Source of the DNA: Polynucleobacter sp. HIN5
Lineage (GTDB): Bacteria > Pseudomonadota > Gammaproteobacteria > Burkholderiales > Burkholderiaceae
Reading direction: 5' to 3'
DNA: 64,000 bases
Assembly: GCF_030297555.1 (NCBI RefSeq)
Contig: NZ_AP028136.1
Coordinates: 1,364,001-1,428,000 of the forward strand
Positions 1 to 64,000 of the stretch are shown one piece after another. Each line of letters starts with the position of its first letter. The stretch's first letter is position 1. The notes beneath the pieces are model-generated. The model saw nothing but the letters and a program-made list of their open reading frames with translations. It made no database searches and was not told where the DNA came from. The translations under genes were made by a program, and so were the position numbers.

Positions 1-621
1 CGATCCGGGCAATGGAACCAATACCGCATGTGGTGCTTGATCGTCGGTGCGCGCGAACTCCTGAAAGAGCGGACTAAAGTCATAAATCAATTGCTTGATA
101 CGCCAAATACCAGTAGTCACTTGAGTAAAGCTAGCGCTGTCCTCCACCCACATCACGCCTAAACGTCTCGCGACTGGAGCTAATAAACGAAGGTAGATTT
201 CATCAAGGGGCACACCTTGTTCGTAGAGAGCTTGCACGAACTCAGCGGCTTTCGTTGCATCGTCACGCAATACTAACTGCGTAAGCTCATCAACCCGTAG
301 GGGATCATTGAGTCGAACATTCATCAGCGGTGAACGATTGGCCTCAATCGCACTGCTGTGAGCCACCAATAGACGTGGGATCACATTGGTCTCAATGGTT
401 TGCATCAACCAATCCAGATGTTCCTGCGGACCTGCTTTGAGACTTAATGGCTGATTTCCAATATCGACCGCTAATTGCTTGACGCGCTGATCGTGAGAAT
501 GACTTAGGTTATCTTCTGCACAGGCATCCCATTCAGCCCTTTGGGGGTTGACCTTTTGTTGCTCCTCACTTTTGGAAAATAATTTTTCCTTAATGAGGCC
601 TGCATATCGCCTTAGAGGCAT
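1..621 (-). CDS. aerR: AerR/PpaA-type cobalamin-binding photosynthesis regulator (partial, C-terminus outside the window)
   Basis: I translated this frame by hand; it is open for 207 codons from ATG at 621 to the window edge. The start has a good Shine-Dalgarno, GGAG, six bases upstream. The segment with LAPVARRLGVMWVEDSASF is the helical domain of AerR/PpaA-type proteins that precedes a B12-binding domain. The visible part stops at AVLVPLPGS, where the cobalamin-binding fold normally begins, so the ligand histidine lies outside the window. Known family role: AerR/PpaA proteins bind cobalamin and modulate PpsR/CrtJ, the repressor of bacteriochlorophyll and carotenoid genes, in response to light and oxygen. 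The gene diverges from bchH across a region with a PpsR-type operator, which fits that role. It could be another MerR-free B12-domain regulator, but the adjacency to bchH favours AerR/PpaA. Confidence 0.83.
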   Translation of the reverse strand, partial: MPLRRYAGLIKEKLFSKSEEQQKVNPQRAEWDACAEDNLSHSHDQRVKQLAVDIGNQPLSLKAGPQEHLDWLMQTIETNVIPRLLVAHSSAIEANRSPLMNVRLNDPLRVDELTQLVLRDDATKAAEFVQALYEQGVPLDEIYLRLLAPVARRLGVMWVEDSASFTQVTTGIWRIKQLIYDFSPLFQEFARTDDQAPHAVLVPLPGS

Positions 622-761
622 GCGTTCTCCGATTTTCTATCTGTGGCGCTTCCATTTAGGCTAGCCAAGCTGCACTGAAAATCAGGCCTATTTTTTGCGT
701 CGTTGCGTACAGTTTCTTTATAGATCCTTCAGGGGTATCAAGCCATGAATGTTTACTTTTA

Positions 762-773
762 AGGGTTAACCCT
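762..773. promoter_or_regulatory. Perfect 12-bp palindrome in the aerR-bchH intergenic region
   Basis: AGGGTTAACCCT is a perfect inverted repeat lying 28 bases upstream of the PpsR-type site. It could be an operator for a second regulator of the divergent pair. I do not recognise the binding protein, and a 12-bp palindrome can arise by chance. Confidence 0.35.
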
Positions 774-800
774 AGTTTTAATGGGTAATACAGAACTAAG

Positions 801-818
801 TGTCAATATAAGTTGACA
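801..818. promoter_or_regulatory. PpsR/CrtJ-type operator, TGT-N12-ACA
   Basis: TGTCAATATAAGTTGACA matches the TGT-N12-ACA consensus exactly and its arms TGTCAA/TTGACA are fully symmetric. PpsR/CrtJ repressors of purple bacteria bind this motif in promoters of bch, crt and puc genes under oxygen. The right arm is also the -35 box of the bchH promoter, so binding would block RNA polymerase. By symmetry the left arm reads TTGACA on the minus strand and could be the -35 box of the divergent aerR gene, but the minus-strand -10 candidate is weak. Confidence 0.8.
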
Positions 819-841
819 CATTTAGCACAATTCAATATAAA
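813..841 (+). promoter_or_regulatory. Sigma-70-type promoter of bchH
   Basis: The -35 box TTGACA (813-818) is a full consensus match, the spacer is 17 bases and the -10 box is TATAAA (836-841). Transcription would start near 848, giving a leader of about 23 bases before the ATG at 871. The purine-rich GAGGAG at 844-849 would then lie at the transcript start and too far from the ATG to act as ribosome binding site. TAGG at 862-865 is the closer, weaker candidate. Confidence 0.75.
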
Positions 842-870
842 AAGAGGAGTCCCACCCGAGTTAGGCAGCT

Positions 871-3800
871 ATGGCCGTTCAATCCAAGTCCAAGAAGGAA
901 GCCGTTCCCATTCGTTTGGTATTGGTGACCATGGACACGCACTTAAATAGTGCGGCACGACGCGCCCAATTTCAGCTTCAACGAGTCATTCCAGGTCTGT
1001 CATTACAGATTCATGCCGCTAGTGAATTTACCGGCAATCCTGAGTTAATTGAGAAGGCAGTGCACGACATTGCCCATGGCGATATTGTGCTCGCCACCAT
1101 GTTATTCATGGAAGATCACTACCTTCCAGTGTTTGAAGCTTTAAAAGCGAGGCGCGACGATTGCGATGCGCTGGTCTGCGCTATGTCAGCTGGGGATGTG
1201 GTGAAGCTCACCAAGATTGGTAAGCTTGATATGAGTAAGCCCGCCAGTGGGCCGATGGCAATCCTCAAGAAACTGCGCCCCAAACCCAAGACCGAGGGCG
1301 AGAAGCAAACCAGTTCGGGCGCCAAACAAATGAAGGTATTGCGACTCATTCCGCAAATCCTCAAATGGATTCCGGGGACGGCACAAGACGTGCGGGTGTA
1401 TTTTTTAACCCTGCAGTATTGGTTGGGTGGTTCGGAAGAAAACTTATTCAATCTCTTTAGTTACCTCATCAACCGTTACGCCTCCGGTCCGCGGGAAGTC
1501 CTGCGTGGTTTGGCAAAGCCCACCGATCCCGTGGAGTATCCCGATCTGGGTGTCTATCACCCGCGCATGAAAAATCGTCTGAGTGAAAAACTCTCTGACC
1601 TTCCTAAAGTAATCTCCGATAACAAACGTCGTGGTCGGGTTGGTCTTTTATTACTGCGCTCCTATTTAGTTTCTGGCAACAGTGGTCACTACGATCCCGT
1701 GATTGCTGCATTAGAAGCCCATGGCTTGCAAGTGGTGCCCGCTTTTGCTGCGGGTCTTGATGCGCGCCCTGCCATTGATACCTATTTCATGAAAAACAAT
1801 CAGGTGACGGTCGATGCGGTGATCTCACTGACCGGCTTCTCCTTAGTTGGTGGCCCAGCGTACAACGATGCCAAAGCAGCTGAGGAAGTGCTTGCTACGC
1901 TTGATGTGCCTTACATCGCAGCCCACCCCGTGGAGTTCCAAACACTTACCCAATGGGGCGGCTCCGATCGTGGTTTGATGCCAGTCGAGAGCACCATCAT
2001 GGTGGCGATTCCAGAGTTGGATGGTGCAACCCAGCCGATGGTGTATGGCGGTCGACCTGGTGCGGCAGGCACGACCTGCACGGGTTGCCATCAACGCTGC
2101 ACCTTTACCGAAGACCATAACCCGCAAGACATGTTCACCTGTGTTGAGCGCACTGCGATGTTAGCTGCACGTACTGCCAAGCTGGTGGATCTGCGCAACT
2201 CGGACAAAGCCAATCGCAAAGTGGGTCTCGTCATTTTTAACTTCCCACCGAATGCAGGGCATACCGGTACCGCCGCTTACCTCAACGTTTTTGAATCTTT
2301 GCACCAAACCATGTTGGGACTCAAAGCCGATGGTTACACACTGACCGTACCAGAAACTCCAGAAGCCTTACGTAAAGAAATTATTGAAGGCAACGCTCAG
2401 CAATATGGGGCCGAAGCCAATGTGCACACCATCATTAGCGCGGATGATCATGTCAAACGTGAGCGTTGGCTTGGCGAGATTGAAGCGCAGTGGGGACCGG
2501 CTCCCGGTAAGCAATGGAGTAATGGCTCGGGGATTTTTATTTTGGGTAAACAATACGGCAATGTCTTAGTGACCGTGCAACCGGGCTTTGGGTTTGAGGG
2601 TGATCCGATGCGCCTTCTCTTTGAAAAAGGCTTTGCGCCAACGCATGCGTTCTCTGCGTTTTATCGTTACTTGCGGGAAGACTTTGCGGCGAATGCGGTT
2701 CTGCATTTTGGCACCCACGGTGCGCTTGAGTTTATGCCGGGCAAGCAAGCAGGTATGAGTGGTTCGTGCTGGCCCGATCGCTTGATTAGCGATCTGCCCA
2801 ACTTTTATCTCTATGCATCAAACAATCCTTCCGAAGGCGCACTGGCCAAACGCCGCGCAGGTGCCACACTCATTAGTTACCTCACACCACCGGTGACCCA
2901 GGCAGGGATTTATGCAGGACTTGCCGATCTCAAAACCTCGATTGAGCGCTGGCGAGGTCTCTCGCCCGAGCAACGTGGCGAAGAAGAGGATCATGACTTA
3001 GCGGCTCTCATTCAGGCGCAGGCAGCACAGATGGATTTGTGTCAGGCGGAACCGCTATGGGATGTGCAAAACGCCGACTTTACCCAACAGCATATTACTA
3101 AGCTCTATGAGCAGATTTTGGAATTAGAGTACACCTTAATCCCGCATGGCATGCATGTGGTTGGCTCCACCCCCAGTGAATCCGAGCGTGTCGATTTACT
3201 GAGTGCCATGGCAATTGGTTCGTTTAGTCAAACCTTACCCAATTCAGCGATTACGCAATTGGTGCAAGGCAAGCCCATTCAAACCATCGTGAATAAAAAT
3301 AAAGATCTTCAAGAGCTCGCTCGGGAAGAAGCAATTGCGATCTTGGAGAAACTCCAACACTGGGATCAGCAGATCCAAGAAGAGACCGAGATCCCAAGTA
3401 TTCTCAAAGCGCTTGATGGTCGCTTTATTCGTCCTGCACCCGGTGGCGATGTAATGCGTAACCCCGAGGTTCTCCCCTCAGGGCGCAATCTACACGGCTT
3501 TGATCCCTTCCGCATTCCAAGTGCCTTTGCAGTCAAAGATGGCGCCAAGCAAGCCCAGAAAATTTTGCAACGGCATATCGATGATGCCCAAGCCCTCCCT
3601 GAATCCATCGCCTTAGTGCTGTGGGGCAGCGACAACCTCAAATCCGAAGGTGGGCAAATTGGTCAGGCCTTAGCCCTCTTAGGAGCACTACCGCGCTTTG
3701 ATGGTTATGGACGACTTGCGGGCGCTACCCTCATTCCACTCGCAGAACTCGGACGCCCACGTATTGATGTGGTCATTACTCTCTCAGGGATCTTTCGCGA

Positions 3801-4689
3801 TCTGATGCCCTTACAAATTAAGCTCTTGGCTGAAGCAGCATATCTCGCAGCTGCTGCGGATGAGCCGATCGAACAAAACTTTGTTCGCAAACACGCGCTC
3901 GCTTATATGCAAGAACACGGCTGCGATCTTGAAACTGCATCACTGCGGGTCTATGGCAATGCCGATGGTACCTATGGGGCAAATGTGAACCACTTGGTGG
4001 AGCACAGCGTGTGGGAAGAGGACGATGAACTTGCCGAGACCTATATGCGCCGCAAGGGCTTTGCCTATGGCAAATCCGGTAAACCGGTTTGCAATAACGC
4101 ACTTCTGAAGAGCGTCTTAGCCGATGTCAGCATGAGTTATCAGAACTTGGAGTCGATGGAACTCGGGGTGACTACCATCGATAACTACTTTGATACCTTA
4201 GGCGGTATTACCAAGGCCGTGAAACGCGCTAAGGGCGGTGAAGAGATCCCAGTGTATATCGGGGATCAAACCCAAGGCGAAGGGGTGGTGAGAACGCTCT
4301 CCGAGCAAGTGTCGCTCGAGACCCGCACGCGCATGCTCAATCCTAAGTGGTTTGAGGGGATGTTGAAACACGGCTACGAGGGTGTGCGGCAGATTGAGGT
4401 TCACATCACCAATACCATGGGTTGGTCCGCGACAACGGGGCAAGTGCAACCCTGGGTCTATAAGCAACTCACCCAGACGTTTATTCTGGATCCGAAGATG
4501 CGTGAGCGCTTAGCGCAACTCAATCCCACCGCGTCTGCCCGCATGGCCAATCGTCTCATGGAAGCATCCAATCGCAATTACTGGCAGCCTGATGATGAGA
4601 TGCGCGCTGCGATGAAGCAAGCCAGCGAAGAACTCGAAGATCGCCTGGAAGGCGTCTTCGAAAATCCTGCCATGCAGCGCGCTGGGTAA
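871..4689 (+). CDS. bchH: Magnesium chelatase subunit H
   Basis: This is the large porphyrin-binding subunit of Mg-protoporphyrin IX chelatase. It works with BchI and BchD in the first committed step of bacteriochlorophyll synthesis and acts in the cytoplasm. The 1272-residue length suits the BchH/ChlH/CobN family. The family signature HFGTHGALEFMPGKQ starts at residue 612, with conserved H616 and E620 at the presumed metal-insertion site. A cysteine cluster C403-X2-C-X3-C-X13-C424 resembles the motif reported to hold an iron-sulfur cluster in Rhodobacter capsulatus BchH. The start at 871 is fixed by an in-frame TAG at 862. The gene is read alone on the plus strand, divergent from aerR and convergent with the aldo/keto reductase 12 bases downstream. 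No other bch gene is visible, so the rest of the photosynthesis cluster probably lies beyond the left edge. Confidence 0.98.
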   Translation: MAVQSKSKKEAVPIRLVLVTMDTHLNSAARRAQFQLQRVIPGLSLQIHAASEFTGNPELIEKAVHDIAHGDIVLATMLFMEDHYLPVFEALKARRDDCDALVCAMSAGDVVKLTKIGKLDMSKPASGPMAILKKLRPKPKTEGEKQTSSGAKQMKVLRLIPQILKWIPGTAQDVRVYFLTLQYWLGGSEENLFNLFSYLINRYASGPREVLRGLAKPTDPVEYPDLGVYHPRMKNRLSEKLSDLPKVISDNKRRGRVGLLLLRSYLVSGNSGHYDPVIAALEAHGLQVVPAFAAGLDARPAIDTYFMKNNQVTVDAVISLTGFSLVGGPAYNDAKAAEEVLATLDVPYIAAHPVEFQTLTQWGGSDRGLMPVESTIMVAIPELDGATQPMVYGGRPGAAGTTCTGCHQRCTFTEDHNPQDMFTCVERTAMLAARTAKLVDLRNSDKANRKVGLVIFNFPPNAGHTGTAAYLNVFESLHQTMLGLKADGYTLTVPETPEALRKEIIEGNAQQYGAEANVHTIISADDHVKRERWLGEIEAQWGPAPGKQWSNGSGIFILGKQYGNVLVTVQPGFGFEGDPMRLLFEKGFAPTHAFSAFYRYLREDFAANAVLHFGTHGALEFMPGKQAGMSGSCWPDRLISDLPNFYLYASNNPSEGALAKRRAGATLISYLTPPVTQAGIYAGLADLKTSIERWRGLSPEQRGEEEDHDLAALIQAQAAQMDLCQAEPLWDVQNADFTQQHITKLYEQILELEYTLIPHGMHVVGSTPSESERVDLLSAMAIGSFSQTLPNSAITQLVQGKPIQTIVNKNKDLQELAREEAIAILEKLQHWDQQIQEETEIPSILKALDGRFIRPAPGGDVMRNPEVLPSGRNLHGFDPFRIPSAFAVKDGAKQAQKILQRHIDDAQALPESIALVLWGSDNLKSEGGQIGQALALLGALPRFDGYGRLAGATLIPLAELGRPRIDVVITLSGIFRDLMPLQIKLLAEAAYLAAAADEPIEQNFVRKHALAYMQEHGCDLETASLRVYGNADGTYGANVNHLVEHSVWEEDDELAETYMRRKGFAYGKSGKPVCNNALLKSVLADVSMSYQNLESMELGVTTIDNYFDTLGGITKAVKRAKGGEEIPVYIGDQTQGEGVVRTLSEQVSLETRTRMLNPKWFEGMLKHGYEGVRQIEVHITNTMGWSATTGQVQPWVYKQLTQTFILDPKMRERLAQLNPTASARMANRLMEASNRNYWQPDDEMRAAMKQASEELEDRLEGVFENPAMQRAG

Positions 4690-4701
4690 TCCCACTACCC
4701 C

Positions 4702-5541
4702 TTAAATTACCATTAGCGGTTTTTTCTGAATGGGTGGGGCAAAAATTTGATCAAGTGCTTGCAATACAGCAGCATCGAGCACCAATTTAGAAGCTGCTAA
4801 ATTTTCTTTCAGGCGTTCGGGGTGTATCGTTTTCGGAATCGCCACCGCATGGGGTTGGCGCAAGATCCACGCAAGCGCAACTTGGGCTGGGGTCAAACCC
4901 ACTTCTGTTGCCAGTACGATCAATTTGGGATGGCGCATCAGAGCTCCAGCACCCAAGGGCGAATAGGCCATTAATGCAATATTCTTTTCCTGCATGAGTG
5001 GAATGAGGTCGTATTCAACCCCTCGGGCATTCAAGGCGTAATAGACTTGGTTACATACGGTTTGGTAGGAACTGCCCACATTACGTTCCGCTGCGAGCCA
5101 ATCACGTAGATCAGGCGTATCAAAATTACTGATGCCATAACTACGAATCAGGCCTCGCTCTTGAAGTTTGATGAATCCCTCGAGTGTCGCCTCATAGGGA
5201 TAAGAGCCTTGCCAATGCAAGAGATAGCAGTCCAGATACTCGCAGTCCATGCGCTGGATCGAACGTTCGCAAGCGGTGATGGTGCCTTTGGTACTCGCAT
5301 TGCTAGGCAAAACCTTACTCACGATTTGGAGATGGTCGCGTACGCTTTTACCGACGCGTTGCAAGGCTTTGCCAATGAGGATTTCGGCTTGACCGGAACC
5401 ATACATCTCGGCAGTATCAATGAGTTGATAGCCCATCTCAATGGCTGATGCAATTGCGGCAATTTCTTGGGCTTCAGAGCGAGCGCCCTCACCCATTTGC
5501 CAGGTGCCCAGTCCAAGGCGAGTCTGAAACTGAAAACTCAT
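4702..5541 (-). CDS. Aldo/keto reductase
   Basis: The 279 residues form an (alpha/beta)8 NADPH-dependent aldo/keto reductase of the 2,5-diketo-gluconate-reductase-like type. The catalytic tetrad is complete: D42 and Y47 in LIDTAEMYG, K76 in VSKV and H109 in LLHW. The motif GISNFDT and the late nucleotide-binding stretch AIPKTIHPERLKENL are also present. No signal peptide is visible, so it should be cytoplasmic and reduce aldehydes or ketones; the substrate cannot be told. A ribosome binding site AAGGGTGG lies just before the ATG. It begins only 7 bases after the PPIase stop codon and so is probably co-transcribed with it at the tail of the secretion locus, although a functional link is not obvious. 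It converges with bchH and I see no clear terminator between them. Confidence 0.92.
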   Translation of the reverse strand: MSFQFQTRLGLGTWQMGEGARSEAQEIAAIASAIEMGYQLIDTAEMYGSGQAEILIGKALQRVGKSVRDHLQIVSKVLPSNASTKGTITACERSIQRMDCEYLDCYLLHWQGSYPYEATLEGFIKLQERGLIRSYGISNFDTPDLRDWLAAERNVGSSYQTVCNQVYYALNARGVEYDLIPLMQEKNIALMAYSPLGAGALMRHPKLIVLATEVGLTPAQVALAWILRQPHAVAIPKTIHPERLKENLAASKLVLDAAVLQALDQIFAPPIQKKPLMVI

Positions 5542-5548
5542 ACCACCC

Positions 5549-6361
5549 TTACATCACAATTTTGGCGTTTTGACGCAAGCGCCGCACGGTCTCCGTCAAA
5601 TACTGCTGCACAATCGCTTGACGCAATTGGGGTTTGGATTCTTCAAGGGTCGGGATCTTCATGGCACGCTTATCATCCAAGCGCACAATCACCCAGGCGC
5701 TCCCAATCTGAATGGGCTTTTTGGCAAACTCGTTTTTATTGAGAAGGCGCAGAGTTTGTAAAACATTCGCATTCATCTGCGAAGCATTAACCCACCCCAC
5801 ACTACCCCCCTCTTTTTTTGTGGCTGCATCGGCTGAGAACTCGCGCGCCAACTGGGCAAAGGAATCGCCCTTTTGTAAGCGACTCATGAGTAGCATCGCT
5901 TCGCTCTCTTTAGCAGTCACAATCTGGCTAAAGCGGTACTGCACTTCGCCCCCCGTATCCCCAATTAATTTCTTTTGGCGCTCATACTCAGTTTTTAATT
6001 GCTCGTCCGTGATGGGATTTTTTTGAAAGTGTTGATCAATATAGAGTTGCAATAAGAGAGTTTGCTCAAATTGATCGACCTGTGTAATGAATTCAGGGGA
6101 TTTCTCAAGACCCTCTTTCTTGGCTTCTTGGACTAGGAGCTCGCGATTAATGAGCTCCTCCTTAATAGCTTGCCGCAGTTCGGGCGAATCTTTAGCACCC
6201 CGTTCGATGGCATTTTTAAGTGCCATGTCAAAGAGTTGTTGTGAAATCGGGGTGCTATTAACAGAAGCAACAAAGGCTAATTCACTCTTATTCTGAGCGT
6301 TTATTAAAAAGGAATAGCTAGTAAGGCCCACAAAGCAAAGCAAGCGTATGAATTGTTTCAT
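5549..6361 (-). CDS. Periplasmic parvulin-type peptidyl-prolyl isomerase (PpiC/Par27-like)
   Basis: The 270-residue protein has a signal peptide (residues 1-22, cleavage likely after NA), a SurA/PpiC-like helical N-terminal region (about 30-135) and one parvulin domain (about 140-232) with QYRFSQIV and GGSVGWV in place of the usual ASHILV and GGDLGW. A further helical tail follows. This layout resembles Par27 of Bordetella pertussis, a periplasmic parvulin that binds filamentous haemagglutinin during export. The gene starts 29 bases after the stop codon of the giant TpsA gene, so co-transcription is likely. I infer that it chaperones the giant protein between the Sec translocon and the outer-membrane transporter. 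A general PPIase role in outer-membrane protein folding is the alternative. Prolyl isomerase activity is assumed from family membership only. Confidence 0.9.
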   Translation of the reverse strand: MKQFIRLLCFVGLTSYSFLINAQNKSELAFVASVNSTPISQQLFDMALKNAIERGAKDSPELRQAIKEELINRELLVQEAKKEGLEKSPEFITQVDQFEQTLLLQLYIDQHFQKNPITDEQLKTEYERQKKLIGDTGGEVQYRFSQIVTAKESEAMLLMSRLQKGDSFAQLAREFSADAATKKEGGSVGWVNASQMNANVLQTLRLLNKNEFAKKPIQIGSAWVIVRLDDKRAMKIPTLEESKPQLRQAIVQQYLTETVRRLRQNAKIVM

Positions 6362-6370
6362 CTAGAAATC

Positions 6371-6386
6371 TCTCAATTGTATGAGA
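6371..6386. promoter_or_regulatory. Small inverted repeat between tpsA stop and ppiC start
   Basis: TCTCA (6371-6375) pairs with TGAGA (6382-6386) around a 6-base loop. In the minus-strand transcript the GAGAGA that would serve as ribosome binding site for the PPIase lies in and just after the 3' arm. The hairpin could therefore tune PPIase translation after the giant gene. It has no T-run and is not a terminator. Confidence 0.3.
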
Positions 6387-6390
6387 TCGA

Positions 6391-6440
6391 TTATCGCGCA
6401 CAAGCGAGTTGTGTCGACCCTTCTTCGCACTCTTCACCAT
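6391..6440 (-). other. C-terminal Cys-X8-Cys tail of the giant TpsA
   Basis: The protein ends GEECEEGSTQLACAR, with cysteine codons at 6427-6429 and 6400-6402. Cysteines are scarce elsewhere in the scaffold. In Haemophilus HMW1, a TpsA protein, a C-terminal disulfide loop keeps the adhesin tethered to its transporter. A similar anchoring role is inferred here, which would make this a cell-bound fibre and not a released one. Confidence 0.6.
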
Positions 6441-9400
6441 TGGCCAGCTGATCTCTCACTTGAACAGATTCATCCATGGCAACTACCACTTCGCCTGTTG
6501 TCCCAGTATCCTCATTGAGTCTGAACAGTTTATTAACCTTTAAGGTGGTTGTTAAGGCACTCTTATTAGCGGCTGCTGCGGCAGCGGCAGCGGCACGAGC
6601 CTCTTGTACCGGGAAGCTCACTCCGGTTAATCCAATGCCAGAGCCTGTAAAGTTTGTTTCGCCATCAATGATCATGCGACCCGTGCCATTCACATTAAAT
6701 TGTCCGCCAACCTGCGATATATCAAAGTTAATCATTCCCGTTTGCGATGATTTAAAGGTGGTTGCGAGCGTTGTGGAATCAGCCACAATATTCATGCGAT
6801 CGGTACTGTAGTTTTGATCAGTAGCGGTTTGTACACCGCTGGTGACATTAATAATGCCGCCAATGTCCAAGCTGGTGCTTAAGCGATCTCTAAATTGCAA
6901 AGTCTGAATGTTAGCCGAGTAGAAGGGATTAATCGATCCTACAGCCCCATTAAAGCTGACAATTGGGTAATTTGGATCCGCATCAGTTTCTGCAAAACCA
7001 TTAAAGATCGAGGCTACTAAGAGCGAGTAAACATCTTTGGCATCGCCATCGACCTTATTATTAAATTCAACAAGAGGATCCATCGACATAAAGGTGCGTG
7101 TCTTCACCCGTGAAATCATACGGAACTGTTCAACCGGCTTCGTATTTCTTGTAAACGAGTCGTACAAGAATCCTTCACGACCATTATCACTAATCGTGAC
7201 ATCACCAAAATAAAGTTGCTGCAAGAGCGTAAGCACATCGCCCTTGATGATAATTTGACCAGCACGCACCTCCAATCGACCTAAAGGATTAATCGAACCC
7301 ACGCTATCGCCCAGCGTGACGGTTCCGGTACCCGCACTCACCGTCAAGTTACTAGACGTTACTTTCGCAGTGCCGTCTAATAATCCATTAAAAGTAATGT
7401 TGGCATTCGAGCTCGTGAGCGAAATCGTCGAACCAGTCTCCGGATCAATTACTACATTGCCGTCATAGAGTTGGGCTCCAGTGGTGCGGATATCCTTGCG
7501 AATACGGATCGAACCACTCACCCGCAATGAGGTGAGCGTTACGCCATCCGCCAGTTTGAGCTGACCAGCATCGATTACCAAGAGTCCACTACCTAAGGCA
7601 TCGGCATTACCAAGATTCAAGACAGAATTATTGATCACGGTATTACCCGAATAGGTATTCGCACCCGACAAGGTCAACTCACCGGAGCCTGTCTTAATGA
7701 GTGATCCAGTGCCGCCCAAGGGTCCTGTGAAATTGCTATCTAAATTGGTACCACCAATCGTTAAGTTGGCATTAAGTGCTACCGTTCCAGCGCCCAACAA
7801 AGCAGCGATACTGTCAGCAGTATTGACGTTATACGTTGCACCACTCGCAACTGTCACGGCCGTGCTATCCGATAAGGTACCGGTGACACTTAAGGTACCC
7901 GCATCAATGGTGGTAGTACCGGTGTAGGTGTTGTTGCCGGATAGGATTAAGGTGCCGGTGCCTGCTTTAGTGAGGGCTCCAGTACCGGCCATGATGCCGC
8001 CATACGTTAAGGTGGTGGCACTATTGGTGTCGATGGTGCCGCCCGAGCTACCAAGGGTAATACCGCGGTTGGCATTGAGCGTAAAGCTAGCGGTGGTATT
8101 TAAGGTACCGCCATTGAGAACTAGTTGACCCGTGGTCGCCGATCCAGGTGCGGTACCTAGGTTGGTATCTGCACCAACCACTAAAGTACCGGCATTAATG
8201 GTGGTGGTACCGGTGTAGGTGTTGGTGCCACTCAAGGTGAAGGTGCCGTTACCGACTTTCACGAGGTTACCCGCCCCACTCATCACACCGCTATAGGTAG
8301 TGCTATTACTATCACCGGTGGTGAGGGTGAAGGAGGTATTGAGGTTAACAGCACCAGCGCCAGCCAAGGAAGCGATGGTGTCATTGGCGGCGACGTTATA
8401 CGTGGCGCCACTGGCGACTGTCACGGCCGTGCTATCCGATAAGGTACCGGTGACACTTAAGGTACCCGCATCAATGGTGGTAGTACCGGTGTAGGTGTTG
8501 TTGCCGGATAGGATTAAGGTGCCGGTGCCTGCTTTAGTGAGGGCTCCAGTACCGGCCATGATGCCGCCATACGTTAAGGTGGTGGCACTATTGGTGTCGA
8601 TGGTGCCGCCCGAGCTACCAAGGGTAATACCGCGGTTGGCATTGAGCGTAAAGCTAGCGGTGGTATTTAAGGTACCGCCATTGAGAACTAGTTGACCCGT
8701 GGTCGCCGATCCAGGTGCGGTACCTAGGTTGGTATCTGCACCAACCACTAAAGTACCGGCATTAATGGTGGTGGTACCGGTGTAGGTGTTGGTGCCACTC
8801 AAGGTGAAGGTGCCGTTACCGACTTTCACGAGGTTACCCGCCCCACTCATCACACCGCTATAGGTAGTGCTATTACTATCACCGGTGGTGAGGGTGAAGG
8901 AGGTATTGAGGTTAACAGCACCAGCGCCAGCCAAGGAAGCGATGGTGTCATTGGCGGCGACGTTATACGTGGCGCCACTGGCGACTGTCACGGCCGTGCT
9001 ATCCGATAAGGTACCGGTGACACTTAAGGTACCCGCATCAATGGTGGTAGTACCGGTGTAGGTGTTGTTGCCACTCAAGGTGAAGGTGCCGTTACCGACT
9101 TTCACGAGGTTACCCGCCCCACTCATCACACCGCTATAGGTAGTGCTATTACTATCACCGGTGGTGAGGGTGAAGCTATTGAGGTTGACATTTCCAGCGC
9201 CAGCCAAGGAAGCGATGGTGTCATTGGCGGCGACGTTATACGTGGCGCCACTGGCGACTGTCACGGCCGTGCTATCCGATAAGGTACCGGTGACACTTAA
9301 GGTACCCGCATCAATGGTGGTAGTACCGGTGTAGGTGTTGTTGCCGGATAGGATTAAGGTGCCGGTGCCTGCTTTCACAAGATTAGTAGAGCCACTAATC

Positions 9401-12400
9401 ACACCAACAACCTCATTGGTTGCGGATGCTGAATTCACAGATAAGGTGGTGAGATTTGAGACGGCACCATTTATAAGGGCTATACCAGTTCCGCTATTAA
9501 TGGTGAGTGCAGAGCCAGTTGCGCCACCAGTAATACTAATATTTTTAATGGTGGCATTTAATCCTTCACCCCAGGCGTGAATTGCGCGGCCAATATACAA
9601 AGTTTGATTTGCGGGCGATAAGTTTCCAGCAACGCTCATGCTGGCTTTGAGAACATTATCGGTAAAGACGCTTAGTGTTCCAATACCGCTCGGGTTTGTA
9701 TATGTGACTTTTACTGTTCGATAGATACCAGCAGTTCCGCTGTTGCCATTACCAAATAAATCGATCGCACCATAGTTAGTACCCTTTAGATAGAGGCTGT
9801 CACCCCTTCCTTGCGTACGAACTAAGACACCGTCTCTGTAATCACCATACGAGAGGATCGTATTCAATCCATCACCAGACATAGCGCCAACGAGATAATC
9901 GGCTTGATACGTCCAACTTTGGCCTAAGTTAATACTATTAATAGTGTATGGATTGCTACCATTTTGAGTGGTTGTCCATGTGGTACCGCCAGTTAAATAA
10001 GTCGTGGTTGTACCATTGCTAGCACTCACCCCACCACTGATTGTGACTGCACTATTAGTGGTATTGAGATTGATATCTGTTCCAGTAAGGGTGAGATTGC
10101 CGCCATAATTCTGTGTACTGATGGTGGTGATATTGCCATCTAAGGAAGCATCACCACTGGTGGTAAGACTCAAGAGGGCTTGGGTGGCACCTACAGTGCT
10201 GCTGAAGGTAGTACTGCCAGTGCCAGTGGTGGTGGTCAGGCTATAGTTATTACCACTGTTGCTATTGACTGTACCACTAAAGGTAATCGTGCCATTTCCA
10301 GCACTGGAGTTGAGCGTGGTGTTAGCCCCCAAGGTTGTTGCACCAGTGTAGGTTTGATTACCGCTCGTGATAACCGCACCAGCTAAGGTGGAGGTGCCAT
10401 TGACGGTTAAGCTTGAGCTGCCGGCGCTATTGGTAATCGTGTTGCCAGAGGCCATCACAAGATTATTGATTGTTACTGCCGTTTGCAAATCTAAGATCGA
10501 ATTACCACTCATGGTGAGGTTGCTTGTCGCCGCACCAAGGGTGCCAGTGCTGGTAATGACTAAAGTACCGGCATTAATGGTGGTGGTACCGGTGTAGGTG
10601 TTGGTGCCACTCAAGGTGAAGGTGCCGTTACCGACTTTCACGAGGTTACCCGCCCCACTCATCACACCGCTATAGGTAGTGCTATTACTATCACCGGTGG
10701 TGAGGGTGAAGGAGGTATTGAGGTTAACAGCACCAGCGCCAGCCAAGGAAGCGATGGTGTCATTGGCGGCGACGTTATACGTGGCGCCACTGGCGACTGT
10801 CACGGCCGTGCTATCCGATAAGGTACCGGTGACACTTAAGGTACCCGCATCAATGGTGGTAGTACCGGTGTAGGTGTTGTTGCCGGATAGGATTAAGGTG
10901 CCGGTGCCTGCTTTAGTGAGGGCTCCAGTACCGGCCATGATGCCGCCATACGTTAAGGTGGTGGCACTATTGGTGTCGATGGTGCCGCCCGAGCTACCAA
11001 GGGTAATACCGCGGTTGGCATTGAGCGTAAAGCTAGCGGTGGTATTTAAGGTACCGCCATTGAGAACTAGTTGACCCGTGGTCGCCGATCCAGGTGCGGT
11101 ACCTAGGTTGGTATCTGCACCAACCACTAAAGTACCGGCATTAATGGTGGTGGTACCGGTGTAGGTGTTGGTGCCACTCAAGGTGAAGGTGCCGTTACCG
11201 ACTTTCACGAGGTTACCCGCCCCACTCATCACACCGCTATAGGTAGTGCTATTACTATCACCGGTGGTGAGGGTGAAGGAGGTATTGAGGTTAACAGCAC
11301 CAGCGCCAGCCAAGGAAGCGATGGTGTCATTGGCGGCGACGTTATACGTGGCGCCACTGGCGACTGTCACGGCCGTGCTATCCGATAAGGTACCGGTGAC
11401 ACTTAAGGTACCCGCATCAATGGTGGTAGTACCGGTGTAGGTGTTGTTGCCGCTGAAGATCACGGTTCCTAAACCACCCTTGGTGATGCTGTAAGGTCCT
11501 GAGATTACGCCACTTAAGGTGAACTGATCACCAACATTAGTAGCACTAATCGTACTATCGGCGGTTAAGGTGACATTACCAGCTAGGGAGCTAGTGACAT
11601 CTTTGAGAGTGCCACCACTTAAGGTTATTGCTTCCGCACCGACGGCTACATTCTGCAGATCGAGTGTTGCACCACTGGCAATGGTGGTACCGCCAGCGGT
11701 GCTACCTAAACCATTGTTGTGGGTCACTACGACCGTACCGGCATTAATCGTCGTTGTACCGGTGTAGGTGTTGTTGCCCGAGAGGGTCAAGGTACCGCTA
11801 CCGACCTTCACGAGGTTACCCGCCCCACTCATCACACCGCTATAGGTAGTGCTATTACTATCACCGGTGGTGAGGGTGAAGGAGGTATTGAGGTTAACAG
11901 CACCAGCGCCAGCCAAGGAAGCGATGGTGTCATTGGCGGCGACGTTATACGTGGCGCCACTGGCGACTGTCACGGCCGTGCTATCCGATAAGGTACCGGT
12001 GACACTTAAGGTACCCGCATCAATGGTGGTAGTACCGGTGTAGGTGTTGTTGCCGGAGAGGATTAAGGTGCCGGTACCGGTTTTGGCAACACCACCCGTT
12101 CCTGAAATTACACCAGCTACGCTACTGGAGGCGCTGGTAGTGGTGACCGACAGTGTTGCCAGATTCGAAACCGATCCGCTGATATTTAGTGTTGCGCTAG
12201 TCACGGATAAACTTGCACTCACATTAACGCCACTGGTTGCAGCCTGATACTGACTCAATATTGTCGCTGGCGTGAGAACTGTATTGTAGTAAGCCACATT
12301 ACTAATACCGCCATTAAAGTATTGTGGGCCATAGGTCCTATTACCCACCATCAGTGCTGCACCAGCCCCTGTGGATACCGCTCCAGATATTGGATAGTTT

Positions 12401-15400
12401 GTTTGGATCGCCGATCCATTGGCATACACATTAAGTTGCGAACCATTGCTCGTCAAGACGATCTGTGTCCATGAACCAGTGGCCGGTAAATAGTTATTGG
12501 CGTTAATCCAAGCCCAGCCTGGGCTGGAGTTTGCAATAGCCCACTCAATACGATTACCTTGGATTGCAATCTCGTATTGATTTTCTTTATTCATGATCAT
12601 GCCATTACCGCCGGCATTGTTCTTCACCCAGGCAACCATCGTGAATGAGCCTGAACCCGGATTTAATGTCGCCTGATTCGGATAAGTTAAGTAACTCGAT
12701 CCAGGCACATACATCGCAGTGGTATCAGCAAACAATCCGGCTGTTCTTCCTGGGCCACCTGCGGAACTCTCAATGAAATAAGTACCGTTGCCGCCTAAAG
12801 TTCCTAAGTTGGTTGCTGTGCTCGAATTAATTGCATCGGTGAGCGGTATGAACACTAACGGATTACTGCTTAATACCTCAGCCTCGTATGAAGCCTGGCT
12901 GGCCACCACACCACTTCCCTTAGAAATATTACCTAAAACATTTACATTAGCTGTTCCAGCGTTGACTGTGAGACTCGCACTCAAAACTAAATTGCTATTA
13001 AAGTTAATGTCGGAATTCGAGGTTTGCAAGCTAGCGTCACCCGTCACAGAAACTTCGCCCCCATAACTCTGTACTCCCGTCGTGGTCACATTACCAGCGA
13101 GCGATGTCGCACCACTGGTGGTGAGGCTTGCTAGAGCTTGGGTAGCACCTACCGTACTACTGAAGGTGGTGCTACCAGTACCGGTAGTGGTAGTGAGGCT
13201 GTAGTTGTTGCCACTATTACTGTTGACCGTACTACTAAAGGTAATCGTGCCATTGCCAGCACCACTATTGGAGATGAGGCTGGTGTTCGCCAGTAAGGTG
13301 CTTGCACCGGTATAGGTTTGATCACCACTCGTGGTGATCGTGCCGGCTAGGCTCGATGTGCCATTGACCGTGAGGCTTGATGTACCAGTGCTATTGGTGA
13401 TGGTGTTGCCACTAGCGAGCACCAGATTCGCCACCGTGAGGCTCTTTTGTAGATCCAGCGATGCCGTGCCACTCAAGGTGAGATTGTTCGTGCTGGCACC
13501 TAAGCTACCGGAACCACTCACAACCACCGTACCGGCATTGATGGTGGTGCTGCCACCGCTGTAGGTATTGGCACCGGTGAGGTTCAAAGTACCGCTACCG
13601 GCTTTGGTGAGGCTATACGCACCACCGATGGCACCCGAGAGGGTTAAGGTACCATCAGCAGTGATGGTGCTATCACTACTGAGGGTGATGGTGCCAGCAA
13701 TCGCACCCGTACCGGCGGTGGTTTGTAAGGCACCGCCACTGAGGGTAATCGGCTCAGACCCGATGTTGGCTTGGAGATCCAAGATACCGCCACTCACGGT
13801 GGTACCGGTTCCCGTACCACCCAAGGCGTTGTCATGGGTAACGACTAAAGTACCCGCGCTCACGGTGGTGAGTCCCGTATAGGTATTGGCGACCGAGAAG
13901 GTGGTGCTACCACTACCGGTTTGATTGACGGCACCTGTACCACCGATCGCGTTCGCTACCGTCATGGCATTGCTGCGATTGAAGGTCAAGGTACCGTTAT
14001 TGGTAACGGCGCCACTGCCTAAGGTACCGGTGGTACTGGCGTTGCCGATTTGGAGGGTAGCGCCACTGTTAATCGTGGTGGTACCGTAACTGTTATCTGC
14101 GGTCAAGGTCACGGTGTCGGTACCAGCCTGCACCACACTACCGCTACCACTAATCGCATTGGCTACCGTCATCGCATTGCTGCGATTGAAGGTCAAGGTA
14201 CCGTTATTGGTAACAGCGCCACTGCCTAAGGTGCCGGTGGTGCTGGCGTTACTGATTTGCAAGGTAGCGCCACTATTAATCGTGGTGGTGCCATAGCTAT
14301 TATCTGCGGTCAGAGTCACGGTATTAGTACCAGCCTGCACCACACTACCGCTACCGCTAATCGCGTTCGCTACCGTCATGGCATTGCTACGATTAAAGGT
14401 CAAGGTACCGTTATTGGTAACGGCGCCACTGCCTAAGGTGCCGGTGGTGCTGGCGTTGCCGATTTGTAATGTAGCGCCACTATTGATGGTGGTGGTACCG
14501 GTGTAGGTATTGGTTCCAGTAAATAATTCAGTGCCTGAAGTAATCACGAGAGCACCACCAGTACCGTCAATTGCGCCAGCAAATGTTCCGGCAGCATTGC
14601 TCAGGGTTAAGGTTTTTGCGCCCAAGGCAACAGTGCCTGCGCTATTGCCAGTCAGACTAATCACCGTAATGCCCGAGCCACTCGCACCACTGATATCGAA
14701 GTTTGCATTGTTATTGACCGTACTGTTGGTGATCGAGCCACTGCCACTGATGCTCAGAGTACCTGCAGTAATCGTAGTGCTACCGGTATACGTATTGGTA
14801 TTCGTGAGAGTTACAGTATTTGCGCCCACTTTATTCAAGTTGTACGCATTGCCACCATCACCAATTGCGCCACTAATCGTGAAGTCGTGGGTACCGCCCA
14901 AGGACGTATGCCCCGTGAATGTGAGGCTACCGCTTGCCACACCGGTCGTGCCGCTGGTGCTGGTGAGTGCGCCAACCGTGGCACTGGTGCCAGTACCAAT
15001 CAAGTTGAGATTATTCGCAACGGTATACCCTGCTAAATCTAAAGTGGCGTCACTAGCAATCGTAATTGCACCGGTACCAAACGCGCTGGTGCTAATCGAG
15101 CCACCACTCATCACACTGCTAACTCCAGCCTTGAGCGTTCCGCCATTAACAGTGGTACCACCGGTATAGGTATTGTTAGCCGCCAAGGTTTGTGTTCCAG
15201 CAGTAAGCACGATGCCGCCACTACCACTGACCACACCGCTGAGTGATCCACTTGCACTAGCAATAGTCAGAACCTTGCTACCGAGCGTAGTGGTACCGGA
15301 TCCCGCAATACTCGTCACAGTGGCGCCGGATGTGCTCGCACTAATGTCAAAGTTGGCGTTATTGGTGAGGCCACTCGAGCTTGCAATACTTCCCGATCCC

Positions 15401-18400
15401 GACAGCGCTAAAGTACCATCACTGATGGTGGTGGCGCCATCAAAAGTATTGATATTGGTAAGCGTGAGCGTGCCTGCTCCCGATTTTGTGAGGGTTGCGG
15501 ATGTGCCTGCCAAGATGGCGCCAATTGTGATTGGATTAGCTACGTTGTTGTTAATGGTGAAGGCGGTACCCGTTAATACGCCCGAGGTGCTTAGGATTTC
15601 ACCGGCACTAATCGTGAGGTTACCCGCGTTGAGGTTGGTTGTACCCAAATCCAATTCACCACCCGCAATCGTGACATTACCACCCGTGGGCAAGACACCG
15701 CTGCCCGAGAGAACGACTCTACCGGCGTTAATGGTGGTAGTGCCGGTATAGGTGTTCACGCCTGTGAGGGTTACGGTACCAGTACCATTGTTGACCACAT
15801 TGGTGCTGCCACTAATTGCCCCAACGATTTGGTTAGAGGTGCTCGACGAGTTCATGGTAAGTGTTGCAACATTCGCAACCGTACCGCTCATGGTGATCGC
15901 ACCAGAACCTGTTTGGATACCTAAATTGCCATATGTCGCTGAGCCACCCGTTAACACGATTGAGCTCACCCCACCAATACCCGAAGAGATATTAAATGAA
16001 CCGCTCGTAAAGGTTTCACTACGACCTACGGTAACTTGATGCTCCCACACGGTTGCTGAGCCATTCGATACCCTGATGGACTGAGCGCGATCATTCCAAA
16101 CAATTCCAGATACAGGACGATCAAAGTATGGGTTGTAGTCGTAACTGCCAGCACCAGTAAAGACATAGGTATTACCGGTTTGATTTAAACCATCATACAA
16201 AGTCACTGAAACCGTTCCAGATGAAGCAAGTGTGGCAATCACATTACCCCCCACCGTCACCGCACTATTGGTGGTGTTAAGGTTGATGTCTGCTCCAGTG
16301 AGTGTGAGATTGCCGCCGTAGTTTTGAACACCCGTGGTGGTCACATTACCAGCGAGCGATGTCGCACCACTGGTGGTGAGGCTTGCTAGAGCTTGGGTAG
16401 CACCTACCGTACTACTGAAGGTGGTGCTACCAGTACCGGTAGTGGTAGTGAGGCTGTAGTTGTTGCCACTATTACTGTTGACCGTACTACTAAAGGTAAT
16501 CGTGCCATTGCCAGCACCACTATTGGAGATGAGGCTGGTGTTCGCCAGTAAGGTGCTTGCACCGGTATAGGTTTGATCACCACTCGTGGTGATCGTGCCG
16601 GCTAGGCTCGATGTGCCATTGACCGTGAGGCTTGATGTACCAGTGCTATTGGTGATGGTGTTGCCACTAGCGAGCACCAGATTCGCCACCGTGAGGCTCT
16701 TTTGTAGATCCAGCGATGCCGTGCCACTCAAGGTGAGATTGTTCGTGCTGGCACCTAAGCTACCGGAACCACTCACAACCACCGTACCGGCATTGATGGT
16801 GGTGCTGCCACCGCTGTAGGTATTGGCACCGGTGAGGTTCAAAGTACCGCTACCGGCTTTGGTGAGGCTATACGCACCACCGATGGCACCCGAGAGGGTT
16901 AAGGTACCATCAGCAGTGATGGTGCTATCACTACTGAGGGTGATGGTGCCAGCAATCGCACCCGTACCGGCGGTGGTTTGTAAGGCACCGCCACTGAGGG
17001 TAATCGGCTCAGACCCGATGTTGGCTTGGAGATCCAAGATACCGCCACTCACGGTGGTACCGGTTCCCGTACCACCCAAGGCGTTGTCATGGGTAACGAC
17101 TAAAGTACCCGCGCTCACGGTGGTGAGTCCCGTATAGGTATTGGCGACCGAGAAGGTGGTGCTACCACTACCGGTTTGATTGACGGCACCTGTACCACCG
17201 ATCGCGTTCGCTACCGTCATGGCATTGCTGCGATTGAAGGTCAAGGTACCGTTATTGGTAACGGCGCCACTGCCTAAGGTACCGGTGGTACTGGCGTTGC
17301 CGATTTGGAGGGTAGCGCCACTGTTAATCGTGGTGGTACCGTAACTGTTATCTGCGGTCAAGGTCACGGTGTCGGTACCAGCCTGCACCACACTACCGCT
17401 ACCACTAATCGCATTGGCTACCGTCATCGCATTGCTGCGATTGAAGGTCAAGGTACCGTTATTGGTAACAGCGCCACTGCCTAAGGTGCCGGTGGTGCTG
17501 GCGTTACTGATTTGCAAGGTGCCAGCACTAATGGTTGTGGTTCCAGTGTAGGCGTTATTGGTGTCGATACGTAAAGTACCTGGGCCTGTTTTTGCGAGTG
17601 AAGTCGCACCGCCAATGCTACCTTCCATCGTACTGGTTGATGTCGCCTTATTCGTTTGGAAGGTCAGTACCTTACCCGTACCCAAGGTAATCGATGTGCC
17701 ACTGTACATATAGATCGTCGAGTGTGCGAGGGTCAAGTTGCCAAGCACGTCGGTCGCCGCAATCGCGATGTTATGAGTGACTTGCATAAAACTGTTTTCA
17801 CCACAATCGCTTAGGCAACCGTAGGTCAAGGTATTGCTCGCACGTAAATTACGCAGATCGCTCAAGTACAAACCGACTGTATCGTCGTATTTAAGTCCCA
17901 AGAGAACGTTCCAGGGTCCTACTGAAACTGTGATGTTGGGGGCGGTCACACCGCGATTAGCAAACTTCAGATGGTCGTTCGATAAATTACCATTGGGCGC
18001 AGCTGTGAAGGTAATCGTGCCGTTGGTCGAACTTGCTATATCGCCAGAGCCACTGCGAATATAGATGTATCCCGTGCCACCCGTGACGTTAATCGCTCCA
18101 CTGCTACTAGTGAGACTTGCACCGGAGGTCAAATCAACGGTTGTGGCAGCCACTACATTAATGGCATTCGAACTCTGAGTGCTAATGGCACTGTTAACGG
18201 TAATGGTGTCGCCATAGAGCGTCACTGGACCGGTAATATTGATGGCGCTCGAGAGGGTCAGGTTCGAGGTATTCGAACTCTTACCGAGGGTTACGCCCGC
18301 CAAGGTACTATCAAAGGTGATGCCACTGACGGTCAGGGTGCCACTGAAGCTGGTACCGACTGGTTCAATTGTGAGACTACCTGAACCCGAATACGTACTG

Positions 18401-21400
18401 GTGGATAAGCTTGGGGCATTGTTACGAATAATGAGTGCACCACCACTAATTGTCGTGGCTCCTGAATAGGTTTGGCTACCGGTTAAGGTGAGCGTATTGC
18501 TACCGAGTTTGCTCACAGAACCGGTGCCACTGATATTGCCTGTATACGTTTGGCTATCCGAGCGGTTCAATTGCAACACTGAATTGTTCACAATATGACC
18601 GGCCACAGAGCCAACAGTACCGCCCGCACCCAATGTGAGCGTTCCAGCACTAATGGTGGTGCTGCCGGTATAGGTTTGATCGGCGGCAAAGATTAAGTTG
18701 CCGGTACCGGTTTTCACCAAGGTGCCGCCGGAACTGGTGAGCGCAGTAGCTAAGGTCACAGTCTCACCATTGGTATCAATCGCATAGGCTTGATTGGCCG
18801 CATTACTAAAGCGTGCCGAGTGATCAGCGGTGTAGCTTGCGGTGTATTGCAAGGTACCGCCAGCAAATGAGATCGTACCGGTGCTACCTAGTGCGGTGTT
18901 TGCAGCGATGCGTACTGTGCCACTACTTAAGATGGTGTTGCCATAGGTGTTATTGCCCCCAAGCACTACGGTGCCAGTTTGACTGTTGCCGTTGATAGTG
19001 AGGGCATAAGTACCACCCGTAATATCACCTAAGTAGGTGAGCGTCTCTCCAGAAGCCGCTTGCAAGCCACTCGCAGCGGTCAACGTGAGTGCACGATTGG
19101 CATGCAAGGTGAAACTTGCATTCGCTAAAAGTGCGCCACCGTTTAAGGTAAGGCGACCGGCACTAGCACCGAGGTTGGTATCAGCGCCCACCGAGAGCAC
19201 TCCGCTATCGACTGTGATTGCACCCGAGAAAGAGCTATCGTTTGCAGCGCTCAGGGTCACAGTGGCAGAGCCGATGAGCGTCAAGTTAGCCGAACCCGTT
19301 AACGCGCCACTCATGAGAATGTTGCCAGCGCCACCGACTGAGGCGTTGGCGGCTAAGGTCACCGTGCCACTAGCCACACCCTCTGCGCTCGTTACGGAAT
19401 TGGTAAGCGCACCAATGGCACCATAACTACCCGATAAGTTGAGTGCATTACCAATCGTCTTGCCATAGAGATCAATTGCACCGCCACCGGAAACGGTAAT
19501 GAGGCCCGTTCCAAATGGACCGCTGGTGACAGGCGATCCCGTTGAGTTATCGCCCGCTTGCAAAGTACCCGCGGATACGATGGTGCCGCCCGAGTAGGTG
19601 TTGGCGTTCGTTAGCACTAAGATACCACTACCCGTTTTGGTGACGGAGCGACTACCACCCGTTTCACTAATCACGCCAGAGATTGTCAAGGTACCGCTCG
19701 CCACATCAAAGGTGGTATTCGTTGAAAGCGTTAAGGCTCCCGAGAATGCGCCCGACCCCGAGGAGGTCGCAAGCGATCCGCCATTGAGAATAATCGGCTC
19801 TGCACCAACATCCGCCTGCAGATCCAAGATGCCACCATTCACGGTAATGCCTTGGCCGCTGGAACCTAAGGCAGAAGCATTGGTTACGATGAGCGTGCCC
19901 GATGTGAGCGTCGTTAAGCCTTGATAGGAGTTCGTACCCGACAGGGTATAGGTTCCAGATCCAGCAAACTCCACCGTACCCGTTCCAGAAATCGCGCGAC
20001 TAATGGTTTGTGCGCCCGCTAAATTAAAGACGAGGTTGCCATTATTCGTAATCGCACCCGTGCCCAAGGAGTTGGTACTGCCACCATTGCCTACTTGTAA
20101 AGTACCGCCACCAATGGTGATCGTACTCGCGCCATTGGTGCCCGTTAAGATCACGGTGCCCGTTTGACCGGCGCCATTGATCGTGAGCGGATTGTTACCA
20201 GTAATCACGCCGCCGTAGGTTAAGGTCTTTGTCGCACTTGCCGCGAGTCCGCCACCAGAAGTTCCCAGCGTAATGCCACGATTGCTATCTAAGGTAAATG
20301 TTTCGCTGGCTTGTAAAGCGCCATTGTTGAGTGTGATCGCAGCCGCATTCAACGTACTAATCGTACCGAGTGCAGCATCAGCATGAATCACCACGATACC
20401 GCCATTAATGGTGGTTGCTCCGGTAAAGCTGTTGTTCGCACTCAAGGTTAAGGTACCGTCACCCGACTTAGTCAAGGTACCGCTGCCGGTGGCAATACTT
20501 GAACTAATCGTGGTGTTGCCCGCACCACCGATGGTCAGATTTTTGTCACTGCCACCCACTGCGCCTGCAATGGTGAGTGTGCCGCCAGTGTTCACACTGA
20601 GAGTCGCAGCACTACCCAAGGTGATCGCGGTATTACTATCACCCAGCGAACTGGTTCCGCCCAGTACGAGACTGCCATTGACGGTGATGCCCGAAGGTGC
20701 GACTGCTGTCAAACCATTGCTGTAAGTTTGCGAACCACCGCTTGCTCCCAATGTCAGCGCACCAGTGTTACCAAAGGTCACCGTATCCGTAATCGTGCCA
20801 GTAGCTCCTAATAACTCAAGATTATTAACGCTACTTGCCACAGTCAGAGCTTGTGCAGTGATGCCTCCTGTAAAGCTCGTTGTACCACCAATGTTCTCAA
20901 GGGCTAAGGCTCCAGTGCCCGAGAAGCTGGTACCAGTCACACTTGCGCCTGCCGCACTACTTCCAGTTGACAGGGTTAAGTTATAGGATGAGCCAGTGAC
21001 TGCACCCAAGGTAATGCCGGCTGTATCAGCGCTTGCATTGGTGTTAAGAACGGTATTTGCGCCCAAGGTAACAGCACCGAAGGTCATCGGGCTATTGGTG
21101 CTGTTAATCGTTCCCTTTAAGGTCGTGGCCGATGGACTCGTTGCAGTTATTCCACCGGCATAGGTTTGTGTGCCACCGGATGCGCCCAAGGCGAGTGTCC
21201 CGGTATTGTTAAATACCACCGCGTTGGTTACGCTTGTATCACTTGCATTTAATGCAAGGTTGTAGCTTCCCGCAGCAACGCTTAAGGATGGTGTACTTAA
21301 TACACCATTAAAGGCAACCGTTCCAGTGGTTGCGCTGATCACGACGCCACTCGTGACGGTGACATTGCCACCGAAGGTTCCGCCACCGGAATTGGTCAGA

Positions 21401-24400
21401 GTGAGAGTGCCAATATCGGTGCCAATCGCCCCGGTAATGCTTACTGCACCTGTCGTATTAATTACAACATTTGAAGGCAATCCACCCGCTGTGCCCGTAA
21501 TCGAGGCCACCGTAATCGCCCCCGAATTACCACCGCCTAAATTGAGTGTGACACCGTCACCCAAGATCACATTATTGAGCGTGATCGATGAGGTACCAAA
21601 ATCAAAGGTGCTGGTTTGATTGAGGAAGCTTGTTGTTCCGCCCATATTGAACGAGCAGTTCACGCTACTAGTACATTGTGTGGGATCGCCCGCAGTGAAG
21701 GTACCCGCAAGAATATTATTCCCCGTGGTATGTGTAATACCGCGTGAGAAGGTTAAGGTATCGCTCGTGCTATCGCCAAAGTACACATCACCGGTGGTAC
21801 TCAGAGTCACAGCACTCGTCACATCGGTCACCGAACCAAAGAACTTAATATTAGCCGTGCCGCCAGCGTTACTCATAGCGCCGGCATAGAGGTTATTGCT
21901 AAATTCAATAGTGCCGGAGCTCGTGGTCAATGCAAGCGTTGAGATGCGATCACCAGCCCCGCCGACCGAACCACCAAAGGTAATGCCGCCAGAGTTAGTG
22001 ATGGTGAGGGTACCAATATCCGTGCCAATGCTGCCACTCAAAGTAACCACATCGCTCGTATTGATCGTGATGTGCGATTTAGCACCAGCGGCGGTTCCAG
22101 AAATCGAGCTTAAGGTCATGGGTGTGGCCGCGCCAGCGCCAAGCGTCAAGGTGGCGCCATCATCCAAGGTCACCGCCCCTAAGGTAATTCGGCCCGTGGT
22201 GGGGCTTAGTGTTGTGCTTACCTCAAAGCGTACTGGCACATTGATAAACAACTCACTGGCAGTAGCTGAAATTGTCTGGGCCTTAATCGTGACCGCAGAG
22301 GCATTGGCGATCGATAGGCCACCCACAAAACTAAAGGTATCTGTCGCAAAGTCACCCAAACGAATCGTGCCCGTGTTGTAGAACGTGGCAGTTGTTGTAA
22401 TAGTTGTAGCACCAACTGCTGAGGCAATATTGTTTAGCGTAATGGCAAAAGCATTGGAACCGCTACTTGCACCAACGATCAAGGCTTGCGCAACGATGGT
22501 GCCATTGACCGTAATGGTTCCAGTCTGACTACCGTCTCCCACTGTAAGAGCACCAATTCGGGTGGAAGACCCGATCACACCAGAGAGCGTGATCACTCCA
22601 CCTTTGGATTTAAGGGTAAGCGTCTCAACCCCAGCGGTAGTTCCTTGAATAGGTCCATGGATCGTAATCGCTGCACCAGCCCCTGAGTTGGCATAGGTAT
22701 TGATCATGGTGTTCGCTGCTAAGGTCGTGGTGACCGCCGTTGCACCAATGGAAACTGCCGCACTATCGGTATTGATGGTTCCGGCCAGCGTGATAGCCGA
22801 TGGTGCAGTAGCAATTAAAGCAGCACCAAAACTGAGCGTCCCCCCACTCGCACCCAGCGTTAAGGTACCGGTGTTGCTAAAGGTGACCGCATTGGTGATC
22901 GTGCCACTCGTGCCATTGAGCGCTACGTTATACGCTTGGGCTGCGGTATTGAGTGTGGATGCAGTCAACGCACCATTAAATGCGATCGTGCCAACAGTAT
23001 TAGTAAGCGTTACCGTCGTTGCATTTACGGCACCGCTAAAGGTTGTGCCACCGGAGTGGGTAATGGTGAGCGTACCCACACCAGAGACCGATGAGCCAGT
23101 AATTTCTGCGCCCGCTACGCCACCAGTGACGAGTGTCAGGTTATTGGTGGCACCTGTAATTGCACCGATGGTGAGATCAGCGACGTTGGTAGTGGCATTG
23201 GTATTGAGCGTCGTCGCAGCACCTAAGGTAATCGCACCGAAGCTCATCGCCGCATTGCTACTACTAATAGTGCCACTAATGGTGCGTGCACTTGGTGCGG
23301 TCGCTGTTAAACCACCAGTGAAGGCTAAGGTGCCCCCACTCGCGCCGAGCGTCAACGTACCAGTGTTGCTGAAGGTCACCGCATTGGTGATCGTGCCGGT
23401 GGTAGCGTTGAGTGCGAGGTTGTACCCTGCACTATTGGTGTTCAGGGTGGTCGCGGTGAGTGCACCATTGAAGGTGATCGCACCGGTGGTGTCGGTCAGG
23501 GTCACGGTAGTGGCACCAACAGTACTACTGAAGGTGGTGCCGCCCGAGTTGGTAATGGTGAGTGTGCCGATGTTGGTACCAACGGCACCACTGACAGTGA
23601 CTGCGCCCGTAGTGTTAATGGTGAGGTTTGCACTACCACTCGATGGTCCAGTGACCGTGGTGAGGCTAATCGGCGTGGCAGCACCAGCGCCGATCGTCAG
23701 ATTGTTATTGAGATTAATCGCACCGGTGGTAATTTGACCGGTCGAAGTACCGCCAATGGTGGAGGTACCACCGATGGTCAGTGCCGTATTGCTATCACCC
23801 AAGGTAATGACGCCAGTACCGGCTGCACTCACTGTACCGTTCACAGTAATTGCACTAGGAGCCGTGGCGGTGACGCCGCCAGTAAACGCAGTGGTATCAC
23901 CGCCATTACCCAAGGTCACTGTACCGGTATTGGCAAAGGTGGTTGCACCGGCGATGCTATTACTTGAACCATTGAGTGCGATGTTGTAAGCCGCAGAGCC
24001 AGCACCGACGGTCATGCCGGTGCCAACGGTGAGGTTGTCACTGAAGGTGATGGTGTTTGTAGCGGAAGTACTAGTGATGGTAAGTGTTGCGACACTTACC
24101 GAACCACTCAACGAAGTGCCACCCGAGTTGGTAATGGTAAGCGTACCAATATCGGTGCCAATCGTGCTCGAGACGGTGACAGCACCGGTGGTATTAATCG
24201 TCAGGTTCGAACTCGTACCATCTGCAGTACCCGCAATTGAGGAGAGGCTAATCGCGTTGGCAATGCCCGTACCAATGGTGAGGGTCACACCATCAGCGAG
24301 CGTAGTGGCGCCTAGGGTGATGGTGCCGGTGGATCCCCCTCCCAATGCCGTATTGGCCAAAACACTCACTGGGGTCGTGCCCAAATTGAGCGCGCTGGTA

Positions 24401-27400
24401 CCGTAGGTAATCGAAATCGTTCCCGATAAATACTTGGTACTTGGTGCGATGGCCGTGACGCCGTAACTAAAGACTAAGGTTCCCCCACTCGCACCTAAGG
24501 TTAAGGTGCCGGTATTACTAAAGGTCACCGCATTGGTGATCGTACCGCTCGTGGCATTGAGCGCTACGTTATACGCTTGAGCAGCAGTATTGAGTGTGGT
24601 GGCAGTCAATGCACCATTGAACGCAATCGTACCAACAGTGTTGGTGAGCGTGACGGTGGTGGCACTCACCGTACTGCTAAAAGTCGTACCACCCGAGTTG
24701 GTGATGGTGAGCGTTCCCACATCAGAGACCGACGAGCCACTAATTTCTGCGCCAGCTACACCGCCAGTTACTAAGGTGAGGTTATATGTTGCACCAGTCA
24801 CTGCACCGATGGTGAGATCGGCGACGTTGGTGGTGGCATTCGTATTGAGCGTCGTCGCAGCACCTAAGGTAATGGAACCAAAGCTCATGGCCCCATTGGT
24901 GCTACTAATGGTTCCTTTGAGTGTTCTTGAACTTGGTGCGGTCGCTGTTAAACCACCGGTGAAGGCTAAGGTGCCACCACTCGCACCTAAGGTTAAGGTG
25001 CCGGTGTTACTGAAGGTCACCGCATTGGTGATCGTGCCGGTGGTAGCGTTGAGCGCCAGGTTGTACCCTGCACTATTGGTGTTCAGGGTGGTCGCGGTGA
25101 GTGCACCATTGAAGGTGATCGCACCGGTGGTGTCGGTCAAGGTGACGGTGGTGGCGCCAACAGTACTACTAAAGGTGGTGCCACCCGAGTTGGTAATGGT
25201 GAGTGTGCCGATGTTGGTACCAACGGCACCACTGACAGTGACTGCGCCCGTAGTGTTAATGGTGAGGTTTGCACTACCACTCGATGGTCCAGTGACCGTG
25301 GTGAGGCTAATCGGCGTGGCAGCACCAGCGCCGATCGTCAGATTGTTATTGAGATTAATCGCACCGGTGGTAATTTGACCGGTCGAAGTACCGCCAATGG
25401 TGGAGGTACCACCGATGGTCAGTGCCGTATTGCTATCACCCAAGGTAATGACGCCAGTACCGGCTGCACTCACTGTACCGTTCACAGTAATTGCACTAGG
25501 AGCCGTGGCGGTGACGCCGCCAGTAAACGCAGTGGTATCACCGCCATTACCCAAGGTCACTGTACCGGTATTGGCAAAGGTGGTTGCACCGGCGATGCTA
25601 TTACTTGAACCATTGAGTGCGATGTTGTAAGCCGCAGAGCCAGCACCGACGGTCATGCCGGTGCCAACGGTGAGGTTGTCACTGAAGGTGATGGTGTTTG
25701 TAGCGGAAGTACTAGTGATGGTAAGTGTTGCGACACTTACCGAACCACTCAACGAAGTGCCACCCGAGTTGGTAATGGTAAGCGTACCAATATCGGTGCC
25801 AATCGTGCTCGAGACGGTGACAGCACCGGTGGTATTAATCGTCAGGTTCGAACTCGTACCATCTGCAGTACCCGCAATTGAGGAGAGGCTAATCGCGTTG
25901 GCAATGCCCGTACCAATGGTGAGGGTCACACCATCAGCGAGCGTAGTGGCGCCTAGGGTGATGGTGCCGGTGGAGGTTCCACCCACCGTCGTGTTTGAAT
26001 TAGCAGTAATCGGTACGTCTAGGTTAATCACACTGGTGCCAGCAGCACTGACCGTGCCGCCAAGGAAAATACGACTTGGTGCCGTTGCGGTAACACCGCC
26101 AGTAAACGCAGTCGTATCACCACCATTGCCTAGGGTCACCGTACCGGTATTAGCAAGTGTGGTTGCACCGGCGATGCTATTACTTGAACCATTGAGTACA
26201 ACGTTATATGCAGCAGAGCCAGCACCGACGGTCATGCCAGTGCTTAGAGTTAGGTTGCCCGAGAAGGTGACTGCATTACCGGCCGTAGTACTCGTAATAA
26301 TGAAGGAGGCGGCACTCACTGCCCCACTAAAGGTCGTACCACCTGAATTGGTAATCGTGATCGACCCAATGTCAGTCCCGATCGTGGTGGTGATTCCAAC
26401 CGTGCTTATTGAATTAATCACGACGTACGATGCGGTACCGCCAGCAGTACCTGCAATCGAATTAATCGTAATGGTTGCGGGTCCACCATTCCCCAGGGTG
26501 ATCGTCACACCATCGGCCAGAGTAATGTTTCCAAGAACAACGGCATCCGATGGATTGATGTAGGTGGTATCAGCGCTAAGTGTCAAGCCACGGCTAGCAC
26601 CCAAGTTATAGCGATAGGTGGTATCGATACTTCCCACCACCGTGTTGCCTGTGCCGGTAAGGGTTAATTCATAGAGCGCGATCGTGCCACCAACATTTCC
26701 AAGCGTAATGGTGCCAGAACCGTTGGCAATGGTTAATGAGTAAGTACCAGCCGCTGTTCCGGTACCACCATCAATCGTGCCCGTCGTGACATTGGCATTG
26801 GTGGTGGTAATCGTTGGGCTAAAGAACAGTTGGGTGGAGCGTGATGCGCCCTTTAAGTCAATCGCGCCGGTGGTAGTCAGACTGCCACGCAACTGATTAA
26901 TACCGGTACCCAATAAGGTCAGGCTAGCAAGGCTTGTACTGTTACCCACATTCGCCAAATCAATGATACCTGCCCCGTTAGAAATGCTAAACGCAAAGGC
27001 GCCATTGGTATCACCCAATGTAATGGTTCCAGCCGAATTACTGGTTAGCGTTGTGGCCGCAACCAGGGTATTGGTTCGTGATGTACCTTTCAGATTAATC
27101 GCACCAGTTGCGGTGATTGCGCTCGGTAAGGTATTGACCCCCGTTCCCTGTAAGGTAAGGGAACTAATGGCAGTGGTACCGCCCACAACACCACCAAAAC
27201 TAATCGCTCCAGAACCAGGATTAATGGTGAGCGCTTGTGCGCCATTAATGGTGGTGGTCGAACCGCTAAAGGTAATGGTGGTATCGCTCGCCGTCAGAGT
27301 AATGGCTCCTGTAGACAGGGTAATCGGGCCGGTGTAGGTTTGCGTGCCGCCCGATGCGATGTTTTGTGCGATGGTGTAGCCAGCCGTACCACTCAGAGTT

Positions 27401-30400
27401 AAATTACCGGTAGTGGTGATACCCACGGTAGTCACGGTGCCCACGGTGTACGCTGTATTTTGGGCAAACGTTAAGACACCAGTATCGGCCGCTAAGGTAC
27501 TAATAGAATTACTTGTTCGGCTTAGAGTATGCGTTCCCGTTCCTAGTAAGCGTAACCCATTCGCAGAAATATTTTGACTCTGCGTAATTGTTCCGGCAGT
27601 ACTTAATGTCAGATTGCCGCTGGTGGTAAGACCTACGGTATTGACGGTGCCAATCGCAAAATCACCATTCTCAGTAAACGATACGGTGCCGGTATTGCCC
27701 GCTAAAGTGGTAATTGCATTACCAGTATTGGTGAGGGTGTAGGTTCCACCAGTGCCTAAGAGTTCGAGGCTAGCGGCGGTCAAGTTCGCCCCGCTATCTT
27801 GGGTAACACTGCCGCGGGTATTGAGAGTTAAGTTATTAGTAGTGCCACTAGTGCCCCCCAGGACAGAAACTGCTCCGGTAAATTGCATACCGCCATTGGA
27901 AGTCGCGCCACCATTTATCAGGGTTAAGGAATCTTTAAAGGTATAAGCACCCACTGTGATCTTGCCAGTGGCAGCAGCACTACCAATGGTGATGGCTGAG
28001 AAGCCATCTTGAATCAAGTTGAGCTCGGTTGTATCGAGATTTAGATCACCTGCTCCGCCCGCCAAACCGATGGTGGTTGATGCGGTTCTTGGAGCAATGG
28101 TAAGAGTGTTAGTTCCCGATATATTGGCGCCCACACTAATTGCATCAGCGGTGATTGAGAGTGCACTCGCTCCCATCGCAATCGTGCCACCCGACCCGGT
28201 TACTACGGAGCTGGCGGTAATGGAGGTGGTGCTCAAAATATTCGTACCACCAACGGCGCCGTTCATGCTGACTGTTCCTGAACCCGCATCTACTGTGAAG
28301 GTTTTGGCAGTGCTTGTTGCGCTATTGACGGTTGAGCTAAAAGTAATATCGGCATTACTCGCCGTGAGCGTGGTGTTGGTACCAATGGTCAGAGCACCGC
28401 TATAGGTTTGTGAACCCGAAGTCGTGATTGCATTGGTGTTAATCGTGGTCGTGCCACTGATGGAGAGATTTTTAGCCGTACCTGTGAGGGATACCGTATC
28501 CGCATCCGCATTCCCGAATACCGCATTACCAGTAATCGCTAAGGCATAAGCCCCGGAGACCGTGCCATTAAACGTGGCGGTGCTCGCTGCGATCGCTGTA
28601 TCCGCACCCAAGGTGACATTGTTGCCATAGGTTTGTACGCCTCCCGTGGTGCTAACACTTCCTCCATTGAGGACGGTGGTTCCCGATGCGCCATTTTGTA
28701 CAACGCTCGCCGCATTGACCGTGCTGGTGAACGTAGTAGTTCCGGTACTAGTTAGGGAGATATTGCCAAGTCCTTGAGCACCACCGACTGCGCCCGTAAA
28801 GGTGATGTTCGAGGAACTGGAGTTCACGGTTAGATTTCGAGTCTGTCCACTATCACTATTGACCGTGCTATTGAACGTAATATTTCCATTGGGCAATGAA
28901 ATAATGATCGTGCCCGGTGCACCATTCGTTACCGTGGTGGTTGTATCGGTGATACCGCTCACGACAACTCCAGTCGTAACACCATTACTGCCTCGATTAC
29001 CCCCTAAGCCTCGCCATTCACCAGAGGGTCTAGAACCAAATGAGGTTGCACCACCTTGTAATCCACCACCACCACCACCACTTCCACCACCGTCGTAACA
29101 GCAACTAGTAATAGTGTAGGAGGAAGTTTGTCCCGCGCCTGGGCCAATTTGACCGTTATAGGTTCCAGCACTTAAATAATTTCCGGCATCTGCTCCGGCG
29201 GTTTCACCGTCGCCTCCTGTATTATTCGCCCCAGCACCACCACCTGCACCACCGGCAAAAATATATTTCGTTCCCGTATTGCCAATTCGAACCACTGAGG
29301 CTGCACCACCACCACCACCGCCACCCGAGGAGCCAGAGGGTCCTGCACCACCGCCTGAACCGCCGCTACCAATTCCCAGCGCATTGGTTCCACCAGCACC
29401 AGCACACGAGGAACTGGAGCATGAACCACCGCTGCTGCCACCAGCACCGGGTGCAATCTGAATTACGGTTCCTGGATCAACCGTGACCGTGGCTGTGTAA
29501 GAACCAGCAACGCCCGTATTCATTCCAACATTGCCATCATTGCCACCCTTACCCCCGGCGGCACCGACTAAAGTCACGGTAAATGAACTGCCACTAATGG
29601 TGATTTCTTGCACCGAGGATGAATAGTCATAGGTCGTAGAGGTTGCGCCACTGGTGGTTAACGTTACATTGCTATTTAACTGAACAGGTCCGTTATAAGT
29701 TTGATCGCCAGTCGTTGAAATGTTGGCGTTCAAAATAATCGAGCCACTACCGGGAATACTTAACGATAGTGGTCGTGTAGTTGCGCCTATCACCCCATCA
29801 ATTTGAACCGTCCCCGATCCGGCATTAATCGTGAGAGCCTGTGCCCCATTGATGGTAGTGGTCGAGCCACTCAAGGTAATGTTCGCATTGGTCGCAGTGA
29901 GTGTGATGCTTCCAGTCGATAGCGTGATGGGGCCGGTATAAGTCTGAGTACCTACACCGGAGGTGATGTTCTTGCTAATCGTGATGCCACCGGTACTGCT
30001 CAAGCTCACATTACCAGCAGTGGTTATGCCAGTGGTATTGACAACCCCTACCGTATAGCCTGAGTTTTCGGTAAACGTTATTTCGCCGGTGTTGGCTGCT
30101 AAGGTGGTAATGGCGTTACTGGTGTTGGTCAGTGTGTAAGTTCCGCCCGTACCTAAGAGTTCGAGACCACTCGCACCAATAGCTTGGCTTTGTGTGACGG
30201 TACCAGTGCTATTTAGGGTCAGGTTACCAGTGGTGGTCAGTCCTGGGGTATTGACGGTGCCAATCGCAAAGCCCGAGTTCTCGGTAAACGATACGGTACC
30301 GGTGCTTCCGGCCAAGGTGGTAATGGCGTTACTAGTATTGGTCAGTGTGTAAGTTCCACCGGTACCTAAGAGTTCGAGACCCGCAGCACTAATGGCTTGG

Positions 30401-33400
30401 CTTTGTGTGACGCTACCCGTGCTGCTTAAAGTCAAGTTACCAGTAGTGGTGAGACCTACGGTGTTGACGGTGCCAATCGCAAAGCCCGAGTTCTCGGTAA
30501 AGGAGATCACTCCCGTATTACCTGCTAAGGTAGTAATTGCGTTACTGGTGTTGGTGAGGGTGTAAGTTCCGCCCGTACCTAGGAGTTCGAGACCGTTCGC
30601 ACTAATGGCTTGACTTTGTGTGACGGTGCCAGTGCTACTCAATGTCAGATTGCCGCTGGTGGTAAGACCTACGGTATTGACGGTGCCAATCGCAAAGCCC
30701 GAGTTCTCGGTAAACGATACGGTACCGGTGCTACCGGCCAAGGTGGTAATGGCGTTCGCACTATCCGTTAAGGTGTAGATAGCGCCAGCGCCCAAGAGTT
30801 CTAAGCCATACGCCGTGATACTGGCACCGCTATCTTGGGTGACGGTACCGCGCGAATGAAGGGTCAAGGTATTTGTGGTACCGCCAACCCCACCTTGCAC
30901 GGAAATAGCGCCTGTAAATTGCATGCCACCGTTTGAAGTGGCGCCGCCATTAATTAGTGTAAGTGAATCATTAAAGGTGTAGGCACCAACGGTGAGCTTG
31001 CCCGTCACGCTCGCACTACCAATCGTGATGGCCGAGAAGCCATTTTGAATAAAGTCCAGTTCGGTGGTGGTGAGATTTAGGGTTCCCGCAGCACCCGCTA
31101 AACCAATAGTCGTGGCAGCCGTTTTCGGCGCAATCGTGAGCGTATTGCTACCTGAAATATTGGCACCGAGACTAATTGCATCAGTGGTAATTGAGAGTGC
31201 ACTTGCGCCCATCGCAATCGTGCCACCCGCCCCGGTTACTACGGAGCTGGCGGTTACTGAGGTCGTACCCAGTACTTTCACGCCACCAACAGCGCCATTA
31301 AAGGTCGTAGTCGCTGAACCAGAATTAATCGTGAGCGTTGGCGTGGTGGCGAGCGAGTGTGTGTTAACTGTAGAACCGAAAGTGATGGCCGAATCGGTTG
31401 TTGAAATTGTAGTATTTTGCTTAATTAATAAGGCATTGTTATAGCTTTGAGAGCCAACCGTTGCAACCGTTGGCGTATCAATTACCGTCGTACCGCCAAC
31501 TCCAGTATTGATCGATGCCGTATTCACTGGGGCATTAATCGTATATGTTCCGGTACCCTCTAAGGTAAAGATATTCAAATCGTATGTACTGCCAATTGCA
31601 CCATTAAAGGTGACGCTTCCCGAACCAACACTTAGGGTTAAGCTCTGACCATATTGGGTTGTGCCGTCAAGGGTACTATTAAAAGTAACTGCCTGATCAG
31701 CTGTTTGTACTGTAACAGTTGTAGCGGTGATGACTACCTTATCACTAAATGCAAACGATGATGTATCGGTACCTGTTAGATTGCCGCCCAAATATACAGC
31801 TGCAGTGCCATTGGTATCAAAGGTCACGGGACTTCTAAAAGAAAGGTTCGATACGGTACTAATTGCTCCCGTCGTCGATGAGCCGAAGGTGACCCCACTA
31901 AATGTTCCATTGAGATACCCAAACGTATTGAGGTAACCCAATTCAGTCACCGTAAGATCGAGCTTGCTATCGGAATTGTTGTTGGTACTATCCAAATCTC
32001 CAAGTACCATCGTATTACCAGCGGTATAAGGGCGCACAATCATTGCCGCATCACGTCCGTAAATAGATGCGGTCGGATTAAATTCATCTGCGGTGATGGT
32101 GATTGTGCCTAATCCTGCGAAGGCGTCCCCTATCGCTGCAGTACTCAAGACCCCAGTACCTGAGGTGAGTGTTAAGGATTGGGTCCCACCCGAGACCGCG
32201 CCGCCCAAAGTAAGGTTACGCGAACCGACCGCACCACCCGAAGTATTAATCGTGGTGGCCGCAGTTAAGGTAATTGCGCTATCGCCATCACCAATTGACG
32301 TTGTTCCATTACTGGTAATGGTTCCAGCAATATTAATTGAGCTAGGAACTGTTGCAGTAAAGCCGCCTGAGAATGTCAATGTATTGGTGGCTAAATTTCC
32401 AAGCGTTAAGGTACCAGTATTGCTAAAGGTTGTGGCATTTGTAATCGTGGTGTTAGCGCCCACCAATGACAAGTTGTAAGAACCCGATCCTGAGTTAAAA
32501 CTTGTAATAGTTGTATTACCCGAAAATGAAACGGCTCCAGATTGTGTATTGCTTACAGTCAGGCTCGAGATTGCACCACTGGTACCAGCCGTTTGAGTCA
32601 CCCCAGACGATAAATTAACTGCTGCAGAATTAGATCCGGTATTAACGGCCGACCCTGCACTGGAAGCAATATTTAAGATTGGGCTTGCAAGAGTTACACC
32701 TGAGGAAAGAATTGATACTGCACTAGCCTCACTATTCCACATTTTATAGCCACTAATCGTGCCAACAAAAGAAGAACTTGCCCTGTCCTCTACTTGACCT
32801 CCACCAATAAAGACTTTGTTATTCCAATTAAATGCAGAGCTTGTAAACGTATTAGTACCAATTAAGACACCATCTAGGTAAATTTTGGTCCCTCCATTGG
32901 TGCCCAAGGTAAAGACCAGGCGATGTGTATTGCCGTCAAATGGATTAATACCGCTAGAGGCATAGGAGAAATAACTTACTTGATTGCTCCAAACCCGAGT
33001 GTAAATAGTGCTATCTGAACTATTAATACCGATTTGACGATCGCAACCGCCACCACAATTAACACCATTTTGAACTACAAAAATAATGTAATTACCTGGC
33101 GTAGTAGATGAGAAAGTAATTTCTCGGGTAATGGCTGTTGTTGGCTCTGCATAATCCAGATATAAATATTGATTACCATCTAGGACAAAGCCGCCATTCA
33201 CACCACTACCACCAACGGTGTTGGTAAATGAAATTGCTCCAGCTTTGGCAGAAACGGTTAAGGTACTACTATTAGAGGTGGCCACAGTAGCAGAGACTGT
33301 GATGTTGGCGCCCACTCCATCACCACTGATGCCGGTATTGCTCGCTGTCGTATTGAGCGTTGTGTTTGAAACTAATGTTATCGCACTGCCAATAGTAATG

Positions 33401-36400
33401 GCGTTGGCTGTCAAAATAGTACCGCTGAGATTAACAGCACTTGGTGCTGATATTGTCAGGGAACCTAAAACTACAAAACTATCTGCCGCTGCATCATTAA
33501 GTGTCACGGTGCCCGTATTATTAAAGACCAAACTGTAGGAATTAGATCCTGAGGTTCCAATGGTCGTTGTTCCACCCGTTCCTGTATTAAAGACTAAGTT
33601 ATAAGCTGTGCTACCGGTTGTTAGGCTTTGTGCGCTAATGACTCCATTACTTGTAATCGCTCCCGTTTGTGAGCTGGTGCCCAATCCCAATGCGCCAATA
33701 TCATTCAAAGCAGCATTTATTGTGGTGACTGCACTCCCACTATTAATCGTCAGATTAGTAGTGTTTCCTGTGACTGTATCGCTTATGGAATCTCCGACAG
33801 TTACAACCCCACTGGTACTTGAAACTGTCCGGGTACCCGAACCACCCAAAGTAATATTACCGTTGAGGCTAATCAAGCCAGAACTGGTTGTAATGTCCCC
33901 GCCGTTCCAAGTCAGCGGTCCATTGATCGTAAATGCTGCGTTGGTTGAAGAGGCAGCAGCAAGGTTATGACTTAAGGTAAAGGTTCCTGATGAGGTGAAC
34001 GTAACCGGATCTTTAAAGCTTAAGTTGGCTTGTGAGCTGTAATTACCTGTATAGCTAGCACCACCAATCGTAATCGCCAAGAATCCGTCTGCTAAATACC
34101 CCAGTTCGGTTGTGGTTAAGTTTAGAACGGAGGTATTGGTTGTGTTATCGGCAGAACCTAAATAAATATCCCGCGATAGTGTGGCAGGCACGATCGTGAG
34201 TGTTCCGCTACCTGCAAAGCTGCCGGAGAGATTAATTTCATTCGCTGTTAACGAGGTATTGCCTAAGCCTGAGGCCGAACTACCAAATGTGATAGTGGCT
34301 GTACCAGCATTGAGGGTCAGTGTGTAAGTGGCGCCCGTCACCGCACCGCCTAAGGTTAAATTTGCATTTGCTGCAGCGGTAGTAATCGACGTATTAGCTG
34401 CTAAGGTCACGCCTGTATTGCTATCACCAACACTCCAGGTATTACCGCTGGTAAAGCTTCCGGCTAAGGTAATGCTGCTTGGCGCCGTGGCAGTAATACC
34501 ACCGCTAAAGGTGAAACTGTCGCTTGCCGCATCACCCAAAACCAAGGTTCCAGTATTGGCAAAAGTAACAGCGTTGGTAACTGTATTCGTAGCGCCAATG
34601 AGACGAACGTTGTAGGTGTTAGCAGTACCACTCACGGTGAATGTCGCGGTTGTGAGGTTGTCATTAAACGTGACTAAGGTAGCCGACGAGCTGTTTGTAA
34701 TCACAACGCTCGTCCCCGTGGTAACACTTCCAGTAAACGTGGTGCCACCAGAATTCGTGATCGTTAAGGACGATAAGGATGTGCTGGCTCCAACACTACT
34801 GCTGATGGCGATCGTTCCAGAAGAGCCGCTATTAAGAGTAAGTCCCTGGGTGTTGGCACTCGTCCCATTCACCGTACTACTAAACGAGATATTGTTTCCA
34901 GTAGAAGATGCGCCCGTGGATGCGGCAGTAATCGAAGCGCCTAAGGTCACTGCGCCGGTATAGGTTTGCGTACCACTCGTGGTGATATCACCATTGAGGG
35001 TAATACCCGTGCCGGTGACCGCTAAGGTGCCGGAGGTAATGGCCGCTAAGGTGACTGCTCCACCACTGCTAATTGTTAAGCTGTTAGTGCCGGTGTTAAG
35101 CGTGCTCGTGGCAGTGATGGTGCCTGAGCTACTACGGATGGTGAGCGGATCGGTAAAGGTGTAACTGCCTGCGAGGGTATAAGCCATTGCACCGGTACCA
35201 CTTGCACTACCCAAGGTGATGGACGAGAAGCCGTCTTGCAAATAAGCAAGCTCGGTATCACTGAGGTGCAAGCTACCACTGGCGGAGGTACCCAAGCCAA
35301 TCGTGGTCGTTGCTGTCTTCGGTTGAATGACCAAAGCGCCACTACCACTGACATTGCCTCCCAGAGCAACCGCATCGGTAGTGAGCGTAAGAGCAAAAGT
35401 ACTTGCGGCCAGAGTCGAGCCGGTGGTGATCGCAGAAGCCGATAAGGTAGTAGCCGCTGTGAGTGATGCGGCATCGTTATAGGTTTGTGCCCCACTGGTG
35501 GTGATGTTGCCACCGAAGGAGACCGTACCACCCGCATCGGTGGTAATCGAGGTGAGATTGGTGGTGGCTCCTACGGTGCTGGCAAATACGGTGGCACCGG
35601 AGGTGTTCACGGTTAAGGCGTAAGCGCCATTGACAGTCGAGGAGAAGGTGATGTTGCCCGAAGCCGAGCTAGTTAGCGTGGTGGCTGCACCTAAAGTGAC
35701 GGCATTTCCAAAAGTTTGTACGCCACTGGTACTAATCGAGCCACCATTAAGCGCAGTGGTACCACTGCTGGAGTTTTGTACCACCGTACTAGCGGCGACG
35801 GTGGAACTAAAGGTGGTGGTGCCGGTGCTGGTTAAGGAGATGTTTCCTAGGCCTTGTGCACCGCCCACCGCACCGGTGAAGGTGATGTTGCTAGAGCCGA
35901 CATTGGCGGTGAGATTACGTGGGGTACTGCTATCGCTATTGACCGTACTACTAAACGATATCGCGCTATTGGTGGTTGCCAACGTTGCATTAGCGGCTAA
36001 GGTTACTGCACCGGTATAGGTTTGGGTACCGGTGGTGGTGATGTTGCCAGTGATGGTAGTGCCCGCGGCGTGGGTGGAGGTGGTGGCTAAAGTAGCAAAA
36101 GCATTTGTCGCCCCGATGGTACTACCAAAAATAATTTGTCCAGAGCCAGCCGTAACTGTTAAGGATTTAGCTGTGCCGCCACCCGATAATGTAAAACTAC
36201 TTGCATCGTTTGCACGAGCACTGCCGTATGGTAAGTTGTATAAGGTTGCGCTAGCACCTGCTGAATTATCAAAAACTTGGGACCAGCCACCCAAACCACC
36301 ATGCTGATACATCGTCATTACCGATCCAGCACCAACGCTTACGGACTGAACTGCATCATTAACCCCCCATGCGCACATATCGCAACTATTACCACTCACA

Positions 36401-39400
36401 TAAGTACCCGCTGGTTTTTGACCGGTATACGTATTAGCGGTACCAGTACCACTTAATCCAGTATAGAAAGTGGCAGTAGGATCACCCGATACGGAAGTAT
36501 CTGCATTAACAGTACCAGTAATCTGAATGCTTGAGTTAGTGGCCGATAGAGTCACTGCATTGCTAATAGTTAAATTACCCGTATACGTTTGCGTACCCGT
36601 AGTAGTGATATTGCCGTTGATGGTCGTACCAGAAGCATGCGTTGAGGTAGTTTCAAGGCTAGTTAGTGCAGTGCTATTACCCACCGTGCTACTCAAGGTG
36701 ATGCTGCCGGTGCCGGCGGTAATGGTAAGTGCTCTAGCGCCATTGACCGTACTACTAAACGAGATATTGTTTCCAGTAGAAGATGCGCCCGTGGATGCGG
36801 CAGTAATCGAAGCGCCTAAGGTCACTGCGCCGGTATAGGTTTGCGTACCACTCGTGGTGATATCACCATTGAGGGTAATACCCGTGCCGGTGACCGCTAA
36901 GGTGCCGGAGGTAATGGCCGCTAAGGTGACTGCTCCACCACTGCTAATTGTTAAGCTGTTAGTGCCGGTGTTAAGCGTGCTCGTGGCAGTGATGGTGCCT
37001 GAGCTACTACGGATGGTGAGCGGATCGGTAAAGGTGTAACTGCCTGCGAGGGTATAAGCCATTGCACCGGTACCACTTGCACTACCCAAGGTGATGGACG
37101 AGAAGCCGTCTTGCAAATAAGCAAGCTCGGTATCACTGAGGTGCAAGCTACCACTGGCGGAGGTACCCAAGCCAATCGTGGTCGTTGCTGTCTTCGGTTG
37201 AATGACCAAAGCGCCACTACCACTGACATTGCCTCCCAGAGCAACCGCATCGGTAGTGAGCGTAAGAGCAAAAGTACTTGCGGCCAGAGTCGAGCCGGTG
37301 GTGATCGCAGAAGCCGATAAGGTAGTAGCCGCTGTGAGTGATGCGGCATCGTTATAGGTTTGTGCCCCACTGGTGGTGATGTTGCCACCGAAGGAGACCG
37401 TACCACCCGCATCGGTGGTAATCGAGGTGAGATTGGTGGTGGCTCCTACGGTGCTGGCAAATACGGTGGCACCGGAGGTGTTCACGGTTAAGGCGTAAGC
37501 GCCATTGACAGTCGAGGAGAAGGTGATGTTGCCCGAAGCCGAGCTAGTTAGCGTGGTGGCTGCACCTAAAGTGACGGCATTTCCAAAAGTTTGTACGCCA
37601 CTGGTACTAATCGAGCCACCATTAAGCGCAGTGGTACCACTGCTGGAGTTTTGTACCACCGTACTAGCGGCGACGGTGGAACTAAAGGTGGTGGTGCCGG
37701 TGCTGGTTAAGGAGATGTTTCCTAGGCCTTGTGCACCGCCCACCGCACCGGTGAAGGTGATGTTGCTAGAGCCGACATTGGCGGTGAGATTACGTGGGGT
37801 ACTGCTATCGCTATTGACCGTACTACTAAACGATATCGCGCTATTGGTGGTTGCCAACGTTGCATTAGCGGCTAAGGTTACTGCACCGGTATAGGTTTGG
37901 GTACCGGTGGTGGTGATGTTGCCAGTGATGGTAGTGCCCGCGGCGTGGGTGGAGGTGGTGGCTATGCTAGTTAATGCAGTGCTATTACCGACTGTACTAC
38001 TGAAGGTGATACTGCCTGCACCCGCAGTGATCGTAAGTGCGCGTGCGCCATTAATCGTGCTACCAAATAGCACATCATTATTGGTTGTTGTCAAAGTAGC
38101 ATTCGCACCTAGCGTTAAATTACCCGTATACGTTTGCGTACCCGTAGTAGTGATATTGCCGTTGATGGTCGTACCAGAAGCATGCGTTGAGGTAGTTTCA
38201 AGGCTAGTTAGTGCAGTGCTATTACCCACCGTGCTACTCAAGGTGATGCTGCCGGTGCCGGCGGTAATGGTAAGTGCTCTAGCGCCATTGACCGTACTAC
38301 TAAACGAGATATTGTTTCCAGTAGAAGATGCGCCCGTGGATGCGGCAGTAATCGAAGCGCCTAAGGTCACTGCGCCGGTATAGGTTTGCGTACCACTCGT
38401 GGTGATATCACCATTGAGGGTAATACCCGTGCCGGTGACCGCTAAGGTGCCGGAGGTAATGGCCGCTAAGGTGACTGCTCCACCACTGCTAATTGTTAAG
38501 CTGTTAGTGCCGGTGTTAAGCGTGCTCGTGGCAGTGATGGTGCCTGAGCTACTACGGATGGTGAGCGGATCGGTAAAGGTGTAACTGCCTGCGAGGGTAT
38601 AAGCCATTGCACCGGTACCACTTGCACTACCCAAGGTGATGGACGAGAAGCCGTCTTGCAAATAAGCAAGCTCGGTATCACTGAGGTGCAAGCTACCACT
38701 GGCGGAGGTACCCAAGCCAATCGTGGTCGTTGCTGTCTTCGGTTGAATGACCAAAGCGCCACTACCACTGACATTGCCTCCCAGAGCAACCGCATCGGTA
38801 GTGAGCGTAAGAGCAAAAGTACTTGCGGCCAGAGTCGAGCCGGTGGTGATCGCAGAAGCCGATAAGGTAGTAGCCGCTGTGAGTGATGCGGCATCGTTAT
38901 AGGTTTGTGCCCCACTGGTGGTGATGTTGCCACCGAAGGAGACCGTACCACCCGCATCGGTGGTAATCGAGGTGAGATTGGTGGTGGCTCCTACGGTGCT
39001 GGCAAATACGGTGGCACCGGAGGTGTTCACGGTTAAGGCGTAAGCGCCATTGACAGTCGAGGAGAAGGTGATGTTGCCCGAAGCCGAGCTAGTTAGCGTG
39101 GTGGCTGCACCTAAAGTGACGGCATTTCCAAAAGTTTGTACGCCACTGGTACTAATCGAGCCACCATTAAGCGCAGTGGTACCACTGCTGGAGTTTTGTA
39201 CCACCGTACTAGCGGCGACGGTGGAACTAAAGGTGGTGGTGCCGGTGCTGGTTAAGGAGATGTTTCCTAGGCCTTGTGCACCGCCCACCGCACCGGTGAA
39301 GGTGATGTTGCTAGAGCCGACATTGGCGGTGAGATTACGTGGGGTACTGCTATCGCTATTGACCGTACTACTAAACGATATCGCGCTATTGGTGGTTGCC

Positions 39401-42400
39401 AACGTTGCATTAGCGGCTAAGGTTACTGCACCGGTATAGGTTTGGGTACCGGTGGTGGTGATGTCGGCCGCAAGACTCGTAGTTCCAGAGGCACTAAATG
39501 TTGTGATGCCCGAAATAGCACCATTAACTACGGCATTAGCAGTAATGGCTAAAGTGTTGTTACCTACCCAGGTTGAGCTATTTCTTGCGCTTGCCGCTGT
39601 AATTGCAGTTGCGCCTAGGGCATGAGTACCGCCGACTGCTCCAGTGAAGCTTATCTCACCAGTACCGGCAGTAATCGTCAGCGCTCTACCAGCAGTATTG
39701 CCATTAAGTGTGCCACTAAAGCTTATGTCACTATTAGTCGTTGCTAAAGTTGTGTTTGCAGTCAGAACTACATTACCGTTATAAGCCTGAGCGCCTGAAG
39801 TAGTGATGCTACTACTTAGCGTAATCCCAGTGGTATGACTAGTAGTCAGGTTTAGTGAGGATAGAGCAATGGAGCCCCCTACTACACCGCCAAAGCTAAT
39901 TGCTCCAGAGCCAGCGTTTATTGTTAAGTCTTTAGAGGAAGTATCACTATTTAGAGTGCTACTAAATGTAATATTGCTATTTGTAGTTGATAGTGTTGTT
40001 GCAGCGCCAAGGGTAACCGCATTGCCAAAGGCTTGTGCGCCAGATGTTGTAATGCTGCCGCCGTTTATTTTTGTTGTGCCCGTAGAAGAATTCTGGGTGA
40101 GCGCACTTGAATTGATTGTGCTACTAATCGTTGTAATACCCGTACTAGTTAAATCGATATTTCCCAGGCCTTGAGCACCACCAATAGCACCAGTGAAGGT
40201 AATGTTTGAGCTACCTACGTTAGCACTTAAATTGCGTGGTGTTGCTGTAGCGCTATTAACTGTTCCACCAAATACAATAGCGCTATTAGTGGTAGCAAAG
40301 CTAGTATTAGCAGCTAGAGTCACAGCGTTGTTAAAGGTTTGCGCTCCTACTGTAGTTACAGTACTGCCAGCGAGACTCGTGGTTCCACCAGATGATGTAA
40401 TAAAAGTACTAAGTGCCTGAGAGGTGCCAACGTTACCAACACTAATTACACCGCTGCCAGTAGTGAGGGTCAAACCGTAATTAGCCAAAGTACTGCTTGA
40501 ATACGTTATGGTGGCTACGCCTGCTGCACCATTTCCACCCCTACCAGAATAGTTACCGCCGCCGCCGCCGCCGCCGCCATAATTTGCGCCATTTTGACCG
40601 ACTGAGCTCGTTGGATACTGTGGTGCGCCATTACCACCTGCTCCAGCAATGCCACCGCCACTCGCGCCGCCAAGGGTAAAGTTACTTGATGTTCCGCCAT
40701 CTTTCATACCCCCGCCACCACCGGCAGAACCATAAGCTCCAGAGCTAGCCCCTGGATTGCCATTCACACTGCTACCACCACTAAAGTTAGAACCAGTACC
40801 GCCAGATAAGTTCGTGGTTCCTCCCGATCCTATACCACCAGCACCACCGGTTCCGCCAACCGCACCCCTGCCTCCGCCGCCAGTGATGGTTGTTCCATTA
40901 AGCACTATGGATGTATTACCGCCGTTATTAGCACTGCCGCCAGTAGTTCCCGAGCCACCCGAACCAATAGTAACGGTTGCAACCTGACCTGCACTAACCG
41001 TTATTGTTCTAATTGCGGCCCCACCACCACCGCCGCCACCCGCAGCATCACCTGAGCCACCGCCCCCGCCCCCAAGAGCATACATAGTGACACTAGTTAC
41101 ACCAGTTGGTACAGTCCATGTACCGGTAGATGTGATGGTTGCCGTAGTATTTCCACCAGCACTCGTGCCATAACTATCTACAGTTGAAAGAGAAAGATTT
41201 CCAGTATCTGTTGTAATTGAGCGATCGCCTCCAGAAATATAGAGTGCTCCAGATATAGTTATGTTGGCAGATCCAGTAGCAGAAATATTTGCAGAGAGAT
41301 ACGTTCCGCCAGAGGTTTGTAGTGTAGTGGTGTTAACAAAAGTTGAATTACCGACTATTGCAATATCGCCAACTTGAGAGCTGCCACCAATCGTCACACT
41401 GCTGAAAGTACTGCCTAACAGCGCAATCTCACTAGTCAGAATATCTAATGTACTTGCGCCAGCATCACTTACATCGCCGACATTGATAACATAAGTAGCC
41501 GTAGTTGGCTTTAGGCTTAAGCTGCCCGTTCCCGCAATCGAGGCGCTCCAATTTATCTCATTACCAATAAAAGTCAGGTCACCCATTCCAGATAAAGCTG
41601 CGGTAATTGAGATGGTGCCAGTTCCAGAATTTAAAGTAAGTCCTTTTCCGCCACCGGCAATTACCCTTGCAATAGTGATTGCGCCATTACTAGCGCTGCT
41701 ATTAAGCGTTAAATCTGCATTCAGGGTAACGGGGGTAGAACTTCCTAGAGTGATGCTACCTGCTCCCGCTGAACTCGTGCTGGTTGTGATGGTACCGCCC
41801 AAACTCAAGGACGAAGGCGATGTTAGTGCAAATGAACCACCGGCATATGTAAAGGTGTCGCTGGCTGAGTCACCAATGGTGAGCGTACCACTGGTTTCAA
41901 AGGGCGTGCTTGTAGAGAAACTCGTAATGGAGTTTGTCGAACCGGTGATACTAATGTTGTAGCTTGAACTTGCATCGGTCTTTAGTTGCGAGATTTGCAA
42001 GGATCCAGCAAAGCTCACACTACCCGCAGTTTTATTAAGCCATAAAGTACCAATGCGCGTGGTGATGTCACCACTCACGGTCACGTTACCGCTGTTACTA
42101 AAGGTTACATTGGCATTACTTCCTGAGCCCGGTCCCGTAATGCTAGTTACAGCAATATTGCCAGCACTTGCATCTAAGGTCAGAGTTGAGCCTGCTGTCA
42201 GATTCATTAGTCCTGCAGTTAAGTCTCCGCCAGCACTAATTGTGTAACTTGCACCCACGTTACTGGTTCGGACACTACCTAAATCAATGGCTCCCGTACT
42301 GCTGATATTGCCGCCAATTGTGTTGGAGCCCGTTCCAGTGAATGTGACATACGCAAGTGGTGTAGAGGTACCAATTGCCAAACTGTTAATCGCTCCACTT

Positions 42401-45400
42401 CCCGAAGCAATGGTAAGGCCAAATGCGCTATTGACAAGTCCAAGCGTGAGGTTTCCGTTAGCAGAACTCGTAGTGATGGTGCGGTCCGCCGAGAAAGTCG
42501 AAGACCGTGAAGTGCCTCTCAAATCCACATTGCCTGCAACCACCAGATCCCCATTGAGGGTATTGGCCCCGGTTCCAGCAAGACTGAGTCCAGTCAGTGG
42601 CGTTGTCGCCCCTACTGCACCAAGCGTTATTGACCCACTGCCATTGCTAGTATTCAATGTATAGGCGCCATCGAGCGTTAAGCCAAAACTAATCAAGCTC
42701 GCTGTTGTATTGAGACTGGAGTTTGTAATCAAGGTCACAGCGCCACTGTAGGTTTGCGATCCCGACGTTGTGATTGCGCTTCCCAGAGTCGCCGCACCAC
42801 TTACTATGAGACTCGAGGCGCCGGAGGTATTAATCACAGTATTGCCTGAGGCCATGGTCAAGCTACCGACAGTGAGTGCTGCACGAAGATCCAAAACACC
42901 ACTTGCGCTCATGGTAAGTGCTGCAGCGGAAGACCCTAACGCAGAAGCACCGGTCACAATCAGGGTACCGCCATTAATGGTGGTGCCCCCTGTGTAGGTG
43001 CTAGTACCAGAGAGGGTTTGGGTACCGGATACTAAAGTGAGACTACCGCCCGAGCCACTCACCGAACCGCTAAAGCTATCGCTGTTAGCTGCTGTAAGTG
43101 ATAATGATTTAGCACCGAGAGTAACTAAGCCAGCACCAGCTAAGCTCTTAATACTTGCGCCAGTAGTTGTACCGCTGATATCGAAGGTGCCTGTTGCGGT
43201 CACCACTGAAGAGTCGGTAATGGAGCCACTACCCGAAAGACTCAATGTGCCCGTGCTAATGGTGGTGGCACCCGTGTAGGTATTTGCATTGGTAAGAACC
43301 ACGAGACCCAAACCGGATTTGGTAATCCCAAAATCACCGGAAATAACCCCGCTTAGGGTGAGTGTGTCATCGGCATTGGTCGCGCTAATAGTGCTGTTAG
43401 CAGTTAGGGTAATGTTTCCCGCGAGGCTACTCGTGACATCCTTGAGCGTGCCGCCCGCCAGTGTAACGGCCTCGGCGCCCACCGCCACATTATGTAAATC
43501 CAACACACCACTTGAGTTAATGGTCGTGGCACCAGTCGTAGAGCCCAGGCCAGCAGCATCGGTAATTTTTAGCGTACCCGCGTTAATGGTGGTAAGGCCA
43601 CTGTAGGTATTCGCATTAGCAAGTGTGAAAACACCAGTTCCTGCTTTGGTGAGCGCCACACTGCTTGCCGATCCATCTTGAATGACTCCCGAGAAGATGG
43701 TACTGGAATTATCACCACCTGCGGTTAAGGTTGGCGTGCCGGCAGCAGAACTAGTAATCACGCCACCACTCGCCCCTGCAATTGATCCAGCAGATACAGA
43801 GTAGCCTGCTAGATCTAAGGTACCGTCGACCACATACGCGGAACTACTAGAGAGTGCATCGGCGCTTCCTGCCCTTAAGGTCGAGCCAGCATTAATCGTG
43901 GTAGCGCCGCTATACGAATTGCTACCACTCAAAATTAAAGGTGCGCTATTAGATAGTGTGACTTGCCCAGTCCCAGAAATCGCGCTGGGCAAGGTGACCG
44001 CACTGGTGTTTGTGAAGGTAACTAATCCATTATTGGTAATCGCAGTTGCACTGGTTGGTGCCAAGCCAGCCATTGCATCACTGTAAGTCACCGATGCACC
44101 ACTGGGAATGACTACCGTGGCGACGTTACCCAAGGTCGGTCTAGCCCCGGTCGCTACACCGCCGGTCACCGTCCAGTTCGCACCCGAGGACCAGAGTCCA
44201 CCGCTTGCGCCCGTGTACGTTACCGAGGCAAGTTGGGTAATGGCAGCGCTGACCGAACCACCTGTTAAGGTGTAGTTACTATTACTTAACGCAAACGTAT
44301 TGCTATCAAACGAGGTAACGGGTGTATTCGTTACATTGACCGTATTAATGGTGGCTGATCCCGAACTAATCGTAGGCGCACTCTCACTATTGGCCATTCC
44401 CGTTAAGGTGTAGGAATGGGCATTGGTATAACTATTGGTTCCATCGTACGCCTTGGTGATGCTAATGTTCAAGGCTTTAGGATTGACAGTAAAGTTCTTT
44501 GCTGTGCCAGCCTGGAATGATGTAGTTGAACCTGAAAGAGCAAGTGTTGGTGTTAAGGTCAGGCTATAGGTATTCGCACTCGTGGTCGCTGTCAGCGCAG
44601 TACTAATGGCAATCGTGCCACTTAAACTGCCAGTGAGCGAAATAGAGCTTTGCCCTGCTGTAAAGGTTTGAACAGTATTGTAGGCAGAAAGAGAGCTTGG
44701 TACATAGCTCTCACCATAAAGGGTTGGGCTTGAGGAGTACCAGAAACTTAGAGCGCTGGCCGTTCCGTAGGTACCGCTTTGCCCATCCACAATCGTGAGG
44801 TAAATCACAGGCGGGCTACCACGGTAAATCACGTTGTATCCAGCACTACTTGGTTGTGTTGATAAGGTCGCACTATAGGTATATGACTTAGGTGTCCTGG
44901 TATCGATGTAGGTTGATAAGCCAGTGCTTTCATCTGTACCACCTGAATACAGGTTGGCGATGCCGCCAGAACCAACCGTGAGGATTGGTGAACCACTCAA
45001 TTTGATGTTGTATGTGACATTACCAACACCATCGGCACTTCCGGCTGCTAGCAATAATGCTGGGGTGGCTGCAACTGCTGATGTGCTCGTTGTTACTACA
45101 TTCTGAGAAATAGTTAAATCACGCGTTGTTTGAATTGAAATTATGCCCGTAGAATTAATTCCATTGTAGGTAACACTATTTGCAGTGACTGATCCGATAC
45201 TTAGGTTTGCAGCGTTCACAATCGTTAAGGCGCCCAGGGAGGATCCCGATGCAATCGTGGCAAGAGTATTGCTTGTATTGCTAAGCGTAATCGCTTGATT
45301 ACCAACGAAACCCAAGCCGAAATTACTACTATCAGAAATTGCGCCTGCGATTGTGATTGCTCCAGTAGTACTTCCGATTACTGATGCGCTTCCTAAGCTA

Positions 45401-48400
45401 ACTGCGCCAGCATACGTTCCAGTTGAAGAACTTGAGTTGGTAATTGCTCCAGCATCACTAATACCAGTGCCATTAACAGTTAACGCATTGGTATTGGTCA
45501 TGGTTTGACCATTGAGATCCAGTGCTGCGCCTGCAGTAATCGATACGGCGCCACTGGAATTACCAAGCGCGGTAGCCGAGTTTATTCTGAGAGTACCGGC
45601 GCTGATGGTGGTGCCGCCACTGTAAGTATTGGTGTTACTAAGGATCAAAAGACCAGTTCCGGATTTCGTCAAGTTGTTACTACCGGAGATCACTCCGCTC
45701 AATGTGAGTTGCGTACCATCCACAGTAACGGTGCTGTTTCCACCTAAAGCTACAGTTCCAGAAAGACTACTGGTGCCCGTACTTGTGAGTAAGGTGCCAC
45801 CATTAATGGTGAATGCTTCAGCGCCTACACTGATATTACGGATATCGAGTGTGGCACCACTTGCAATGGTAGTGCCAGCAGCAGTTGTTCCCAAAGCGGA
45901 TGCATTGGTAATCGCTAAGGTTCCGGCATTAACGGTGGTGCTACCTGTATAGGTATTGGTACCGGAGAGCGTTAAGGTGCCAGAGCCTTGCTTAACAATT
46001 GCAATTTCAGCGACCGCATGATTAATGACGCCTGAAAAAGTGGTGCTCGACGAAGTACCAACTGTCAGCGTAGATGCTGAAATCGTACGATTGACTTCGG
46101 TATTCAACGCAGAAATTTGTGCAGCGGATAACGGTCTAGCATAGAGTAAGACGGCTCCGACCTCACCTATTAATAGAGAATCGGCCGACCAATTACTTTT
46201 TCCAATAAAGTTTGAGCTTCTGGCAATATTAGTCGGTACTGTATTAGCCCCACCTACAATCGATCCGCCTGATGTACCGTTCACGAACGCGGCAGGCGCT
46301 CCAGCAGAGGTTAGTGTGGCAGCATAAGTTGCAAGCGAATCATTAACTACTCCATTATTAATGTAGTAGTTCATGCTCGGCGGCTGATTAACACCGTTAT
46401 ACACCTGGAACGCTAAATTATCTGATGTACCAGCGCGTGCCAAGAGAATATTGTTACTTTGATTGGCATTGCCAATATCAATAATTCGTTCCCAATCGTT
46501 TACAGCCCCCAGATTAGCTTTTGCAAATACCGTCATACCATTGGCAAAATTTGAAAGACCAGTTCCGCCTACCGTTACAAAATCATCGCCCGAGAAAGTG
46601 ATCGTCTTATTCGAAGCGTTATAGAGAGGGGTACCAGAAATCGTGCCATTGGATCCAGCACTACTCAAATTAGTCCATGTACTGCCAGAGCCTGAATATG
46701 ATTGCTGATTACCAGCGTCAAAATACCAAATCAAACTGCTCATAGAAATATTTAGAGCGTTGGTGATGGTCCCAGTGCCTGATAGCGATCCAACTGTTGC
46801 CGAATAACCAGCAAGATTGAGGGTGCCATTGAGCACCAAATCACTCGCGGAAGAAAGTGCGTTGTTCGCACCTAATGCTAAATACCCCGTAGAAATCGTC
46901 GTTGTACCACTATAGGTATTGAGGCCCGATAGTGTCAGCGTTGAACTTGAATCTGTGTCTTTGGTTAAGGCGCCCGTCCCACTGATGGCGCCCGACAGAA
47001 TCTGATCAGCACTTGATGAATACAAAAGTGTGCCATTATTTGTGATTAAGCCGGAGTAAGCTCCGGACCCCAGTTGACCAGAGCCGCTAATTTGAAGAGT
47101 GCCCGCACTGATCACTGTGTTGCCACTATAGGAATTGGTACCAGAGAGGACCAAAAGACCAGTTCCGGATTTGGTCAGATTATTGCTACCGGAGATCACT
47201 CCGCTCAACGTGAGTTGCGTACCATCCACAGTAACGGTGCTGTTTCCACCTAAAGCTACAGTTCCAGAAAGACTACTGGTGCCAGTGCTTGTGAGTAAAG
47301 TGCCACCATTAATGGTGAACGCTTCAGCCCCTACACTGACATTACGGATATCGAGTGTGGCGCCACTCGCAATCGTAGTACCAGCGGCAGTTGTTCCTAG
47401 AGCGGATGCATTGGTAATCGCTAAGGTTCCGGCATTAACGGTGGTGCTACCACTGTAAGTATTGGTGTTACTAAGGATCAAAAGACCAGTTCCGGATTTC
47501 GTCAAGTTGTTACTACCGGAGATCACTCCGCTCAATGTGAGTTGCGTACCATCCACAGTAACGGTGCTGTTTCCACCTAAAGCTACAGTTCCAGAAAGAC
47601 TACTGGTGCCCGTACTTGTGAGTAAGGTGCCACCATTAATGGTGAATGCTTCAGCGCCTACACTGATATTACGGATATCGAGTGTGGCACCACTTGCAAT
47701 GGTAGTGCCAGCAGCAGTTGTTCCCAAAGCGGATGCATTGGTAATCGCTAAGGTTCCGGCATTAACGGTGGTGCTACCTGTATAGGTATTGGTACCGGAG
47801 AGCGTTAAGGTGCCAGAGCCCTCCTTTATTAGGCTCAGTACCGTTGGGCCGTCAGTGGTAGCTGAATTAGCAATTGCGCCACTAAAAGAACCAGTGCCAT
47901 TGTCATTACCCAAGGACAGACTAAGAGCTTTACCACCTCCGCCGGATGCAAAATCAATCGTGCCGTTTCCGGTAACAGTGCCCGCTCGAATCGTCACTCC
48001 GGCTGCTCCATAGAGACGCAGGTAGGTATCTGTACCGTTTAGGTAAATCGCCGAAGTGCTATTAATTGAAGAACCCTCAAGCCAGAAATTGCCATAATTG
48101 GTGACAGTGACTTGGCCTGATGTTGTGGTGCTGCCTCTAAAAATAAACCGATTAGTAAATGTTGTCGTACTGCTACTAGCGCTGTTAATTAACCATGTTC
48201 CCGATCCAGAGATTGCGCCATCTAAAAATAGCGAAGAAGTATTGGCTCCCTCGTACTCAACGTTTGCGTTATTTGCAAAATTACCACTCAAAATCATGGT
48301 AAATCCAGACGAGGGAGCAAACCGTAGGGTGCCGGTACTAATGGTTGCGGCACCGCTATAGGTGCTATTGCCAGAAAGCGTCAAGGTGCCGGCACCAGAT

Positions 48401-51400
48401 TTTGTAAAGTTGCCCGACCCTGCCATGATGCCGCCATAGGTTAGGGTGGTGTCGCTATCGGTCGAAATGGTCCCCCCTGAGGATCCAATGCTGATGCCGC
48501 GATTGGCGTGAAGCGTAAAGCTGGTTGTCGTTTTTAAAGTGCCACCATTAAGCGTAAGAAGACCAGCCGTAGCAGATGCAGGGGCTGCGCTTAAGTTGGC
48601 ATCGGCACTAATGGCTAAGGTACCGGAATTCACCGCTACCGTTCCCGTAATGGCATTCGAAGTATTTGAAAGAGTTAAAACACCCGCGGCATTACCGGCA
48701 AAAGTTAGGGTGCCGCTCACGGTCCAAGCGGCAGTCTGCGTCACTGCAGAGCTGGTGGTATTTGCACTATTAATCGTAAGTGCTGCCGCAGTGACGCTAG
48801 GTAGAGCGAGTGTCGCTGTACCGGTGTAAATCGTTACATTACGGGCGCTAGAACTTAGCGTTCCAAGACTAATCGTGCCATTTCCTGCAGTAGCCGGAAT
48901 ACCAATGGTGCTGCCATTAGCTGCATTACCTTGTGAATCCAAAATCGTAGTAGTTGCCCCGGTCGTTAGCGTGCCTGTCACCGTTTGATTGCCAGCCGTT
49001 ACGATCCGATCGGCGCTGCTACCAAGAGTGAGTGAGCCGTTAACAGTTAAACCAGACAGCGGTTTTAAACTGCCCACAGCACCATTCATTTGAATCAATC
49101 CACTGCCAGTGGTTACGCTTAGAGATGCGAGTGCTTTATTGGTCTGTTGAATGTAATAAACATTACTATAGGCATTGGGTAAGTCGTTCCAAGTTCCAGT
49201 AGCATCAGACCGAATCTGGGCGACGTATTCTCCGTAATTAGTACCATTGGGCTCGCCTGGGAACCAATTGGTATAGAAACCGGATACGGCGCCGGTGCCC
49301 TGTGTGAAAAAATGGGTATACCCGTTGGAATTATTAGCGGCAGGTCCAACCACCCAAGCCCAAATATTTCCGGTGGTGGAACCTGGCGTTGCAACCACGT
49401 TGGTTAATGAGCCAGTGCATTGAGCAGCCGTACTGCACAACTTTCTAGCGCCAATCCAATACATGGCAGAAACGCCTCGAGAAGCCGTTCCATAGGTTAA
49501 TAATGCATTTTGAAGTGCTGAAGTTGGGGTGGCTAAAAATGTACCGCCAACGCTGGTTCCCAGATCTGCTGAAGTTGCACCATTAATTGCATTGCTCCAC
49601 GAACTCGCTACTCCCATAGCGGTATAGGTGTCACCGGAGTCAACCCGCCCACCAAAAGTAATCGTTCCCGATCCTGTGGTTGAGACTGTCAAGCCAGAAG
49701 CATTAGCAATTAAGATATCGCCATAAAAATTAATATTACCGCCCGTCGAGGAGACTGTTTGCGATGCCCCTGCGGCCGCAAAGTAGGTTCCCTTTGAGTT
49801 GGTGGTGCCATTTCCACCCAGTCTAATTGCCCCCGACGTAGTTGAAATCACGGTTCCTGGTGCAAAAATTTCTAGCGCGTTATTCGCCCCTGGCTGTAAG
49901 GTCAACGTTCCGGTGGTTGTGGCAACACTGCCCAAAGCACCAATCACAATTTGACCGCCACTCACGGTAACTCCAGAATTAGCACTAATCGCTGCGTTAA
50001 TGGTGGTGACATTGGCAGATCCATCAGCAGCATTTTGTGTCAAGGTCACAGTTCCCGCGGTGATTCCTGAAATTGAACCGACCGTGCCGATGCTTAAATT
50101 ATTGGAGTAACTTAGACTAAATGATCCAGAACCAACACTAGCCGCAATGGTTCCAATCACATTTGAAGCATTAGTCAAGCTATAGGTGGCATTACCATTA
50201 AATGCCACGCCCGCTCCCGTAGTAACCAAACCAGCCACCGAGGTATTCCCGGCAAATTGCACATAGCCACTCGTGGCTGTAATAGCGCCATCCGAATAAA
50301 TAGCGCGGGTTGCGCTTGGCCCAGTCACACCGGTCGAAGAATTTGCAGCGGCATAAACAGGAGTTGCTGCGGTAGCGGCATTAATAATGATTCCGGAACC
50401 AGAAGATGCGGCATCTAGTGCGGCGCCCTGGAAAGTAATATTTTGACTCGCACGAATGGTTGTCGTTGAATTTTGATAGTAACCGTAGTAACTCGTACTA
50501 CTTGCACCGGTATAAGCAGAAACTACAATACTTCCAGCAGTCGAACGAATGGTGTCGGTCACCCCAGCACTGAGGTAAACGCCATGCTGGGTTGTTGCAT
50601 AACCAATTAAATTAACATTACCAGCTGCTAGTACGCCACTTTGCGAAGTATCAAAACTAATGCCGTTAATTCCCGCACCACTAACAGTAATATTTCCTGT
50701 AGTGGCCGTTAAAGATTGACGAGCATAAACGGCAAACCAAGTTGTATTGTTATTAATCCCTTGAATCGTAATATCACCAGTATCTGCCGTCATTCCATTT
50801 GAACCGCTGCCCGCAGAATCGAGCCAGACGCCAATTCCCGGTAAATTAATTCCGCTTAAGGTGACGTTGGTTCTGGCGCGAATTGTGTTGTGATCACTGT
50901 AAACGTAAATACCAGCAGCAATTAAATTCGTCGTAAAGTTTGCAGCTGTATACCGTCCATTGGCATATCCGGTGAGGCTCACCGAGCTGTTGTAGCTGCG
51001 AATCGTCGTGGTAGTTGACCAAATATTAATTCCATGATTAGCGCCAAAGCTTGAATTTAGACCAGCGGGTGCAGCGTCCCCCGTGATGCTCACAGCACCG
51101 TATGAGTGAATATTGGCGCCATCAAAAATGGCCACTCCAGCCCCCGAATCCGAAGCACTGGTACTGCCATAGCCCGCGTACAGGACGGCACCGCTCATAC
51201 TGACACTACCACCGCTAGTTGGCGCCGTTTCAGTTAAAACGGTCGATGGATTATTGACCGCCAAGAGATTACCGCCAGTAAAGTAAATCCCCCACAACTT
51301 CCCAGAAGCTTCCATAGCCGCATTCGCTGTAGCATAACCACTGGGCGATGCAGTCAGCGGATTAGCCGCTCCCGTAATCGCCGAAGAAATATTTGTGCGC

Positions 51401-54400
51401 GCCGTGCTAATAGCCGTATTGGCACTTGTATATGCGTCCCCAGAATTCGTAGACAGTGAGGCGCCCTGTAGAACAATATTACCCGCTGTCGCAACAATAT
51501 TAATACTGTCGCTATCTAAATACACTCCGACCTCATTGGCGCTATAGCCTGATAAGGTTACATTTCCAGTGACTGAGCGAATCGTGCCACCGCTTGCATT
51601 TGTTAATGTCGGTCCAGCCGAAGTGACATAAATCCCCTGGCCTCCTGAAGCTCCGCCATAGCCAATCACATTTGCATTACCCTGGGCGCTGATGTAACCA
51701 TTGTTGTTATCAAAACTAATTCCACCCCAAGGACCGACACCAACCAGTGTCACATTCCCCTTACCAGCACCCGTACCATTAGCAATAATCGGGGCGCGCA
51801 CATAGAGCGCATAATGATTCCAGCCACTGGCATTATCACTAATGAAGTTTGCTATGATATTTCCGGTATCCGATATCCAACCGCATGAGGCGCTACAGCT
51901 ACCCGCAGTATGAACATAGGTCCCGCCAGTACCCACCCCATTGATCACTAAATCGTTGTACGCCTGAATTAACGGTGTGGAATTGATAAACCACATTGCT
52001 CGTGAACCAATCACATTTAGATTCACATTCCCCGCAGTCGAGCGAATGATCGACGAACTACCATTGAAGTAAAGAGCGCCATTGGCTTGCGACGGGGCTT
52101 GATTGGCATAGATCGACAAATCGCCTGAGGAGCGCAAGATTGTGCTGCCCTCCATATACAAACCACCACCACTGGAAGTAGATGATCGCGCAGTAATCGA
52201 GAGAGTCCCTCCCGTTGACTCAATTAAATTACTGGCACGCAACACAAATGCCCAGCTGTCATAGGCTATTGCGGTAATCGATAAATTACCGCTCGCAGTG
52301 ATTTGACTGCTGTTTCTTGTCTCCAGGCCATAACCTCCGGTCACCGAAGCGGTGGAAGTCACCGTTAATGTGCCGTTGGTGGAGCGCAAAATACTGCTGG
52401 TATCGAGATACATTCCGTAAGCCGCTCCCGTGGAGCTAATGGTGGAATTGCCATACCCCGATAAAGTGCTGCTTGTGCCAAGATAAATACCCTTTTGCGA
52501 GCTTGATGTGGCGGTAACGCTTAGGGTTCCATTGGTCGAGCGCAAAATAGCATTCGATTCAAGATAAAGACCCTCATAGGAGTTACCGGTGACGTTGAGC
52601 GTAGCATTTCCGGAACTGGAAATAACACTGCTGGCATCTTGATAAAGACCATAAGTACCCGAACTGCTTGCCGTTGCAGTAATGCTCACGGTACCAGCTG
52701 ATGTGGTTAGTTGGGGCGTACCAATGAGCCACATCGTTGCTCCTAAAGTCGAGGTGGCAGTAATCGTGATATTGCCCGTCACCGTCACTCGGGTCGAATT
52801 ACCGGCAATCACAAAACCCCGCGTGCCACCCGTCGCATTGACGGTTAAATTACCACCCACTGTCAGTAATACGCGCCTTGCCGCTGTTGCAAGAACAGCG
52901 CCATCGTATAAATCGTAACCAATTGATACAGCCGGATAGTTGCCGCTTACCGCATTATTGGTTCCTGTAAGGGTTAAGTCACCACTCGTAGTTAACGTGG
53001 AATAGGCATCAAAACGAATTCCCGAAAATAATGTAGTGTTCCCAGATGCAGGAGTGCCTGAAATCGTAATGGCACCAGTACCGCCCGAAATAGTTGTACC
53101 CGTTGTTCCGCTTGGTACAAAAATAACGCCATTCCAGCCACCGGTTCCAAGACCCGTAATTGAAATTGTTCCCGTGCCTGAAGTTGATATGGTCGCGCCA
53201 AAGGTTTTAATCCCATCGCCGGCGGTGCCCGCCGTGGAGTTACCGCGACCGAACAAAGTAATATTTCCACCGCCGGCATTCAATGTTGCAGAAGCAATAG
53301 AAATTCCCATTGAGGCTAGTGGATTATTGTTTCCGATGGCATAACCATTCGCGCAGGAATAGGTCGCCGCGCAAGTACCACTCGGATCGTCAGCGCCACC
53401 TCGAATCGTGATGTTACCGCCAAAGGTGGTGATGTGATCCCCGCTCTCAATATTGACAGCTCCAAGACTTGTTTTGTCAACATTCGAATACAAATTGACG
53501 TTTAAAGCATTACCACTTGAACCACTAATCGTGTTTTTGATTAATACATTCCGTGAGGCAAAGAGAGATAGGGTGGTGCCATTTCCACTGGAGGTCAGAG
53601 CGCCATTCACTGTAATGTCTTTAGCAGCAGCATAGGTACGAATCAATGTATCGCCGCTGATCGAACTTGCATTTAGTGTCAAAGACTGGTTAGTAACAAT
53701 AGTCCCCGACGCATTAGTTAAAGTAAGGTTGACAATCTCATTACTTGAATTGTTAAGCGTTGCAGAGGGATTACCTGAACAAGTACCGCATTTGCCTAAA
53801 ATTAGATTTTTAGCATTAATGCTGCCATCAGCTGCTGTAGCTTGCCCAATGGTAGTTCCTGCTAGTAACTCAAGGGTTCCATTCGGTAAGTTGATTGACT
53901 TATTTCCAGTACCATAAAAGTAAATTGATGTGCCCGCTTCAAGCGTCAGTTTATTAGTCGTAGTGGAGTTGATGTAATAGTTACTAATCCCAGACCCTTG
54001 CCAAGCCCCTACATCAATAAGTCCTGTCGCAACCACTCTTACGTTTCCTGAACTGAGTGCAGTAACGATGGTATCCGTTCTAAGGACGGTAACGCCTGGA
54101 TAGAAAACGCCGTCGACCGTTGGACCCCGATCTCTAGTATCTGCCCCAGAAACAATTATTGGTGCTAGTGGATTTGCTGTCAGGGCTGTATACGTCGTGG
54201 TTCCGGAAGTCGTATAGTTATAACCAGACCAACTTGGGTCTCTAATCCATAAATGTTCAGGATCAAGCAGCCACTCACCATTAATACCATTTACTGCTTT
54301 GGTGGATACTAAAACATGATTACCAAGTTGTAAGAATCGGCTGGAGGTTTCAACTTGACCACCATTACCACCAGTTGTACCGCCCTTAGCAAAAATGCTG

Positions 54401-57400
54401 CCATCAACTTTTGTTAGTGCGTTTTGATTGTGGATATCGCTCCACAAAACTACTTTACCGCCATTGCCATCAATAACAGCACTCGCATCAATCAATGCGC
54501 CGCGATTCATGGTGACTGTTGTCGCTTGAAATACACTACCAGCGCCCTGCCAATCACCGCCTACTAATACAGAGCCGCCGCCAAAGTCACCAGTGGCATC
54601 AATAATTGAATTCGAATCAAGAAGAATATGTTTTGCGGTTAATTGAACTGTTCCGCCAACAGTTGCACCGATTGAGTAAATGGTGCTATCAAAATTTAGA
54701 TGGCTTGAATTTGCAGAAATTTCAATCGTGCCTCCACGACCACTGCCGCCATTCGTTTGGATGAGTGAGTCGTAGAGATTAATATTGCCCGCACGACTCA
54801 AAACACGAATAGATCCACCATCGGTGGTGCCATTGGCTTGTAATTGGGCACTGTTGATTTGCAAATGATTCTCAATATCGACATTAATCGTGCCGCCGGG
54901 ACCCGCACCCCCATTGGTTTGGATCAATGTTGCAGTATCAAGTGTTGCACTATCGGCAGAAATGGCAACAGAACCTCCACTGCTTCCATTGGCAGTTGTG
55001 GTTCCCGCTAAGTTGATTTGATTTCCGGTAAATGCAATCACGCCACCCGGCCCATTATTGCCATGCGCCTGTATTAAAGACCCATTTTGGGTGTTAATTT
55101 GTGGTGCAGAAAAATTAATTGCACCACCAGTTGTGCCATTCGCACGAATCTCTGCACTACTTGTCACAGTAATGTGTTGTGTTGCGAACAAATCAATCAC
55201 ATTGCTGTGTGTGTTGGTGATATTCGCATCATTCGCAGCAATCGTGGCATACACAATCTCATTGAGATCGAATGTGTTGTTTTGTTGGGTGAGGTATTGC
55301 GGTAGATCTTCACGCCGCACGACAGTACCATTGATGGTGAGTGCAGTCGATGTGGTATTGCTTGATGTATTGGTGTTCGTTTGTGTAGTAGATAAACGCC
55401 CCGAGATATACAGCGCTTGCGCTAAGAGCTCAATCGCCGCACGAATGCTGTTGCTGCTATTACTTGCACCTCGTGCAGTGATATTGCCATTGGCATAAAT
55501 CGTTTGTGCTTGTACGGTCACTTGATTGACATCAATACTTGTGCCTACGTTCAGGTATGCAATCGAGCTATTGATGATGACGTTTAGGTTTGCACCACTG
55601 ATGTTGGCATTGAGATTAAAGATACCGGATGCAGTAAGCGTTAATGTCGTGAGTGTTGTACCTTCTTTGAGAATGTCTGCGCCACTGGCGAGCGTTAAGC
55701 TACCAGAGCCGTTTTGGGTACAGCTGCCTAAGCTTGGGCAGGTATTGCCGTTCACGGCAATGCTCACGTTGTTGTTGGTAAGTGCGGCAGAAATGACATT
55801 CGCGGCCGTGCGATCAATCGTGAGATCAATCGGGTCTAAGAGCCAACGACCAGCTTGACCTTTGGCTGCATTGGTTTGAACAGTAAAGGTTTTACCTAAG
55901 AGCACTTCACCTTTAGAACTGGTTTCAATAAAGCCACCGTTACCACCATTCTTACCACCGAGTGCTTGTAAGAGTCCAGCCACGGCAGTTTTGGTTTCAC
56001 TCCAAATCACAATCGAGCCACCATTGCCGGTGTTGGTTGCCGATGCATTAACACGTGCACCGCTTTCAATCGTCACGGTCTTGGCAATTTGCTTGGCATC
56101 ACTACTCGCTTGTGCTTTTGCAAGCGCTGCTGCTTGGAGTTGATCTAAGCGTGATGTTTGTGTTTGTGTTTGTGATTGTGTTACTGCTGTAGTTGCAGTT
56201 ACAGAGGAAGATGCAACTGCAGTGGTGTTCGCAGTGTTGCTTGCAATATTGTTTGTTGCATTATTCGCAGCGGCACTCGCTAACTGTGTTTGGATTTGTA
56301 CTTGTGGTGCGCTCGTGGTGTTTGTGGCAATCGTTTTGCCTACACCGATTTCAATTTGACCACCACCGGCTTTGCCGGTTGCCGAGGTTACTGAATTAGC
56401 GGCAAGCGTGATGTTTTCACCCACGATATTGATCTGACCACCGGTGCTGTTCTCGCCCTTGCCATTAGCGCTGACTCTGCCCGCTTGCGTGACGTTGGCG
56501 GCGACGAGTTCGATCACACCGCCGTTATCAACCATATTACTAGAAGTAATGACTCCTTTATTGTTTATAACCGAATTCATCAGGTTTCTGGCAGATCCGG
56601 CGGCAACAATGATTAAGCCGCCCTTCGTCTCGACCACCCGCCTGTTCTCGATCAAGGCGTTATAGGTAGGGATGTCCACGGACACCCGCATTAAGCGATC
56701 CCCCCGAAAATCCAGGGTAATTTGCTCGCCCGCGGCCATGGCAATGGCGTTATTGGGACCTTTTTGGGCCAATAAATAGCCTTCGTTACGGACCTCGGGC
56801 GCCAGGAGAGCTATATAGCCATTGGGGTCATTGGTACTAATGGTGCCTTGGTTATGGACTTTTCCCTTGCCATTGCCAGCATAGGTGGATTTACCCTCCA
56901 TAAAGTCCTTATTGGCCATATCCATGGTGGTGGCGACCACTCCGGCCGCATTGATTTGAGCACCCTTACCAAAGGTTACGCCGTTGGGGTTGACCAAGAC
57001 CACTTGACCGTTGGCTTTAAGTGCACCATCGATCACGGATGGGCTCGCACCAGTGCTGACGCGATTGAGAATAACTGCACTACTGTTCGGTTGATTAAAG
57101 TTCACCTGCGCATTGCTGCCGACATTAAACGAGTCCCAATTCACCACTGCGCGTTGCGAAGTTTGATTGATGTTCATCGTTGCCGAAGTAGCATTCGATG
57201 TTTGCGAAATCGTTGCCGATCCAGCGACAACTTTTCCGCCGGTGGGAAGTGTATTTGGATTATTTTGCGCGATCGCAAAATGCGTTTGTGAGCCGATTAA
57301 GAAAACAACAAAAATTTCTTTTTGGAGTTTTTTGGAAATCGAAATCGATGAAGTGAAATTTGTTACTGAGAATGAATGACTACTATTTGAAGAAAAAAAG

Positions 57401-57447: not shown

Positions 57448-57474
57448 CAGAAAAGTTACAACATTTATCTTCAA

Positions 57475-57819
57475 ATAATTCGTACTTTTTGATCATTAAT
57501 TTGATTAAAAAAACTCAGTGAATTTTGTCCGTAAAACTAAGCTGGATATGGCTTGCTAGCTTCTAGGACTAGGCCACCAGGTTAACAGAAATACGACGAA
57601 AAAAGCCATCCCAGTAGGAGGGTAAGCGCCAAGCCTTACAATATCAGGTTTGGGCGAATTTATGAGATTTTTAGATGAGACTGATTTCTGTAAAAAGGGG
57701 TAAAAACGAGTCCATCAAAGCTGCTTAAAATTTAAGCAAATTAAGCATCAAAAGCACCGATTTTTACTCCTCATTATTGGCAAAAATTGACGCTATTTTT
57801 TGTGAAGAAACGAGTTGTT
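57475..57819. promoter_or_regulatory. 345-base AT-rich leader region upstream of tpsA
   Basis: No convincing gene lies here. It holds an 8-bp perfect inverted repeat (57722-57738) and two mutually exclusive stems: CAAGCC (57630-57635) and AAGCCAT (57603-57609) can both pair with GGCTTG/ATGGCTT at 57548-57555. A hypothetical 17-codon minus-strand reading frame (57609-57556) starts inside one stem. I could not assign a sigma-70 promoter with confidence. Any control of tpsA separate from its upstream partner genes would have to act here. Confidence 0.5.
57722..57738. promoter_or_regulatory. Perfect inverted repeat, possible operator
   Basis: TGCTTAAA-A-TTTAAGCA is a perfect 8-bp inverted repeat with a one-base centre, and a further half-site TTAAGCA follows at 57741-57747. 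The spacing and symmetry suit a dimeric regulator. I do not know the protein. Confidence 0.4.
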
Positions 57820-58371
57820 TTATGTAACCGAATCTTTCGCATTGGGTCGAACCGGCTGCGGTATTTTTGGTGGTGCAGGTTGAACAGGAGGCGCTAATTT
57901 TGGCACCGCTTTTTGGGATGAAATTTGCAAGGCTTGCGTCACTGCTTGACGAGCTCCTGACAAACTAAAACGCGCCGTGATGAATTCACTTGACTGTAGC
58001 GAAACAGCAAAACTAATTTGTTCGCCAATTTGCGTTGCTTGCAAAAGCGTATTAAATGGCTCCAAAATCAGGAACAATTTATTACCCACAAGTGTGCACT
58101 TCATGGTGATAGCTTGCGCTTGAATTTGATTGCGAACCAGTGCGGGATAGCGTTGATTCGGTAAGCATGCTGTGGGTTGATGCAGATAAAACATGCATTG
58201 ATTCGCTGAGCAAAAAATTCCGAATGTTGTGTTCGATTCACTCGTGGTGTATGCCTCGGTGATGGTTTCTTTTGACTCCAGGGTCCAGCGCTCGAAGGCG
58301 GTTTGAGCGAGTGCAAAACCGGGTAAAAACCAGCCTAAAAAGACCAGAAAAAAGGTCCGGATTGACCGCAT
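57820..58371 (-). CDS. Small secreted protein of unknown function between TpsB and TpsA genes
   Basis: I do not recognise this 183-residue protein. It has a clear signal peptide (about residues 1-22, ending FALA), a body with four cysteines (FCSANQC, TAC, MKC) that could form two disulfides, and a proline-rich, lysine-containing tail (APPVQPAPPKIPQPVRP). It is therefore likely periplasmic or secreted. It starts nine bases after the transporter stop codon, so it is probably translated from the same message, and it precedes the giant exoprotein gene. The position suggests an accessory role in export or anchoring. There is a distant feel of invasion-associated-locus-B-like proteins in the N-terminal half, but I cannot support that call. 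Confidence 0.8.
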   Translation of the reverse strand: MRSIRTFFLVFLGWFLPGFALAQTAFERWTLESKETITEAYTTSESNTTFGIFCSANQCMFYLHQPTACLPNQRYPALVRNQIQAQAITMKCTLVGNKLFLILEPFNTLLQATQIGEQISFAVSLQSSEFITARFSLSGARQAVTQALQISSQKAVPKLAPPVQPAPPKIPQPVRPNAKDSVT

Positions 58372-58380
58372 TTGGGGACT

Positions 58381-60114
58381 TTAGAACTGGTAGCTGGCGG
58401 TGACCCAGCCACGGGGGTTGGTGGTGGTGCCATCGACCGCCACTTTTTGGCCGGTATAGGTATAGAGGGGGTTCTGGCCGACCTGCCAAGCCACCATGGC
58501 GCCCAGGTTCCAGCCCTCATAGTTCCATTTGGCGCCAAATCCAGCGCCTTTTAGCCAATAGGTGTTATTCGCGTTGGTGGCCCCCTGCCAATTGCCGGCT
58601 GGGGTATTTTTGTATTGCTGGACGACGCCCGCATCAAAAAAAACGGATCCCAATACGTTGTACGGTAATTGCTGGCGTAGCTCAATCGTGCCCAAGCCCC
58701 CTTGTGAGCCACCCCCTTGGGCGACCGGATAGGCGCGTACCCCATAAGGACCACCCAAATAAAATTGCTCTGCAGAGTTCAGATTGACCGATGCCACTTG
58801 CCCAGAGATGCCAACATACAAAGTAGTTCCAGTTGCGCTACCGAGTTGCTGATTCCGGTTTGCGGAAAATGTGATCTTCGTAAAGGATGTGGGCGTATTG
58901 GAGCCATAGCCTTGGCCACTGGTGGGTGAGATCGCTAAATTACCAATCACGAAACCAAGTGAGCCGGCACTAATAGCCCCACCACCAAACCCATCGTAGT
59001 GGTTACCAGAAATTCCAAAAGTAATGTTTTTGATGTCATACGCACTAATCACGGCATTGGTCAGAAAACTTTTGTTCATGTAACTTTTGATGTCATAACC
59101 TAAGGTCGTGTTCACATTGGTGCCTTGGCGTCTAATCAGTGGATAGGCTAAATTCACACCCGCGGTCCAGGCATCACCATATCCACCATTGGGATAGCCG
59201 TAATTACTGACGTTTTTATAATTTAGGTAAGTGCCCGATGCACCAAGACGCAAACCAGTGTGCGTCACTGGTAATGAATATGCACCCTGAATGTATTGCG
59301 AGCCCTCGGAATAAATGCCATTGACCGAAGCCTGATCACCAATCCCCGTGGGGTTGTTCAGGTTAAAGGCCACAATCCCTTGGTTCTGGCCAGTGCTGCG
59401 GCTACCGTAGTTGTTCGCCTCGGCCTTTCCCTGTATGAGTGGGCCATCGGCCAAGTCCATGCGCAAGGCGGTATCTCCCGGGTTTTGACCAGGCTCTAAT
59501 TTGCTCTCGACGATCACACCGGGTGTTTCATTCAGAATCAAAGAGGCTCGCTCAATCGCTTGGGTATTGAGTGGCGAACCAATTGGATTCGCATCAGTAA
59601 TATAGGCACGCACGCTATCTTTACTAAAACGCGTAGTGCCCTTAGTGGTATCAACAATCACATCACTTAACTTCGCTTCAGTAATGGCAATACGAACCAC
59701 ACCATCGGCAATGCGCTGCGGTGGCAAGGTGGCTTGCACGAGTAATCCGTTTTGTCGGTAGAAATCCACGATTACGTCACATACCTTTTGCAGCTCATCA
59801 AATGTTAATGATTTGTTGAGGTACGGTTTCAGAATGGCCTGCACTTTTTCTTCAGGAATGGTTTTGATACCTTCAAGCACAAAACGTTTTACATCGACCC
59901 GTACTTCTTGAGCCTTAGGATCCCTTGGCTTTACAGGCTCTGGTGCAGGCTGGGGAAGCTGCAATGGAGAAGGCATGGGTAACTGCCGCTCAAGGCCCTG
60001 CTGCAAGGCGCCAGCATCAACGGGGGGCTGATTGGGTTGTGCCATCACGAGGCTTGACCCCAGGAGCCCACAACCGAGAACAACAATGGAAAGAATGCGA
60101 TGGTAAATGGTCAT
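58381..60114 (-). CDS. Two-partner-secretion outer-membrane transporter (TpsB, FhaC/ShlB/HecB family)
   Basis: The 577 residues are the export pore for the giant exoprotein. A signal peptide (about 1-25) is followed by a proline-rich linker (27-70), POTRA domain 1 (about 74-150, FVLEGIKTIPEEKVQAIL) and POTRA domain 2 (about 152-228, with DVIVDTTKG and NPGDTALRMDLADGP), then a 16-strand barrel ending in a terminal phenylalanine (ASYQF). The loop-6 motif of the family appears as GVRAYP (V459). The length is usual for the family. It is first in the run of minus-strand genes leading to the giant TpsA and shares close spacing with the small protein downstream. Substrate pairing with TpsA is inferred from neighbourhood and from the TPS domain. 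Confidence 0.95.
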   Translation of the reverse strand: MTIYHRILSIVVLGCGLLGSSLVMAQPNQPPVDAGALQQGLERQLPMPSPLQLPQPAPEPVKPRDPKAQEVRVDVKRFVLEGIKTIPEEKVQAILKPYLNKSLTFDELQKVCDVIVDFYRQNGLLVQATLPPQRIADGVVRIAITEAKLSDVIVDTTKGTTRFSKDSVRAYITDANPIGSPLNTQAIERASLILNETPGVIVESKLEPGQNPGDTALRMDLADGPLIQGKAEANNYGSRSTGQNQGIVAFNLNNPTGIGDQASVNGIYSEGSQYIQGAYSLPVTHTGLRLGASGTYLNYKNVSNYGYPNGGYGDAWTAGVNLAYPLIRRQGTNVNTTLGYDIKSYMNKSFLTNAVISAYDIKNITFGISGNHYDGFGGGAISAGSLGFVIGNLAISPTSGQGYGSNTPTSFTKITFSANRNQQLGSATGTTLYVGISGQVASVNLNSAEQFYLGGPYGVRAYPVAQGGGSQGGLGTIELRQQLPYNVLGSVFFDAGVVQQYKNTPAGNWQGATNANNTYWLKGAGFGAKWNYEGWNLGAMVAWQVGQNPLYTYTGQKVAVDGTTTNPRGWVTASYQF

Positions 60115-60225
60115 AGTTCGCCGTAGTGAAGCGTTGATTCTAAAGCCTTTTTGGGTATTTTCGAAACGTATCCATCCCTCAATTGGTGCGACTGATCAAA
60201 CATTCAAAGTCCTTAAATTCTTCGG

Positions 60226-60255
60226 ATTCTAATTTAAAAAGTTCAATTTTTTCAA
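60226..60255 (-). promoter_or_regulatory. Candidate sigma-70 promoter for the tpsB operon
   Basis: On the minus strand TTGAAA (60255-60250) and TAGAAT (60231-60226) are separated by 18 bases. Transcription would start near 60219, about 100 bases before the tpsB start. The surrounding 60115-60297 is AT-rich and otherwise empty. I see no terminator after uup, so read-through into tpsB is also possible. Confidence 0.45.
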
Positions 60256-60297
60256 TAGGATACGAAGTTTGTTCCTAATTAGTCGCTCAGAAACGGT

Positions 60298-62196
60298 TTA
60301 GCCTAATTCCCGCTCCAATAACTGCTCCCAGCGCGCCATCAACACTTTAAGCTGGGTATCAATCGCGAGAGCTTGCTCCTTGAGTGCAATGCTTATACTT
60401 GGATCCCCCTTGTAGAGCGCTGGATTTGCCATTTGCTCGCTTAACCCCATTTGCTCTTGTTCAAGAATCTCGATTTGAGTGGGTAGTTTTTCTAACTCGA
60501 TTTTTTCTTTGCTACTCAACTTTGATTTAGGTGCGTTGATTGCATTTGATGATTTGACGCTTGGCTTATTTTCAATCACTTTTGTTTGATTATTTACAGT
60601 TGAAGTATTAGATCGTTCTTTCTGCACCTTGTAATCTTCGTATCCGCCCTCGTACTCACGCCACATCGCATCGCGTTCGTAGGCAATCATGCTGGTGACC
60701 ACATTGTCTAAGAAGGTTCGATCATGACTGACCAAAAAGACAGTGCCTTGATAGTCTTGCAAGAGTTGTTCTAAGAGATCGAGCGTATCAATATCGAGAT
60801 CATTAGTAGGTTCATCAAGCACCAAGACATTCGCAGGTCTGGCAAAGAGTCTTGCGAGTAACAAGCGATTGCGCTCACCACCCGAGAGGGTTTTGATGGG
60901 TGAGTTGGTGCGCTCGGGTGCAAAGAGGAAGTCTCCTAAATAGCTCTTCACGTGCTTGCGCTGATTGCCAATCTCCACCCATTCACTGCCAGGGCTAATG
61001 AAGTCTTCGAGCGTCGCCTCTAAATTGAGGCTCTCGCGCATCTGATCAAAGTACGCCACCTCAATACGCGTACCTAATTTAGCGACTCCGGTATCGGGGG
61101 CAATCTCACCGAGGATTAATTTCAGTAGGGTCGTTTTACCCGCGCCGTTCGGCCCCAAGATGCCCACCTTATCGCCGCGCAAAATGGTGGCGGTGAAGTT
61201 TCTGACAATCAGTTTTTCGTAGGACTTGGAGATGGTAACTAAATCAGCAACAATTTTTCCACTACGCTCACCAGAGGCAATCGAGAGCTTCACCTGGCCC
61301 ATGGCATTGCGCCGCTCTGCTCGCATCTCTCGAAGTTTCTCAAGACGCGCCACGCGCCCGACACTGCGAGTGCGTCTGGCTTCCACCCCTTTGCGCACCC
61401 AAACCTCTTCTTGGGCTAGTAATTTATCGGCTCGTGCGTTGGCAAGTGCCTCGGCATTAAGTTCTTCGTCTTTGACAAACTCATAGCGACTGTAGTTTCC
61501 GGGGTAACTGCGTAGCACCCCGCGATCGAGCTCCACAATGCGGGTTGCAACTTGATCTAAGAAGCTGCGGTCATGGGTAATAAAGACAATCGACCCAGCG
61601 TACTCGTTCAGAAGCCCTTCAAGCCACGTAATCGAATCCAAGTCCAAGTGATTGGTGGGCTCATCCAGTAACAGCACATCCGGTTGAGTAACTAAGGCTT
61701 GTGCGAGCGCTACCCGTTTTTTGGTGCCCCCTGAGAGAGTGCCAATGGTTTGATCAGCATTGAGATGCAAACGGTTGAGGATTTCAGAGACGCGCTGCTC
61801 CCAGTTCCAGCCATGCGTGGCATCGAGCTGGGATTGCAGGGCATCTAAGCGCTCTTGATTGGCTTCATTCCAATCCGCTTGCGCAAGCGTTTCATACTCA
61901 GATCGGATTTGCTTGATGTTGGCCAAACCTTCGGAAGCTGCCTCAAAAATTGTGCTCTTCGTATTTAAGATTGGTTCTTGGGCCACATAGGCAATGCGTA
62001 GTTCCTGTTGTACTTGAATGAGACCGTCATCGAGCTTTTCAATTCCAGCAAGGATCTTTAGTAAGGAGGATTTGCCGGTGCCATTGCGCCCAATGAGACC
62101 CACACGCTCACTTTCTTCGAGTGCAAAGTTGGTGCGGTCTAGAAGGGGGTGATGACCAAACGCTAGCTTGGCGTCCGTCAGAGTAATCAGTGCCAT
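60298..62196 (-). CDS. uup: ABC-F family ATPase Uup
   Basis: The 632-residue protein has two ABC ATPase domains and no membrane segments, as in the ABC-F family. Domain 1 shows Walker A GRNGTGKSS (about residue 36), LSGGTKKR and Walker B LLLDEPTNHLD. Domain 2 shows GPNGAGKTT, LSGGERNR and VLVLDEPTNDLD. A charged linker (about 230-300) and a C-terminal coiled-coil (about 555-632) match Uup, whose length in E. coli is almost identical. Uup acts in the cytoplasm, with reported links to ribosome function and to suppression of precise transposon excision. Assignment to Uup over EttA or YheS rests on the C-terminal coiled-coil domain. The gene diverges from prfC. Confidence 0.93.
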   Translation of the reverse strand: MALITLTDAKLAFGHHPLLDRTNFALEESERVGLIGRNGTGKSSLLKILAGIEKLDDGLIQVQQELRIAYVAQEPILNTKSTIFEAASEGLANIKQIRSEYETLAQADWNEANQERLDALQSQLDATHGWNWEQRVSEILNRLHLNADQTIGTLSGGTKKRVALAQALVTQPDVLLLDEPTNHLDLDSITWLEGLLNEYAGSIVFITHDRSFLDQVATRIVELDRGVLRSYPGNYSRYEFVKDEELNAEALANARADKLLAQEEVWVRKGVEARRTRSVGRVARLEKLREMRAERRNAMGQVKLSIASGERSGKIVADLVTISKSYEKLIVRNFTATILRGDKVGILGPNGAGKTTLLKLILGEIAPDTGVAKLGTRIEVAYFDQMRESLNLEATLEDFISPGSEWVEIGNQRKHVKSYLGDFLFAPERTNSPIKTLSGGERNRLLLARLFARPANVLVLDEPTNDLDIDTLDLLEQLLQDYQGTVFLVSHDRTFLDNVVTSMIAYERDAMWREYEGGYEDYKVQKERSNTSTVNNQTKVIENKPSVKSSNAINAPKSKLSSKEKIELEKLPTQIEILEQEQMGLSEQMANPALYKGDPSISIALKEQALAIDTQLKVLMARWEQLLERELG

Positions 62197-62234
62197 AACC
62201 CATCATTATCAACGGTTTATTCGTCTAAGCGTCT

Positions 62235-62240
62235 TATAAT
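62235..62240 (+). promoter_or_regulatory. -10 box of the prfC promoter
   Basis: TATAAT is a perfect -10 match. The matching -35 is weak. Transcription would start near 62247, leaving about 17 bases before the proposed ATT start at 62264 and carrying the Shine-Dalgarno. Confidence 0.5.
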
Positions 62241-62252
62241 GATGCTTTTCCT

Positions 62253-62258
62253 GAGGTG
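62253..62258 (+). promoter_or_regulatory. Shine-Dalgarno that decides the prfC start
   Basis: GAGGTG is complementary to six bases of the 16S 3' end and stands five bases before ATT at 62264. No comparable site precedes the TTG at 62300. The spacing supports initiation at ATT. Confidence 0.6.
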
Positions 62259-62263
62259 TTTCC

Positions 62264-63895
62264 ATTAACTCCCCCGATTCATCATCGACCTTATCCACCT
62301 TGGATGAGGTTGCACGCCGCCGAAGCTTTGCCATCATCTCGCACCCCGATGCGGGTAAGACCACACTCACTGAAAAATTACTCCTTTATGCAGGTGCGAT
62401 TCAAATCGCGGGCAGCGTGAAGGCCCGCAAAGCCAGTCGTCATGCGACCTCCGACTGGATGGAAATTGAGAAGCAACGTGGTATCTCGGTTGCAAGCTCG
62501 GTGATGCAGATGGAATACCGCAATGCCATCATTAATCTCTTAGATACCCCAGGTCACCAAGACTTCTCCGAAGATACCTATCGGGTCTTAACGGCCGTCG
62601 ACTCGGCCCTCATGGTGATTGATGCAGCCAACGGTGTGGAACCGCAAACCAGACGTCTAATTGATGTGTGTCGCGCCCGGAACACCCCTTTAGTAACCTT
62701 TATCAATAAGCTCGATCGTGAGGTCAAAAAGCCACTCGATCTGATGGATGAGATTGAAGCGGCACTCGGTATGGCGGTAGTCCCCTTTACTTGGCCCGTC
62801 GGTATGGGTAAATCGTTTGCCGGTGTGATCGATATCATCAATAATCAAATGCGCCTCTTTAAAGCCGGTGAGGATCGCATTACCGAAGACTCGAACCTCA
62901 TCGTGTCTTTAGATGATCCCATGCTTAAAGAGCGCTTTGGTACCGATCTAGAGGAAGCATTGGCTGAAGTAGATCTTGTCAAAAATGCTATGCCCGCTTT
63001 TGATCGTGAGGCATTTTTGGCAGGTAAGCAATCCCCGGTCTTCTTTGGATCTGCGATTAATAACTTTGGTGTGCGTGAGATCTTGAACACCTTGGTGGAT
63101 TTAGCTCCTGGGCCTGGTTCACGCAAGGCCGTGCAGCGCCAAGTCGATCCGCATGAGAAAAAATTTACGGCCGTGGTGTTTAAGATCCAAGCCAATATGG
63201 ATCCCGCACACCGCGATCGCGTCGCATTTTTACGCATTTGCTCGGGTCACTTTGAGCGTGGCATGAAACTCAAGATTGTGCGCAATGGTAAAGAGATTCG
63301 GACGAACAATGCCCTCTCGTTTTTATCGCAGCGGCGCGATATCTTGGATGAAGCGTTTCCCGGTGACATTATTGGTTTACCCAATCATGGACTCTTGCAT
63401 TTAGGTGATACGCTCACCGAAGGCGAGGAGCTGCAATTTACAGGTCTACCGTTTTTTGCCCCGGAGATCTTTCGCATGGTTGAGGCAGCGGATCCCATGC
63501 GAAATAAACAACTACGCACAGGACTCTTACAACTCGGCGAGGAAGGTGCGATTCAAGTGTTTCGCCCCATGAGTGGCGGCACGATGCTCTTGGGCGCTTT
63601 TGGGCAATTGCAGTTCGAGGTAGTGGCACATCGCTTGCAATCCGAATATGGCGCTGAGGTGAGGCTATTACCCGCGCGCTACACCATGGCAAGGTGGGTA
63701 ACTTCCGAGGATCCGGTCGCGCTCAAGAAGTTCATTACCGAGAACAGTCACCGTATGGCTGAAGATGTGGTGGGCGCCTCGGTCTTCTTAGCGGCTCACA
63801 AGTCCGAACTCGATGTTGCGCAGCAACGCTGGGAACAAATTGAGTTTCATGCTCTTCGTGAGCATGCAGGACTCATTTATCAGACTGAGATGTAA
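62264..63895 (+). CDS. prfC: Peptide chain release factor 3
   Basis: RF3 is the GTPase that recycles RF1/RF2 from the ribosome after termination. The G1 motif is HPDAGKTT, switch and G3 read DTPGHQDF, G4 is NKLDR, and the C-terminal domains follow with the typical MSGGTMLLGAFGQLQFEVV. With an ATT start at 62264 the protein has 543 residues; with TTG at 62300 it has 531. E. coli RF3 has 529 residues, with eight residues before EVAKRR. The TTG form would leave two residues before EVARRR and the ATT form fourteen, so length does not settle it, but the Shine-Dalgarno favours ATT. No ATG is available in frame after the TGA at 62252. The gene is monocistronic as far as visible. Confidence 0.96.
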   Translation: MNSPDSSSTLSTLDEVARRRSFAIISHPDAGKTTLTEKLLLYAGAIQIAGSVKARKASRHATSDWMEIEKQRGISVASSVMQMEYRNAIINLLDTPGHQDFSEDTYRVLTAVDSALMVIDAANGVEPQTRRLIDVCRARNTPLVTFINKLDREVKKPLDLMDEIEAALGMAVVPFTWPVGMGKSFAGVIDIINNQMRLFKAGEDRITEDSNLIVSLDDPMLKERFGTDLEEALAEVDLVKNAMPAFDREAFLAGKQSPVFFGSAINNFGVREILNTLVDLAPGPGSRKAVQRQVDPHEKKFTAVVFKIQANMDPAHRDRVAFLRICSGHFERGMKLKIVRNGKEIRTNNALSFLSQRRDILDEAFPGDIIGLPNHGLLHLGDTLTEGEELQFTGLPFFAPEIFRMVEAADPMRNKQLRTGLLQLGEEGAIQVFRPMSGGTMLLGAFGQLQFEVVAHRLQSEYGAEVRLLPARYTMARWVTSEDPVALKKFITENSHRMAEDVVGASVFLAAHKSELDVAQQRWEQIEFHALREHAGLIYQTEM

Positions 63896-64000
63896 GCATT
63901 AAATCTACGCATTAAAACAATCCGTCAGTCGTTCAGTAGGCTTAGTTTTGGCTTAGTCTAGGCTTAGTTGGTTTTTTTGGGTCCCCCAAGGATCTCTGGG

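Follow-up and report, generated by a model that had tools for sequence, protein, structure and literature searches.

Unrelated Modules at One Orthologous Slot of a Giant Polynucleobacter Two-Partner-Secretion Protein Suggest Module Exchange through Scaffold Recombination

Introduction

That adhesins exchange domains is generally an assumption drawn from their mosaic architectures. The window analysed here (the whole stretch of 64,000 nucleotides) holds a giant Polynucleobacter gene in which compact modules interrupt a repeated scaffold, and it raises the question of whether such modules have been exchanged as wholes into a common acceptor position. This had been proposed, from the sequence of the window, for three modules that we call slots 1, 2, and 3. 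We compared these slots, and further modules of the same gene, with their counterparts in related genomes.

The Giant Gene and Its Secretion Partner

The gene tpsA (6391..57474, minus strand) is a single open frame of 17,027 codons. Its N-terminus carries the TPS secretion domain expected of a two-partner-secretion TpsA (56470..57225, minus strand; residues 84-335, PF05860, E 1.5e-35; TIGR01901, E 7.1e-24), and the expected partner gene lies upstream on the same strand, encoding the TpsB outer-membrane transporter (58381..60114, minus strand; ShlB 1.1e-18, POTRA_2 3.9e-14). By sequence, the giant protein is a TpsA of ~17,000 residues, predicted to form a surface fibre. Its scaffold is a strand repeat of ~78 residues, probably a beta-helix, and PATR repeats were found by Pfam scan in three of the four overlapping pieces into which the frame was cut. 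These first scans, with pieces of 3,667-5,000 residues, yielded PATR and one family below its cut-off and missed LamG; the modules were therefore scanned singly. To collect relatives, 121 genomes were sampled, 49 of which had a TpsB match, and TpsA relatives were fetched for a selection of those 49; G116, G026, and G076 were excluded, as the 60 kb that follow TpsB in these genomes hold no frame of more than 3,000 residues in the coding direction.

The gene is highly repetitive: 23% of its 20-mers are repeated, and it contains repeats of 1.2-1.35 kb at 98.6-100% identity. Such repeats, and the contig ends that fall within the gene in the draft genomes G109, G131, G060, and G149, would fit an assembly error, but we consider this very improbable, since the frame is intact on a single contig and G161, itself a single contig, contains the final 19.6 kb of the gene without gaps.

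Modules at Slots 1-3

The original prediction gave the coordinates and motifs of the three modules correctly and assigned them to two fold types, LamG-like and crystallin-like. All three lie on the minus strand, with borders set by eye. Slot 2 (12235..12897) is a clear Laminin_G_3 module (PF13385, 1.1e-21; 78.0 bits against a curated cut-off of 27.6). Slot 1 (15949..16221) matches Pfam Crystall at 0.041 with 14.4 bits, below the curated cut-off of 25, and two other weak families score slightly better than Crystall; a five-row profile, built from slot 1, a second crystallin-like module at 36.2-36.5 kb (Cryst1), and relatives, finds solved beta/gamma-crystallins with a best E of 2e-4. The slot 3 sequence itself (9520..10008) had no match in the Pfam scan and did not reach the Laminin_G_3 cut-off. 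Its homologue in G038 (58%) matches PF13385 at 0.0016 with 19.0 bits, also below the cut-off of 27.6, and on this weak match slot 3 is probably LamG-like. When slot 3 was searched for at the protein level within a 3,402-residue piece, none of 6,387 candidates reached E <= 0.001, and a scan of genome contigs with a two-row slot-3 alignment gave 33 stretches fitting a pattern and no relatives. AlphaFold models (slot 3 alone, mean pLDDT 37; slot 1 with one relative, 56) were too poor to use, and Foldseek found nothing at E <= 0.001.

The slot-1 and slot-2 modules were each detected in 3 of 186 genomes, the slot-1 relative in G149 being weak (E 7.5e-4). Apart from a tract shared with G161 (see below), the closest relatives of slots 1 and 3 lie at other positions in other species. 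When the genome itself was searched with slots 1, 2, and 3, one match each was found (E <= 0.001) and, at that sensitivity, no silent donor copy. This argues against silent cassettes. The genome does hold one reverse transcriptase, but it lies ~200 kb from the fibre gene. Judged by donor copies and reverse transcriptases, we consider a dedicated system for moving the modules, be it silent cassettes, a site-specific recombinase, or a diversity-generating retroelement, highly improbable. The best PADLOC matches of the enzyme are to reverse transcriptase models of what we take to be retron types; with its distance from the gene, this makes a diversity-generating retroelement unlikely.

Flanks of Slots 1-3

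The three modules had also been predicted to share a flanking context. Compared with 4,000 random scaffold pairs, their flanks scored beyond 98% of pairs in five of six comparisons: upstream, slots 1 and 3 fell in the top 0.2%, slots 1 and 2 in the top 1.8%, and slots 2 and 3, the exception, only in the top 5.6%; downstream, slots 1 and 2 fell in the top 0.85%, slots 1 and 3 in the top 0.55%, and slots 2 and 3 in the top 0.3%. When upstream flanks were scanned along the scaffold, slots 1 and 3 were each other's best non-self place, while slot 2 found slot 1 by a narrow margin (134 versus 129 for unrelated scaffold). The positions predicted to be equivalent are so for slots 1 and 3; the LamG module of slot 2 begins one strand-turn later (repeat position 66 versus 39).

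Slots 1 and 2 carry unrelated modules despite nearly identical upstream DNA. The scaffold upstream of slot 1 (16312..17545, minus strand) is a near-copy of that upstream of slot 2 (13057..14293, minus strand), with 98.6% identity over 1,237 columns, and the similarity stops ~90 and 160 bp before the respective modules. Beyond the near-copy, the slot 1 flank switches to a slot-3-like stretch and is thus a mosaic. This mosaic, the near-copy, and the abundance of repeated 20-mers are what would be expected if gene conversion or unequal crossing-over had merely equalised the flanks while the modules stayed put. Homogenisation of this kind accounts for slots 1-3, but neither for unrelated modules at one orthologous position nor for one module family in two positions, both described below, and as the sole process it seems quite unlikely.

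Slots 1-3 in Related Genomes

A ~15 kb tract (5500..20000) that contains slots 1-3 together with the end of the gene is ~99.9% identical to another species, G161; in bins of 500 bp, 29 bins lie at 99.4-100%. The three modules recur in G161 because the two species shared this entire tract recently. In G109 the slot 2 module is present and slot 3 is absent, and in G120 most of the region is absent; for G120, DNA blocks were compared, a protein comparison having run on across the modules and proved of no use. Of module swaps and empty slots, only absences were found in these relatives, and none of G161, G109, and G120 showed an alternative module at slots 1-3. At these slots themselves, module exchange may have occurred in the past.

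Direct View of Module Replacement at Slot X

Exchange of whole modules, as had been predicted, is seen directly at another position. Slot X of the window holds a Laminin_G_3 module (32689..33189, minus strand; PF13385, 1.4e-12), and its downstream scaffold (31867..32529, minus strand) was used as an anchor to locate the slot in relatives. The anchor was found in 8 of 186 genomes, eight species of one genus, and these carry five module types at the slot. The orthologous position holds LamG in the present genome, a C-type lectin in G161, and a slot-3-type module in G038, with upstream flanks that end at repeat positions 66, 65, and 64, respectively. Among G038, G149, and G107 the flanks share 79-89% identity, yet enclose three different modules; among the present genome, G161, and G131 they share 67-82%, again with three module types. 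As unrelated domains occupy the same position in related species, domains have been exchanged during evolution. The insertion point is fixed by the upstream side only, the downstream flanks fitting the repeat profile poorly.

The histories of flanks and modules conflict. On the downstream-flank tree the GAL type needs three changes and the WTGG type two, at least two each being forced by well-supported branches; on the upstream-flank tree, none of the branches is highly supported. Identity across the region declines gradually, with no sharp breakpoints, and between G060 and G149 it is 74% in the middle and 52% downstream.

An ancestral fibre with many modules in adjacent turns, from which lineages lost different ones, could also give different modules in different species. 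The GAL and WTGG types indeed occupy turns adjacent to that of LamG, not that turn itself, and two modules of the window are simply missing in G120: Cryst1 (36184..36483, minus strand), from the orthologous place, and the glycine-rich Gly1 (40495..41130, minus strand; Gly_rich_2, PF21722, 2.3e-14). Differential loss is nevertheless unlikely, given the three modules whose upstream flanks end at the same place and the repeated changes on the downstream-flank tree, and it offers no way for slot X of G038 to have received the slot-3 family.

Other Modules along the Fibre

The same module families occur in different slots. At slot Y, the present genome has a glycine-rich module, Gly2 (28921..29616, minus strand), which has no Pfam match and has relatives in G161 and G038. 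One repeat earlier, G131 and G149 carry crystallin-like modules, of the Cryst1 kind in G131 and of the slot-1 family in G149. Some slots are stable, namely those of Gly2 and of LamG1 (46081..46737, minus strand; PF13385, 4.1e-10 in the genome search), the latter with relatives in G161, G038, and G036. A C-type-lectin-like module (49120..49512, minus strand) had no match in the Pfam scans and matches solved C-type lectins weakly (best E 4.2e-4).

The modules recur at a few turn positions of the ~78-residue repeat. The clustering of their junctions by phase is modest (P 0.013 and 0.02, with borders set by eye); of 18 upstream flanks, 12 junctions entered the test, four having been dropped for want of a match at 0.01 or better and three GAL junctions counted once, and nine remained when slots 1 and 3 were treated as one, as were the three slot X junctions. 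Third-position GC is below that of both flanks in seven of nine modules.

Discussion

The conflict between flank and module histories, and the presence of one family in several slots, make it probable that recombination in the scaffold DNA exchanges modules along with the scaffold on either side, both from species to species and from slot to slot. The predicted fibre would bear binding-type modules at a few recurring turns, and its scaffold DNA, which recurs inside the gene and resembles that of other species, could offer the homology for what we infer to be homologous recombination. Modules would be replaced jointly with roughly 100-200 scaffold residues per side, and at times as part of tracts many kb long, across species and across slots. 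Exchange was thus not quite predicted correctly as leaving the fibre unchanged, since the flanks change along with the module. The competence family PF03772 is present in the genome, but it is also present in 10 of 14 control genomes and so lends little support.

Judging from their families, the modules may bind glycans or surfaces. We suggest, more tentatively and with some doubt, that the fibre is an open plug-in rack, in which compact modules, of six kinds or more, can be taken up at a few fixed turns of the ~78-residue repeat, drawn from a genus-wide pool of rare modules moved between species and slots by scaffold recombination, so that receptor specificity would evolve by domain replacement and not by mutation. 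With five module types at one orthologous slot across eight species of a single genus, and with flanks that allow replacement to be traced, the gene provides a natural series in which to study how giant fibres alter what they bind, and the slots point to scaffold positions tolerant of foreign domains.

Several known systems resemble this one in part. In Polynucleobacter asymbioticus, a giant gene of up to 42 kb, with recombination hotspots at its borders, is described along with a replacement island (PMC5644125); the likeness is one of genus and description, and there the island is handled as a whole. In the RTX adhesins, ligand-binding domains, including sugar-binding and PA14 domains, are described as budding from split domains and projecting from a host domain of the giant adhesin (PMC12077191, PMC10865825). 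That arrangement is shared, but RTX adhesins use type I secretion and an Ig-like scaffold, and those descriptions mention no alternation at an orthologous slot. Toxin ends of CdiA are reported to be exchanged by homologous recombination, with orphan cassettes nearby (PMC5422565). Modules of a TpsA protein are replaced in both cases, by recombination that we infer for the present gene; CdiA as described there has a single C-terminal toxin end, whereas here the modules are internal and, with one own-genome match for each slot 1-3 module (E <= 0.001), no silent donor cassette was found. With the filamentous-haemagglutinin-type two-partner-secretion adhesins, as presented in the same source (PMC5422565), the Polynucleobacter protein shares the TPS domain and the TpsB partner; it is far longer, and lectin-like modules of several families sit in its scaffold, differing between species at one slot.

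The giant fibre gene and its surroundings

The TpsA fibre gene is a single open frame of 17,027 codons on the minus strand (57474 to 6391), with a TPS secretion domain at its N-terminus (PF05860, E 1.5e-35; TIGR01901 likewise matches). The TpsB transporter gene (58381-60114) stands directly before it, and a frame of 183 residues between the two (57820-58371) matched no family convincingly in Pfam, NCBIfam or PADLOC. Among four overlapping pieces of TpsA, three contained PATR repeats (11, 9, and 23 matching stretches) and the fourth contained none. The gene's scaffold DNA is repetitive: 23% of the 20-mers occur more than once. A scaffold stretch of 1.18-1.35 kb is present three times at 39464-34865, with 99.9-100% DNA identity, and the module Cryst1 (36184-36483) sits between copies 2 and 3. 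The whole genome is one contig of 1,880,609 bases; it also encodes a reverse transcriptase of 255 residues (G000:C1:1164819-1165331), for which RT_IX and RT_I-B head the PADLOC matches.

Slots 1 to 3 and their flanks

The borders of the three modules, all on the minus strand, were set by eye. The slot 1 module (16221-15949) is a weak crystallin match (Pfam 0.041); a five-row profile of slot 1, Cryst1 and their relatives matched solved beta/gamma-crystallins (best E 2e-4). Slot 2 (12897-12235) holds a Laminin_G_3 module (E 1.1e-21). The slot 3 sequence (10008-9520) has no Pfam match, and its homologue in another genome of the genus Polynucleobacter, G038, matched Laminin_G_3 at 0.0016, below the cut-off. 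No silent copies of these modules were found in the genome.

The slot flanks were scored against 4,000 random scaffold pairs. Upstream, slots 1-3 ranked in the top 0.2%, 1-2 in the top 1.8% and 2-3 in the top 5.6%; downstream, the ranks were 0.85% (1-2), 0.55% (1-3) and 0.3% (2-3). The common context thus holds in five of six comparisons, which beat 98% of the pairs, but the upstream 2-3 comparison misses the top 5%. The equivalence of the slots applies to slots 1 and 3, both at position 39 of the scaffold repeat, but not to slot 2, which lies in another turn (position 66). Slots 1 and 2 have 1,237 columns of DNA in common at 98.6%, stopping about 90 and 160 bp short of the respective modules. 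Beyond that point the slot 1 flank resembles that of slot 3, and since slot 2-like DNA gives way to a slot 3-like stretch, this flank is a mosaic.

Slots 1 to 3 in relatives

The proposed exchange was borne out in part, at another slot (X, below): at slots 1 to 3 no relative compared carried an alternative module, and slot 3 is absent from one of them (G109). The latter genome keeps slot 2; its contig starts shortly before that slot, which puts slot 1 beyond what the comparison covers. Positions ~5500-20000 are 99.4-100% identical to G161 in 29 bins of 500 bp, and G161 therefore holds the same three modules. Identity is 86-96% in bins at 1000-5500, 86-99% from 20000 to 26000, and 85-96% in other aligned blocks of the fibre gene. 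The tract represents a recent between-species exchange of ~15 kb. A CobN/magnesium chelatase (BchH-like) gene (871-4689) near the fibre-gene end lies partly beside it. G120 is collinear in 13 blocks (72-82% DNA identity), with the slot 1-2 region largely missing and both Cryst1 and the module Gly1 (40495-41130) absent. Certain slots are stable: LamG1 (46081-46737), with relatives in G161, G038 and weakly G036, and Gly2 (28921-29616; slot Y), with relatives in G161 and G038. G036 carries another TpsA of the genus, with PA14/GLEYA and Laminin_G_3 modules.

The module families recur in other places among the 186 genomes of the genus that were searched. Besides our genome, and G161 at 100% for every family, the slot 3 family is found in G038 (58%, at slot X), the slot 1 family in G149, Polynucleobacter sp. 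MWH-Jannik1A5 (41%, E 7.5e-4, at slot Y), and the slot 2 module in G109 (88%, same place), each in three genomes. Cryst1 occurs in four: our own, G131 (P. nymphae; 72%, slot Y), G090 (55%, different scaffold) and G060 (P. brandtiae; a 40% fragment with stops). Laminin_G_3 was found in 12 places in eight genomes, ten in frames above 1,200 codons and two in one frame of 545 codons; Lectin_C occurs in seven, ours not among them. In G060, a glycine-rich module closely resembling Gly1 (C7 frame, residues 5861-6071) has flanks that look orthologous, though more diverged than the module.

Alternating modules at slot X

The best evidence for module replacement is slot X (33189-32689), outside the region of the original prediction. 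The scaffold downstream of this LamG module is present in eight of the 186 genomes. The place is occupied by LamG in our genome, a C-type lectin in G161 (PF00059, 4.1e-11) and the slot 3 homologue in G038; G120, G149 and G060 carry a module of unnamed type that we label GAL, about 140 scaffold residues farther upstream, and G131 and G107 another unnamed type, labelled WTGG, in a neighbouring turn. Three different module types go with the downstream flanks of G038, G149 and G107, which share 79-89% identity, and again three with those of our genome, G161 and G131 (67-82%). The reverse is also seen: between G060 and G149 the middles have 74% identity and the downstream flanks 52%, and between G131 and G107 the values are 61% and 53%.

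In the downstream-flank tree, GAL requires three changes and WTGG two, at least two of each being forced by well-supported branches; all five labels together require five, a number not lower than for shuffled labels. The tree of upstream flanks is short, has no highly supported branch and places the three GAL species together (90/93). Such a conflict of flank and module is what recombination breakpoints close to the module would be expected to leave, and identity falls off gradually across 100-200 residues on each side. In G107 the match to TpsB is broken up and contains two stops, and the fibre region consists of several separate frames; this copy may be decaying. Relatives of the anchor scaffold were seen in metagenome bins labelled Chromatiaceae, Sulfuritalea, Chthoniobacter, Spirochaetota, Kuenenia and Natronospirales.

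Insertion phase and probable mechanism

A profile of 78 positions was built from uninterrupted scaffold; four of the 18 upstream flanks had no match to it at 0.01 or better. Upstream flanks end at position 39 for slots 1 and 3, 41 for Cryst1 and 37 for Gly2, and at 40 (G090) and 43 (G149) for crystallin-like modules of relatives. The flanks of slot 2 and of our slot X run to 66, those of slot X in G161 and G038 to 65 and 64; the three GAL junctions fall at 75-76 and that of a lectin-like module at 73. In a simple simulation, the clustering had P 0.013 (12 junctions) or 0.02 (nine merged junctions), so that a recurrent insertion phase is suggested, not strongly.

As scaffold DNA is repetitive in the gene and similar between species, recombination within it would swap a module together with its scaffold neighbourhood, which is most likely how replacement works. 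Third-position GC is below both flanks in seven of nine modules, in keeping with separate origins and not proof of them. Judging by their families, the modules may bind glycans or surfaces. A study of P. asymbioticus reported an r/m of 7.4, as well as recombination hotspots bordering a giant gene region (PMC5644125).

Comparison with known systems

The single components are already known. Published work describes adhesive loops on TPS fibres and the exchange of cassettes at the C-terminus of CdiA (PMC5422565), ligand-binding domains of RTX adhesins that bud from split domains (PMC12077191, PMC10865825), and a giant gene as a replacement island (PMC5644125). In our literature search, which covered most papers at the level of their listing, no report turned up in which several module families alternate at a single orthologous position inside a TPS fibre. 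In CdiA, also a TPS protein, the exchanged cassettes are C-terminal, whereas several module families alternate inside the fibre studied here.
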